From Frankia nepalensis (GTDB lineage Bacteria; Actinomycetota; Actinomycetes; Frankiales; Frankiaceae): a DNA stretch of 46,486 bases. The stretch spans positions 1 through 46,486 of the forward strand of contig NZ_JADWYU010000106.1 of NCBI RefSeq assembly GCF_016786325.1, written 5' to 3'. The translations under genes were made by a program, and so were the position numbers. Below, piece by piece: positions 1 through 46,486 of the stretch (position 1 is its first letter; each line of letters opens with the position of its first letter). The notes under the pieces are model-generated. The model saw only the letters and a list, made by a program, of their open reading frames with translations. It was not told the DNA's origin and did not search any database.

Positions 1-109
1 GGCGGAACTTGCGGTCGAGGTGGCGGGTGAACGCGTCGAGCGTCTCGTAGTAGTGGTTGTCGGCGTCGACCGGCCGTAACGCCGGCACGTGCCCTTGCTC
101 ACTCGCCAT
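1..109 (-). CDS. Amidohydrolase family protein, N-terminal fragment (cut by window edge)
   Basis: Only the first 36 codons lie in the window. The minus strand reads ATG at 109 with GGGAGG about 6 bases upstream (115-120). The peptide begins MASEQGHVPALRPVDADNHY and continues into a Y-E-T-L-D-A-F-T-R-H-L-D stretch. The D-x-D-x-H-Y-Y-E pattern near the N-terminus followed by DAFTRHLD is typical of metal-dependent TIM-barrel amidohydrolases (amidohydrolase_2 family) common in Frankia and mycobacteria, where they often sit in lipid or aromatic catabolic clusters. The catalytic metal ligands lie outside the window, so the substrate cannot be judged. It follows tetR (415-1065) on the same strand, but the 305-bp gap with its own AT-rich promoter-like motif suggests separate transcription. 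Confidence 0.7.
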   Translation of the reverse strand, partial: MASEQGHVPALRPVDADNHYYETLDAFTRHLDRKFR

Positions 110-130
110 GGCAGCCTCCCTGTGGGCAAG

Positions 131-148
131 AGATATAGACGTTTCTAG
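131..148. promoter_or_regulatory. AT-rich operator/promoter-like motif upstream of the amidohydrolase
   Basis: AGATATAGACGTTTCTAG stands out in very GC-rich surroundings, 22-39 bases before the amidohydrolase start. It contains TATAGACGTTT (134-144) and an inverted TAGA/TCTA pair. The same TATAGAYRTWW core recurs at 37884, 42234 and 42612 upstream of acyl-CoA genes. It could be a regulator site or an extended -10 region. The rest of the 110-414 gap shows no convincing gene. Confidence 0.4.
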
Positions 149-414
149 CCGGGCAGCGGGCCGACGCCAAGCCTCAGTTCGCGGTGCCACCGGGCCCGGG
201 GCACGAGCCGGCGGCGCGAGCCCCGGCCGGCGCGCCGACCGGGACGCGGTCAGCGGACGACACCGGTCCGCGGCCCGCGTCGGACGTCGCGGAAGGGGCG
301 GTGCCGGCGCGGTGTTCCCGGGCCTCCATCAGTAAAGTGCCATACTCCGATCGCAAAAGCGACAGTACCAATGGCCGGCTGGGTGGCGGCTCCGGTCCCC
401 AGTCGATCCCCGGC

Positions 415-1065
415 TCACCTCGGGCCCGCCCCGCGATCCTGCTGATCCGTCGCCTCTGGTGGTCCGTCGCCGGGGCGCTCGGTCCTGGCGAGGCGCGGCC
501 AGATCGTGGCGCACACGTGCTCGGGGGTTCCCGGGCAGCCGTGGCGGAGCCAGTCGAGGACCAGGCCGAGCAGGGCGCCGGCCAGCAGCGCGGCGGTGGG
601 GTCGTAGGGGATCTCGGCCGGGTCGTCGGCATGGGTGCCCGCGCCGGGTCTGGTGAGGTTGACGTGCAGCGAGATGGCGAGCCGCTGCTGCAGGTGGTTG
701 ATCACCCGGGCGCTGCCGTCCTCGCCGAGCAGGGCGCGGTAGAGGCGGGCCCGGTCGCGGATGTGGGTGAGCACCCTGACCAGGGCCTCCCGTTCCCGGA
801 GCTGCCGGGCCGGGGCGCGGCTGGGGGCGATGACGGGTGAGGTGGCGATCAACTCGTCGAACATCGCGGTGCAGGCGCTGGCCGCCAGGTCGTGCACGTC
901 GGTGTAGTGCTCGTAGAACGTCGTGCGGTTGACGTCCGCCCGCTTGGTCACGTCGGAGACCGAGATCTGGACCAGGTCGCGCTCGGCGATCAGGTCGAGC
1001 AGCGCTCGTTCCAGGGCCGAGCGGGTCCGCCGGATCCGGCGGTCGAGGGGTTGCGGCGCGGGCAC
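415..1065 (-). CDS. TetR/AcrR family transcriptional regulator
   Basis: A 216-residue repressor-type protein. An N-terminal TetR helix-turn-helix lies at about residues 10-56, with the motif ISVSDVTKRADVNRTTFYEH followed by Y-T-D-V-H-D-L. The C-terminal half is a helical ligand/dimer domain. The frame stays open far upstream, but the family length and the HTH position favour the GTG at 1065; the extra upstream residues would cover the operator region and look non-coding. The GGTGGAGG just upstream lies close to this GTG, so the start is moderately certain. It is divergent from the gene at 1286, and a 14-bp palindrome (1084-1097) sits between them, suggesting autoregulation and control of that gene. 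The ligand is unknown; an acyl-CoA or lipid-type effector would suit the neighbours but is inference. Confidence 0.85.
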   Translation of the reverse strand: MPAPQPLDRRIRRTRSALERALLDLIAERDLVQISVSDVTKRADVNRTTFYEHYTDVHDLAASACTAMFDELIATSPVIAPSRAPARQLREREALVRVLTHIRDRARLYRALLGEDGSARVINHLQQRLAISLHVNLTRPGAGTHADDPAEIPYDPTAALLAGALLGLVLDWLRHGCPGTPEHVCATIWPRLARTERPGDGPPEATDQQDRGAGPR

Positions 1066-1083
1066 TCCTCCACCATAGTTAGC

Positions 1084-1097
1084 CCGACAGATGTCGG
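1084..1097. promoter_or_regulatory. Perfect palindrome, candidate TetR operator
   Basis: CCGACAGATGTCGG has arms CCGACA/TGTCGG around a GA centre. It lies 19 bases upstream of the tetR start and about 190 bases before the divergent gene at 1286. Size and position fit a TetR-family operator. A TAACTAT segment (minus strand, beside it) could be the tetR -10 region. Confidence 0.5.
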
Positions 1098-1285
1098 TTA
1101 AGGGACGCTCGTCCTGTAGTTGGCGGCCTGGTTGTCGCGGGCGGAACGAGCGCCGCCCGGCGGCGGCGCCGACGCGCCCGAGCACCTCACGAGGCAGGGC
1201 GTCGCCGCGTGTCGCGTCGTCCCGGGCCGGGCATCTCGCCGGAGCGTCGACGTGTTCTGCCTGGTCGCGAGCTGAAAGAGGAAGC

Positions 1286-2275
1286 ATGCCCAAATTCGAT
1301 CTGTCGAAGGTCAACATCGTTCCGTACGTGTCGTTAGCGGACGCGTCGGTGCAGGATCACTCGACACGGGACAGGCAGTTCCCGGGGCTTCACAACGACC
1401 TGCTGTTCCTCTGGGCCATGGTCGACACCGAGAACGGCAAGCGCTACGAGCTGATCCGCATGCTGTCGGCGAGCGGAACGTTCGACTTCATCCTCCATGA
1501 ATGCCCCACCGACCTGTGGGCCCATCCGACGACCGTGCGGTTCCCGTTCGAGAGCGACCTGTACTGGGGACCCATTCTGTGGCTGGACAGCGATGGCAGG
1601 CAGACCGTCTTCCCGCTGAACTCGACCGCGAAGCAGAGCCTCAAAGTCTCGCTCGGCCCCGATGAATACGTGTGGAAGGAGGACGGCGGCCTCATCGACG
1701 TCGTCCTGACGCCGCGACCGATGAACGTGACGACCATCTACGTTCCCGGGCTCCCCGACGACGTCGGCTACACGAGCTCGGGCTGCACGGTGACGGGCAG
1801 CATCGCCGGGTCGAAGATCACCGGAGGCTACGGCGGACTCGACCGGATGTACTGCCTACCCGGCCTCAGCGCCATGGTCTCCAAGATCGCCGAGCTCGAG
1901 CACTACTGGTTCGTCTGGGGGTCGATCCTGGAGGACGGGCGCTGGGAGACCGGCAACGCGATGCTGGGCACGGGCAACTACGCGACCGCCACGTTTCAGC
2001 GGGACGGCGAGCCCCCGATCATCGCGACCAACGACGAGGTCGAGTCCAAGGTCATCTGGGAGACGAAGGGCGACGTGCGCCAACCACGCCTCGCCAGCCT
2101 CACGTTCGGCGGCCGGACCTTCAGCTTCGAGGGCACCCACAACGCGGCCGCGGCCGCGGTCTCCCTCGGCATCGCCTGGCTGCACGGAACCGTGCGGGAA
2201 GAAGGCGGTCCGAAGCCGGTCAGGAGCTGGTCGACGATGGAGGTCATCAAGATCCGCGCGACGCCGCGCGACTAG
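1286..2275 (+). CDS. Conserved protein of unknown function, possible lipocalin/AttH-like fold
   Basis: 329 residues. The ATG at 1286 is preceded by AAAGAGGAA. The frame is open further upstream, but that part has no good start signal and overlaps the TetR control region. There is no signal peptide or membrane segment. The sequence is rich in W, Y and G beta-strand-like stretches (YWGPILWLDSDGR, HYWFVWGSILEDGRWETGNA, YATATFQRDGEPP). This pattern recalls the carotenoid-hydratase/AttH-type double lipocalin proteins found beside lipid or steroid catabolic genes in actinobacteria. That resemblance is from memory of family style and is weak; no catalytic residues are recognised. It is divergent from tetR and followed by a dehydrogenase stub and a SnoaL-like gene, so a small-molecule catabolic role is plausible. 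Confidence 0.7.
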   Translation: MPKFDLSKVNIVPYVSLADASVQDHSTRDRQFPGLHNDLLFLWAMVDTENGKRYELIRMLSASGTFDFILHECPTDLWAHPTTVRFPFESDLYWGPILWLDSDGRQTVFPLNSTAKQSLKVSLGPDEYVWKEDGGLIDVVLTPRPMNVTTIYVPGLPDDVGYTSSGCTVTGSIAGSKITGGYGGLDRMYCLPGLSAMVSKIAELEHYWFVWGSILEDGRWETGNAMLGTGNYATATFQRDGEPPIIATNDEVESKVIWETKGDVRQPRLASLTFGGRTFSFEGTHNAAAAAVSLGIAWLHGTVREEGGPKPVRSWSTMEVIKIRATPRD

Positions 2276-2331
2276 CCGCCGCGCGCGGCAGTGGTGGCTC
2301 GGCATTCGGACGTGGACGGAGGGCGGATCTG

Positions 2332-2430
2332 ATGGTGGAACTGGCGGGGAAGGTCGCGGTCGTCACCGGCGGCGGCTCCGGACTCGGCGCGGCGATGGCG
2401 TCGGCATTCGACCGGATGGAACGGTCCTGA
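2332..2430 (+). pseudogene. Short-chain dehydrogenase/reductase remnant (N-terminal stub)
   Basis: A 32-codon frame starting MVELAGKVAVVTGGGSGLGA. The TGGGSGLG pattern is the NAD(P)-binding glycine motif at the start of classical SDR enzymes, normally about 250 residues long. After about residue 24 the similarity stops abruptly and the frame ends at TGA 2428. No continuation of the Rossmann fold or the YxxxK active site is seen before the next gene at 2482. This looks like a deletion that removed most of an SDR gene and left only its start. Confidence 0.7.
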
Positions 2431-2481
2431 CACTGGTCGCCGGCGGCACGCTGCCCGTCGGCCCAGCCTCTGGAGGGTGAC

Positions 2482-2979
2482 ATGAGAGTTGGTTCGCCGG
2501 GCGGCGGCGATGGGCCGTCGGGACCGGTGTCCCTTGACGCGCAGGCGTTGTGGGACATCGAGCAGATCAAGCAGCTCAAGGCCCGGTACTTCCGCTTTCT
2601 CGACGCCAAGGACTGGGACGCCTTCCGGGAGCTGTTCACCGACGACTGCGAGCACATCCTCCCGCAGGAGTCGGAGCGGCGTTTCCAGACCAACGACGAG
2701 TACTTCGGGTCCACCATCCCGCTGCTGTCGAACGGGGTGACGACGCACCACGGCCACATGCCGGAGATCACGCTGCTCAGCGAGACCGAGGCGACGGGCG
2801 TCTGGGCGATGCAGGACTACGTGCAGCTGGCCGGGCCGGGCGGCCGGCTGAGCATCAAGGGCTACGGCCACTACGTCGAGACCTACCGGAAGTGCCCGGA
2901 CGGCCGGTGGCGCATCAGCTCCAAGCGCAACGAGCGGCTGCGCGTCGACCAGGCCCCCTGGACCCTCCCCGAGCCGTGA
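2482..2979 (+). CDS. SnoaL-like / NTF2-fold domain protein
   Basis: 165 residues. ATG at 2482 with TGGAGGGTGA just upstream. After a short glycine-rich N-terminus the sequence DIEQIKQLKARYFRFLDAKD leads into W-D-A-F-R-E-L-F-T-D-D-C, which is the characteristic opening of SnoaL_4-type NTF2-fold proteins. The C-terminal part has GHYVETYRKCPDGRWRISS, the usual beta-strand ending of the fold. Family members include polyketide cyclases, steroid isomerase-like enzymes and dehydratase-like proteins, often in catabolic clusters beside SDRs and TetR regulators. A likely general-acid/base H or D cannot be assigned with certainty. It was probably once co-transcribed with the broken dehydrogenase immediately upstream. 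Confidence 0.85.
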   Translation: MRVGSPGGGDGPSGPVSLDAQALWDIEQIKQLKARYFRFLDAKDWDAFRELFTDDCEHILPQESERRFQTNDEYFGSTIPLLSNGVTTHHGHMPEITLLSETEATGVWAMQDYVQLAGPGGRLSIKGYGHYVETYRKCPDGRWRISSKRNERLRVDQAPWTLPEP

Positions 2980-3225
2980 CCGGCACCTCGGGCACCCGGC
3001 CCGGACGGTCGGGACCGGCGGACCGGCGCCGGCGTCAGCCGGGCCGGGCTCTCGATCTCGGCCTGGGCAGCCGCGCCTGGGCGGCCTGACCTCGTCCGAC
3101 AGCGCTGGCCCGCGTCGATCCACGGTGACGGTTCGCCCGCCGGGAATGACGCCGGGCTGGGTGGCACGGTTTACTCTCGTCGACGCGGCCGGAGAACGTC
3201 GAACCGACGAGGAGGGCGATATCGG

Positions 3226-4095
3226 ATGTGTCGTCTGTTCGGCATGAGCAGTTCTCCGCGTCGTGCCCACGCCACCTTCTGGCTGCTGGATGCCCCCGAC
3301 AGCCTCAGCGACCAGAGCCGGCGCGAGCCGGACGGTACCGGGCTCGGCTTCTTCGACGCCGACGGCGCTCCCATCCTCCACAAGGCCCCGATAGCCGCCT
3401 ACGAGGACCGGAGTTTCGCCCAGGAGGCCAAGCAGGTCGAATCGACCACGTTTCTTGCCCACATTCGATTCGCCTCCACGGGAGGCCTGGAACAGCGCAA
3501 TACCCATCCTTTCGAGCAGGACGGCCGCCTCTTCGCGCACAACGGCGTGCTCGAAGGTCTGGACGAGCTCGAGCGGCAACTCGGCCCGGACGTGTCGATG
3601 GTGCACGGCGACACCGACTCCGAGCGGTTCTTCGCATTGATCACCCGGGAGATCAGAAGCGGCGCCGGTGACGTGGCTGGCGGCATCGAGGGCGCGGCCC
3701 GCTGGATCGCCAGGCATCTGCCGGTGTACGCCCTCAACCTGATCATCGCGACCCCGGGGGAGCTCTGGGCGTTGCGCTATCCCGACACGAACCCGTTGTA
3801 CGTGCTCGAACGCCCGGCCGGCGGCCACCACGGCGACCGTCACCTCGACCACAGCGGCACCGCCGGCCACCTGCGCGTCCACTCCCGCGACCTGGTCGCG
3901 ACGCCCGCGGTCGTGGTCGCCAGCGAGCCGATGGACGACAACCCCGCGTGGCGGCCGATGGAACCCGGCGAGCTCCTGCACGCCGGGCCCGACCTGCGGA
4001 TCACCCGCGGGATCGTGCTCACCGAGGAGCCGGCGCATCGACTGGCCCTGAAGGACCTGCGGCCGGTGGCCGCCGCCTCCCAGAAGCCCAGGTAG
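3226..4095 (+). CDS. Class II glutamine amidotransferase (YafJ/EgtC-like)
   Basis: 289 residues. ATG 3226 follows GAGGAGGGCG. The protein starts MCRLFGMSSS, placing Cys2 as the Ntn-hydrolase nucleophile after Met removal. Further family signs are D-G-T-G-L-G-F-F near residue 36, FLAHIRFASTGGLEQRNTHP (the H-R-A-T/S-x-G loop), FAHNGVLEG (the conserved H-N-G) and GDTDSERFF (the conserved G-x-T-D-S-E). This is the GATase type 2 domain of small stand-alone proteins such as YafJ and EgtC, which hydrolyse glutamine or gamma-glutamyl amides. No partner synthetase is adjacent, so the substrate is unknown; gamma-glutamyl hydrolysis as in EgtC is one possibility. The C-terminal third contains a histidine-rich insert (GGHHGDRHLDHS). 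Confidence 0.9.
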   Translation: MCRLFGMSSSPRRAHATFWLLDAPDSLSDQSRREPDGTGLGFFDADGAPILHKAPIAAYEDRSFAQEAKQVESTTFLAHIRFASTGGLEQRNTHPFEQDGRLFAHNGVLEGLDELERQLGPDVSMVHGDTDSERFFALITREIRSGAGDVAGGIEGAARWIARHLPVYALNLIIATPGELWALRYPDTNPLYVLERPAGGHHGDRHLDHSGTAGHLRVHSRDLVATPAVVVASEPMDDNPAWRPMEPGELLHAGPDLRITRGIVLTEEPAHRLALKDLRPVAAASQKPR

Positions 4096-4175
4096 CGCCG
4101 GCGCGGGCGATCACGCCGCCCACGCGGCACGGCCGACGCGGCGCCGTCCTGCCCAGCCGCCGGTCGCCAGCCGCT

Positions 4176-4181
4176 TAGCCT
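4176..4181 (+). promoter_or_regulatory. -10 box (TAGCCT), leaderless start of the glutamate decarboxylase
   Basis: TAGCCT matches the actinobacterial TANNNT -10 pattern and ends 6 bases before GTG 4188. No Shine-Dalgarno sequence lies in front of that GTG. This spacing is typical of leaderless transcripts, supporting GTG 4188 over the inner ATG at 4209. Confidence 0.45.
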
Positions 4182-4187
4182 GGCCGG

Positions 4188-5618
4188 GTGGCGCTGCACA
4201 GGCAGGCGATGAGGGAGTCGGCGGACGCGCACCTGGCGGTCCGGCCGCAGCTGCGATGGCCGGCACGGCCGGGGCGCGCGGGCGGGGAGGCCGGCGGCGA
4301 CCTGCCGCGCTACCGGATCCCGGCCGGGCCGATGGACCCGGAGACGGCCTACCAGCTGGTGCGCGACGAGCTGATGCTCGACGGCAACGCGCGGCTGAAC
4401 CTGGCCACCTTCGTCACCACCTGGATGGACCCGCACGCCGACCGGCTGATGGCCGAGTGCGCCGCCAAGAACATGATCGACAAGGACGAGTACCCGCAGA
4501 CCGCCGAGCTGGAATCACGCTGTGTGAACATCCTTGCCGAGCTCTGGCACGCGCCGGATGCCCGCGACGCGGTCGGCTGCTCGACGACCGGCTCGTCCGA
4601 GGCATGCATGCTCGCCGGCCTGGCGATGACGCGCCGGTGGCGGGCGAAACGCCGCGCGGCGGGCCTTCCGGCCGACCGGCCCAACCTGGTGATGGGCGCG
4701 AACGTGCAGGTCTGCTGGGAGAAGTTCGCCCGTTACTGGGACGTCGAGCCCCGGCTCGTGCCGCTCGCGCCCGGTCGCACCCATCTGACCGGCGACGAGG
4801 CCGCGCCCCGCTGCGACGAGAACACGATCGGCGTGGTCGCCATCCTCGGCTCGACCTTCGACGGGACGTACGAGCCCGTCGCCGAGATCGCCGCCGCGCT
4901 CGACCGGCTCGCCGCCGGCGGGGGGCCGGACGTGCCGCTGCACGTCGACGCCGCGTCGGGCGGGTTCGTCGCCCCGTTCTGCGACCCGGACCTGGCCTGG
5001 GACTTCCAGCTCGACCGCGTCGTCTCGATCAACGCCTCCGGCCACAAGTACGGCCTGGTGTACCCGGGGGTCGGCTGGGTGCTCTGGCGCGACCACGACC
5101 ACCTGCCCGCGGAGCTCGTCTTCAAGGTCGACTACCTCGGCGGGACGATGCCGACGTTCGCGCTCAACTTCTCCCGCCCCGGCGCCCAGGTGGTCGCGCA
5201 GTACTACTCGCTGCTGCGCCACGGCCGCGAGGGCTACCGACAGGTGATGGAGGGCTGCCGCGACGTCGCGGGCCGCCTTTCCGACCTGATCGCCGCGATG
5301 GGTCCGTTCGAGCTCGTCTCGGACGGCGCGACCGGCATTCCCGTCTTCGCCTTCACGGTCCGCGACGCCGCCAGCGCCGGGTTCAGCGTGTTCGACGTGT
5401 CGGAGCTCCTGCGCACCCGGGGCTGGCAGGTTCCCGCCTACCACTTCCCGCCGGCGCTCGAGGAACTCGCCGTGCTGCGCGTCGTCGTGCGCAACGGATT
5501 CGGCCCGGATCTGGCCGATCTCCTGGCCGCGGACCTCGGCCGCGCCGTCGACCGCCTCACGGCCTCCGGCCGCCCCGCGCCGCCCCGCGCCGAGGCCACG
5601 TCGGCCTTCCACCACTGA
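4188..5618 (+). CDS. gadB: Glutamate decarboxylase (PLP-dependent)
   Basis: 476 residues, the usual length of group II PLP decarboxylases of the GadB type. The enzyme converts L-glutamate to 4-aminobutyrate and CO2 in the cytoplasm, consuming a proton. Signatures are NLATFVTTWMDPHADRLMAE near the N-terminus, GCSTTGSSEACMLAGLAM (phosphate/cofactor region), PLHVDAASGGFVAPF (aspartate that contacts the PLP ring) and SINASGHKYGLVYPG, where Lys287 should form the Schiff base. LGGTMPTFALNFSRPG is also typical of Gad. The start is GTG 4188 with a leaderless-type -10 box; ATG 4209 is the alternative. No glutamate/GABA antiporter is nearby, so the role may be GABA supply or general nitrogen metabolism rather than classic acid resistance. 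It converges on the STAND gene. Confidence 0.93.
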   Translation: MALHRQAMRESADAHLAVRPQLRWPARPGRAGGEAGGDLPRYRIPAGPMDPETAYQLVRDELMLDGNARLNLATFVTTWMDPHADRLMAECAAKNMIDKDEYPQTAELESRCVNILAELWHAPDARDAVGCSTTGSSEACMLAGLAMTRRWRAKRRAAGLPADRPNLVMGANVQVCWEKFARYWDVEPRLVPLAPGRTHLTGDEAAPRCDENTIGVVAILGSTFDGTYEPVAEIAAALDRLAAGGGPDVPLHVDAASGGFVAPFCDPDLAWDFQLDRVVSINASGHKYGLVYPGVGWVLWRDHDHLPAELVFKVDYLGGTMPTFALNFSRPGAQVVAQYYSLLRHGREGYRQVMEGCRDVAGRLSDLIAAMGPFELVSDGATGIPVFAFTVRDAASAGFSVFDVSELLRTRGWQVPAYHFPPALEELAVLRVVVRNGFGPDLADLLAADLGRAVDRLTASGRPAPPRAEATSAFHH

Positions 5619-5741
5619 CGCGGCCGCTGTCGCCGATTCATGCCTCACTTCGATCTTCATCGTCGGCGACGATGGGTGACGGACGGCGAAAGACGGGCCG
5701 CCTGCTTCTGCCGTCGACGCCCGGTCGACCGACCTGCGCTG

Positions 5742-8700
5742 TCACCAGAGCGTGTCCGAGATGTCCCACGGATCAGGCGGCCGGGGGCCTTCGAGGGGCT
5801 CCTCGTCCTCGTCCGCGGGTGCCTGTGCCCCACCCGGACGCCTCCCCCCGGGTATGGAACCCGTCGGATCGTTGGTCCCGGTCGAGGAAGGCCACTCGGA
5901 CAGACGCCGATCTGCCTCAATCTGGGTGGGCCATGCGGGCGGCGGATGCGCGTTCGAGCCGGGCGGGCCTGCCTGGGACTTGCCACGAGGTCGCCACATC
6001 CGGCGTCGCCCGGGGAACGGGTCGGTCGCGGTGTCACCCGTGTCGGTGAGGCCGAATCGAAGCAGCCGGTCGGCTTCCTCCGGCCGGCCCAGCCTGACGA
6101 GGGTGTCGGCCAGCCGCCGCCGGACGACCCAGCCGTGGCCCAGGTCGACGAGGGCACGCAGCCCGTCGGCGTCCCGCCGCTCGGCGAGGCCGTCGGCCAG
6201 CCAGTCGGCGGCGAGCCAGTCACCATCCTCGGCGAGGCGCCGCAGGATCGTCGTCGCTTCCGAGACGTCGTTCCGCTGGACCAGCAGGTCGGCGAGCAGC
6301 AGGGTGGACCACCGATCGCCCATCGCGGCCCGAGCGCGAAGCCCGCCCGCGTCGCCGCGCCGGGCCAGCAGGACGGCGAGGCACAGCGCCGCCCATTCGG
6401 CGCCGCCTTCCGCGAGTTCGCGCACGCCTTCGACGTCGTCGCGTTCCGCGAGTAGCTCCGCCAGTCGCCTGGCGGCGGATCCGTCGCCGTCGCTGGCCCA
6501 CTCCCGAAGGCTTTCCTCGTCGTGGCGCTCGGCGGCCAGACTGGCCAGCCGCATGGCTGCCCACGCGCTCAGATTGGCCAGCTCACGCAGACGGGCGCGG
6601 TCGCCGCGCATCTCGAGAATCGTCACGAGCCGCAGGGCCGCCCACGGGTCCGCCGCGGCGCGGGTACTCAGAAGGATCTCCGCCTCGCTGACGTTCCCGA
6701 GCGACACCAGCAGATCAGCCGTTCGTAGAACCGCCCAGCCGTTGCCGGCCGCGGCGTGCCGCTCGAGAACCTTCACCGCGGTCGGTATGTCGTCACCCCG
6801 TTCGGTCAACAGGTCGGCGAGCATCAGCGCCGCCCAGACGTCATCGTCGGCCCGGGCGCGCAGCGCCTGGATGTCGCCACGGTCGGCGAGCAGCTCCGCC
6901 AGGCGCACGGCGGCCCACTCGTTGCCGAGGTCGGCGAACTCCCGCAGAGTCGGCTCGGGCTCGGGCTCGGGCTCCGACTCGGGCTCCACCGAGACCGAGG
7001 GCGAGTCGGGAATGGCCCCGGCCAGCTCGACCAGCCTGCGCGCCGCCCAGCCCGCGCCGTGGGCGGCTTCGTCCCACAGGAAGCCGCGGTTCTCCTCGGC
7101 ATTCGGCAGCCGCGCGACCAACTCGCCCAGCCGCATCGCCGCATGGTCGTCCGAACCCCCGATTTCGGTGAGCTCCAACAGCCCGTCCAGATCCTCCCGA
7201 AGGGCCAGCAGATCGGCCAGCCGCGCCATGGCCCGGTCGTCGTCGACGTACCGGGCCCGCCTGTAGAGCGAGATCGCGTGCCCATACAGCAGCCGGTCGA
7301 ACGCGCTGTCACCGAGGCGGGCCGCCTCCTCGACGGTCGCATGCTCGCTCAACGCCTCCCAGAGCAGGCCCGGCGGACGCAGCGTCCGTCGGGCCTGGCG
7401 GCCGTACCGGTCGAGATAGGCGGCCAGCCGTGCGCGCGGCGCCGTCTCGAACTGGCCTGGACGAGCGCGATCACGGGAAAGCGGCCCCGGCAGGCCTCGC
7501 CAGCGCTCACTCGTCGCGACCAGGGCCCGGCGGAACCAGTTGTCGGGGAGGTCCTGCCACTGGGCGTCCGTGAGGTACGCCGGCACGGCCGCCTCGAGAA
7601 GGGGCAGCGGCAGCGCGCGGCCGTGCCCGAGGCGGCGGACGTCCATCGTCGCCTCGATCAGCGCCTTCCCCACGGGTCCGGCATGGCGATAGTGATCAAG
7701 AAGCCGGGGCCCGGAGGCCAGGTACTGGGCCAGCCGTCCGTCGTCGGCGTGCGCGCAGGCCCCGGCCAGGCGGGCGTCACCGGCCGCCTTGACCCGCGCG
7801 GCATCCAGAGCGGGCCCGGTGAAGGCATCGGGTACGGAGATGGTCGCGTCAGCCAGCAGCGCCCGCGCATGCGGATGCGGCTCGGCCCGCTCGTCATCCG
7901 GGTCGGACGTCAGCGCCCTCCAGTCGCCGGGCAGGAGCGTGCCCAGTACGAGCACGCAGCTCGTATCCGGGTCCCTGAGCAGTTCTCGAAGTCCAAGCGC
8001 GGCCAGCTCGCCGTGCTTCCTGCCAGGGGTAAGGAGGTGTCGCTCGGCTTCGTCGAGCCATACGACCGTGCCCGGTTCGACCGCCGGCAACCCGTCAACG
8101 AGGTCGCGCGCCGTCAGCGGATGCCACAGCCGCCAGTCGTCCGGCACGGACTGGACCGCCTCCCAGCAGGCACGGCTCTTGCCCGTGGCCGGCCCGCCGA
8201 CAAGCACCGCGAGGCTGCCGCGGCCACCGATCGCGTGATCGACGGCCGCCCGAAGCAATTCGTCATGATCGCGAACTATGTAGTCGGGCAAGACGGACGG
8301 CGGGCGGTCCGGGTCCTCGACGACCGGGTGCACGCCGTAGGCGAACGGGTGGGCCAGATTCGAGACCGGCCGTCCCAGGCCACGCCGCGGTCTCGTCGCC
8401 GACGGCCGCCGACGGCCTTCCGCGGCGGCCGCGTCCAGCGCCCGCGCACCGCGCGCGGGGGTCCGCGCCACGCGCGCGACAGGCCTGGCCCGCCATGGGC
8501 GCTCCGCGAGCCTGACCGGCATCTCGTCCACCCGTCGGGATCCGGTGTGCTCCCGGAACACGTCGGCATCCGGATACCGCTCGTACGCCACCGCGAGCAG
8601 CCGCGCGCGTCCGTCTACGACCACACCGTCGGCGATCCATGCCGAGATCTGCCTCCAGTAGACCAACGGGGTCCGCGCGTCCATGGGCAGCTGAGCCCGC

Positions 8701-8798
8701 GGGTAGCCCGCCTCCGCGAGGAGCAGCTCGGCCTCCCCGGACGTGGTACACCGTTCCGCGAGCGCCTTGATCTGCTCGTCGTCAAGCCCTCTGCCCAC
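5742..8798 (-). CDS. Predicted STAND-type NTPase: EAD-like N-terminus, P-loop ATPase, long helical repeats
   Basis: 1018 residues, GTG start at 8798 with GAGG just upstream. Residues 1-85 (LDDEQIKALAERCTTSGEAE, then LLLAEAGYPRAQLP, VYWRQISAWIADG) resemble effector-associated domain 1, a small helical adaptor described in bacterial conflict and signalling systems. A basic linker (about 95-145) follows. The ATPase has Walker A GGPATGKS (201-208) and Walker B VVWLDE (245-250). From about residue 500 to 890 there are roughly a dozen 30-36-residue helical repeats of the form W-A-A-x-R-L-A-x-L-L-A-x-R-G-D, interrupted by an E-P repeat (EPESEPEPEPEP). The C-terminal ~100 residues are proline-rich and disordered. 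Known STAND proteins use such repeats to sense a ligand and then oligomerise; the EAD would recruit an effector with a matching domain. No effector is adjacent, so the output is unknown. Confidence 0.75.
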   Translation of the reverse strand: MGRGLDDEQIKALAERCTTSGEAELLLAEAGYPRAQLPMDARTPLVYWRQISAWIADGVVVDGRARLLAVAYERYPDADVFREHTGSRRVDEMPVRLAERPWRARPVARVARTPARGARALDAAAAEGRRRPSATRPRRGLGRPVSNLAHPFAYGVHPVVEDPDRPPSVLPDYIVRDHDELLRAAVDHAIGGRGSLAVLVGGPATGKSRACWEAVQSVPDDWRLWHPLTARDLVDGLPAVEPGTVVWLDEAERHLLTPGRKHGELAALGLRELLRDPDTSCVLVLGTLLPGDWRALTSDPDDERAEPHPHARALLADATISVPDAFTGPALDAARVKAAGDARLAGACAHADDGRLAQYLASGPRLLDHYRHAGPVGKALIEATMDVRRLGHGRALPLPLLEAAVPAYLTDAQWQDLPDNWFRRALVATSERWRGLPGPLSRDRARPGQFETAPRARLAAYLDRYGRQARRTLRPPGLLWEALSEHATVEEAARLGDSAFDRLLYGHAISLYRRARYVDDDRAMARLADLLALREDLDGLLELTEIGGSDDHAAMRLGELVARLPNAEENRGFLWDEAAHGAGWAARRLVELAGAIPDSPSVSVEPESEPEPEPEPTLREFADLGNEWAAVRLAELLADRGDIQALRARADDDVWAALMLADLLTERGDDIPTAVKVLERHAAAGNGWAVLRTADLLVSLGNVSEAEILLSTRAAADPWAALRLVTILEMRGDRARLRELANLSAWAAMRLASLAAERHDEESLREWASDGDGSAARRLAELLAERDDVEGVRELAEGGAEWAALCLAVLLARRGDAGGLRARAAMGDRWSTLLLADLLVQRNDVSEATTILRRLAEDGDWLAADWLADGLAERRDADGLRALVDLGHGWVVRRRLADTLVRLGRPEEADRLLRFGLTDTGDTATDPFPGRRRMWRPRGKSQAGPPGSNAHPPPAWPTQIEADRRLSEWPSSTGTNDPTGSIPGGRRPGGAQAPADEDEEPLEGPRPPDPWDISDTLW

Positions 8799-8960
8799 CG
8801 TGGCCTCACTGACAAATCCGGCCTACCGCCACCCGTGCCGCACATGATCGCATCGCGCGGACCAGCCGCGTCGCCCCCCCTCAGCGAGCCGCCGCCCTGA
8901 TCAGCGCCGACGCTGGTCCGCGCGTTGTCGACCTGAACGGCACCGTTCTGCCGCCTCAGG

Positions 8961-9773
8961 TCAGACCGGGCCGGGACGCGGATCCGCCGGTCCAGGTGGC
9001 GGGCCGGAGCCGGGCCCGGGATCGGGTCCGGATTCGGGTCCTGACGCGTCGAGCAGGTCCTCGACGGTCCGCGTCAGCTGGGCGACGTCAACGCCGAGCC
9101 TCTCGAGCGCCCGCACCGGCACCCCGTCCGGCTGCTCCAGGAGGGCGAGCAGGATGTGGCCGAGGTCGACCACCGGCGCCTCGCGCCGGTCCGCGGCCGA
9201 TCGGGCGGCCCGCAACGCGCGGCGGGCCGTCGTGGTGAACAGAGGTTGCGGGGTGCCGGCCGCGTCGGACAGCTGGTATGGGGACTGGTAGGACGAGGGG
9301 ACCTGGGCCCGGCGAGGTGGTCCCTCGGCGTCCGCGGGATGGGTGTCCATCCAGGCATGCGTCTGGCGAAGCAGCTCCGCGGCGTCCTCGTCGAGGATCT
9401 CGAGGACGCGGACGGCGAGGCCCTTCCCCTCGACGAGCAGGGCGGCGAGCAGGTGCCCGCTCCCGATCATCCTCTCGTCGCGGGCGAGCGACTCCCGCAG
9501 GGACAGTTCCAGAACCGCTTTCGAGCGTGGGGTGAAAGGAATATGGCCGGACGCCGCCGGGTCGCCCGCCGGGACGATCTGTACGAGCGCTGCTCGCGCC
9601 CGCTCGTCGGTGATGCCCCGCGCGGCGAGGAACTCGCCGGCCACGTCGCCCTGCGCGGCGATCAGGCCGAGCAGCAGGTGCTCGGTCCCGATGTAGCGGT
9701 GGTTGAGCGACCGGCTGGCCTCCTGGGAGGCGACGATGGCCCGACGCGCGCCGTCGGAGAACCGTTCGAACAT
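8961..9773 (-). CDS. Stand-alone Clp N-terminal (Clp_N) repeat protein
   Basis: 270 residues. It starts MFERFSDGARRAIVASQEAS like ClpC, but no AAA+ ATPase domain follows. Clp_N-type motifs are seen three times: HRYIGTEHLLLGLIAAQGD (about 26-44), MIGSGHLLAALLVEGKG (about 101-117) and VVDLGHILLALLEQPDG (about 198-214). The tail is low-complexity G-P-D rich. In ClpC/ClpA these repeats bind substrates and adaptors such as ClpS or McsB. Small ATPase-free relatives (ClpX-free 'ClpC2-like' proteins) are known in actinobacteria and have been linked to sequestration of Clp-targeting antibiotics and stress responses; a similar role here is inference. It lies upstream of the STAND gene on the same strand with a 162-bp gap. 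The Shine-Dalgarno sequence is weak. Confidence 0.85.
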   Translation of the reverse strand: MFERFSDGARRAIVASQEASRSLNHRYIGTEHLLLGLIAAQGDVAGEFLAARGITDERARAALVQIVPAGDPAASGHIPFTPRSKAVLELSLRESLARDERMIGSGHLLAALLVEGKGLAVRVLEILDEDAAELLRQTHAWMDTHPADAEGPPRRAQVPSSYQSPYQLSDAAGTPQPLFTTTARRALRAARSAADRREAPVVDLGHILLALLEQPDGVPVRALERLGVDVAQLTRTVEDLLDASGPESGPDPGPGSGPPPGPADPRPGPV

Positions 9774-10364
9774 GGCGCCATCCCAGAAGCCGGACCGGCC
9801 GGCTCCGGCGCCGATCGGTCATATCACCGCAGTGTGACCCGTTTCGGTCCCCAGCGAGCCGTGTTCGGTCTTCCTCCCGACGATCAGGCGCGACGCCCGT
9901 CCTCTCGGCCCGGCCCGGCGTCCCGGGCAGCGCCGGGAACGCGGCTCGCGCGCGCCCGATGGCCTGGGGGATTCCCACGATGTTCCGGGTCGGACCACCC
10001 TCGCCTGATGGGGCGCGAGTGCCATGCCCGGCAACGTTCGCCCGGTGCCCGCGCGGCCGCGCGCTCGTCCTGTCCGAGCATCGTCAGGGGAATCGTGTCA
10101 GCGGTCGCGATCTGGGATGGTCAGGGCTCAAACCGGGCCGCCGACCTGTCCGCTGATTCGCGATCCATAGCTCGCGTTCTCGCTGACACTTCGAGGGCCA
10201 GCCACGGCACGGATGAGGAGCGACAGGGCTGACGGCGCTGGAGATGGCACCAACGCCGGATCGTCACGAGGGGATCAGCGCGATTTGATGGTCAGACCCC
10301 GACCGGCGTAGGCCGCAGGTCTGTCTCGCGGCTTCGGACAGCTTTGAAACGGCCGAGGTGCGCA
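9774..10364. other. Gene-poor intergenic region (591 bp)
   Basis: No reading frame here has convincing start signals or family resemblance. An imperfect inverted repeat with outer arms GGTCA/TGACC (9817-9839) lies 44-66 bases upstream of the Clp_N start and could be a stress-regulator site. The rest contains nothing I recognise. Confidence 0.4.
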
Positions 10365-11300
10365 TCAACGGTCAGCGGCACGAAGCCTCGTCCGAGGCTC
10401 TCGCGGGGATGGACTGGTCACGGACCAGGTCCTGACGCCCGCCCGGTCCCACCGGGCGCCTGAGGCGCGCGTCGTTCCGGCGCGCACGGCAGTGGCCGTT
10501 GTCGGCGGCGATCCTGCCGGGCCGGCGTCGTCGAGCTCCCGTCGTCGCAGTTCGCCCGCCAGGACCAGTTGGCGGCGGGCCGCGGTGTGGTCGCCGGCCA
10601 TCGCGAAGGCGCGCGCGAGCAGGTCGTGGTTGCCCTCGGCCAGCGGGTTGCGCGCCACGGCGCGGGCGGCGTAACGGACCGCGTCGTCCGCCTGCCCGGC
10701 GGCCAGCAGCGCCGCCGTCGCGTCGCGCAGCCGGGCCTCGTGGGTGGCGGCCACCTGGTGGCGTGCCACCAGCAGCCAGGAGTCGAATCCCGGCGTGGCG
10801 GCCAGCTGCACGCCGTCGAGCAGTTCGCCGTCGAGCTCCAGCAGGGACGCGTCCGGGCCGGCCGGCCCGTGGGTGAGCAGGAGGACGTCGACCCAGACGT
10901 CGGCCCCGAGCGCCGTGCGCACCGGGTCGCCCCGGAAGGCGTCCGGCGCCGCCAGTGTCCGGCGTAGCTCGGCCAGTAGCCAGCGCAGCGCGCCGAGCGG
11001 GTCCGCCGCGTTGCCCAGCAGCAGGTCGGCGAGGTGGCGGCGGCTGGGCGCGCGGTCGGCGAGCAGCAGGTAGCACAGCAACGCCCAGGCCTTGCGCCCT
11101 CGCGGTGGCGGAACCGGCCGGCCGCCTCGCTCGATGGCCGGCGGCCCGATCAGCCGGATCTGCGTCGTCACGTCGCTGGACGCGCCGCGCGTCGTCGGCC
11201 CTTCGGCCTGCTCCGCGGCGCGCGGCAGCGGAAACGCGGCCAGCTCGGCGACGGTGGGCCGTGCCCCGGCGTGTGCCGACGCCCGTGAGGTGGTGATCAT
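10365..11300 (-). CDS. SARP-type (BTAD domain) regulator, short form
   Basis: 311 residues from ATG 11300, which is preceded by a strong AGGAGG (CAGGAGGACACCAATG). An N-terminal region with the winged-helix pattern is followed by RKAWALLCYLLLADRAPSRR and LLLGNAADPLGALRWLLAEL, then a bacterial transcriptional activation domain-like helical region (about 130-265) ending RNPLAEGNHDLLARAFAMAG and RRQLVLAGELRRREL. After that point the sequence turns into T/R/P-rich filler with no family resemblance. Relatives usually continue for several hundred residues (ATPase, cyclase or TPR domains), so this may be a truncated or frameshifted copy. SARP-like proteins activate secondary-metabolite genes by binding direct repeats. 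It follows the methyltransferase gene on the same strand after 193 bp. Confidence 0.72.
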   Translation of the reverse strand: MITTSRASAHAGARPTVAELAAFPLPRAAEQAEGPTTRGASSDVTTQIRLIGPPAIERGGRPVPPPRGRKAWALLCYLLLADRAPSRRHLADLLLGNAADPLGALRWLLAELRRTLAAPDAFRGDPVRTALGADVWVDVLLLTHGPAGPDASLLELDGELLDGVQLAATPGFDSWLLVARHQVAATHEARLRDATAALLAAGQADDAVRYAARAVARNPLAEGNHDLLARAFAMAGDHTAARRQLVLAGELRRRELDDAGPAGSPPTTATAVRAGTTRASGARWDRAGVRTWSVTSPSPREPRTRLRAADR

Positions 11301-11337
11301 TGGTGTCCTCCTGCCTGGCTCGCGAGCACGGATCGCG

Positions 11338-11409
11338 ACGGTGTCCGACGGCACCGGAGCGAACCGGAGAGAAACGGTGTCCGACGGTCCCGGAGCGAAC
11401 CGGAGAGAA
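11338..11409. repeat. Tandem 36-bp direct repeat
   Basis: Two head-to-tail 36-bp copies (11338-11373 and 11374-11409) starting ACGGTGTCCGACGG differ at only two adjacent bases. They lie in the gap between the methyltransferase end and the SARP start. Each copy contains two GGTGTCCGACGG/CCGGAG elements. They could be regulator sites or a recent slippage duplication. Confidence 0.75.
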
Positions 11410-11493
11410 GAGGAGTCCTTCCGGCTCCGGTCCGGAACCGAACCGGCGCTCCCGTGCGCTCCGCTCCGTCGCCGTCGGATGTCGTGGTTTCGA

Positions 11494-12309
11494 TCAGCCG
11501 GTCCTGCGGCCGACGGCGACGAGGTACTCGGCCCGCATCAGCAGGCCGCCGTCGGTGGCGTCGTTGCGGCGGGAGACCATCGCGACGATCTCGGCGCGGC
11601 ACTCGTCCCAGCGGCCCGTGGCGGTGAGGCGCTCGCGCGCCTTGACGGTCGGGCCGTAGTGGCTCTCCATGAACGCGACGAACCGTTCCGGTGAGTCGAA
11701 CCGCCACGGGTTGTGGCCGCGGGTGAACTCGAGCTCGACCCCGCTGCCGGCGAACAGCCGGCGCACATGCGGTTCGCTGCCCCACAGCGGCGGCGGCGAC
11801 GCGTAGTCCGGCGCCGCCGGCAGGTAGCGGCCGATGAGCTTGAGCAACTCGCCGATCTGGCTCTGGGGGGTCCAGCTGACGAGGCCGATCTGCCCGCCGG
11901 GCCGGCAGACCCGCGCCAGCTCCCGCGCGGCGAGCTCGTGGCGCGGCGCGAACTGGACGCCGAAGACGGACAGCACGAGGTCGAAGCTCGCGTCGGGGTA
12001 GGGCAGCTCCTCGGCGTCGCCCTCGACCCAGTCGACGGCCACGCGGTGCTCGTGGGCGCGTCGCCGGGCGGTCTCGAACAGCTCGGGCGTGAGGTCGAGG
12101 CCGACGACCCGGGCGCCCGCGGCGGCGGCCCGCAGCGCGACGTTGCCCGTGCCGGTGGCGACGTCGAGCACCCGCGCGCCGGGTGCCAGCTCCACGCGGG
12201 CCAGCAGGTCGCGCGGGGGTGACTCGTCGATCAGCTCGGCGACGGCGGCGTAGTCGCCCGCGGCCCAGGTGGCCCGGTGAGACTGCTTGAGTTCGGCGAC
12301 GGCGGTCAT
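11494..12309 (-). CDS. Class I SAM-dependent methyltransferase
   Basis: 271 residues, ATG 12309 with AAGGAGAAC upstream. Motif I is RVLDVATGTGNVALR (46-60). The acidic residue binding the ribose is in GLDLTPELFE, and motif II/III is EGDAEELPYPDASFDLVLSVFGVQFAP. The layout is that of the Methyltransf_11/UbiE-type family, which methylate small molecules such as quinone precursors, lipids or natural products. The C-terminal part has W-G-S-E-P-H-V-R-R-L-F, seen in many actinobacterial members. It is divergent from the large SARP/AAA regulator at 12439 and shares a control region with phased direct repeats (12362-12394). The substrate cannot be told from sequence; a tailoring role in a nearby biosynthetic locus is inferred from context. 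Confidence 0.88.
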   Translation of the reverse strand: MTAVAELKQSHRATWAAGDYAAVAELIDESPPRDLLARVELAPGARVLDVATGTGNVALRAAAAGARVVGLDLTPELFETARRRAHEHRVAVDWVEGDAEELPYPDASFDLVLSVFGVQFAPRHELAARELARVCRPGGQIGLVSWTPQSQIGELLKLIGRYLPAAPDYASPPPLWGSEPHVRRLFAGSGVELEFTRGHNPWRFDSPERFVAFMESHYGPTVKARERLTATGRWDECRAEIVAMVSRRNDATDGGLLMRAEYLVAVGRRTG

Positions 12310-12361
12310 GGCTTGTTCTCCTTTTCGAGTCCGACGCCGCGAGTCTGCGCCGCGGGGGTTG

Positions 12362-12394
12362 GCGAAACCCTGCGCGAACCCTGTCGCGACCTGT
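12362..12394. promoter_or_regulatory. Three phased 11-bp direct repeats, candidate SARP operator
   Basis: GCGAAACCCTG (12362-12372), CGCGAACCCTG (12373-12383) and a weaker TCGCGACCTGT (12384-12394) follow one another at an 11-bp period. SARP regulators are known to bind direct repeats spaced one helical turn apart. The site lies between the divergent methyltransferase and the SARP/AAA gene, ending 32 bases before the latter's -10 box. Confidence 0.6.
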
Positions 12395-12425
12395 GCCGGT
12401 GCTTGCCGGGCCTGTGTGGGCGCCC

Positions 12426-12431
12426 TAGCGT
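12426..12431 (+). promoter_or_regulatory. -10 box (TAGCGT), leaderless start of the SARP/AAA regulator
   Basis: TAGCGT fits TANNNT and ends 7 bases before ATG 12439. No Shine-Dalgarno sequence is present. This pins the start of the large regulator to 12439 although the frame is open further upstream. Confidence 0.5.
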
Positions 12432-12438
12432 GCGGACC

Positions 12439-15400
12439 ATGGGGGCGCGGGTCCGGCTTTGCGGACGCCTGGAGATCGAGCTGGGCGGGGAGCGGGTCGA
12501 GAACCGGTTACCGGGCCGTCAGGGGCCGCTCGTCCTCGCGTTCCTGGTGCTCAACCGTGGCCGACCGGTCGCGCGCGACGAGCTGATCGGGGCGCTGTGG
12601 CCCGGCGAGCCGCCGGCCGATCCCGACGAGGCGCTGAGCGCGCTGCTGTCGAAGGTGCGCCGAGCGGTCGGCCGGGAGACGCTGTCGGGTCGGCGGGAGC
12701 TCACCCTGACGTTGCCGGCGGACGCGGAGGTCGACCTCGAGCGGGCGTTCGCGGCGGCGGAGCGGGCGCGGGCGGCGATCGCGGAAGGTGACTTCGCCGC
12801 GGCGTGGGCGGCGGGCTCGGCCGCGCTCGAGACCGCCAGCCAGGGGTTCCTCGTCGGCCTGGACGCGCCCTGGGTCGACGACCGGCGCCGCGAGCTCGAA
12901 CAGCTACGCCTGGGCGCGCTGGAGGCGGTTGCCGAGGCGGGAGTCGCGCTCGGCGGCGCCCGGCTGGCGGGCGCCGAGCGGGCCGCGCGCGAGCTGACGC
13001 GCGAGGCTCCGCTGCGGGAGGCGGGCCACCGGCTGCTGATGGAGGCGCTCGCCGCCCGTGGCGAGGAGGCGGAGGCGCTCGCCGCCTACGAGCAGCTGCG
13101 GGTGGCGTTGCGCGAGGAGCTCGGGACCGGGCCGGGCGCGGCGGTCCGGGCGCTGCACGCGCGGCTGCTCGCGGGCGGGGCGGCCGGCCCTCGACCGGCC
13201 CCGGCTCCAGCGCCGGCGCCGGCGTCTGCCGGGCCGCCGCGGGTGCCGCTTCCGGCGTTCCTGGCGCGCAGACGCGGGCAGTTCGTGGGGCGCGAGCGGG
13301 AGCTGGAGCTGTTGCGCGGGGCCTGGCACGGCGCCCGCGCGGGACGACGCGGGCTGGTCCTGCTGTGCGGCGGGCCGGGGATCGGCAAGACCCGCCTGGC
13401 CGGCGAGCTGTCGCGCGAGGCGCATGCCGGCGGCACGGTCCTGTACGCGGGCTGCCAGGAGGATCCGCTCGTCCCCTACCAGCCCTTCGTCGAGGCGCTG
13501 CGGCAGTACGTGCGCGGCGGGCACCTCGACGGCGCGCGCCGCCGCTTCGGGCCGGGCTGGGGGGAGCTCGCGCGGCTCATCCCCGAGCTCGCGCACCGGG
13601 GGCCTGGTGACGGCGCGCCGGAGTCCGACGACCCCGAGACGCGCCGGTACCTGATGTTCGAGGCGGTTTCCGCGCTGCTGACCGAGGCCTGCGCGCGGGC
13701 CCCGGTGCTGCTCGTCCTCGACGACCTGCACTGGGCGGACCGGTCGACCCTCCAGCTCCTGCGACACGTGGTCCGGGCTCCGCACGAGGCCGCGCTGCTG
13801 GTCGTGGGGTCCTACCGGGACCTGGAGGTCGCCCCCGAGCATCCGCTGGCCGAGCTGCTGGCGGACCTGCGGCGTGACGGCCTGTTCGAGCGGCTGCCGC
13901 TCGAGGGCCTCGACTCGCGTGGCGTGGAGACGCTGATCGCGGCACACACCGGCCAGGCGACGCCTTCGGCGCTGGTGCGGACCGTCCACGCGCAGACCGA
14001 GGGCAATCCGTTCTTCGTCGAGGAGGTCGTGCGCCACCTGATCGAGACCGGCGTGATGTTCGGGCGCGAGGGCCGCTGGGGCTCCGCCCTCACCCCGGAG
14101 CAGATCGGTGTCCCGGAAGGGGTCAAGGAGGTGCTCGCGCGCCGCCTCGCCCGCCTCTCGCAGACCTGTCGCGGCGTGCTCGCCCAGGCCGCCGTCCTCG
14201 GTCGCGACTTCCCGTTCGACCTGCTGGTGGCGATGGCCGAGCTCGGCGAGGAGCCGGTGATCGGCGCGCTGGAGGAGGCGCTGGGGGCCCGGCTCGTCGT
14301 GGAGCAGGAGGAGGGCCTGGTCTACGCGTTCACGCACGCGCTCGTGCGCGAGACGCTCTACGGAGCGCTCAGCGCGCCGCGTCGCCAGCGGATCCACGCG
14401 CGCGCGGCGCGGGCCATCGAGGGCGCCGCGGCGTCCGACCCGGAGGCACGGGTCGCCGCCCTCGCGCTGCACTACCGGCTCGCGGGCCCGACGGTCGATC
14501 CGGCGAAGGGAATCGACTACTCGCTGCGCGCCGGGGAACGCGCCCGCCAGCTGTTCGCCTGGGACGAGGCCACGGCGCACTGGGCCGGGGCGCTGGCGCT
14601 GATGGAGCGCGCCGGCGCCGAGCCGGCCGACCGGGCGCGGCTGCTCGTGACCCTGGCGGTCGTCTGCGCCGTGCTGGGCGACCTGGCCCGCGAGATCGAC
14701 TACCTGGAGCGGGCGCTCGACCTCTACCTGGGCCTGGCGGACGACGAGCGGGCGGCGCAGGTGCACTCACGCCTCGGCATGGCCCATTCGCTGATCGACT
14801 CCATCTACGCCGAGCACCTCGACATCGGCCGGGCGTTTCGCCACTTCGACGCCGCGCGGTCCGTGCTCGAGCGTGGGCCCGCGCGCACGGCCCGCGGCCA
14901 TCTCGAGACGGGAGTCGCCACGGCGCTGACCTACGGGCTGCGCATCGAGCCCGGGATCGAGGCGGCGGGCCGCGCGATGGAGATCGCCGAGCGGCTCGGC
15001 GACGAGGGCCTCTGGGCGGCCGCGACGACGGCCTACGGCTGGCACAAGTTCGCGGCCGGCGAGCTACGCGAAGCCTTCGAGGCGGAAGATCGCGCCTTCG
15101 AGGTGGCCGATCGGGGACAAAGACCGTTCCTCGCCTCGATGGCCCTCCAGATTCGTGGTCAGATGACCTGGGGACTGGGCGACCCCGATCGCGCGCAGGC
15201 CTACTTCGAGCAACTGTTCGGCCTGCCGTACGCCGGCGAGACGGCTCACCGCCAGGTGTTCGCCGACGGCATCGGCCGCTGTCACATGTCCCGGGGCGAG
15301 CTGGCACAGGCGCGGGCGCTGCTGTCCGACGCCAGGCCGACCTTCTTCACCCATTCGCTGGCGCCGCTGGTGGACCTGTGGGAAGGGAACTGGGATCGGG

Positions 15401-15993
15401 TCGAGGCGCTCGCGGGCCAGGTGCTCGAGACGAGTCGTCGAACGGCGAACCGGTGGGACGAGTGGGCGGCGCATCACCTCGCCGCGCGCGTGCTGAGTGC
15501 GCGCGGCCGGCCCGGGCCGGCCGCGCGGTCGCTCGAGCACGCGCGCCGGATCGTCGAGGAGGGCGGCGCCCGCTACTTCGAGCTGTGGGTCCTTCCCGAC
15601 CTCGCCCGCGCGTACGCCGAAACGGGACGTCTGGACGAGGCACGCCGGCACATCGATCGCTGCCGCGAGATCATCGCGGACGGCGAGGAGTGGCGTGGAA
15701 GGCGGGGCATCGTGGACGTCGCCGAGGCGGTACTGCTGAGCTTCGAGGCGCGGCCCGACGAGGCCGACGACCGGTTCGAGCGGGCCCTGGCGACGCTGCG
15801 CCACTTCAGGCTGGTAGCCGACGAGGCCGACGCCCTGCACCAGCGGGGGCTGGCCCTGGCCCGCGCGGGCGAGCGCGCGCGGGCGGGCGAGCCGTTCGAA
15901 GCGGCGGTCGCCCTCTACCGCCGGCACGAGGCCGGAGCGATCTGGCCGCGGCGCCTGGCGGACGACGCCGCTCTTCACGGCGTCAGCCGCTGA
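12439..15993 (+). CDS. Large SARP-family regulator with AAA ATPase and TPR repeats (AfsR/LAL-like)
   Basis: 1184 residues. Residues 1-90 form the OmpR-type winged helix of SARP proteins (MGARVRLCGRLEIELGGERV, then GRPVARDELIGALWPGEPP). Residues about 95-245 are the BTAD (REAGHRLLMEALAARGEEAE, ALAAYEQLRVALREELG). A proline/alanine linker follows, then an AAA_16-type ATPase: QFVGRERELELLRGAW, Walker A GGPGIGKT (311-318) and Walker B VLLVLDDLHWAD (423-434). The remaining ~650 residues are TPR-like helical repeats. No LuxR HTH is found at the C-terminus, so DNA binding must be N-terminal. Such proteins act as nucleotide-switched activators of secondary-metabolite genes. It is divergent from the methyltransferase and lies upstream of the oxygenase/glycosyltransferase operon, consistent with a pathway-specific role. 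Confidence 0.93.
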   Translation: MGARVRLCGRLEIELGGERVENRLPGRQGPLVLAFLVLNRGRPVARDELIGALWPGEPPADPDEALSALLSKVRRAVGRETLSGRRELTLTLPADAEVDLERAFAAAERARAAIAEGDFAAAWAAGSAALETASQGFLVGLDAPWVDDRRRELEQLRLGALEAVAEAGVALGGARLAGAERAARELTREAPLREAGHRLLMEALAARGEEAEALAAYEQLRVALREELGTGPGAAVRALHARLLAGGAAGPRPAPAPAPAPASAGPPRVPLPAFLARRRGQFVGRERELELLRGAWHGARAGRRGLVLLCGGPGIGKTRLAGELSREAHAGGTVLYAGCQEDPLVPYQPFVEALRQYVRGGHLDGARRRFGPGWGELARLIPELAHRGPGDGAPESDDPETRRYLMFEAVSALLTEACARAPVLLVLDDLHWADRSTLQLLRHVVRAPHEAALLVVGSYRDLEVAPEHPLAELLADLRRDGLFERLPLEGLDSRGVETLIAAHTGQATPSALVRTVHAQTEGNPFFVEEVVRHLIETGVMFGREGRWGSALTPEQIGVPEGVKEVLARRLARLSQTCRGVLAQAAVLGRDFPFDLLVAMAELGEEPVIGALEEALGARLVVEQEEGLVYAFTHALVRETLYGALSAPRRQRIHARAARAIEGAAASDPEARVAALALHYRLAGPTVDPAKGIDYSLRAGERARQLFAWDEATAHWAGALALMERAGAEPADRARLLVTLAVVCAVLGDLAREIDYLERALDLYLGLADDERAAQVHSRLGMAHSLIDSIYAEHLDIGRAFRHFDAARSVLERGPARTARGHLETGVATALTYGLRIEPGIEAAGRAMEIAERLGDEGLWAAATTAYGWHKFAAGELREAFEAEDRAFEVADRGQRPFLASMALQIRGQMTWGLGDPDRAQAYFEQLFGLPYAGETAHRQVFADGIGRCHMSRGELAQARALLSDARPTFFTHSLAPLVDLWEGNWDRVEALAGQVLETSRRTANRWDEWAAHHLAARVLSARGRPGPAARSLEHARRIVEEGGARYFELWVLPDLARAYAETGRLDEARRHIDRCREIIADGEEWRGRRGIVDVAEAVLLSFEARPDEADDRFERALATLRHFRLVADEADALHQRGLALARAGERARAGEPFEAAVALYRRHEAGAIWPRRLADDAALHGVSR

Positions 15994-16013
15994 CGCCACC
16001 CGAAGCCATCGCC

Positions 16014-16041
16014 CTCAGCCTGAAGCCAGCTCAGCCTGAAG
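16014..16041. repeat. Short direct repeat after the SARP/AAA gene
   Basis: CTCAGCCTGAAG occurs twice (16014-16025 and 16030-16041), 16 bases apart, within the 410-bp gap 15994-16403. No gene is supported in that gap. A small GTCC-GAAAT-GGAC inverted element occurs near 16235. Confidence 0.5.
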
Positions 16042-16403
16042 TCATTCGACGCCGGCCGGCGGCCAGATCCGCGCATCGGCGCCTTGACGCCGGTCCGCGA
16101 ACTCGCGGTTCCACGACGTCGGCGCGCGCCACATCTCCCTTCGCCGGCGGATGGGATTCGCGAGCCGCCGACGGTGGATCCCACGAGGCCGGGCGAGGCA
16201 CGGGCCGATGGCCGGAAGGATGTTCCCGGCTAAATGTCCGAAATGGACGCCCCGCGTTTCCTGGCGCCCTGTCGGCGGGGCGCGACGGGTTCCGTCGACG
16301 GGCCTCGGCGCGCCTTTCTCCGGCCGCGGTGCCGCCTTCGGGGTGAATGGCCGCCGGCCTGCTAAGATCCCGATCACGGCTTGGATCGCCTCGGGGGGAT
16401 GGC

Positions 16404-17048
16404 GTGCGAACTGGGGCGAACCTCCCCTCCTTCGTCGAATGCCCGATATGGGTACGCCACGGCGCGGTGCCGCGGAAAGACTGCCGCGTGGTCATCGAGA
16501 GCATGTCCAACGCCTCGACGGTCATGGGCGGTGTGCTGCGCCAGAGCCATGACAGCGTCGACCTCCGGATGCGTCGATGCCTGGAACACCAGGTGTCCGC
16601 CACGGACGCGGCGGCCGTCCTGTCGGCGATGCGGACGACCGTCGACCAGGTACTCGACCCCGGCTCCCTGGATGGCGTCGGGTTCGACGGCCCGAAGTTC
16701 TGCAGCTACCCGCCCGGCGGCTATTTCCGCGCCCACAATGACCGTTCCGAGGATCCCGCGGACCCCGGCGTGGTACGAGGACGGCAGTTCTCGGTCGTCT
16801 GTCTCCTCAACGACGACGACCCGTCCGACCAGCTGCCCGCATTCGACGGCGGAGTACTGGTCATCCACGCGCCCCTCGGGGACGGGCGCCGCGAACCGCG
16901 GAATATCGCGATGAGGGCCGGATCCGTCGCGGTGTTCGCGGCCGATCTGCTGCACGAGGTCCGGCCGGTGCGCGGCGGCATCCGCTACTCGGCGATCGGC
17001 TGGCTTTTCCAGAAGACACCGGCGCACCAGGAACCGCACCAGGGATGA
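16404..17048 (+). CDS. 2-oxoglutarate/Fe(II)-dependent oxygenase (prolyl-4-hydroxylase-like)
   Basis: 214 residues from GTG 16404, which follows a run of six G's (16393-16398). The frame is open farther upstream but has no better start. The double-stranded beta-helix signature is clear: FCSYPPGGYFRAHNDRSED gives the H-x-D iron ligands (His111, Asp113); FDGGVLVIHAPL is the typical strand; LLHEVRPVRGGIRYSAIGW gives the distal iron ligand His184 and Arg194 for 2-oxoglutarate. This P4Hc/2OG-FeII_Oxy_3 subfamily hydroxylates peptides or small molecules. The substrate is unknown. It heads a tight four-gene operon with two glycosyltransferases, so hydroxylation followed by glycosylation of one product is a reasonable reading. 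The ATGA overlap with the next gene suggests coupled translation. Confidence 0.85.
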   Translation: MRTGANLPSFVECPIWVRHGAVPRKDCRVVIESMSNASTVMGGVLRQSHDSVDLRMRRCLEHQVSATDAAAVLSAMRTTVDQVLDPGSLDGVGFDGPKFCSYPPGGYFRAHNDRSEDPADPGVVRGRQFSVVCLLNDDDPSDQLPAFDGGVLVIHAPLGDGRREPRNIAMRAGSVAVFAADLLHEVRPVRGGIRYSAIGWLFQKTPAHQEPHQG

Positions 17049-17056
17049 GGAGACCA

Positions 17057-17824
17057 GTGGCCAGTATTCACGGTGACGTCAACGAGCGGATGGAGCTTCG
17101 GGTCACGGCCGACCTGGTCGGCGAGTTCAGGCCCGAGCTGGCCGCGTTCCTGGGGAGCCTCGACCTCGGCCGCCTCCTCGAGGAGGTGTTCATGCCGCTG
17201 ACCACCGCCGCCCGCACGAGGGTGGCCGTCGCCTACGAGGAACGGGCCTGGCCGCCCGCGGGAGTCGGTGCCCGGGCCCTGCGGGGGGTGGCGCTGGCCG
17301 TCGTGAGCGACGACGGCCAGTCCCTGCTGACGCCAGTGGTGCTGTCGCCGCAGCACGTCACCAACGTCGGGCTCGCGGCGGCGCTCACGAAGATCCTGCT
17401 CGAGGATCTCGCGGCCGATGGCACGGAATGGGTCACGATATTCGTCAACCAGCGGTCGAAGGTGGTCGCGGGCGAGCTCATGGGCGCGGGTTTCGAACCC
17501 AGGGCCGCCAGGGTGGTCACCGGGGAGACGGAGTTCACGGCGTTCGCGTCGGTACCGACCGGCGTGCTCGAGTCGCTGGGGCTCGCCGACACCCGCCTCG
17601 GGGACGTCCTCGCCCTCAATCTCGACCGGGCGCACATCTCCCGGCTGACGGCGTTTCATCTCTCGCTCGCCGCCGGTCTGACCAACTACTGGGCCGACCG
17701 CGCGCGCTGGGCCGAGGTGTTCCCCGGGTTCATCGACTGGGCGACGCTGCCGCCGGGCGGGATAACCGGCACTCCGGGGCCGGCGATCGACCCCGTCGAC
17801 CCGGTGGTCATCGTCGATAGGTGA
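17057..17824 (+). CDS. Unknown protein, weak GNAT-acyltransferase resemblance
   Basis: 255 residues from GTG 17057, with GAGGAG 5 bases upstream. An in-frame ATG at 17045 overlapping the previous stop is the alternative start. The central part (HVTNVGLAAALTKILLEDL, then TIFVNQRSKVVAGELMGAGFEPRA) has the strand-helix-strand arrangement and the final 'GF' turn typical of GNAT-like acyltransferases, but the pyrophosphate-binding Q/R-x-x-G-x-G/A signature is not clear. The N-terminal third has no recognised domain. There are no membrane segments. It sits between a 2OG oxygenase and two glycosyltransferases on one transcript, suggesting a tailoring or scaffold role in the same pathway. The assignment is tentative and should be read as hypothetical. 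Confidence 0.7.
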   Translation: MASIHGDVNERMELRVTADLVGEFRPELAAFLGSLDLGRLLEEVFMPLTTAARTRVAVAYEERAWPPAGVGARALRGVALAVVSDDGQSLLTPVVLSPQHVTNVGLAAALTKILLEDLAADGTEWVTIFVNQRSKVVAGELMGAGFEPRAARVVTGETEFTAFASVPTGVLESLGLADTRLGDVLALNLDRAHISRLTAFHLSLAAGLTNYWADRARWAEVFPGFIDWATLPPGGITGTPGPAIDPVDPVVIVDR

Positions 17825-17837
17825 GCTGGCCGCCCCG

Positions 17838-18569
17838 ATGACGGCGCCGTCGATCGAGATCGTCATCCGTTCCTACTACCGTGACCTCCGCTGGCTCGAC
17901 CTGTCGCTGCGTTCGATCGAGAGGTTCGCCACGGGACACGACCAGGTCGTCGTCGTGGTTCCGCGGAGCAGCCTGCCGAGAATCCCCAGCGAGATTCCGC
18001 TGCCCAGGCCCGGAGTGCGGCTGCGCGTCTGCCGCGACTACCCCGACGACTACGTGGGCCAGCAGATCACGAAACTGCACGCCGACCGGTACTCCGCCGC
18101 GGACGTGATCCTCCACCTCGACTCCGACCAGGTCTTCGTCGAGCCCTGTGACCTGCGGGCGCGGCTGTTCAGCGGATCCCTGCCACGCGTGTCGTACGAC
18201 ACCGGCGGGCGAAGACCAGGACCGGACGGATGGCGCCGGTGCCCGGAGGTCTTCTTCGGCCGGCCGATCGACTGGGACCTGACGGCCCCGCCGCCGCTGA
18301 CGCTTCCCCGGCACGTCTACCCCGCGCTCCGGAGATACTGCGAGGCCCGGCACGGCGTCTCGCTGTCCTCCTATGCGCGGGCCACCGCGCCGCACCGCCT
18401 CTGCGAGGTCGCGCTGCTGCGCGGTTTCGTCCTGCTGACCGAACCGGACCACTACCGGTGGGTGGACGTGCGGGACACCGATCCGCTCCCGGAATGCCGG
18501 ACGTTCTGGAGCCGCCTCCAGACGCCGGACTCGGCGGCGGACCAACTCCCAGCGGAACTCAGGCGATGA
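17838..18569 (+). CDS. GT-A-like glycosyltransferase (DUF6492-type)
   Basis: 243 residues. ATG 17838, 13 bases after the previous stop, with AGGTGAG-like sequence upstream. The opening IEIVIRSYYRDLRWLDLSLRSI and the segment VILHLDSDQVFVEPCDL form a GT-A nucleotide-sugar fold with a D-S-D metal-binding motif. The arrangement (R-S-Y-x-x-D near the N-terminus, Y-V-G-Q-Q-I-T-K-L-H-A-D, then L-D-S-D) matches the DUF6492 glycosyltransferase-like group. The sugar donor is not known. It overlaps the next glycosyltransferase gene by four bases (ATGA), so both are translated together and probably act on the same acceptor. Confidence 0.75.
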   Translation: MTAPSIEIVIRSYYRDLRWLDLSLRSIERFATGHDQVVVVVPRSSLPRIPSEIPLPRPGVRLRVCRDYPDDYVGQQITKLHADRYSAADVILHLDSDQVFVEPCDLRARLFSGSLPRVSYDTGGRRPGPDGWRRCPEVFFGRPIDWDLTAPPPLTLPRHVYPALRRYCEARHGVSLSSYARATAPHRLCEVALLRGFVLLTEPDHYRWVDVRDTDPLPECRTFWSRLQTPDSAADQLPAELRR

Positions 18570-19447
18570 GCCGCGACCAGCCGGTCTCCGTGGTGATCTC
18601 GACGTTTCAGGAGGGCGACGCGCTGGCGGCGACCGTCGCGTCACTCGACGAGGCGGAAGACGCGCCCCACGAGATCATCGTGGTGGACGACGGCAGTACC
18701 GACGGCAGCTGCGACCGGGCGTGGCCAGCGCGGGTCCGGGTCCTTCGGCAGGCGCACCACGGCATCGCCGCGGCGCGCAACCGTGGGGCGCGCGTCGCGA
18801 CCCAGCCGGTCGTCGTCTTCCTGGACGCGCACTGCGCCGTCGAGGGGCCGTGGCTGCGCCCCCTGCTGCGGGTGCTTGGCGAGGCGCCTCGAGCACTGGT
18901 CGGGCCGGCGGTGCGAGACGCCGACGACCGGCGCTACGTCGGCTGCGGCGCCGAGATCGTCGACGAGTTGTTCACCTACCGGTGGCGCCGGGCCGCCGCG
19001 GACGAAGGGGTGGTCGAGGTCGGCCTGGTGCCGGGAGGATGCCTGGCGGTCAGGCGCGACACGTTCATGGCGGCCGGCGGATTCGCCGACTTCGAGGGGT
19101 TCGGCGTCGAGGACGTGGAACTCGCGCTGAGGTGGTGGCGAGCGGGACACCCGCTGCTCGGCGTTCCGGAGTCCCTGGTGACCCACAGGTTCCGTGCCAC
19201 GGCTCCCTACCGCCCAGATCACCGGGCGTGGCTGCAGAACGTGCTGCGCACCGCGCTGCTCCATCTCTCCGGAGACCAGCTACGCGCCTGCGTGTCGGCC
19301 TGCACCCGGTTCGAGCTCTTCGGCCCAGCCATCGCGACCGCCCTGGCGAAGCCCTGGATGGAGCTTCATCGCCAGCTGGCGGAGACGGAGCACCGTCCGG
19401 TGGAGGAGTACCTGCGGAGATGGGCGCCAAAAGCCTTCCCTGGCTGA
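18566..19447 (+). CDS. Family 2 glycosyltransferase with GalNAc-transferase-like C-terminus
   Basis: 293 residues. ATG 18566 overlaps the upstream stop. The N-terminal half is a classic GT2 domain: VSVVISTFQEGDALAATVAS, HEIIVVDDGSTDGS and VVFLDAHCAVEGPWL (D-x-H metal site). The C-terminal half has CLAVRRDTFMAAGGFADFEG followed by FGVEDVELALRWWRAGHPL and V-T-H-R-F-R, which resembles the Glyco_transf_7C segment of polypeptide GalNAc transferases and related enzymes. It is cytoplasmic, without membrane segments. It is the last gene of the oxygenase operon and converges on the lipoprotein gene at 19559. A peptide acceptor is an attractive idea given the repeat peptide 1 kb downstream, but that is inference. 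Confidence 0.87.
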   Translation: MSRDQPVSVVISTFQEGDALAATVASLDEAEDAPHEIIVVDDGSTDGSCDRAWPARVRVLRQAHHGIAAARNRGARVATQPVVVFLDAHCAVEGPWLRPLLRVLGEAPRALVGPAVRDADDRRYVGCGAEIVDELFTYRWRRAAADEGVVEVGLVPGGCLAVRRDTFMAAGGFADFEGFGVEDVELALRWWRAGHPLLGVPESLVTHRFRATAPYRPDHRAWLQNVLRTALLHLSGDQLRACVSACTRFELFGPAIATALAKPWMELHRQLAETEHRPVEEYLRRWAPKAFPG

Positions 19448-19558
19448 AGGACGCGTAAGGCACCCTCCTCGCGGATCCTGGTGGGTCGTTCGACCGCCGG
19501 CACACGCACCCTTCCACTGATCAGGACGCCGCGACGGAGACGTGCTTCCTGCCGCTGG

Positions 19559-19990
19559 TCAGCAGTCGATGCCGTGCTCGCTCAGCTCGGCCCTCAGCAC
19601 GCTGAGCGAGGGGTTGTCGGGCCAGCTCTTGTCGTTCTCGACGTCGTGGTCCCTGCCGTTGGCGTCCCGGACGTCGTCGACGTCGAAGTAGTTGGCCAGG
19701 CTGGATTTGCTGGCGTCGTTCTCGAGCTCGACGTCGCACGCGGCGGGATCGGCGTCCGTGTTCACGGACACGTGTGCGTCGTACGCGACGAGCACCGTCT
19801 TGGAGCCCTTCTTCTCCTTGTCGGACGTGACCTCGACCGAGCCGAACCCGTTTGCCTTGAGCTTGTCGGCGAACTTCTTCGCGTTGTTCTTCGACCCGCA
19901 GCCGGTCAGTACCATCGCCACGATGAGAAGCGGTGCCACCAGGACGGCGACGAAAGTCCTGGGAGCGTTCTTTCTCCACCTGAGACTCAT
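19559..19990 (-). CDS. DUF4333-type lipoprotein
   Basis: 143 residues. ATG 19990 with GCAGGAATC upstream. A signal peptide with two arginines near the N-terminus and a hydrophobic core (TFVAVLVAPLLIVAMVLTGC) ends in the lipobox LTGC, so Cys31 should be lipidated and the protein anchored outside the cell membrane. The mature part (~110 residues) is charged and has F-A-D-K-L-K-A-N-G-F-G-S-V-E-V and two further cysteines (C near the middle and at the end), which fits the DUF4333 group of small actinobacterial lipoproteins. The function is unknown. It is transcribed against the flanking plus-strand operons and may be independent of them. Confidence 0.8.
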   Translation of the reverse strand: MSLRWRKNAPRTFVAVLVAPLLIVAMVLTGCGSKNNAKKFADKLKANGFGSVEVTSDKEKKGSKTVLVAYDAHVSVNTDADPAACDVELENDASKSSLANYFDVDDVRDANGRDHDVENDKSWPDNPSLSVLRAELSEHGIDC

Positions 19991-20439
19991 ATGCTGATTC
20001 CTGCCTTCATCCGTGAGTATCCGTCGAGGAGCCGCTGCTCATCGCGTGTCGGGCGGGGTGCGAGCCGGGCGGTCATCTCCAGCCCGGCTGAACCGGGCTC
20101 GGCCGGACAGAAGCCGCGAACCAGGACCACATGACGCCGATGATTCCAGACGTGGCCGGGACCAGGGCCGTCAGTCCGGCGACAGCCCGTCCGGGCGGCG
20201 GCCCCGCTGGGCGCGGCGCTCGCCAGCGGCGGCGATCATGCGTGGGCAGGCCCGCGCGGCGGCGCGAGCGGTGACCGGCGCGAGTAACGCTCGCCGGCAG
20301 TGAGTAGCAGGGCGGCCAAGTCCGGTATCGCCTGCTCATGAGGTCGCTCCCGAGCCAGGTTTCACTGGCGCCGACGGTCAGGCACGCCCCCCGCACCGGC
20401 GGGTGGCACGGAGGCCAGGCCGCGAGCTCAGGAGGAATC
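19991..20439. other. Intergenic region between divergent lipoprotein and repeat-peptide genes
   Basis: 449 bp with no gene I can support. It must hold both promoters. A 7-bp hairpin AGCCCGG/CCGGGCT (20081-20099) and an imperfect GGCG..CGCC hairpin near 20277-20296 are visible. An in-frame ATG at 20338 would add 34 residues to the peptide, but the strong ribosome binding site is at the GTG 20440. Confidence 0.4.
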
Positions 20440-20649
20440 GTGGAGATCACCACCAGTACCACCCCGGCCACCTCGGCACTGGCTCTCGCCGGTCTCAGCA
20501 CGAACCACAGCCAGGTGGTGCTCACGGGGCTGAGCACGAACCACAGCCAGGTGGTGCTCACCGGGTTGAGCACGAACCACAGCCAGGTGGTGCTCACGGG
20601 GCTGAGCACGAACCACAACCAGGTCGTCCTCGTCGCGACGGCCCGCTGA
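20440..20649 (+). CDS. 69-residue peptide with four LSTNHSQVVLTG repeats; candidate multi-core RiPP precursor or peptide signal
   Basis: GTG 20440 is preceded by AGGAGGAATC, one of the best ribosome binding sites in the window. The product has an 18-residue leader-like part (MEITTSTTPATSALALAG), three exact 12-residue repeats LSTNHSQVVLTG, and a fourth variant LSTNHNQVVLVATAR that ends the protein. The four base differences among the first three repeats are all synonymous, so the peptide sequence seems to be under selection. The leader lacks a Sec signal and the peptide has no cysteine, which excludes lanthipeptide or sactipeptide chemistry. Repeated cores behind a short leader, next to an exporter, are the hallmark of multi-core ribosomal peptides and prepro-pheromones. 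No known precursor family is recognised with certainty. It precedes MFS and TPR genes on the same strand by 103 bp. Confidence 0.7.
   Translation: MEITTSTTPATSALALAGLSTNHSQVVLTGLSTNHSQVVLTGLSTNHSQVVLTGLSTNHNQVVLVATAR
20494..20646 (+). repeat. Four in-frame 36-bp repeats inside the peptide gene
   Basis: Units start at 20494, 20530, 20566 and 20602. All share AGCACGAACCACA, and the first three share AGCACGAACCACAGCCAGGT. The fourth unit diverges after NHNQVVL and runs to the stop. The period is exactly 12 codons with no spacer. It is a coding repeat, not a CRISPR array. Confidence 0.95.
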
Positions 20650-20752
20650 CCGCGACGTCCCTCACGCCGGCGGGGCCCGGCGAATCGTCCGGGTCCCGCC
20701 AGCGTCACGCCATCTCCGTCGGACGAGCCGTTGACGGGACCAGCCACGCGCT

Positions 20753-22255
20753 ATGACAGCCATCTCCGAGCCCTCGACGGCCACGACGTCCCCCGCCGGT
20801 GCCGCTCCCGCCGGTGCCACTCCCGCTGGTCCAGCCGACACGGCATCCGCTCGCGCCACCGCGCGCAGCCCTCGACTGGGCGGGGCGGTTCGCGTCCTCC
20901 TGACCGCCGACCTTCTCGCCGCCGTCGGAACCGGGATGACGTTGCCGTTCCTCGTCGTCTACCTCCACGCCGAACGCGGTCTGAGCCTGTCGGTGGCCGG
21001 TGCCGCCGCGGCCTTCGTCGCCCTGGCGAGTTTCGTCGGCAACCCGGTCGGCGGACTGCTCGCCGACCGGGTGGGCCCACGCGCGACGACGGCGGCCGGG
21101 CTGCTCGCGGCCGGAGCGGGAGCCTGGGCGCTGGCGGGTGCCACGACGGCGAGCCAGGCATTGGCCGCCGCGTCGCTGTCGGGCTTCGCGGTGGCGGTCC
21201 AATGGCCGGCCTCGGACGCGTTGCTCGCGCGGCTCGTTCCCGAACAGCTCCGCGCGACGGCATTCGGGGCACGCTTCGCGACCATGAACTTTGGCCTGGC
21301 CGCCGGCGCCGTCCTCGCCGGGCTGCTGGTCAGCGGGACCCAGCCGTCCTATGTCCGGCTGTACCTGCTCGACGCGGCCAGTTTCGTTCTGGCGGCCCCA
21401 CTGCTGGCACTGGTGCGGCTACCGGACCAGCGCGGTCCGGCCAGCCCGAGCGCCGACCGGAGCGCCGACCGGAGCGTCAACCGGCGCGCGGACCGGAGCG
21501 ACGACGGGCGGCCGTCGGGGGACCGGCGGCCGGGACGCTCACGCCGTGACCGGCGCCGCGACGGCTACCGGCGGCTGGCGTCCGACCGGGGTTTCCGACA
21601 CCTCTGGTTGCTCACGGCGGCGCTCGTGACGGTCGGGTATGGCCTGTTCAACTCGGCGTTCCCGGTGCTGGTCACCGTCGGCGTGGGACTGTCCGCCGAG
21701 GTGCTGAGCCTCGCGTTCGCGGCCAACATGGCCACGGTCGTCGTGAGCCAACCGATCATCACCCGCATGATCGCTGGTCGAAGCGCCAGCTCGGTGCTCG
21801 CCGCCGTGGCCGCGGTCTGGGCGGGCACCTGGCTCCTGATGCGGATCGCCCTGCTCACCGAGGGCGCGCCGGCCGTGGGCCTGGTCGTCCTCGCCGCCGT
21901 GACCTTCGCGCTGGCCGAGACGATGCTCGCGCAGACGGTGCCCGCCCTGGTCAACCGACTGGCCACCGACGAGCTGCGCGGCCGGTACAACGCCGGTTCG
22001 GCGCTGGCCTACACCACTGGCTTCGCGGTCGGCCCCGCCGTCGCCGGCCCCGTTCTCGACGCGGGTGGCGGCGGCGTCCTGCTGGTCGGCGCGGCCGGAT
22101 GCTGCTGCCTGCTCGCCTGGCGCGCCACCGGTCTCGGTCGGCACCTGCCGACGGGCACGGACACCGCCGCCGCCCGAGAGGACACCGCCGGCGGCGCGGC
22201 GCCTCGCGCCCGTTCGGTGGACCTCGGCGAAGGGCTGGAGATGGCGACGACATGA
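20753..22255 (+). CDS. MFS transporter (drug/peptide exporter type)
   Basis: 500 residues. After a ~40-residue low-complexity A-G-P-T tail there are about 12 hydrophobic segments starting at LLTADLLAAVGTGMTLPFLV. The loop after TM2 has GNPVGGLLADRVGPR, the G-x-x-x-D-R-x-G-x-R motif of major facilitator proteins; the sequence is most like multidrug efflux (MFS_1) members. The central cytoplasmic loop is enlarged by a degenerate R-S-A-D-R-S repeat rich in arginine and aspartate (about residues 226-268). ATG 20753 has only a weak ribosome binding site, and the 103-bp space after the peptide gene permits read-through or a minor promoter. Its stop overlaps the TPR start (ATGA), so the two are co-translated. 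The likely substrate is the repeat peptide or its mature product (inference). Confidence 0.88.
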   Translation: MTAISEPSTATTSPAGAAPAGATPAGPADTASARATARSPRLGGAVRVLLTADLLAAVGTGMTLPFLVVYLHAERGLSLSVAGAAAAFVALASFVGNPVGGLLADRVGPRATTAAGLLAAGAGAWALAGATTASQALAAASLSGFAVAVQWPASDALLARLVPEQLRATAFGARFATMNFGLAAGAVLAGLLVSGTQPSYVRLYLLDAASFVLAAPLLALVRLPDQRGPASPSADRSADRSVNRRADRSDDGRPSGDRRPGRSRRDRRRDGYRRLASDRGFRHLWLLTAALVTVGYGLFNSAFPVLVTVGVGLSAEVLSLAFAANMATVVVSQPIITRMIAGRSASSVLAAVAAVWAGTWLLMRIALLTEGAPAVGLVVLAAVTFALAETMLAQTVPALVNRLATDELRGRYNAGSALAYTTGFAVGPAVAGPVLDAGGGGVLLVGAAGCCCLLAWRATGLGRHLPTGTDTAAAREDTAGGAAPRARSVDLGEGLEMATT

Positions 22256-23571
22256 CGGACCCATCCACCGGAGCCACCGGCCAGACGCGCGGGAGCGCCA
22301 ACGCCGCCGCCCCGGCCGCGCGAACGATCACAGCCACCGTCGAGTCAGCCACCGTCGAGCCAGGCGCAGTCGAGTCAACCGCCGTCGGACCGGCCGCTGT
22401 CGAGCCGAGCGCCGTCGGACCGGCGGCCGTCAGGCCGGCGGCCGTCGAGCCGGCTGCCCCCGGACCGGCCGGCGTCGAACCGGCCGTCGCCGCGAAGCTC
22501 GCCGCGAGCCTGGAGCGCCGGGCGCTCGGCGACGTCCAGGGAGCTCAGCTCCTGGTTGACGAGGCCGCGGCCAAGGCGGGCACGTACGTCGCGGGCCAGG
22601 ACGATGGCGGCCCGAACGCCGCCACCCTGGCCAACCTGGCGCTCGTCCAGGGGCTGGTCGCCGCGGCGCGCGGCGACACCGAGGCGGCGCTGGAACTGCT
22701 CGCCGCGGCGGCCGGGCGGGCCGAGCGTGCCCCGGGGGAGCTCGGTGCTCGGCTGCGGCTCCACGCGCTGATCGAAGTCGGCGCGCTGCTGCGGGACCGG
22801 GGCGCCTACCTGGACGCCGAGTTCCACCTGCGCGGGGCCGTCGAGGCGGCGACCGGGACGGCCGGCCTGGGGCCCGCGGACGTCGGCCGCGCCTGGAACG
22901 AACTCGGCATCACCCTTCGGTACCGGGGGCGACATGATGAGGCGGCCGACTGCTACGGCCGTGCCCGGGCGCTGCTGACCGCGGTCGGCGGCGAGGGGCC
23001 GCCCAGGGAGCTCGAACTCGAGCTCGCGACCGTCGACCACAACCTGGGCGGGCTGGCGCACGCCCGCGGGGACCTGGCCGCGGCGGAGCACGCCAGCCGC
23101 CGGGCCTTCGACACGCGGCGCCGGCTGCTCGGGGACGAGCATCCGGCCACCGTCGGCGACCTGGGCGCGCTGGCCGCCGTGGTCCTCGACCGCGGCCGCG
23201 TCGAGGAGGCCGTCGGGATGCTCGAAGGCGTGCTGCGGGCGTTCGAGCGCATCCACGGATCCGAGCACTACGAGGTGGCGGTCGCCCTGCACAACCTCGG
23301 CACCGCCTACTTCCTGGCCGGCGACCGGCCACGGGCCGCGGCGGCGCTGCGCCGCGGCCTCGCGCTCAAACGGCGGGCGCTGCACGGCGACCACCCCGAC
23401 CTGGCCTCGACGGCCTGCAACCTGGCCGCCGTCCACCTCGCCGAGGGGGACACCGCGCGGGCGGCCGACCTGTGGGCCGAGGGCGCGCGGGTGCTGCGCG
23501 GGGTCGTCGCGCCCGACCATCCGACGCTGCGCACCTGTCTCGAGTCCCTCGCGGCCCTGCGCGAACCGTGA
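22252..23571 (+). CDS. TPR protein, kinesin-light-chain-like repeats
   Basis: 439 residues from ATG 22252, overlapping the MFS stop. Residues 1-85 are a low-complexity T/A/V/E/P linker with repeats of the type AVEPxAVGPAAV. From about residue 130 come 42-residue TPRs: AWNELGITLRYRGRHDEAAD, DHNLGGLAHARGDLAAAEHA, LHNLGTAYFLAGDRPRAAAA and CNLAAVHLAEGDTARAADLW, with the LGDEHPATV / HGDHPDLAS linkers typical of the kinesin-light-chain TPR_10/12 type. No enzyme, HTH or membrane domain is seen. In Gram-positive RRNPP systems TPR proteins bind small signalling peptides, and in some RiPP loci TPR proteins act as scaffolds; either could fit here. It converges on the cytochrome oxidase operon with only 19 bp between. 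Confidence 0.88.
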   Translation: MTDPSTGATGQTRGSANAAAPAARTITATVESATVEPGAVESTAVGPAAVEPSAVGPAAVRPAAVEPAAPGPAGVEPAVAAKLAASLERRALGDVQGAQLLVDEAAAKAGTYVAGQDDGGPNAATLANLALVQGLVAAARGDTEAALELLAAAAGRAERAPGELGARLRLHALIEVGALLRDRGAYLDAEFHLRGAVEAATGTAGLGPADVGRAWNELGITLRYRGRHDEAADCYGRARALLTAVGGEGPPRELELELATVDHNLGGLAHARGDLAAAEHASRRAFDTRRRLLGDEHPATVGDLGALAAVVLDRGRVEEAVGMLEGVLRAFERIHGSEHYEVAVALHNLGTAYFLAGDRPRAAAALRRGLALKRRALHGDHPDLASTACNLAAVHLAEGDTARAADLWAEGARVLRGVVAPDHPTLRTCLESLAALREP

Positions 23572-23581
23572 CGGCCGTAGG

Positions 23582-23597
23582 CGCCTGCCCTCAGGCG
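23582..23597. terminator. Hairpin between convergent TPR and oxidase subunit IV genes
   Basis: CGCCTG CCCT CAGGCG forms a 6-bp stem with a 4-base loop across the end of the subunit IV gene. A bidirectional terminator is likely, given only 19 bp between the convergent stops. No T-run is present, as is common in this GC range. Confidence 0.4.
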
Positions 23598-23902
23598 ACC
23601 GCCTTTCCGACGAAGTACATGCCGAGCAGGCTGGCGGCCATGAGCACGACCCAGAGGTCCGTGAGCCGGCGGAGCAGCGCGGGCGCGTGCCGTACCTCCA
23701 TGAACTCACGCATGATGATCCGGACCTTGACCAGCGCGAGGATGATCGCGCTCACGGTGACCGCGGTGCTCGCCGTCGGAGCGCCGCCGTCGTCGGCGGA
23801 ACGGTCGATCCACAAATAGATCAGAGTGATCGCCGACAGTACGGCCCAGACGGCGAGGAGCCGTTTGTCGATCGCGGTCTTCTTGTTGAGTGCGGTCTTC
23901 AC
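23591..23902 (-). CDS. Cytochrome c oxidase subunit IV-like membrane protein
   Basis: 103 residues with three hydrophobic helices: RLLAVWAVLSAITLIYLWI, VTVSAIILALVKVRIIMREFM and LWVVLMAASLLGMYFVG. The segment A-I-I-L-A-L-V-K-V-R-I-I-M-R-E-F-M-E-V-R-H-A-P is the characteristic middle part of the prokaryotic cytochrome c oxidase subunit IV (CtaF/COX4_pro) family. It is a small accessory subunit of haem-copper oxidases or NorE-associated complexes. It directly follows the subunit III gene and is the last gene of a four-gene minus-strand operon. Catalytic subunits I and II are not in the window. Confidence 0.85.
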   Translation of the reverse strand: MKTALNKKTAIDKRLLAVWAVLSAITLIYLWIDRSADDGGAPTASTAVTVSAIILALVKVRIIMREFMEVRHAPALLRRLTDLWVVLMAASLLGMYFVGKAVA

Positions 23903-23905
23903 GAG

Positions 23906-24493
23906 TCACCTCACGACGTAGAGCAGCGCGAAGATCAGGACCCAGAAGAAGTCGACGGTGTGCCAGTACGTGGCACAGGTCTCGACCGTCTCCTGGGAGC
24001 GTCGGTCCGGGCTGGCGAGCTGGTGCACGAGCACGCCGAGCACGACGAACCCGATCAGCAGGTGGACGCAGTGGATCGCGGTGAGGAAGAAGTAGTGCTG
24101 GAAGAAGTCGTCGCTGGTGAACGTGTGCCCCGCCTGGACGTGGCCGGTCCATTCGACGATCTTGAGCGCGAGGAAGGCGACGCCGAAGCCCGCCGTCAGG
24201 AACGCGTCGCGTGTCGCGGCCCGGTACTGCCCGGCGCGCGCCGTCTGGACGCAGCGGGCCACCGACCACGAGCTCGTCAGCAGGACGATCGTGCCGAGGA
24301 CCCCGAGCCACAGGTCGAGGTGCGACTGGGCTTGAAGGAACGCCTCCTCGCGCTGGGCGCGGTAGTAGAGGTAGACGCCGAAGTACGAGGTGAAGACGAG
24401 GGACTCGAAGAGAACGAAGACCCACATGTCCGGTTGACCCGGGACGCGCCTCGGCTCCTTCGCCGTGGCGGTCACCGGCTGGGTGGTCGTCAC
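23906..24493 (-). CDS. Haem-copper oxidase subunit III family protein (CtaE/NorE-like)
   Basis: 195 residues from GTG 24493. Five hydrophobic segments are visible, starting at PDMWVFVLFESLVFTSYFGV, with F-L-A-L-K-I-V-E-W, HYFFLTAIHCVHLLIGFVVL and a C-terminal W-H-T-V-D-F-F-W-V-L-I-F-A-L-L-Y-V. The final Y-W-H-x-V-D-x-x-W motif and A-I-H-x-x-H-x-x-x-G are typical of oxidase subunit III. The short form with few N-terminal helices resembles NorE, which accompanies nitric-oxide reductases, as much as true CtaE. The start overlaps the upstream gene's stop by four bases (GTGA). With subunit I missing, the partner oxidase must be encoded elsewhere. Confidence 0.88.
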   Translation of the reverse strand: MTTTQPVTATAKEPRRVPGQPDMWVFVLFESLVFTSYFGVYLYYRAQREEAFLQAQSHLDLWLGVLGTIVLLTSSWSVARCVQTARAGQYRAATRDAFLTAGFGVAFLALKIVEWTGHVQAGHTFTSDDFFQHYFFLTAIHCVHLLIGFVVLGVLVHQLASPDRRSQETVETCATYWHTVDFFWVLIFALLYVVR

Positions 24494-25260
24494 GAAACCA
24501 CCTCCGCCGGGGCATGCCCGCGCGCCCGCTTCGGCAGGCCGGGCAGCGGGCCGGTGCCGAAGTCCTCGCGGATGATCACGTTTCGCAGGAGATTGATGAA
24601 GACTCCGGTGTAGAGGCCGAAGACGACCACGTTGATCCACCAGGCGATGAGCCCGTTCCACGCGAAGACGCCGCGGTCGAACATCCAGGACGGCGCGACC
24701 ACGACCTCGGTGAGGGCGTTGCAGAGGTTCAGGTAGCCGAACCACTTCGGGAAGACCCGGTTCTTGTCGAGGAGGATCGCGGCCATCCAGATCAACGAGC
24801 CGACGAGGAAGACGCCCATCGTGCCGGAGAACGAGAGGAAGCCCAGGTCGTAGAGCCATTGCTGCAGCGCCGGGTCCCGGTCCGGCCGCATGGCGCCGGC
24901 CGTCATCGCCACGCAGATGAACAGGAATCCGGGGACCGCGCTGACCGAGTACAGGATCAGGTACGAGTACGCGAACGCGCGGCTGACCGACATCCGTCGG
25001 ATCGAGTACGTGATCAGCGCGATCGACGTCGCCGAGAGGCCACCCAGGACGAAGATCAGCGCGAACCCGACGAGCAGGCCGTCGTGATGGTGCGCGAACC
25101 AGCCGGAGGCGTCGCCGGCGCCGTACCACGGCTTACCCGGCGGCTGGGTGCGGGTGAGGATGAAGAAGACGACCGTGTACAGGTTGTAGAAGACGAGGAT
25201 CGCGTACCACGCGAGCCAGAGCTCACGTTTCGGGTCGTCGCGCCCGGCGGGACGCTTCAC
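24490..25260 (-). CDS. Multi-pass membrane protein, paralogue of the next gene
   Basis: 256 residues from GTG 25260, overlapping the upstream stop by four bases (GTGA). About six hydrophobic helices are present (LAWYAILVFYNLYTVVFFIL, GLLVGFALIFVLGGLSATSI, AYSYLILYSVSAVPGFLFIC and others). The second half (YDLGFLSFSGTMGVFLVGSL, then F-P-K-W-F-G-Y-L-N-L, G-V-F-A-W-N-G-L-I-A-W-W-I-N) aligns with the upstream gene product (YNDLGWITFTCGVPFLVAQS, F-G-R-W-V-A-Y-F-N-V, G-V-L-A-W-D-G-L-L-S-F-W-V-K). I do not recognise a named family. The tight operon with oxidase subunits III and IV and the TetR control suggest a membrane complex or assembly/redox-related role; this is inference. Confidence 0.8.
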   Translation of the reverse strand: MKRPAGRDDPKRELWLAWYAILVFYNLYTVVFFILTRTQPPGKPWYGAGDASGWFAHHHDGLLVGFALIFVLGGLSATSIALITYSIRRMSVSRAFAYSYLILYSVSAVPGFLFICVAMTAGAMRPDRDPALQQWLYDLGFLSFSGTMGVFLVGSLIWMAAILLDKNRVFPKWFGYLNLCNALTEVVVAPSWMFDRGVFAWNGLIAWWINVVVFGLYTGVFINLLRNVIIREDFGTGPLPGLPKRARGHAPAEVVS

Positions 25261-25964
25261 GCGGCGGCCTCGGCCACGGCGCGGTCACGCGGGAGAGCCC
25301 GCCCCAGGACGACGGACATCACGATGATCCAGAGCGCGATCGCGATGTTCTTGACCCAGAACGACAGGAGCCCGTCCCAGGCGAGTACCCCGCTGTGCGC
25401 CAGCCCCGCGAACCCCGCCGGCACGAGCGCGACCGCGACGAGGACGTTGAAGTACGCGACCCACCGCCCGAACACCGGCTTCTCCTGCTGGTCCAGGAAG
25501 ATCGACACCGCCAGGAAGAGGCTCTGGGCGACGAGGAAGGGAACGCCGCAGGTGAAGGTGATCCACCCGAGGTCGTTGTAGAGCTGGGTGAGCTCGGGCG
25601 CGCGATCCGGCCGGAAGGCCGCGAGAAGCCAGAAGATGGTCGCGGTGAGAAACGCGATGGGTGCGGCCCCGGCGCAGCCGATCATGCAGTAACGCATGAT
25701 CGGCGTGCGATGCGCCATGCCGCGCATTCGCTCGACTATGAGCATCAGGACCGGGATCAGCGCCACACAGAACCAGTTGAAAAGAATCATGCTGTAGCGA
25801 ATGCGGGCGGTGTGGTCCCCGTAAAAGGCCGCGACCTCGGAGGGCGCCGATCCCGGGGACATCGGCGGCAGGAAGCCGGGGAAGAGGAAGAAAGCGGCGA
25901 TCCAGAGAATCGCGGCCGCGGGCAGCGCGCATAAGATGATCAACTCGCCGCTGGTTCGTCTCAT
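25257..25964 (-). CDS. Multi-pass membrane protein, first gene of the oxidase-associated operon
   Basis: 235 residues from ATG 25964. The start lies 8 bases after a TACTCT -10 box, so the message is probably leaderless. About seven hydrophobic helices are seen, the first (LIILCALPAAAILWIAAFFL) possibly serving as a signal anchor. Shared features with the next gene are the L-Y-N-D-L-G-W segment, a Q-x-x-x-x-x-V-S-I-F-L-D helix, F-G-R-W-V-A-Y-F-N and G-V-L-A-W-D-G-L-L-S-F-W. The two clearly come from a gene duplication. A loop with M-R-G-M-A-H-R-T-P-I-M-R-Y-C lies between helices 2 and 3. The function is unknown. It is divergent from tetR 26025, and both promoters overlap identical palindromes. 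Confidence 0.8.
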   Translation of the reverse strand: MRRTSGELIILCALPAAAILWIAAFFLFPGFLPPMSPGSAPSEVAAFYGDHTARIRYSMILFNWFCVALIPVLMLIVERMRGMAHRTPIMRYCMIGCAGAAPIAFLTATIFWLLAAFRPDRAPELTQLYNDLGWITFTCGVPFLVAQSLFLAVSIFLDQQEKPVFGRWVAYFNVLVAVALVPAGFAGLAHSGVLAWDGLLSFWVKNIAIALWIIVMSVVLGRALPRDRAVAEAAA

Positions 25965-25972
25965 GAGGCGGC

Positions 25973-26018
25973 AGAGTAGCCGATCGGCTATTTGGCTGTC
26001 TAGCCGATCGGCTACCCT
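25973..26018. promoter_or_regulatory. Divergent promoters with two identical 14-bp TetR operators
   Basis: TAGCCGATCGGCTA occurs at 25977-25990 and again at 26001-26014, centre to centre 24 bp, each a perfect palindrome. The outer TA of each begins a -10 box: TACTCT (minus strand, 25973-25978) for the membrane-protein operon and TACCCT (26013-26018) for tetR. Both boxes end 6-8 bases before an ATG, so both transcripts look leaderless. A repressor bound here would block both promoters. Confidence 0.85.
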
Positions 26019-26024
26019 GTTTCC

Positions 26025-26615
26025 ATGGCTTCGACAGCGCCGCCCCACTCCCGTGCCCGCCTGGCCGAGGTCAGGCACAGCGCGGCCCAGGTCCGGATCA
26101 TCACCGCCGCGCTCGATCTCTTCGCCGAGTACGGGGTGGCCGGAACGTCGTTGCAGATGATCGCCGACCGGATGGGTGTCACGAAGGCCGCTGTCTACCA
26201 CCAGTTCAAGACCAAGGAGGAGATCGTCATCGCGACCGCCGACCACGAACTGGTCGCGCTCGAGGCGGCGGTCGAACAGGCGGAGGCGGCGCGGGGCGGT
26301 GTCGAGGCGCGTCTGGTCCTGCTACGGCAGCTGATCGACGTTTCCGTGCGCGACCGCGCGAGGGTCCGCGCGTGGCAGGGCGACCCGGCGATGATGCGGG
26401 TACTCGCGAAGCACGAGCCGTTCAGCAGCCTGACCAGGCGGATGTACGCGTTGCTCGTCGACAAGGACGACGGGGACGACTGGCGGATTCCCGCCGCGAT
26501 GCTCGCCGCCGTCATCACGGCCGTCGGTCAGCCAGGGCTCGCGGGGCTCGACCCGGACCTCCTGCGTGAGGAGGTCTTCCGGTACGCGTGCCGCCTGCTC
26601 GACCTGCGCGACTAG
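26025..26615 (+). CDS. TetR family transcriptional regulator
   Basis: 196 residues from ATG 26025. The N-terminal TetR HTH is textbook: VRIITAALDLFAEYGVAGTS, then LQMIADRMGVTKAAVYHQF and K-T-K-E-E-I. The C-terminal helical domain should bind the inducer. It is divergent from the four-gene membrane/oxidase operon, with two identical palindromic operators overlapping both -10 boxes, so it most likely represses itself and that operon. The nature of the inducer cannot be told. The protein begins just 6 bases after the -10 box, a leaderless start, and lacks a Shine-Dalgarno sequence. Confidence 0.93.
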   Translation: MASTAPPHSRARLAEVRHSAAQVRIITAALDLFAEYGVAGTSLQMIADRMGVTKAAVYHQFKTKEEIVIATADHELVALEAAVEQAEAARGGVEARLVLLRQLIDVSVRDRARVRAWQGDPAMMRVLAKHEPFSSLTRRMYALLVDKDDGDDWRIPAAMLAAVITAVGQPGLAGLDPDLLREEVFRYACRLLDLRD

Positions 26616-26673
26616 GGAACCTCATGACCGGTGAGCGGGACGGCCCCGACAGGCGGCTGGTCATGACCTGTGG

Positions 26674-26714
26674 GGTGTTCGACCATGATCCCAGAAGTCA
26701 TGGTGCCGAACACC
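26674..26714. terminator. Bulged hairpin downstream of tetR, possible terminator
   Basis: GGTGTTC-g-ACCATGA, a 9-base loop, then TCATGGT-gcc-GAACACC form a 14-bp stem with a small internal bulge. It lies 59 bases after the tetR stop. No T-run follows. The gap 26616-27012 holds no supported gene; it separates tetR from the convergent LuxR-type regulator. Confidence 0.4.
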
Positions 26715-27012
26715 GCCTCGTCGGGCACCACAGCCCATGGACCGATCCCAGGACCGGCCAGCCACCAGCGATTTCCATCGCCCACGTGGCCGGCCAACGC
26801 CGGCCCCCATCACCGATGGGCCGGTCGTGGGCCCGCTTCTCGACGGCGGCCCGGGCGTCGCCGCGACGCACGGGCCGCCGGGCCGCGCGCGCCGCCCGGC
26901 CCCGTGGGGCCCGTCGCGCGGGGCGAGACGCCGCGTGCCGCCAGAAGCGCCACGACCGGGTGATCGACCGCCAGCGCGACGAGGATCTGCCGGGACACGG
27001 GACGCCGGTGCG

Positions 27013-29736
27013 TCAACCGGGCTGGCTGCCCAGCGCGTCCGCCAGCTCGTCGCGCCGGGAGATCCCCAGCTTGGCGTAGGCGCTGTAGAGATGGTTGTCC
27101 ACGGTACGGACCGAGACGGTGAGCGCCTCGGCGACCGCGCGGCTGCTCATGCCCCGGGCGACCAGGAGGCAGACCTCCCGTTCCCGCCTGGTCAGCGGCA
27201 TGGCCTGGACCACGGCGTCGGCCAGCGGCGGCGTCACGGCCCCCTCGCAGCTGGCCGCGAGAGCCCGCGCGCGCGTGGACAGGGCGGCGGCCGCCCTCGT
27301 GCCGCCACGCTGGTACCGCAGCGCCTGGGCCGTCGCCTCGGCCGCGTACAGCAGGGCTCCCGCCGACTCGAACGCGGACGACGCGGCGGTCAGCAGCCGG
27401 GCGTCGCCGGCCTCGAGACCGCGGACATAGCTGACCCTCGCCCTCAGCAGCGGGCTGTCCGTACCCGCGGGCAGCTCGTCGAGGCAGACCGCCGCGGCCG
27501 AGGCGGCGCCGAGCCGGGCCAGGTCGTGCGCGGCCGCGACGCCAAAGGCCAGCTGGCCCGCGGCCAGGGCGTGGGTGGCCGAACGCCGCAGCCGCTCGAC
27601 GGCGTCGCCGGCGCGGCCGGCGGCGGCCAGGCTCCAGGCATGCGCCCGGTCGGCGAGCGCGGTGTAGTCCTCCGGCACGCCAAGCCCGTACAACTGCTCG
27701 ATGACCTGCTCACAGGTGGGGACGTCGCCGAGATAGGCGGCGCACACGGCCAGCCCGGCGAGCGACCGCAGCCGCGGGTCGTCGAATCCGTGATCGCGCG
27801 CGACCGCGATCGTCTCCCGGAACCAGCGGCCGGCGGTACGCGGCCGACCGGCCGTCAGGTGGCACTGGCCCAGCAGGTAGGCGAGCGCGGCGTGGCCCGA
27901 GGTGACGAGGTCCTCGACCGCGTGCCGCAGGCCGTCCTCGGCCGTCAGGACCGCCTCGGCCAGCCGGCCACCCTGGTACAGCGCGGTGGCGCGGGCGTAG
28001 GCGAGGAACGACGGATGCAGGACCGCCTCGGTGCCGCCGCCCGCGCCACCCCCGCCCCCGCCGGCGCCGGCGGTACTCGTGGCGGTGACGACGACGGCTC
28101 CACCGGTGATCGCCGTGGCGTCCGCCGTGCGGCCCAGGAGCGCCAGCGTGACGGCGCGCGCGAGCACGCCGACGGTGCCGGTGACGCCGTCCAGCCCGGC
28201 CCTGGTCCCCGCGAGCACGGCCTGCGCCTCTCGCGGTCGATAGCACAGCGTGAGGACGAGCGCGATGACCTCCGCGGCCTCGTCCCGCTCGGGCTCGGGC
28301 AGGGCCCGTCGGGCCGCCCCGAGCACCGCCAGCGCGTCGGTGGGGCGCAGCAGGCCCCAGGCCAGGTTCACGGCCCGCAGCACGGCGATCCTCAGCCGGA
28401 CGGCGGGCGCGCTCGCGTGCGTCTCCGCGCGGGCGAAGATCTTCTCGGCCTCGTCGATCCGGCCCAGGTGGCCGACGGCCTCAGCGAGCAGCCCGCCAGC
28501 CTCGGCCGCCAGGTCGCCAGGCCCGCGTGCCTCGACGGCCGCCCGCGCGAGCCGTTCGACCTGGCCGAAGTCGTGGGCGTCGCGGCTGAGGCGGGCGGCG
28601 CGCAGCAGCAGCCCCGCGTCGGCCGCCTCGCCCACCTCGAGCTGCCAGATCGCCACCCGAAGCGCGTCGTCGCGGCGGCGGACGCCCAGGGCCCGCAGCC
28701 GGGCGATCTCGGCGCGCAGCACGCTGTCCGTCCGCACCCGGGACATCTCGGAGCCGATGACCTGCGCGTACAGCGGATGGGCCAACGTGACGGGCCGCCG
28801 GCGCCCGTCCTCCCGGACCTCGATCACGCCGAGGGTCTCGAGCCGGTCGAGCAGGTCGGTGGGCACCTGTTTCGACAGGTCCGCGAGTCCGACCGGTTCG
28901 CACAGCGCCAGCCGGCGCAGGACACCGAGCCCCTCGTCCCCGACGGCGCCGACCCTCGCGGCCAGCAGGTCGCGCAGCCGCCCCCCGGGAACCAGCTTGC
29001 GGGTCAGCCGCCACACGCCGTTGTCGGCGACCAGGCCGCCGTCCTCCCAGGCACCGAGGAGCAGCTCCCGCAGGTACAGGACGTTGCCCTGACTGGCCGC
29101 CCACAGCGCGGCGGATCCGGTCGCCGTCACCGGCCCGTCCAGCACCAGGTGCAGCAGCTGGTCGACGTCGGCGCGGCCGAGCACGTCGAGCTCGACCCGG
29201 ACGGCCCGATCGGCCGAGACCAGTCCATCGACCAGTTCCGGCACCGGTTCGGAGCTGCGCAGCGTCGCGACGAGGAAGATCTCTCCGCTGGCCGTGTGCT
29301 GGGCGAGGACGTTCAACGAGACCGTGTCCAACAGGTGCAGGTCGTCGACGAACAGCACCAGCCGGCGGCCGCCGGCCCGCCGCCGGATGGCCTCCCGGCT
29401 CCAGTGGTAGAGCCCGACCGCCTCCGGCAGGTCGTCGGTGGTCGACGGGCGCGCCGACGCCGGCTCGTCTCGAGCATCTTCCTGCGGGAAGACGTGCACC
29501 AGCGCGGCCAGGGGCATGCTCGCTGCGGCCCGGGTGGCGACCGCCCGGGCGGTGGGCGCTCCGCCACGGGCCGCCCGGACCAGGCACTCGTCGCCCAGCC
29601 GGGTCTTGCCCACGCCGGCGGGTCCCACGACGAGAAACGCGGCGACGCGGCGGTCGGCAAGACATTCGTCGAACAGCCGAAGGTTGTCCACTCGACCAAC
29701 AATTGGCCACCGCCCACGCAGGAGATGCCCATTCAC
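27013..29736 (-). CDS. LuxR family regulator with N-terminal AAA ATPase (LAL type)
   Basis: 907 residues, GTG 29736. The N-terminus carries an AAA_16-type ATPase: PIVGRVDNLRLFDECLADRR, Walker A GPAGVGKT (38-45) and Walker B RLVLFVDDLHLLD. The middle is helical/TPR-like. A glycine run (AGGGGGGAGGG) marks a flexible linker near residue 570. The C-terminal HTH is of the LuxR/GerE type: LTRREREVCLLVARGMSSRA, V-A-E-A-L-T-V-S-V-R-T-V-D-N-H-L-Y-S-A-Y-A-K-L-G-I. LAL proteins of this size (MalT-like) activate secondary-metabolite or sugar genes in response to a ligand and ATP. It has no obvious operon partner; the flanking regions are convergent tetR on one side and a gene-poor 1 kb on the other, so its target is unknown. 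Confidence 0.93.
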   Translation of the reverse strand: MNGHLLRGRWPIVGRVDNLRLFDECLADRRVAAFLVVGPAGVGKTRLGDECLVRAARGGAPTARAVATRAAASMPLAALVHVFPQEDARDEPASARPSTTDDLPEAVGLYHWSREAIRRRAGGRRLVLFVDDLHLLDTVSLNVLAQHTASGEIFLVATLRSSEPVPELVDGLVSADRAVRVELDVLGRADVDQLLHLVLDGPVTATGSAALWAASQGNVLYLRELLLGAWEDGGLVADNGVWRLTRKLVPGGRLRDLLAARVGAVGDEGLGVLRRLALCEPVGLADLSKQVPTDLLDRLETLGVIEVREDGRRRPVTLAHPLYAQVIGSEMSRVRTDSVLRAEIARLRALGVRRRDDALRVAIWQLEVGEAADAGLLLRAARLSRDAHDFGQVERLARAAVEARGPGDLAAEAGGLLAEAVGHLGRIDEAEKIFARAETHASAPAVRLRIAVLRAVNLAWGLLRPTDALAVLGAARRALPEPERDEAAEVIALVLTLCYRPREAQAVLAGTRAGLDGVTGTVGVLARAVTLALLGRTADATAITGGAVVVTATSTAGAGGGGGGAGGGTEAVLHPSFLAYARATALYQGGRLAEAVLTAEDGLRHAVEDLVTSGHAALAYLLGQCHLTAGRPRTAGRWFRETIAVARDHGFDDPRLRSLAGLAVCAAYLGDVPTCEQVIEQLYGLGVPEDYTALADRAHAWSLAAAGRAGDAVERLRRSATHALAAGQLAFGVAAAHDLARLGAASAAAVCLDELPAGTDSPLLRARVSYVRGLEAGDARLLTAASSAFESAGALLYAAEATAQALRYQRGGTRAAAALSTRARALAASCEGAVTPPLADAVVQAMPLTRREREVCLLVARGMSSRAVAEALTVSVRTVDNHLYSAYAKLGISRRDELADALGSQPG

Positions 29737-30765
29737 GGCACGATCGTATGACGTGAAGCAGAAAGCGTTTCCCGCTGTCGGGTTGGCGACACCCGGGCTA
29801 TTGGCGCTTCATTGAGTGGGCCGGAGAACGCGCGTCGAGAACCATGTAACGTTCTGATTAACTTTATCGAAACGCGGGACGGCGGGTGTGCTTGCTGTTC
29901 AGGGCGGTTCGGGCCCGCTGGTGGCCGAAACCGCCGGCCACCAGCGGTGATGTCGCGCTTGGTGCGTGGCCAACGGCGCGCGGTCGAGGCCGATCGGTAC
30001 ACCGCCGCGATCGCCACGGACACCCCGGCAGCCCACCGTCGGCGGCGCGACCTGAAGGCGCCACCTGTTTCATGCCGGCCGGTCACGGCCCTGAGTAAAA
30101 CGATCGGGGAAATGGTCGCCCTTGGCAGCGGACCGCGATGTCGGCTCGGACCGTCGTCCAGAACCGTCGGATTTTCCGGCATGTTCGGAACGCGGCGGGC
30201 CATCTCGGGTTCCCTTTCGGCACCCGAGATTCTCTCGGCCCGGCGACGGCCGCCGGCCTGGGCGCCATTGTCGCCGTCCTCGGTCGCGCCGGCGCCGCCA
30301 CGAGCGTCAACGCCGGCGGTTACGGCGACGATGGCGATGGCGGCGAGACGACGACGATGACGGCGACTTCACGGACCGACGGCGCCTTCGCGGACACTTC
30401 ACGGACACCTGGACGAACATTCCTTCCCTCTCGAATCCGCTCGAAAACGGCCGTGGGCACAGCGGGTGTCCAACGCCTGCGATCTCGGTCTCCCGGGGGC
30501 GTCAACGCCCTGATCGACGCGCCTGACCCACCGATAATGGCTGGTCCAGGGCCTGCCGGCGGGAGGACAGCCGCGTCGTGGCCTCGCGGGACGGGGCGGG
30601 TCGACCCACGTCCGGCGGCTCCGCCGGCGCGCGCCGGCGGACGGCCGGTATCGGGCGAACGGCCACCAGCGCCACCACGCCGCCGATTCCCGGCGTTTAC
30701 CCCACCCGCCCCCGGGTACCGCAGCGAAACGTAACAGACGACAGCGATCGTATGGAGGTTGGGCC
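29737..30765. other. Gene-poor intergenic region (1029 bp)
   Basis: Several overlapping frames exist on both strands, but none has a good start signal, coherent third-position bias or recognisable protein. An AT-rich patch around 29845-29875 (containing GATTAACTTTATCG) could be a promoter. The part at 30330-30365 is a GACGATGGCG-type simple repeat. The last ~45 bases hold the ribosome binding site of the next gene. Confidence 0.5.
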
Positions 30766-31359
30766 GTGTCAGCATTGGGGTGGACCATTCTGGCGCTCTG
30801 CGTTATTGCGCTGGCCGTGGCCCTGGTCGTGTTCGCCCGGCGCGGCGGTTCGGCGCATGCGCTGCGCCGCCGGTTCGGCCCCGAATACGACCGCGCGGTC
30901 GAACAGAGCGGTGACAGAGCAGAGGCCGAGCGCAGACTCGCGGAGATCGCCCACCGCCGCGACGAACTCGACATCCGCCCCCTCGACGCCCGGGAGCGCG
31001 CCGACTACGCGGCCCGCTGGGACGCGCTACAGGCCCAGTTCGTGGACGAGCCGGCCGAGGCCACCCGGCAGGCGGACCTGCTGATCGCGGACGTGATGGC
31101 GGCGCGTGGCTATCCGAAGGCGGACTTCGACGAGCGAGCCGAGCTGATCTCAGCCGACCGGCCGGAGATCATCGGCTCTTACCGGCGGGCCCATGAAGCG
31201 GCGTCGAGCCAGGTCGGCGGCCAGGGCACCGAGGAACTGCGGTCCGCCTTCGTCCACTACCGGGAACTGTTCGCGTGGCTCGTGGACGGCTCGGAGCGGG
31301 CGAAGGCCAAGGACCGTGACCGGTCGCCCGCCCTGTCCGGCACGGACCGCCGCGTCTGA
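30766..31359 (+). CDS. Membrane-anchored conserved protein, first of a three-gene cassette
   Basis: 197 residues. GTG 30766 with ATGGAGGTT upstream. One N-terminal membrane helix (WTILALCVIALAVALVVFAR) is followed by a cytoplasmic charged part. Typical stretches are LRRRFGPEYDRAVEQSGDRA, E-R-R-L-A-E-I-A-H-R-R-D-E-L-D-I-R-P-L and AARWDALQAQFVDEPAEATR-Q-A-D-L-L-I-A-D-V-M. Similar proteins occur widely in actinobacteria with no known function. The C-terminal part (F-V-D-E-P-x-E-A ... T-E-E-L-R-S-A-F-V-H-Y-R-E-L-F) is clearly related to the C-terminus of the third gene (31801-32670). A 106-bp space separates it from the second gene. Confidence 0.85.
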   Translation: MSALGWTILALCVIALAVALVVFARRGGSAHALRRRFGPEYDRAVEQSGDRAEAERRLAEIAHRRDELDIRPLDARERADYAARWDALQAQFVDEPAEATRQADLLIADVMAARGYPKADFDERAELISADRPEIIGSYRRAHEAASSQVGGQGTEELRSAFVHYRELFAWLVDGSERAKAKDRDRSPALSGTDRRV

Positions 31360-31465
31360 CCTGCGCGACCCGGAGATCTCGCCCGACCGGTTTCCGCCTG
31401 GCCGGAGAACCCGTCGCGCCGGAGACTCCGCATTCCGAAATCTCGCCAACTGAGATGAGGTACTG

Positions 31466-31804
31466 ATGAACATCCTGGACCGGCTTCATCTGCGCCGCCA
31501 CGGCGGCACCCGGCGGCGCCCCGCCGTGCTGACCGCGGGCGGGCACAAGGCCGTCCGCGGGTGGGCGAAGGAGCGGGGCGGCAGCCCTGAGCCCGACACC
31601 GGTCTGGCGGGCATGCACACCCCGCCCGCCCACGAACCGCGCGTGCGGTCCTGGGCGAAGGAGCCGGGCGGGAACCCCGAGCCCGACACCGGTGTCGCGG
31701 GCATGCACACCCCGCCGGCCCACGCGCCGCATGTGCGGCCCTGGGCGAAGGAGCCGGGCGGGAACGCCCCGGCCGGCGCCGCTCACGAGGAGGACGTGAA
31801 GTGA
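31466..31804 (+). CDS. Small repeat protein (30-residue repeats)
   Basis: 112 residues, ATG 31466 with GATGAGGTA upstream. After a basic N-terminus it consists of two full 30-residue repeats and a third partial one, starting at 31553, 31643 and 31733 (exactly 90 bp apart). The repeat is VR-x-WAKE-x-GG-x-PEPDTG, followed by V/L-A-G-M-H-T-P-P-A-H-x-P. It has no membrane segment or known domain and is probably disordered. Its stop overlaps the next start by four bases (GTGA), which supports its being a real translated gene. The function is unknown. Confidence 0.72.
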   Translation: MNILDRLHLRRHGGTRRRPAVLTAGGHKAVRGWAKERGGSPEPDTGLAGMHTPPAHEPRVRSWAKEPGGNPEPDTGVAGMHTPPAHAPHVRPWAKEPGGNAPAGAAHEEDVK

Positions 31805-32670
31805 GCCTGTTCGACCGACGACCGACCACGGACGAGGCGGCTCCCGCGGACCGGCCCGTCCCAGCGGACCAGCCGGGGCCCCTGGACCAGGCGGCCGCCA
31901 CGGACCGTTCCGTCCCCGCGGACAAGCCGGCGGACCGGCGTGGGCCCTCGGACCGGCCGGGGCCCACTGACCGGTCGGAGCCCGTGATGAAGGCGCCCAC
32001 CCCACCCCGGCCCGTCCCCGTGGACCCCGTCCCCGTGGACAAGGCGGCGGACCGGCGTGGGCCTTCGGACCAGCCCGGATCCCCGGATGGCGCGGCTTCC
32101 AAGGACCGCACCGTCCCCGGGGAGCGGCCCGCCGACCGGCGTGGGCCCTCGGACCCGCCGGGCTCCCCGGACCGGCCCGGATCCCCGAACAACGCGGCTT
32201 CCAAGGACCGCACCCTCCCCGGGGATGCCACCGCGAAGCAGCGGACCGTGGCCCCGGCTCGGCCGGGCGCGCCGACCCCGGCGGCTTCGTTCCCTGGCAC
32301 CCATGGCGGTACCCATGACGCCGCCGGCGGCGTCCGCGCGGACGAGCCCGTGGCCGCCGACCCTCTGGGCTCCAAGGCGTTCGACGGCACGAGCGTGTCC
32401 GGTGCCAGCACCGGCACGAACGCCGGCGACGAGCAGTCCGGAGCCTGGCGGCAGGTGCTGCTGGAGTTCGTCGATCATCCGCGGGAGGCCGTCGAGAAGG
32501 CCGACCGCCTCGTCGACGATGCCGTGCGCTCGCTGACCGAGCGGATCAGCCGCGAGCACTCGGGGCTGCGGGAGGCGTGGCACACGCACGGCGAGCCGTC
32601 CACCGAGGACCTGCGCCGGGCGTTGCGCGGCTACCGCGACTTCTTCGACAAGGTCCTCAGCAGCCGCTGA
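31801..32670 (+). CDS. Disordered repeat protein with C-terminal helical domain shared with the first cassette gene
   Basis: 289 residues from GTG 31801. About 210 N-terminal residues are low-complexity and rich in P, D, R and G with loose repeats (ADRRGPSDRPGPTDR; ADRRGPSDQPGSPD; ADRRGPSDPPGSPDRPGSP, AASKDRTVPGE / AASKDRTLPGD). The last ~75 residues form a helical domain, WRQVLLEFVDHPREAVEKAD, R-L-V-D-D-A-V-R-S-L, then STEDLRRALRGYRDFFDKVL. It aligns with the C-terminus of the protein at 30766 (AQFVDEPAEATRQADLLIAD; TEELRSAFVHYRELFAWLVD). The three genes therefore form one cassette. A stress or structural role is possible but no function is known. Confidence 0.8.
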   Translation: MSLFDRRPTTDEAAPADRPVPADQPGPLDQAAATDRSVPADKPADRRGPSDRPGPTDRSEPVMKAPTPPRPVPVDPVPVDKAADRRGPSDQPGSPDGAASKDRTVPGERPADRRGPSDPPGSPDRPGSPNNAASKDRTLPGDATAKQRTVAPARPGAPTPAASFPGTHGGTHDAAGGVRADEPVAADPLGSKAFDGTSVSGASTGTNAGDEQSGAWRQVLLEFVDHPREAVEKADRLVDDAVRSLTERISREHSGLREAWHTHGEPSTEDLRRALRGYRDFFDKVLSSR

Positions 32671-32714
32671 GTGCCGACTGCCCCCACCATCTCGGCGCCG
32701 TGACGCGCCACCAT

Positions 32715-32754
32715 CCGACGCCCCGGCCGGGTTCGAACCCGGCCGGGGCGTCGG
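32715..32754. terminator. 40-bp perfect palindrome, strong hairpin terminator
   Basis: The 20-base arm CCGACGCCCCGGCCGGGTTC is followed directly by its exact reverse complement. It lies 45 bases after the last cassette gene and should fold into a very stable GC hairpin, the actinobacterial I-shaped terminator type without a T-run. The remaining gap up to 33101 holds no supported gene. Confidence 0.75.
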
Positions 32755-33101
32755 CCTGTCGGGCCGCGCTCGCCACCGCGCCGCGGGGCCGAGGCGTGCC
32801 CGATCAGGTCCGCGATCTCGCCCGCGGCGACGTGGCTCTCGGGCCTGACCGCCAGGACCGGCGGCGTCACCCGGCAACCCGCTCACGCCTGCCGGTCTTT
32901 CGTCGGAGCGATTCTCGGCGCGTCTCGCCGCCCGCCGCGGGCGTGTTCCGCTCCTCGCGACACCGCCAACGGCCCTCCCGCCGAACGCGCTGCCGATCGC
33001 CGCCGCGTACGGCATCGTGGCCGCGGATTTCCTGGCATCTCGCTTCGCGATCGTGCCGACACGGCGGCATCGACGCGCGCGACGCGGGGTAAACGAAGAT
33101 C

Positions 33102-33650
33102 ATGGAGAAACAAGGCGCGACGGCAACCGGTCAGGAAAGCCAGCGAATCGATGAGGCGCCGGAGCAACGGAAAGCCAGTGATCGGGAGCAGCGCGAGTCC
33201 CCGGAGGAGCGGCGCAACCGAAACTGGGCGGAGATCCTGCAGGAACTGCGCGTCGCGCAGACGGGAGTGCAGCTGTTCACCGCGTTCCTGCTCGCGCTTC
33301 CGTTCCAGAACCGCTTCACGACGCTGAGTAACGCCCAGGAGTGGCTGTATCTTGCCGTGGTGGCGCTATCGATCATCGCCACCGGCCTGCTCGTGACTCC
33401 GGTCAGCCTGCACCGGGCCATTTTCCGCAAGAGAGAGAAAGAGACGCTGATCCTGGTCGCGCACCGGCTGGCCCAGGGTGGGCTGGCAATGTTCGCGGTC
33501 GCTGTGGCCGGCGTCGCGACCCTCATCTTCGACGTGACCAAGGGCCTCACCGTGGGAGTCGCCGCCGGCCTCGCCACGCTGGCGCTGTTCGCCACCCTGT
33601 GGGTCGGGGTACCCGTGGCCATCCGGTCCGCGCAGACCACGGACGACTGA
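33102..33650 (+). CDS. DUF6328 family membrane protein
   Basis: 182 residues, ATG 33102. The N-terminal ~45 residues are charged and hydrophilic (Q/E/R rich). WAEILQELRVAQTGVQLFTA then F-L-L-A-L-P-F-Q-N-R-F is the recognised signature of DUF6328 proteins. Four hydrophobic helices follow (YLAVVALSIIATGLLVTPVS, GGLAMFAVAVAGVATLIFDV, TVGVAAGLATLALFATLWVG). The conserved V-S-L-H-R-A-I-F-R-K loop sits between helices. The family is common in actinobacteria and its function is unknown. The region just upstream has no clear partner, and a strong hairpin terminator follows the stop, so it is probably monocistronic. Confidence 0.88.
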   Translation: MEKQGATATGQESQRIDEAPEQRKASDREQRESPEERRNRNWAEILQELRVAQTGVQLFTAFLLALPFQNRFTTLSNAQEWLYLAVVALSIIATGLLVTPVSLHRAIFRKREKETLILVAHRLAQGGLAMFAVAVAGVATLIFDVTKGLTVGVAAGLATLALFATLWVGVPVAIRSAQTTDD

Positions 33651-33657
33651 CCGGCGG

Positions 33658-33691
33658 TCCGTTGACCAGCGGTCCGTCGCTGGTCAACGGA
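33658..33691. terminator. 14-bp hairpin terminator after the DUF6328 gene
   Basis: TCCGTTGACCAGCG, loop GTCCGT, CGCTGGTCAACGGA. It starts 8 bases after the stop. A second outer pair GGCGGTCC/GGACCGCC (33653-33660 and 33697-33704) offers an alternative fold. Confidence 0.7.
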
Positions 33692-33851
33692 GCGCAGGAC
33701 CGCCATGGGCACCCGGTCGCCCTGTCCGAGGGTGTCGCCGCCGAGTGGGGGCGGAGGCGGAAGGCCGTGCCGCGGACGAGCCCGTCCTCAGGTCTCCCGA
33801 GGTTCAGGCCGCGTGCGCCCATAAACGCGCCAGCCGGCAATATGGCGCACA

Positions 33852-33868
33852 TCACATCTGGGATGTGA
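33852..33868. promoter_or_regulatory. Inverted repeat just before the micro-ORFs
   Basis: TCACATC TGG GATGTGA is a perfect 7-bp inverted repeat with a 3-base spacer. It abuts the AAGAGGG ribosome binding site of the 21-residue ORF at 33877. It may be an operator or an RNA hairpin that hides the ribosome binding site. Confidence 0.5.
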
Positions 33869-33876
33869 AGAGGGTA

Positions 33877-33942
33877 ATGGCGGGCCGCGAGGGTAAATGG
33901 GCAAAAGTATTACGACATTACGGGAAAGCGAGTGAGACGTGA
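33877..33942 (+). CDS. Micro-ORF of 21 residues, possible leader peptide
   Basis: ATG 33877 with GAAGAGGG 3-10 bases upstream, a strong signal for so short an ORF. The product begins MAGREGKWAKVLRHYGK and is strongly basic, with unusually A-rich codons (AAA, TTA, GTA) for this genome. Its stop overlaps the GTG start of the next small ORF (GTGA). This may be a real basic micro-protein or a translated leader that couples to the next ORF. No family is recognised. Confidence 0.5.
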   Translation: MAGREGKWAKVLRHYGKASET

Positions 33943-34118
33943 GCCTTCTGAGCAGCCTCGTGACCGGCCTCGACGACGACACGCGTTCGCGCACTCTCGA
34001 TCTGATCGCCCGTAGCGTCGCCGAGGAGCGCGCCGCCGCGGCCGAGGGAAACCAGCGTCGCGCCGCCGATGTCGGCACGCGCTCGCGCCGTTCCCGGGAT
34101 TCCTCCGCCCGCCGGTAG
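33939..34118 (+). CDS. Small protein of 59 residues, translationally coupled
   Basis: GTG 33939 overlaps the stop of the preceding micro-ORF. The product begins MSLLSSLVTGLDDDTRSRTL, has one amphipathic helical part (DLIARSVAEERAAAAEGNQR) and ends in a basic S/R-rich tail. It has no membrane segment and no known domain. Third codon positions are strongly G/C, consistent with a real gene. It ends 68 bp before the convergent acetyltransferase gene, with a hairpin in between. Confidence 0.5.
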   Translation: MSLLSSLVTGLDDDTRSRTLDLIARSVAEERAAAAEGNQRRAADVGTRSRRSRDSSARR

Positions 34119-34147
34119 CGCCGGCGAGAAGCGCCTAGGCCCCTGGT

Positions 34148-34164
34148 GGCGGGCCTGACCCGCC
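34148..34164. terminator. Bidirectional hairpin between convergent genes
   Basis: GGCGGG CCTGA CCCGCC, a 6-bp GC stem with a 5-base loop, lies between the stop at 34118 (plus) and the stop at 34186 (minus). Confidence 0.45.
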
Positions 34165-34185
34165 GCGAGGATGCCAGATCGGCGG

Positions 34186-34734
34186 CTAGACAGAATCTCT
34201 TGGCCACTCGTGAGTCAGTAACGAGTACAGGAGGCTGTCCCGCCAGGCACCATTGGTGAAGACATGGTCTCGTATGCGGCCTTCATGCGTGAAGCCGACG
34301 CGCTTGACGACACTGACGGAAGCGGCATTGTCGGGACCGATGGCGGCGCTGATCCGGTGCAGCCCCAGGTGTTGAAATCCGAAGGTGGCCAGTGCGCGCA
34401 CGGCGTCCGTGGCATAGCCACGGCCCCAAAGGTCGGGTCGGATCGCGTAGCCGAGCTTGGCCGCCTGGACCCCCGCCAGCCCAAGCCGCGCGAACCCGAT
34501 CAACGATTGCTCGTGTTCGACCGCGAGGTAGTACTCGGTACGTGGCACCTGAACCGCCCGTGAAAGGATGCCGTCGATCATTTCGGCTGTCTGTGGACGG
34601 CTCTTCGCATCGAAGGAGAGGTAGTCAGTCACGGTCGGGTCGCCAACGACGGCAAGGGCCGCGTCGATATCTGACGAAACGAACTCGCGCAGGGTGACAA
34701 GCTGTCCGAGCAGGCGAAGGGATGGCTGGCTCAT
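34186..34734 (-). CDS. GNAT family N-acetyltransferase (RimJ/RimL-like)
   Basis: 182 residues. It shows the RimJ-type layout: LRLLGQLVTLREFVSSDIDA at the start, LAVEHEQSLIGFARLGLAGV in the middle, GYAIRPDLWGRGYATDAVRA containing the acetyl-CoA pyrophosphate loop (R-P-D-L-W-G-R-G-Y-A), and LGLHRISAAIGPDNAASVSV followed by K-R-V-G-F-T-H-E-G-R-I-R-D. Members acetylate ribosomal protein N-termini, antibiotics or small amines; which one applies here is not decidable. It begins four bases after the stop of the XRE regulator gene, so the two are co-transcribed and the regulator may control it. Confidence 0.9.
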   Translation of the reverse strand: MSQPSLRLLGQLVTLREFVSSDIDAALAVVGDPTVTDYLSFDAKSRPQTAEMIDGILSRAVQVPRTEYYLAVEHEQSLIGFARLGLAGVQAAKLGYAIRPDLWGRGYATDAVRALATFGFQHLGLHRISAAIGPDNAASVSVVKRVGFTHEGRIRDHVFTNGAWRDSLLYSLLTHEWPRDSV

Positions 34735-34738
34735 CCGC

Positions 34739-36019
34739 TCACCTTCCCAGAGCCGCCGCGGGCGTGCGGGCGAACATCTCGATTCTCTCGCTCAGGTCAC
34801 GCGCCGCGGGGTCTTCCGCGAGCGTCGACCGTACAAGGGCGGCGTGGACGCGCTGTACTGAATGAATGACTCCGTTGATACGGCGGTCGGGCGGGAGGTC
34901 GAGCACGGGGCCAATGGCCTCGGCCGCGCCGTCCAGCTCGGCCCGCGCGACGCGGGTGTGCGCGAGACCGGCATGGCTGCCCGCCTGATCGCCGAAAGCC
35001 CATTCCGGCCGCGTCGGGTCATGGTATGCGTCGACGGCGGCGGCGCCATACCGTTCGGCTGCCTGGGTCTCGTCGGGTAGCCATGACAGCGCGTCGGCGG
35101 CGTAGTAGAGCTGCCGGGCCACAGAGAAGAAGCAGATGCCGCCCATGGTGTCCAGGTCATCGTCCTGGAGATCGTCCCGGGCTCGTTCGGCCCGGTCGAC
35201 CGCGTTTCGGGTCTCAGCCGCGTTCCCCAGGGCCGCCCACGCGCGTGCTTCGCTGGCCGGCAGCCAGACCGCCACGGTTCCGCTCCTGGGTGACAGGTGC
35301 GTGGCGCCCAGCTGGGCGTACCGAAGGGCGTCGTTGGGGCGGTGGTCCCAGTATGCGATGAGCGATTGCAGCCCTCGAATCCATGACCGAAGCGCGTCAT
35401 GATCGGCATTGTCGGCGCACAGGAAGGCCGTGCGGGCGTGGGTCATGGCGGTCCGGGGCGATGCCAGGTCGTGGGATGCCTTGGCCAGGAGTCCGGTGGT
35501 CACTCCGGCAAGCGCGTAAAGCTCGCGTGCCTGCTGGGGCCGTTGACGGTTTTCGAGAAGCGTGAAGATGGCTTCCTGTGCCTCCGTGAGCGGACCCAGG
35601 ATCGTGGGCAGCGGTCGCTGTGGGTAGGCGATCGCCAGTGACCGGACGTCGTCGCGAATTTGCTCCATCGCATCCTCGGACAGAGCACCTTGGTGCGCTA
35701 GGGCGAACTCGCGGGCACGGCGCGCGGCCATCAACACCATCTCCTCACCACTCAGGTCTCGCTGGCCTGCCGGTGCTGGGGCGGCCTCCGCTGCTTCGAC
35801 GCGCATGGTCACCAGACACCCGCCCGCCGCGAGCGCCTCATCGATCGCCTGGACGAGGGCGGTCGACGGGCGTTTGACGCCGTTCTCGATCTTCGAGATC
35901 AGTCCCTGGTCGACGCCGAGCCGGGCCGCCAAGCGCTGTTGCGAGAGGCGGGCAGCAATGCGGCGCTGCCTTATCTCGGCGCCAAGCAGGGCTTCCATGT
36001 CGTCATCGTCGTCCGTCAT
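34739..36019 (-). CDS. XRE-type helix-turn-helix regulator with TPR-like C-terminus
   Basis: 426 residues from ATG 36019, which has ACGAGGCGACC upstream; the frame is open 24 codons further, without a better signal. The N-terminal HTH_3 domain reads IRQRRIAARLSQQRLAARLG, V-D-Q-G-L-I-S-K-I-E-N-G-V-K-R-P. The remaining 330 residues are helical repeats resembling the TPR-like sensing region of actinobacterial XRE regulators. Such proteins often control small neighbouring genes or respond to peptides or small molecules. The acetyltransferase at 34186 follows by four bases. A 10-bp palindrome (36049-36058) just upstream may be an autoregulatory site. Confidence 0.88.
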   Translation of the reverse strand: MTDDDDDMEALLGAEIRQRRIAARLSQQRLAARLGVDQGLISKIENGVKRPSTALVQAIDEALAAGGCLVTMRVEAAEAAPAPAGQRDLSGEEMVLMAARRAREFALAHQGALSEDAMEQIRDDVRSLAIAYPQRPLPTILGPLTEAQEAIFTLLENRQRPQQARELYALAGVTTGLLAKASHDLASPRTAMTHARTAFLCADNADHDALRSWIRGLQSLIAYWDHRPNDALRYAQLGATHLSPRSGTVAVWLPASEARAWAALGNAAETRNAVDRAERARDDLQDDDLDTMGGICFFSVARQLYYAADALSWLPDETQAAERYGAAAVDAYHDPTRPEWAFGDQAGSHAGLAHTRVARAELDGAAEAIGPVLDLPPDRRINGVIHSVQRVHAALVRSTLAEDPAARDLSERIEMFARTPAAALGR

Positions 36020-36048
36020 GGTCGCCTCGTGGCTATGACGCCTGTCTT

Positions 36049-36058
36049 GACATATGTC
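36049..36058. promoter_or_regulatory. GACATATGTC palindrome upstream of the XRE gene
   Basis: A perfect 10-bp AT-centred palindrome lies 30 bases before the XRE start. The 36020-36334 gap between the divergent XRE gene and the gene at 36335 otherwise shows only a small GGCAC-CGA-GTGCC repeat near 36164-36176 and no supported gene. Confidence 0.35.
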
Positions 36059-36334
36059 GGGTGGGTGGTCATGCATTCCTCCGCTGTGCACAGGGCGTGA
36101 TCATGCTACCGGAAGCGGTCTTGAACTGACGCGCGCCTTAGACAGGCCGGGACGAGCTAATTGGCACCGAGTGCCGATTCCGGCGCGATTTCCAATAAAT
36201 CGTCCGGTTCGTTCCACTCGGCCAGGACAAGGAAGCGGGTCGGGCGACCCATCCACACCCGCCGTGGTTCCCGGGCCGCCCGGCAGGTGTCGCCGGTCCG
36301 GGTGCCGTGCGGCGGCGAGGAACGAGGGAGACCC

Positions 36335-36913
36335 ATGGGGGGGTGGTCGTCGATGACGAGGATGGCGCGTCTGGTCGATGGCTCTGGCCAGGGCGGCGAG
36401 GTGGCGGTGGTGTCGCTGTCGCCGCCGGACGAGGCGGGGCTGGTCGTGCGGCGGCGGCCGCTGGAGCGCCGGTTGTCGCGGCCGGGGCGTCCGCCGGTCA
36501 GAGGGCCGGGGCGTCCGCCGGTGCTGGCGGCGCGGTCGGCGTTGGTGGTCGGCGACGCGGAGGGGCTCGAGTTCTTCGAGGTCCGTCAGACGGAGTTGAC
36601 GCGGGTGGCGGCGTCGATGGGGCGGATGTCGCATCTGCTGTCGGTGGTGATGCACCCGGCGGGGGCGTCGCCGGGTCGGACGGCGCTGGCGGTGGCGCTG
36701 GCGGACCTGCTACGGGCGGAGCGTGGGGCGGGCTTTCCGGTCGTGACATGCGGCGTCCGTCCCCTGGCCGGGGCGAGGCGCTCAGCGGTGCCGCACGCGG
36801 TGAGGGTGGCCGACGGTACGGCGATGCGGGAAGTGATCGTCTGGGAGGTCGTCGCGTGGGACGACCTCCCGACGTGGCTCGGGGCCCTGTCGGTGCGGCG
36901 GATCGCGGCGTGA
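36335..36913 (+). CDS. Hypothetical protein, unrecognised
   Basis: 192 residues from ATG 36335, preceded by GAACGAGGGAGACC. The frame extends farther upstream but the good ribosome binding site marks this start. The N-terminal 70 residues are R/P/G rich with a tandem GRPPVRGPGRPPVLA repeat. The rest (ALVVGDAEGLEFFEVRQTEL, LSVVMHPAGASPGRTALAVA, VIVWEVVAWDDLPTWLGAL) looks like a small alpha/beta domain. No catalytic motif or known family is recognised. It lies 24 bp before the DUF574 methyltransferase, so the two probably share a transcript. Confidence 0.65.
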   Translation: MGGWSSMTRMARLVDGSGQGGEVAVVSLSPPDEAGLVVRRRPLERRLSRPGRPPVRGPGRPPVLAARSALVVGDAEGLEFFEVRQTELTRVAASMGRMSHLLSVVMHPAGASPGRTALAVALADLLRAERGAGFPVVTCGVRPLAGARRSAVPHAVRVADGTAMREVIVWEVVAWDDLPTWLGALSVRRIAA

Positions 36914-36937
36914 CGGTGGAGACGAGGGAATGAGGGC

Positions 36938-37759
36938 GTGAGCGTGTCCGGGAGCTGTGAGCCCGGGTCGGCTCGGCTGAACGTACGGGTTCCGCATGCG
37001 GCGCGGATGTACGACTACTTCCTGGGTGGGAAGAACAACTTTCCGGCGGATCGAGCCGCGGCCGAGCAGGTGTTGCGGGTCGCGCCCTCCGTGCGGGTCT
37101 GGGCGCGGGAGAACAGGGCTTTTCTCCATCGGGCCGCGCGGTACGCGGCGCACGCGGGTGTGGATCAGTACCTGGATGTGGGGACGGGCTTTCCGGCGGC
37201 GCCGAACCTGCACGAGATCGCGCGGAAGACCACCCCCGCGGCACGGGTGGTCTACGTCGACAACGACCCGCTGGTGTCGGTGCATGCCCGTGCGCTGCTG
37301 ACCAGCCCGCCGGACGGGCGGACGGCCTATGTGGAGGCCGATCTGCGCTCGCCGGAGGCGATCCTGTCGAGTGAGGAGCTGGGCGCGACGCTGGATCTGT
37401 CGCGGGCGGTGGTGTTGTCGTTGGTCGCGGTGCTGCACTTCCTTCCCGACGACGATGACCCGGCCGGCGTCGTGCGGCGTCTCGTGGACGCGTTGGCGCC
37501 GGGGAGCTGTCTGATCCTGAGTCACGGGACGGGGGATTTCGCTCCGGAGGCGGCCCGCCGTGGGGCGGAGATCTACCGGGAGCGGGGCATCGCGGTGCAG
37601 GCCCGGAGCAAGGCGGAGATCGCCGCGCTGGTCCCGGCGGGCATGGCGCTGGTCGAGCCGGGGGTGGTGCCGATCCATCGGTGGCGCCCGGACGCCGGCT
37701 CCGGCGAGTACGGCGACACGGAGATCGGGGTCTACGGCCTGGTCGCGCGCAAGCTCTGA
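36938..37759 (+). CDS. DUF574-type S-adenosylmethionine-dependent methyltransferase
   Basis: 273 residues from GTG 36938, with TGAGGGC just upstream. VPHAARMYDYFLGGKNNFPA then D-R-A-A-A-E-Q-V-L is the very characteristic start of the SAM-dependent methyltransferase family formerly DUF574 (Methyltransf_19), expanded in Frankia and Streptomyces. The SAM loop is QYLDVGTGFPAAPNLHEIA, and VVYVDNDPLVSVHARALL has the acidic residue that binds the ribose. VLHFLPDDDDPAGVVRRLVD and L-I-L-S-H-G-T-G-D complete the fold. Substrates are unknown; some relatives are linked to bld-type developmental loci. It follows the unknown protein at 36335. Confidence 0.93.
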   Translation: MSVSGSCEPGSARLNVRVPHAARMYDYFLGGKNNFPADRAAAEQVLRVAPSVRVWARENRAFLHRAARYAAHAGVDQYLDVGTGFPAAPNLHEIARKTTPAARVVYVDNDPLVSVHARALLTSPPDGRTAYVEADLRSPEAILSSEELGATLDLSRAVVLSLVAVLHFLPDDDDPAGVVRRLVDALAPGSCLILSHGTGDFAPEAARRGAEIYRERGIAVQARSKAEIAALVPAGMALVEPGVVPIHRWRPDAGSGEYGDTEIGVYGLVARKL

Positions 37760-37883
37760 GCGGCCGGCGCAAGCTCGATGGACCAGGGACGACGGCGCGT
37801 CTCCACTGTCCTGGACAGCGCGGGCCCGCGCCAGCTGGGCGCTCTGGCCCACTGGTCGACCACTCGGTGGGCGCCCGCATACA

Positions 37884-37894
37884 TATAGACATTT
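37884..37894 (+). promoter_or_regulatory. TATAGACATTT motif upstream of the thioesterase/ligase operon
   Basis: An AT-rich core in ATATAGACATTTGACGG (37883-37899), about 110 bases before the thioesterase start. It shares the TATAGAYRTWW core with sites at 134, 42234 and 42612. Confidence 0.4.
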
Positions 37895-38006
37895 GACGGT
37901 CTGATGGCTAGCATCCTCGCGACGCGCGCCGCTGGGGGCGCGCCCCGCGACGGGTGCCGAGCGGCCATCGATTTCCCTGCGCCGCCGAGGACATTGGAGG
38001 AACGGG

Positions 38007-38726
38007 TTGACGAAGGCGGCCGGCGCGGCGGATGACCTGGCCGGGAGACCGGCGGGCCGGGAGAGCGCGGTGACCGAGCTGGACTCGGCGGCGCCGTGGA
38101 CGTTCGGTGTCGAGCCGTTGGCGCAGACGATCGAGGCCGCCGCGCGCCTGCGCCAGGTCACCGGTCTGGTGCTCGCGCTCGAGCGTCCGGACCCGGCGGT
38201 CGACACCCTGCTGGCGGCCCTCGAGGCGGCGGAGCGGGCGCTCGCCGGACGGGTCCCGGCCGACCAGGCGCCCCGCGTCGGCGCGGCGGTGGACGGTGAC
38301 GGTCGCGTGTACCTCGACCACTCCCGCCACATCGGCGCCTTCAACGCCGGCTTCCCCGAGTACGAGATCACCGTCGAGGGTGACCGCGCCGAGGGCACGG
38401 TCAACTTTCCGGTGGCCTACGAGGGGCCGCCGGGCCTGGTCCACGGTGGTTTCCTCGCGCTGTTCTTCGACGCGGCCATCCAGCACCACAACTGCGACCT
38501 GGGGCTCGCCGGGAAGACGGCGGGGCTGTCGCTGCGTTACCGGCGGCCCACCCCGCTGCTCACCGACCTGCGGTTCGCGCTGACCCGGTCCGCCGACGGA
38601 ACGCGGATCCGGTCGACCGGCCAGCTGCTGGCCGGCGACGTCGTGCTGTGCGAGGCGGAGATGGACGCGGTCAAGGGCGACCGTTCCCGGTTGCCGGCGG
38701 TGTCGCCACGAAGGGTGATTTCATGA
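38007..38726 (+). CDS. PaaI-type hotdog-fold thioesterase
   Basis: 239 residues, starting at TTG 38007 with GGAGG at 37996-38000. The N-terminal 110 residues are helical and alanine-rich without a recognised domain. The C-terminal half is a hotdog fold: GTVNFPVAYEGPPGLVHGGF, L-A-L-F-F-D-A-A-I-Q-H-H-N, with the H-G-G active-site loop of PaaI/4HBT thioesterases, then LSLRYRRPTPLLTDLRFALT. The enzyme should cleave acyl-CoA thioesters in the cytoplasm. It overlaps the first ligase gene by four bases (ATGA), so activation and hydrolysis of the same CoA ester are encoded together. Confidence 0.85.
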   Translation: MTKAAGAADDLAGRPAGRESAVTELDSAAPWTFGVEPLAQTIEAAARLRQVTGLVLALERPDPAVDTLLAALEAAERALAGRVPADQAPRVGAAVDGDGRVYLDHSRHIGAFNAGFPEYEITVEGDRAEGTVNFPVAYEGPPGLVHGGFLALFFDAAIQHHNCDLGLAGKTAGLSLRYRRPTPLLTDLRFALTRSADGTRIRSTGQLLAGDVVLCEAEMDAVKGDRSRLPAVSPRRVIS

Positions 38727-40462
38727 TCGCCACGACCGTCGATGCCGCGACCGTCGATGCCGGGGACAGCGTCCCGCTGACGGTCCCGGCACTGCTGCGC
38801 CAGCAGGCCGAACGACACGGATCGCGTGTGTTGCTTGCCTGTGACGACGACGTGCTCACCTACGACGCCGCCGAGCGGCGGTCGCGCGCGCTGGCCCGCG
38901 GGCTGCTCGCGGTGGGCGTGGGCAAGGGGACGCAGGTCGGGCTGCTGTATCCGAACGGGAGCGAGTTCGTCGTCGGGTGGCTGGCCGCGGCGCGGGTCGG
39001 GGCGGTGACGGTGCCCCTGAGCACGTTCTCGACCAGTGCCGAGCTGCGCACCCTGCTGCGGGGCGCCGACGTCGGGGTGCTGCTCGCCGCGCGCTCGTAC
39101 CGCGACCACGACTACGCCGCGGCGCTGGCCGAGGCGGTGCCCGAGCTCGCGACGGCCATGGCCACCGCGCCGGCCACCGCGTCGGACGCGGCCTCGGGCG
39201 CGGTCAGCGCACCGCCGCTGTTCGCCGCGTCCATGCCGGTGCTACGCCACGTCTTCTTCGGCGCCACGGCGGACGCGCGGGAGGCCACCGGTGCCGCCGT
39301 CGTCAGCGCGGACGGCGGCGGCGCCGGTCCCGCCTGGACGGTGCCCGCGCTGCTGGCGCGCGGCCGGGAGGTCGGCGAGGACGTCGCCCAGGCGGCCGAG
39401 GAGGCCGTGTACGCGAGTGACCGGCTGGTGATCGTGCACACGTCCGGGTCGACGAGCGCGCCGAAGGGCGTGATCCACACGCACGGCGCGCTGATCCGCC
39501 ACCTGGTGAACCTGAACGAGATCCGTCGCTACACCGCTGACGACGTGCTTTTCTCGAATTCGCCGTTCTTCTGGATCGGCGGATTCGCCTACGCGTTGCT
39601 CGGGACCTTGCTGGCCGGCGGGCGGCTGGTCTGCTCGAACGCGGTGGACGCCGCGGCGGCTCTCGACGTGCTGGAGCGCGAGCGTCCGACGATGGTCAAC
39701 GGCTACGCGCAGTCGGTGGCGGCGCTGGCGGCGGACCCGAGCTTCGCCCGCCGGGACCTGTCGTCGATCCGGCGCGGCAACCTGTATTCGATCATGCCGG
39801 ACGATGTCCGTCCGGCCGACCCGCAGCTGCGGCACCAGATGCTGGGCATGACCGAGACGGGGTCGGTGTGCCTGGTCAGCGAGGACGAGGGCGACCAGCC
39901 GGAGCACCGGCGCGGCTCGTTCGGCCGCCCCGCGCCCGGGTTCGAGGCGCGGGTCGTCGACCCGGACGACGGGCGGGTGCTGGGTCCCGGTGAGGTGGGG
40001 GAGCTGTGGCTGCGGGGCCCGTTCCTGATGGAGGGCTACTACGGGCGCGAGCGGCACGAGGTGTTCGACGCGGACGGCTGGTACCACTCCGGTGACCTGT
40101 TCGTCGTCGACGACGACGGGTTCTTCTACTTCAAGGGCCGCGGCGGCGACGTCATCAAGACAGGCGGCGCGAACGTCTCGCCGGTCGAGGTCGAGGCCAC
40201 GATCCGGGACGTCACCGGGCTGACCGCGCACGTCGTGGGCATCGAGGACGCCGCCAGGGGCCAGCTGGTCGCGGCGGCGGTCCGGGTGCCGACGGGGCAC
40301 AGCGTCGACGCGGACGGGCTGCGTCGCCAGCTCGCCGAGCGGCTGTCCGCGTACAAGGTGCCGCGCCGGATCGTGCTGCTCGCCGACCACGAGGTGCCGA
40401 CGATGTCCAGTGGCAAGATCGACGTGCCCGCGCTCAAGGAGCTGCTCCGTGCCGCCGGCTGA
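38723..40462 (+). CDS. AMP-dependent acyl-CoA synthetase/ligase (first of a tandem pair)
   Basis: 579 residues from ATG 38723. It is an ANL-superfamily enzyme with core motifs VIVHTSGSTSAPKGVIHTHG (A3, phosphate loop), LGMTETGSVC (A5), YHSGDLFVVDDDGFFYFKGR (A7/A8, with the hinge Gly and Arg), GGANVSPVEVEATIRDVTGL, and the catalytic Lys of SSGKIDVPALK (A10). It should activate a carboxylic acid to acyl-AMP and then acyl-CoA. The fatty, aromatic or steroid-type substrate is not evident. There is an alanine-rich insertion around residues 140-180 compared with typical FadD. It overlaps the thioesterase start region and the second ligase gene, forming a three-gene operon. Confidence 0.92.
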   Translation: MIATTVDAATVDAGDSVPLTVPALLRQQAERHGSRVLLACDDDVLTYDAAERRSRALARGLLAVGVGKGTQVGLLYPNGSEFVVGWLAAARVGAVTVPLSTFSTSAELRTLLRGADVGVLLAARSYRDHDYAAALAEAVPELATAMATAPATASDAASGAVSAPPLFAASMPVLRHVFFGATADAREATGAAVVSADGGGAGPAWTVPALLARGREVGEDVAQAAEEAVYASDRLVIVHTSGSTSAPKGVIHTHGALIRHLVNLNEIRRYTADDVLFSNSPFFWIGGFAYALLGTLLAGGRLVCSNAVDAAAALDVLERERPTMVNGYAQSVAALAADPSFARRDLSSIRRGNLYSIMPDDVRPADPQLRHQMLGMTETGSVCLVSEDEGDQPEHRRGSFGRPAPGFEARVVDPDDGRVLGPGEVGELWLRGPFLMEGYYGRERHEVFDADGWYHSGDLFVVDDDGFFYFKGRGGDVIKTGGANVSPVEVEATIRDVTGLTAHVVGIEDAARGQLVAAAVRVPTGHSVDADGLRRQLAERLSAYKVPRRIVLLADHEVPTMSSGKIDVPALKELLRAAG

Positions 40463-42173
40463 CACCCCGCCCACCGCCGGCACGAGCCCGGGCGCGGTGG
40501 TGGCGCCGGACGAGTGGACCATCCCGGCGCTGCTGGCGGCCCGACGGCGGCATGACGGCGCGGTCCAGGCGTTCGTCAGCGACGACGAGGCGGTCACCTT
40601 CGCCGAGCTGGACGACGCGAGCCGGGCGCTGGCCGCCCGCCTGGTCGGTGCCGGCGTCAGCAAGGGGAGCCGGCTCGGGCTGGCGATGCCGAACGGCATC
40701 GAGTGGGCGACGCTGGCGCTCGCGGCGATGCGGGTCGGGGCGGTGCTCGTCCCGTTGAGCACGCTGCTGCGCCCGCCGGAGCTGCTCGCCCAGCTGCGGG
40801 CCGCCGCGGTCTCGCATCTGGTGGTGGTGCCTGAGCTGCGTGGTCGCGACTACCTCGACGAGCTGGAGTCGGTGGCGCCCGGGCTGGCCGGCGCGGCCCG
40901 CCACGGCCGCGGGCACGCCGCCGCGCCGTCGCTGCGCCGGATCTGGCTGTCGGACGAGCTGCCCGACGAGCCGGCGCCGGCCCCGGTCGTCGACGGGCTG
41001 GAGCGGGTGGTCCGGCCGGCCGACGACCTGGTCGTCCTGTTCACCTCGGGCAGCCGTGGGGCGCCCAAGGGAGTGGTCCACACCCACGGCGGTGGGCTGC
41101 GCGCGGTCGCGTCCAGTCTGGAAAGCCGCCGGATCGGGCGCGGTGAGCGCCTCTACATCCCGATGCCGTTCTTCTGGACCGGGGGGTTCGGTGGCGGCCT
41201 GCTTTCGGCGCTGGTCGCCGGCGCGACCCTGCTCACCGAGGCGGTGCCCGAACCGGCCCGGACGCTTCGGTTCCTGGAACGCGAGCGGGTGACGCTGTTT
41301 CGCGGCTGGCCGGACCAGGCGGCGCGCCTGGCCGCCCACCCGGACTTCGCCGCCACCGACCTGTCGGCGCTGCGGCCGGCGAGCCTGCCCGCCGTGCTGC
41401 CGGCGGCGCTGCGGCCGGCGCCGGGGGCGCGGGCGAACCTGTTCGGGATGACCGAGACGTTCGGACCGTACTGCGGCTCGCCGCTGGACACCGACCTGCC
41501 CGCGGGCAAGCGCGGAAGCTGCGGGCGGCCGTTCGACGGCGTCGAGGTGCGCGTCGTCGACCCCGACACCGGCGCCGCCCTCCCACCGGGCGCCGAGGGC
41601 GAGATCCGCCTGCGCGGGCCGAACGTGATGCGCGGGATCGACGGCCGCCAGCGCGGCGAGGTGTTCGACGCCGACGGGTTCTACCCGACCGCCGACCGCG
41701 GGATGCTCGACGCCGACGGCTACCTCTGGTACCGAGGCCGCCTCGACGACATGTTCAAGGTCTCCGGCGCCACCGTCTACCCGATGGAGGTCGAGGCGGC
41801 GCTGCGCGCCCTGCCCGGCGTCACCGACGCCTACGTCACCGACCTCCCCGCCGGCGCCGCCGCCAGGCCCGCCGGCACTCCCACCCCCGGCGAGACCACC
41901 GCGACCGGCGGGACCGGCGCGGCCCAGGGCGCTGGCGAGGTGACGCGGGCGGTCGCGGCGGTCGTCGTCGCCGGCTCGCTCGACGACCCGGACCAGCTCG
42001 CCGAGCAGGCCCGCGCCCGGCTGAGCAGCTTCAAGGTCCCCACCCGCTGGCTGGTTCTCCGTGACCCGCACCGGGTCCCACGGCTGGCCAGCGGAAAGGT
42101 CGACGTCAACGCGCTGCGTCGTCTTCTCGTCGAGGAAGGTGTCGTGAGTTCCCGGAAGGCGAGGCCGGTGTAG
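40449..42173 (+). CDS. AMP-dependent acyl-CoA synthetase/ligase (second of a tandem pair)
   Basis: 574 residues. GTG 40449 lies inside the end of the first ligase (14-base overlap). Motifs are LVVLFTSGSRGAPKGVVHTH (A3), NLFGMTETFGPYCGS (A5), YPTADRGMLDADGYLWYRGR (A7/A8) and LASGKVDVNALR with the A10 lysine. It resembles its neighbour most closely in the IPMPFFWTGGFGGGLLSALV and GRPFDGVEVRVVDPDTG stretches, so it arose by tandem duplication. The C-terminal domain has an A/G/T-rich insertion (about 475-498) before the A10 part. Two paralogous ligases in one operon suggest two substrates or two steps of one pathway; which is not known. Confidence 0.92.
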   Translation: MPPADTPPTAGTSPGAVVAPDEWTIPALLAARRRHDGAVQAFVSDDEAVTFAELDDASRALAARLVGAGVSKGSRLGLAMPNGIEWATLALAAMRVGAVLVPLSTLLRPPELLAQLRAAAVSHLVVVPELRGRDYLDELESVAPGLAGAARHGRGHAAAPSLRRIWLSDELPDEPAPAPVVDGLERVVRPADDLVVLFTSGSRGAPKGVVHTHGGGLRAVASSLESRRIGRGERLYIPMPFFWTGGFGGGLLSALVAGATLLTEAVPEPARTLRFLERERVTLFRGWPDQAARLAAHPDFAATDLSALRPASLPAVLPAALRPAPGARANLFGMTETFGPYCGSPLDTDLPAGKRGSCGRPFDGVEVRVVDPDTGAALPPGAEGEIRLRGPNVMRGIDGRQRGEVFDADGFYPTADRGMLDADGYLWYRGRLDDMFKVSGATVYPMEVEAALRALPGVTDAYVTDLPAGAAARPAGTPTPGETTATGGTGAAQGAGEVTRAVAAVVVAGSLDDPDQLAEQARARLSSFKVPTRWLVLRDPHRVPRLASGKVDVNALRRLLVEEGVVSSRKARPV

Positions 42174-42877
42174 CGGCGATCGACCGTCCCGTGAGGACCC
42201 ACCCGGCGACAACGCGGCTTCGGCCGCATAATATATAGATGTATCGCGGCCTGTTGCCGGCGGGCCGCGATACTGGACTCGACTGCGCGACGGAGCCGGT
42301 CGCCGGCGGTCCGCCGTGGGTGACTGATGGTCAGGCCGACGCCTTGGTCGACCTGACCGACCGCTGCTGATCGGCCATCGCTGGTCGCCTGGCTGGCCGT
42401 CGGTGGCCGGCCGCTGTTCCGCCGTCGTGGCTGACCGGTCGTGGGCGTCAGCGGGCCGAGCTGGGACGACGCGAAATGGTTTCGTTCACCGGGGGGCGGC
42501 CCGCGTCCTGTGGCCATTCTCCGTGGCCCGACGTGAGCTCGCCGCCGGCGGTGACGCCCTTTGCGGGCCGTCTCGCGACCGCCGAGAAGTATCTAAATGT
42601 TGCTGGAAAAGTATAGATGTTATCCCCTAGACTCCGGGCGACCGAGGAGTCCGGCGGGCGTGTCGGCCGGTGCCTTGGAACGGCTGGACGGGCTCGAGGT
42701 TGCCTGCCGCGCCGCTCCTTGGCGCCTGTCGGCGGTGCTCCGTCGCCGCGTCGGGCCGGCCCTCCTCGGGCGGAGTCCTCGGTAGATGCGCCCGAAAGAT
42801 ATATATCTTTCGCTGCACGTTCCAGGGCGACCACGTCACAGCGCGGCTCACCAGCCGTCGACCCAGCAGGGGGAATC
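42174..42877. promoter_or_regulatory. 700-bp control region with repeated AT-rich motifs
   Basis: No gene is supported between the second ligase and the substrate-binding protein. The region is dotted with AT-rich elements: TATAGATGTAT (42234-42244), TATCTAAATGTT (42590-42601), TATAGATGTTA (42612-42622) and a 20-bp palindrome (42793-42812). Each may be a regulator site or -10 region for the transporter gene. An open frame upstream of 42878 is disregarded because the lipoprotein signal begins at 42878. Confidence 0.5.
42793..42812. promoter_or_regulatory. Perfect 20-bp AT-rich palindrome
   Basis: CGAAAGATATATATCTTTCG is identical to its own reverse complement. It is centred about 75 bases before the start of the substrate-binding protein. 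In such GC-rich DNA a 20-bp AT palindrome is a strong operator candidate. Confidence 0.65.
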
Positions 42878-44167
42878 ATGGATCACACCAGCAGGCCCGC
42901 GGGCTTAGGCCGGGTGCCCGGGATGCGGCGGGTGGCGGCGGTGGCGGCCGTCGCGGTGCTGACGCTCGTCGGCGCGGCGTGCGGGGGCGACTCTGAAGGC
43001 CCCGCCGACACCGACAGCACGGCCGCCAGTTCGCCCCTCGGGCCCAGACAGGTCGCCAGTGGTACGCCGATCAAGATAGGCACGCTCAGCGACGGTCAGA
43101 CACCGGCGTTCGACAACACGATTCAGATCGACGCCGCCAAGGCTGTCACCAAGTTCCTCAACGAGTACCGGAACGGCATCGGCGGGCACCCGATCGAGCT
43201 CGTCACCTGTGAGACCCAGGGCGACCCGGGCAAGGCCTCCGACTGCGCGAACCAGCTCATCCAGGCTGACGTCGCGATGGCGGTGTTCGGCGAGGTCGCG
43301 AACATCGCGCAGGTGTGGAAACCGCTGCACGACGCCAAGATCCCGGTCTTCACCTACGCGACCACCGATTCGTCCGCCCTGGAGGACCGGGACTCGACCT
43401 TCGTGATGGCGAACCAGGTCGCCGGGCTCGCCGACGTGCCCATCGGGGTCGCGAAGGAAAACGGCCTCAAGAAGGTGACGGCGATCGTCATCGACGTGCC
43501 GGTGGCGACCGACTTCTACGAGACCACCGGCAAGGAGATCTTCGCTGACGCCGGCATCGAGTTGAAGCTGGTCAAGGTGCCGCCGGGTACCGCTGACATG
43601 TCCCCGCAGATGGCCGGGATCGCGGCGGGCGGGCCGACCGAGGTGCACATCATCGGCAACGACTCGTTCTGCATCGCGGCCTTCAACGGCCTGCGCGCGG
43701 TGAACTTCACCGGCCCGATCAGCATCCTGAGCCACTGCACCACCGAGAGCGCGCGGAAGGCGATCGGGAGTGGTCTCGAGGGCGTGACGCTGGGCGCGAC
43801 GCTGGTGATCGGCGACGACGCCAACCAGGACCTGAAGCAGTGGGCGACGATCGCCGAGACCTACGGCGACGACATCGACCTCAGCAACGGGATGGGGCCG
43901 ACGGTCTACATGACGATGATGGCGCTGCACTCGGCACTCGAGGGCATCACGGGTGACCTCACGCCGGAGGCGCTGGTCGCGAAGATCAAGGCGGCGCCGA
44001 GCATGCCCGTGCCCGCCGGCGGCGGACTGATCTTCCGGTGCAACGGGAAGGCTCGCCCGCTGATGCCGGCGGTCTGCATCCGCGACACCCTGCTGACGTC
44101 GCTCGACGAGAACGGCGAGCCCACGCTGCCCTACCGCGTGACGGGCGACTCGCCGATCGAGGACTGA
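42878..44167 (+). CDS. Branched-chain amino-acid-type ABC transporter substrate-binding lipoprotein
   Basis: 429 residues from ATG 42878, with AGCAGGGGGAATC upstream. The signal peptide (VAAVAAVAVLTLVGAAC) ends in a cysteine followed by G-G-D, so the protein is probably a lipoprotein. The mature part is a type I periplasmic-binding fold: IKIGTLSDGQTPAFDNTIQI, GGHPIELVTCETQGDPGKAS, then C-A-N-Q-L-I-Q-A-D-V-A-M-A-V-F-G-E-V, and VTAIVIDVPVATDFYETTGK. This is the Peripla_BP_6 (LivJ-like) family, whose members in actinobacteria often bind aromatic or fatty-acid-like compounds rather than amino acids. The permease and ATPase genes are not in the window. It follows the ligases, supporting uptake of their substrate. 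Confidence 0.9.
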   Translation: MDHTSRPAGLGRVPGMRRVAAVAAVAVLTLVGAACGGDSEGPADTDSTAASSPLGPRQVASGTPIKIGTLSDGQTPAFDNTIQIDAAKAVTKFLNEYRNGIGGHPIELVTCETQGDPGKASDCANQLIQADVAMAVFGEVANIAQVWKPLHDAKIPVFTYATTDSSALEDRDSTFVMANQVAGLADVPIGVAKENGLKKVTAIVIDVPVATDFYETTGKEIFADAGIELKLVKVPPGTADMSPQMAGIAAGGPTEVHIIGNDSFCIAAFNGLRAVNFTGPISILSHCTTESARKAIGSGLEGVTLGATLVIGDDANQDLKQWATIAETYGDDIDLSNGMGPTVYMTMMALHSALEGITGDLTPEALVAKIKAAPSMPVPAGGGLIFRCNGKARPLMPAVCIRDTLLTSLDENGEPTLPYRVTGDSPIED

Positions 44168-44181
44168 CGCCAGCCGCCTGT

Positions 44182-44213
44182 GCCCGGCCGGGCCCCCACG
44201 GGCCCGGCCGGGC
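44182..44213. terminator. 14-bp GC hairpin terminator after the substrate-binding protein
   Basis: GCCCGGCCGGGCCC, loop CCAC, GGGCCCGGCCGGGC. It starts 14 bases after the stop codon. The stem is perfect and very stable. Confidence 0.75.
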
Positions 44214-44224
44214 GATTCGCGGCT

Positions 44225-44720
44225 CTGGAAGCGAAACGGCGGCAGCCGTCCCCAACCGGCTGAGGACATGGAAGCACCGGAGAATGGTCGCGAGGGCGAG
44301 CGCTTCGGTGAGCAGGTCCTTGCGCCAGCCTTCGACGTGTTCGGGTCGAAGGGCGTCGAGCTTGTAGCCGCCGAGCATTGGGATGATTCGGCGGAAGGCC
44401 TTACTTCGGTAGCCGTCGAGCGTGGACGGGCGGACCAGTGCCCCGGGCTACGTATTCGACCCAGAACGTGCGCCGCTGACCGACCGTCGGCGGCTTCTTG
44501 CCCGCGGTCGCGGCGACGACGCCGTCTTCCTGCCGTCGGCGTGGCTCGTGAAGCTTCTCGGTGACCTCGGTGCCGGTCTCGCGGACAGGTACCCGCGTTG
44601 CCGATTCCCGCTCTTTCGGCCCAGGTCCGCGGTGGCCCGCCGGCGGTCGGAACCGTCTTTGTGGATCGCGCCCTCGCTCGCGCCGCGGCGTCCCTTCTTT
44701 GCCGCCGTCGCGCCGCGCCC
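44225..44720 (-). pseudogene. Tyrosine-type integrase remnant, frameshifted, catalytic domain lost
   Basis: Three minus-strand segments in different frames follow the order of a phage-type integrase. First (44720 to about 44590), GASEGAIHKDGSDRRRATAD then L-G-R-K-S-G-N-R-Q-R-G-Y-L-S-A, the arm-binding N-terminus. Second (about 44580 to 44440), TGTEVTEKLHEPRRRQEDG then V-V-A-A-T-A-G-K-K-P-P-T-V-G-Q. Third (44440 to 44225), VRPSTLDGYRSKAFRRIIPM then LGGYKLDALRPEHVEGWRKD, L-L, the core-binding domain, ending near CFHVLSRLG. At least two frameshifts separate them. The catalytic R-H-R-Y domain is missing; the remnant stops at the terminator of the substrate-binding gene. It marks an old mobile-element insertion. 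Confidence 0.75.
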
Positions 44721-45599
44721 GGTCGGTTGATCTTCCTAGCGGCGGCGAACGCGCTGGGGGTCAGGTAGCCGGTTTTCTCAAACTCTTTCGCGGATCGGGC
44801 GTTGGAAGTCTCCGCGCGGCATGACGCTGGTAGCGCACGTTCGCCGCTTTTCAGTGGTCGGGGTGTGAGCCTGGAGTTATGCGGCGCATGGCCGCTCGAA
44901 TCGCCTCGCCGCGCCGATTGCCGGTCGGCGCGCCGCAGGGGCATAGGTCCTTGGGTCTGATATCGATTGAGGCCGTCACGCTGGCCGTTGAGTCGTCGGG
45001 AAAGTCCGTTGTGGTGGCGACGACGGACCAGGCTGTTATCCGCCGAACGGGAGGTTTGGCGGATAACACAAAAGACGTCGGATTCCGCCGAGGTACCAGA
45101 ATGGAGAGGCATGACCGGGCGCCGCCCTATCCTGATGAATTGGCCTGTCGGCCGTGTCATGCCGCGGGCGACCAAGGCTGCCGACGCTCTGATTCACTGC
45201 CCCGCGAAGAAGTGAATGAAAAGAACTCCGGCGGGGTGCGAGTGACTACTCGCCGCGGTCTTTTCGCTCCTTGCCTCCGTCGGTCGGATTCTTGCGTAAT
45301 TCAAGGGTCAGCGGATAAACCTGCGCCGAATCCTGTCGACCCTCCACCGCGGCGTTCTGGCCCCACCGCGGCGTTCCTTAGCTGTTCGAGTGCCCACGGT
45401 CGAGCTGACCGCGCCGAGTCCGATCGCCATCGCTCGGGGGATCCCGTCGGTTTCCGCGGATAGGCGGACCTGCCCTTGGCGAGGGGCGGGCCGCCGGACG
45501 ATGGCGGTTACGGCGAAATAATCACGACCCCTGTGTCACCCGGAGCAGATCTCCTGCTGACGACGGCACCTTCTCATGCGCGCAAATGGAGACAATTTC
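44721..45599. other. Decayed intergenic region after the integrase remnant
   Basis: 879 bp without a convincing gene. It is less GC-rich and less coding-like than the rest, consistent with decayed mobile-element DNA. A frame from 45101 to 45463 lacks a good start or any resemblance. The hairpin at 45034-45068 and the ribosome binding site of the collagen-like gene are the only signals I can name. Confidence 0.45.
45034..45068. repeat. Long inverted repeat (15-bp stem)
   Basis: TGTTATCCGCCGAAC, loop GGGAG, GTTTGGCGGATAACA. The 15-bp stem has a single G-T mismatch (wobble). GCGGATAA also occurs near 45312, and a related GCGGATAG near 45457. It could be the end of a lost mobile element, a recombination site or a terminator. 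Confidence 0.6.
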
Positions 45600-46486
45600 G
45601 TGAACCGTAACGCTCTGAACAAGAACATCGCCAAAGCCATCTTCGTGGCGTCGGCGACAACCTGCCTGCTCGGCCCTATGGGAGTCAGCCAGGCGTTCGC
45701 CGCCAGCGCTGTCCCGGCCGACGGGAAGGCTGTGCCGGAAAGCCACGGAGTGCCAGGCCCTAACGGGGCGTTGGGGCTCGAATCCAGTAAGACGCTGAAG
45801 GTGCAGCTTTTTGACGACAAGAGGGGGCCGCGAGGTTACCCGGGTCCGCGGGGACCGCAGGGCCCACAAGGCGCCCCCGGTATCCCCGGTACGCAGGGTG
45901 CCCCCGGTACGCAGGGTGAGCCTGGTACGCCGGGTACGCAGGGCGCTCCCGGTACGCAGGGTTTCCAGGGCTTCCAGGGCGGTCCCGGTACGCAGGGTGC
46001 TCCGGGTACGCCGGGTACGCAGGGTGCCCCCGGCACCCAGGGTGAGCCTGGTACTCCAGGTACGCAGGGCACTCCCGGTACTCCCGGTACGCAGGGTGCT
46101 CCGGGTACGCCGGGTACGCAGGGTGCTCCCGGTACGCAGGGTGAGCCTGGTACTCCAGGTACGCAGGGCACTCCCGGTACTCCCGGTACGCAGGGTGCTC
46201 CGGGTACGCCGGGTACGCAGGGTGCTCCCGGTACGCAGGGTGAGCCTGGTACTCCAGGTACGCAGGGCACTCCCGGTACTCCCGGTACGCAGGGTGCTCC
46301 GGGTACGCCGGGTACGCAGGGTGCCCCCGGCACCCAGGGTGAGCCCGGTACTCCAGGTACGCAGGGCACTCCCGGTACGCCTGGTACGCAGGGCACTCCC
46401 GGTACGCCTGGTACGCAGGGTGCTCCGGGTACGCCGGGTACGCAGGGTGCCCCCGGCACCCAGGGTGAGCCCGGTACTCCAGGTAC
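45600..46486 (+). CDS. Secreted collagen-like protein (Gly-X-Y repeats), cut by window edge
   Basis: 295 codons are visible from GTG 45600, with GGAGA 8 bases upstream; an in-frame ATG at 45576 is the alternative. The N-terminus is a Sec signal peptide ([28 protein letters not shown]) with cleavage likely after AFA. A ~40-residue non-collagenous part follows. From 45825 every third residue is glycine: [20 protein letters not shown], then mostly GTQ, GAP, GTP and GEP triplets, about 73 in the window. Such sequences can form collagen-type triple helices, rich here in T and Q instead of hydroxyproline-type positions. Bacterial collagen-like proteins are usually surface or spore-filament components. 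The C-terminal anchor is outside the window. Confidence 0.9.
45915..46486 (+). repeat. 99-bp super-repeats in the collagen-like gene
   Basis: The GGTGAGCC element recurs at 45915, 46041, 46140, 46239, 46338 and 46464. The spacing is 99 bp three times and 126 bp at the first and last step, so units of eleven Gly-X-Y triplets were duplicated and trimmed by 27 bp (nine residues). The copies are nearly identical, pointing to recent expansion by slippage or recombination. Confidence 0.9.

Follow-up and report, generated by a model that had tools for sequence, protein, structure and literature searches.

The 46,486-nucleotide stretch of the Frankia nepalensis genome analysed here (hereafter the window) carries a short gene for a peptide of repeated units. 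Sequence comparisons give good support for placing it in a peptide family of actinomycetes that has not been described so far and comes with an MFS-TPR pair of its own. The family was found at 11 loci, namely three in the same genome (the window, C67 and C14), five in genomes of family f17 and three on Streptomyces plasmids. Its members share the motif N-H-x-[EQ]-x followed by two hydrophobic residues, occur in varying copy number and have fixed neighbours, an MFS transporter and a TPR protein, which are fused in one case. A mechanism in which the multi-unit precursor docks on the cytosolic TPR protein and leaves through the MFS pump would account for this arrangement, and we regard it as evenly balanced between right and wrong. 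The motif together with the MFS-TPR pair provides a handle for genome mining.

The repeat peptide of the window

The sequence-only reading had proposed a 69-residue ORF with a strong ribosome binding site, encoding an 18-residue N-terminus and four cores, and the AGGAGG sequence, the translation and the TRF analysis all bear this out (Table 1). Translation of 20440-20649 gives VEITTSTTPATSALALAG, three copies of LSTNHSQVVLTG and LSTNHNQVVLVATAR at the end, that is, four units of 12 residues each after the 18 N-terminal residues. TRF reported an array at 20497-20631 with a period of 36, 3.8 copies and a 92% match. The G+C contents of the three codon positions (0.57/0.50/0.93) match those of the clear genes of the window, the high third-position value fitting a coding frame. 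The peptide contains no cysteine, as had been stated, and no aromatic residue, and no Sec signal was seen in it by eye.

Units 1 to 3 differ at three sites, all of them synonymous, as the same reading had observed; for its further step, to selection on the peptide, three sites are weak evidence and did not serve as a main argument. Unit 4 shows 4-5 non-synonymous differences from each of the other units, and at C14, G307, Microtetraspora and G465, four of the eight loci compared, most differences from unit to unit are non-synonymous.

Table 1. Features of the window around the multi-unit peptide gene
Feature	Position	Strand	Basis or remark
BTAD/AAA_16/TPR regulator	12277..15993	+	Pfam; candidate link to peptide; related BTAD regulators at C14 and G464
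Four-gene run: 2OG-Fe(II) oxygenase, unassigned proteins 17045-17824 and 17838-18569, family 2 glycosyltransferase 18566-19447	16347..19447	+	
Small gene between run and peptide gene	19559-19990	opposite	
AGGAGG ribosome binding site	20430..20435	+	4 bases ahead of GTG
Multi-unit peptide gene, 69 aa, GTG start	20440..20649	+	ORF reading, base composition, repeat analysis
N-terminal stretch, 18 residues, leader-like, VEITTSTTPATSALALAG	20440..20493	+	Not conserved among relatives
Unit 1, LSTNHSQVVLTG	20494..20529	+	Unit-by-unit codon comparison
Unit 2, LSTNHSQVVLTG	20530..20565	+	Unit-by-unit codon comparison
Unit 3, LSTNHSQVVLTG	20566..20601	+	Unit-by-unit codon comparison
Unit 4, LSTNHNQVVLVA, then TAR and stop	20602..20637	+	Unit-by-unit codon comparison
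Hairpin between peptide gene and MFS gene	20669..20700	+	z -2.27 for 20640-20752
MFS transporter, 500 aa	20753..22255	+	PF07690, E 9e-33; MFS profile A1
TPR protein, 439 aa, start overlapping MFS stop (ATGA)	22252..23571	+	TPR_12 matches in longer reading of frame
LuxR-type AAA_16 regulator	27013..29691	-	Pfam; candidate link to peptide; relatives at G307, Microtetraspora and NBC_01334b

The peptide-MFS-TPR trio at eleven loci

Searches with the whole window peptide recovered only the query in its own genome, nothing on plasmids, and no confirmed relative among 259 pattern stretches from the genome contig collection. Nine matches passed E 0.1 in 146 genomes (the own genome included), the best of them besides the window itself (E 0.005, 31% identity) lying inside a long frame. 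The Acrocarpospora peptide gave 15 stretches in viral contigs, none confirmed, and the G465 peptide a single weak match on plasmids, a Staphylococcus SdrD-like repeat protein (E 0.01). There being no close homologue of the whole peptide, it was a second MFS gene in the own genome that led to the family. Homologues outside the strain, whose absence the earlier reading had named as telling against it, were thus lacking for the whole peptide in direct searches, but present for the motif family.

The motif pattern matched ten times in the own genome (four matches in the window ORF, two in the C67 peptide and four elsewhere), against none for the reversed control. A scan for doublets of NH.[EQ].[VLI][LI] within 40 residues covered 996,546 bases of loci, with overlapping copies counted in. 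It picked out eight peptides only, all adjoining MFS and TPR genes, and reversed doublets were absent; the motif is therefore more than a product of chance. At the DNA level, a two-motif pattern matched 2 of 393 class genomes, namely the own genome and G307, and 14 stretches of the genome contig collection. Two of these 14 are members (Acrocarpospora catenulata and Microtetraspora fusca), two were read and rejected (L059 and L050), and the motif script detected no multi-unit peptide in the remaining ten. Within family f17, a single motif was present in 36 of 341 genomes, including three members (G307, G393 and G463); 31 others (G669 and G670 apart) had single motifs, mostly in longer frames.

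The DNA pattern missed two members, G464 and G465, both of which were recovered, each with a peptide, by an MFS profile (A1) built from six MFS proteins. Applied to the 393 class genomes, A1 scored G307 and the three own copies, all of which are in the profile, at 544-663 bits, the next best protein reaching 358; applied to 150 f17 genomes, it returned five passing 1e-110, the three already known and the new G465 (624 bits) and G464 (513 bits, the lowest score of a member by this profile). Two of 30 MFS-profile loci (G307 and C67) are members. The motif script found no multi-unit peptide in the 28 other, weaker MFS loci, L142 having one weak single match, and this control looked for NHx[EQ]-type motifs only, so that other peptides may occur there. 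Gene calling around six early MFS relatives (L026-L031) likewise gave no such peptide. A tblastn search of plasmids added two loci on NZ_CP130719.1 of Streptomyces sp. NBC_01334 (NBC_01334a and NBC_01334b) and one on NZ_CP020040.1 of Streptomyces sp. 3211; a further candidate, NZ_CP109191.1, was rejected, since its MFS protein is weaker (33%), the listed neighbours of the MFS gene include no TPR gene, and an NHx[EQ] peptide is lacking.

The set of 11 was not assembled blind. Three loci were reached through the motif (G307, Acrocarpospora and Microtetraspora), and all three have MFS and TPR genes; six were reached through the MFS protein (C67, C14, G465, G464, NBC_01334a and Streptomyces sp. 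3211, the last also through the TPR protein), and all six have a peptide; NBC_01334b was reached through the TPR protein, and the window was given. At all 11, at least two in-frame NHx[EQ] units, and up to seven, stand beside MFS and TPR genes. When 223 proteins predicted at the 11 loci, represented by stretches of unequal length, were compared all against all, the MFS and TPR proteins proved to be the only ones present at every locus; the window peptide fell into one group with the Acrocarpospora and G465 peptides (57-63% identity). The MFS protein of NBC_01334b is no closer to that of the window than one negative control is.

These results also uphold the proposal of a multi-unit precursor with variable copy number and a nearby exporter: related loci keep the frame, and the MFS transporter adjoins the peptide gene throughout. 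They bear equally on the view that the repeat is an accident at the DNA level and yields no protein, which a 36-base tandem repeat in a GC-rich genome and the empty whole-peptide searches outside the own genome might have suggested. The same motif, frame and neighbours recur at ten other loci with diverged sequences, and we consider this reading already excluded, its probability being practically nil.

The loci differ in arrangement. In C67, whose MFS domain is 49% identical to the window's, MFS and TPR form one protein of 799 aa, and the peptide (...TRFNHAEVVLP...FRLNHAEVVLPGLAR) is encoded by a divergent ORF. The C14 peptide, of uncertain start codon (...MNHNQIVLAPPSADPGIELNHNQIVLAG), precedes the MFS and TPR genes; that of G307 (LNHNEVVL...LNHSEVVL...LNHNESLIG) lies directly ahead of the MFS gene. 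Acrocarpospora catenulata has four units, then MFS, then TPR, and Microtetraspora fusca has MFS, then a three-unit peptide, then TPR. Since the peptide gene follows the MFS gene in Microtetraspora and is divergent in C67, co-transcription is not universal. Five units of the form GLSLNHxE accompany MFS and TPR in G465, two units GLSTNHNETVL do so in G464, and the plasmid of Streptomyces sp. 3211 encodes seven NHSEVVV units.

Such a peptide is easily missed in gene annotation. One of the two NBC_01334 peptides is absent from the gene table, which is incomplete and may differ from the original record, as may that for NZ_CP020040.1. There, the seven-unit gene (L155 9304-9729) is missing and a CDS on the other strand, 9145-9705, is listed instead. 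Conversely, the family includes a listed 65-aa hypothetical protein (L154 5851-6048, WP_121413644.1), whose two NHNE units stand far apart.

The consensus of the unit is G-L-S-[TL]-N-H-[NS]-[EQ]-x-V-L. Motif counts were taken from the first eight loci, which together have 25 units. N and H are invariant (25/25); the fourth residue of the motif is E in 19 units and Q in 6, N or S stands at +2 in 20 units, and G occupies -4 in 21, while the last two positions are always V or L (+5) and L or I (+6). The plasmid loci broaden the motif with NHNQAVV, NHNEIVV, NHNEILI and NHSEVVV. The peptides of G307 (L048 1875-2027) and G465 (L149 1173-1391) end in NHNESLIG, unlike their inner units, so that this closing unit could be a C-terminal cap in its own right.

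A conserved leader is the usual pattern of RiPPs, most of which keep theirs, and one had been expected for relatives of this peptide. The N-terminal stretches, compared by eye, are instead unlike one another, and the conserved part is the repeated motif, which points to the unit itself as the element being recognised. No family scored above cut-off for any of the 11 peptides in NCBIfam, or in Pfam for any of the ten scanned (all except that of NBC_01334a), in agreement with the statement that no named family has such a core; a Pfam Thr_synth_N match on the Streptomyces sp. 3211 peptide (23.5 bits, below the cut-off of 25) was taken as chance. The motif strings tried had no match in the literature searched.

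The MFS-TPR pair and a possible export route

In the window, the peptide gene is separated from the MFS gene by 103 bases that include the hairpin. Four loci were folded in all: z was -2.66 and -0.26 for the two pieces of Acrocarpospora, -7.71 for C14 and -1.08 for G307, where the hairpin is weak.

The predicted structure of the TPR protein has a TPR superhelix from about residue 77, residues 1-74 being mostly of low confidence, and no second folded domain. Its best matches by sequence in the PDB are for the most part kinesin light chains (KLC), the closest natural ones, and six members share invariant Asn residues at 264, 348 and 390. The TPR protein resembles kinesin light chain and other peptide-binding TPR proteins. 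TPR folds are generic, and by Z the model also matches APPBP2, LGN, MalT and the pheromone receptors Rap/NprR, all more strongly than KLC. According to two studies, the TPR groove of KLC binds short linear motifs of the W-acidic and Y-acidic type, partly via Asn pairs (PMC3314626, PMC6214655). The motifs differ from the NHx[EQ] units, and binding of the latter is predicted by analogy: the comparison of Asn residues contacting a peptide backbone draws on the alignment and this literature.

We therefore phrase the proposed route conditionally. If expressed, the peptide would be a precursor with several copies of one recognition unit, perhaps made in excess over the pump (as its own ribosome binding site and the hairpin ahead of the MFS gene might allow); the cytosolic TPR protein would take up the NHx[EQ] units in its groove and pass the chain on to the MFS pump, which would export it; a modifying enzyme or a peptidase, differing between loci, may act on the chain; and the product might serve as a secreted signal or natural product. 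Should the TPR protein read the units, bacteria would be using a KLC-like adaptor to export peptides, and a means of sending multi-unit peptides out by a single-component pump would lie ready.

Against this route stands the usual cargo of MFS proteins, small molecules, which MFS pumps commonly export. On these grounds, the peptide could instead be an intracellular docking ligand or inhibitor tuning an MFS-TPR pump with a small-molecule cargo, and a fixed motif with free spacers does look like a binding ligand. The multi-unit build, with two to seven copies, the strong ribosome binding site of its own and the hairpin fit a secreted precursor better, and we hold the ligand reading to be very unlikely. 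The pair might also form a pheromone system, in which the MFS protein exports the units and the TPR protein, as a Rap/NprR-like receptor of re-imported units, steers BTAD or LuxR-type regulators. AAA regulators of the BTAD or LuxR type do occur at 6 of the 11 loci in the stretches compared, and the superhelix is similar to that of the RRNPP proteins Rap and NprR, in which the peptide-binding TPR groove is joined to an effector domain, the modelled protein having no second folded domain; this reading appears quite unlikely.

Among the closest described systems, the biphenomycin genes bipABC are reported to have the order precursor, MFS transporter, TPR-annotated protein (PMC12707348, PMC12257519), which is that of the window trio. 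The reports describe a single C-terminal FRFRS core, an arginase with metal-binding motifs (BipC) and several modifying enzymes, whereas scans of 26 of the 37 predicted window genes found no arginase, MNIO or radical SAM family. Membership was rejected, as the FRF-type aromatic core is absent from the window peptide. The FxSxx-COOH (HaaA cyclophane) systems resemble the family in that an FxSxx-system TPR protein is the best NCBIfam match of three TPR proteins. The scores against NF040586 (133.5 bits for the window, 100.8 for Acrocarpospora and 122.8 for Microtetraspora) nevertheless fall below the cut-off of 300, none of the 11 peptides (eight first loci and three plasmid loci) ends in FxSxx, and radical SAM enzymes were, as stated, lacking from the window genes scanned. 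A Cys-based lanthipeptide was likewise rejected: seven of the first eight peptides and all three plasmid peptides are free of cysteine, and that of C14 has one, outside its units.

Neighbouring genes and candidate modifying enzymes

Judged by its sequences, the family is built like a multi-core precursor; we do not file it as a RiPP because the loci have no modifying enzyme in common, none having been found at more than 3 of 11 in the all-against-all comparison. A RiPP in the strict sense, with units modified by locus-specific or in-trans enzymes before export, is possible though doubtful, and the neighbourhoods offer arguments on both sides. Near the trio, a methyltransferase (72-81% identical) occurs in G307, G465 and G464 (L048 10085-10897, L151 11585-12403 and L152 17293-18000), a GNAT-type protein occurs in G307, G465 and C67, and C67 is flanked by three P450s. 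Acrocarpospora and both NBC_01334 loci, on the other hand, have no modifying enzyme recognised beside the trio among the neighbours scanned, and the unconserved leaders also speak against a strict RiPP. A ThiF/nitroreductase gene beside C67 was set aside as NF005901 (Rv1355c family), probably unrelated.

The most suggestive locus for modification is G464, where the genes for a class IV lanthionine synthetase (LanL), an S9 peptidase, the NH peptide and the MFS and TPR proteins form one run on the same strand. The LanL scores 1058.9 bits against NF038150 (cut-off 650) and contains HWCSG and ACHG as its zinc-ligand motifs; the stretches searched gave no convincing LanA with Cys. In its GLSTNH, Ser and His stand at i and i+3, Ser at that position being present in only 14 of the 25 units. 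The combination of lanthionine synthetase, S9 peptidase and His-containing peptide, with this spacing, recalls noursin, which is reported to involve LanKC, an S9 peptidase and a His-to-butyrine crosslink from residue 8 to His11 (PMC10206099). G464 differs in having a class IV LanL and not LanKC, two short units without Cys, and the MFS and TPR genes; no lanthionine synthetase was detected among the window genes scanned. A bolder version of the preferred docking-and-export reading, which we judge unlikely, would make of all this a self-contained KLC-like export machine: a TPR adaptor, fused to the pump in one case, reading a repeated NHx[EQ] tag and feeding a multi-unit precursor to the MFS pump, by a route directed by the core motif and not by a leader, which various tailoring enzymes could borrow and in which a LanL-linked S-x-N-H unit would yield His-dehydroamino-acid crosslinks without Cys.

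Three loci lie close to other RiPP systems, with an ATP-grasp enzyme in G307, LanKC in Microtetraspora and LanM in Streptomyces sp. 3211; a strict RiPP could draw on these, but the ATP-grasp and LanKC systems have candidate precursors of their own. The G307 cluster (L048 4400-9154) directly follows the TPR gene and contains a C39 peptidase-ABC transporter, an MvdD-like ATP-grasp, a TIGR04500 protein and two GG-leader-like peptides, at 6686-6838 (weak GRASP_targ_2 match) and 6888-7043. In Microtetraspora fusca (L096), the class III LanKC lies at 12366-14942 and the short Cys-containing candidate LanA, reported as just after it, has the coordinates 12261-12359.

In the window itself, the 2OG oxygenase and glycosyltransferases 1-4 kb upstream would favour a strict RiPP, and the four-gene run is a possible set of tailoring genes for the peptide. 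We did not adopt it as such: it has no relative at the other ten loci, and the opposite-strand gene splits it from the peptide gene. Relatives of the 17045-17824 protein were found in one other of the 146 genomes and in Eleftheria terrae, neither of which is a trio locus. On a plasmid of the latter (L012 8980-10335), a gene annotated as a 2OG-Fe(II) oxygenase contains such a relative, which suggests that this protein and the adjoining 2OG oxygenase form a functional pair.

Beyond their regulators, the window (10365-11300) and C14 (L033 13176-14000) each encode a BTAD-like protein, the two being 72% identical, as though the kinship of these regions extended past the peptide-MFS-TPR trio. Cytochrome c oxidase genes lie 3' of the trio in the window. 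A long tandem array detected by TRF at 45876-46486 reaches the window end; its 27-base consensus encodes, on the + strand, the collagen-like Gly-Thr-Gln-Gly-Ala-Pro-Gly-Thr-Pro.
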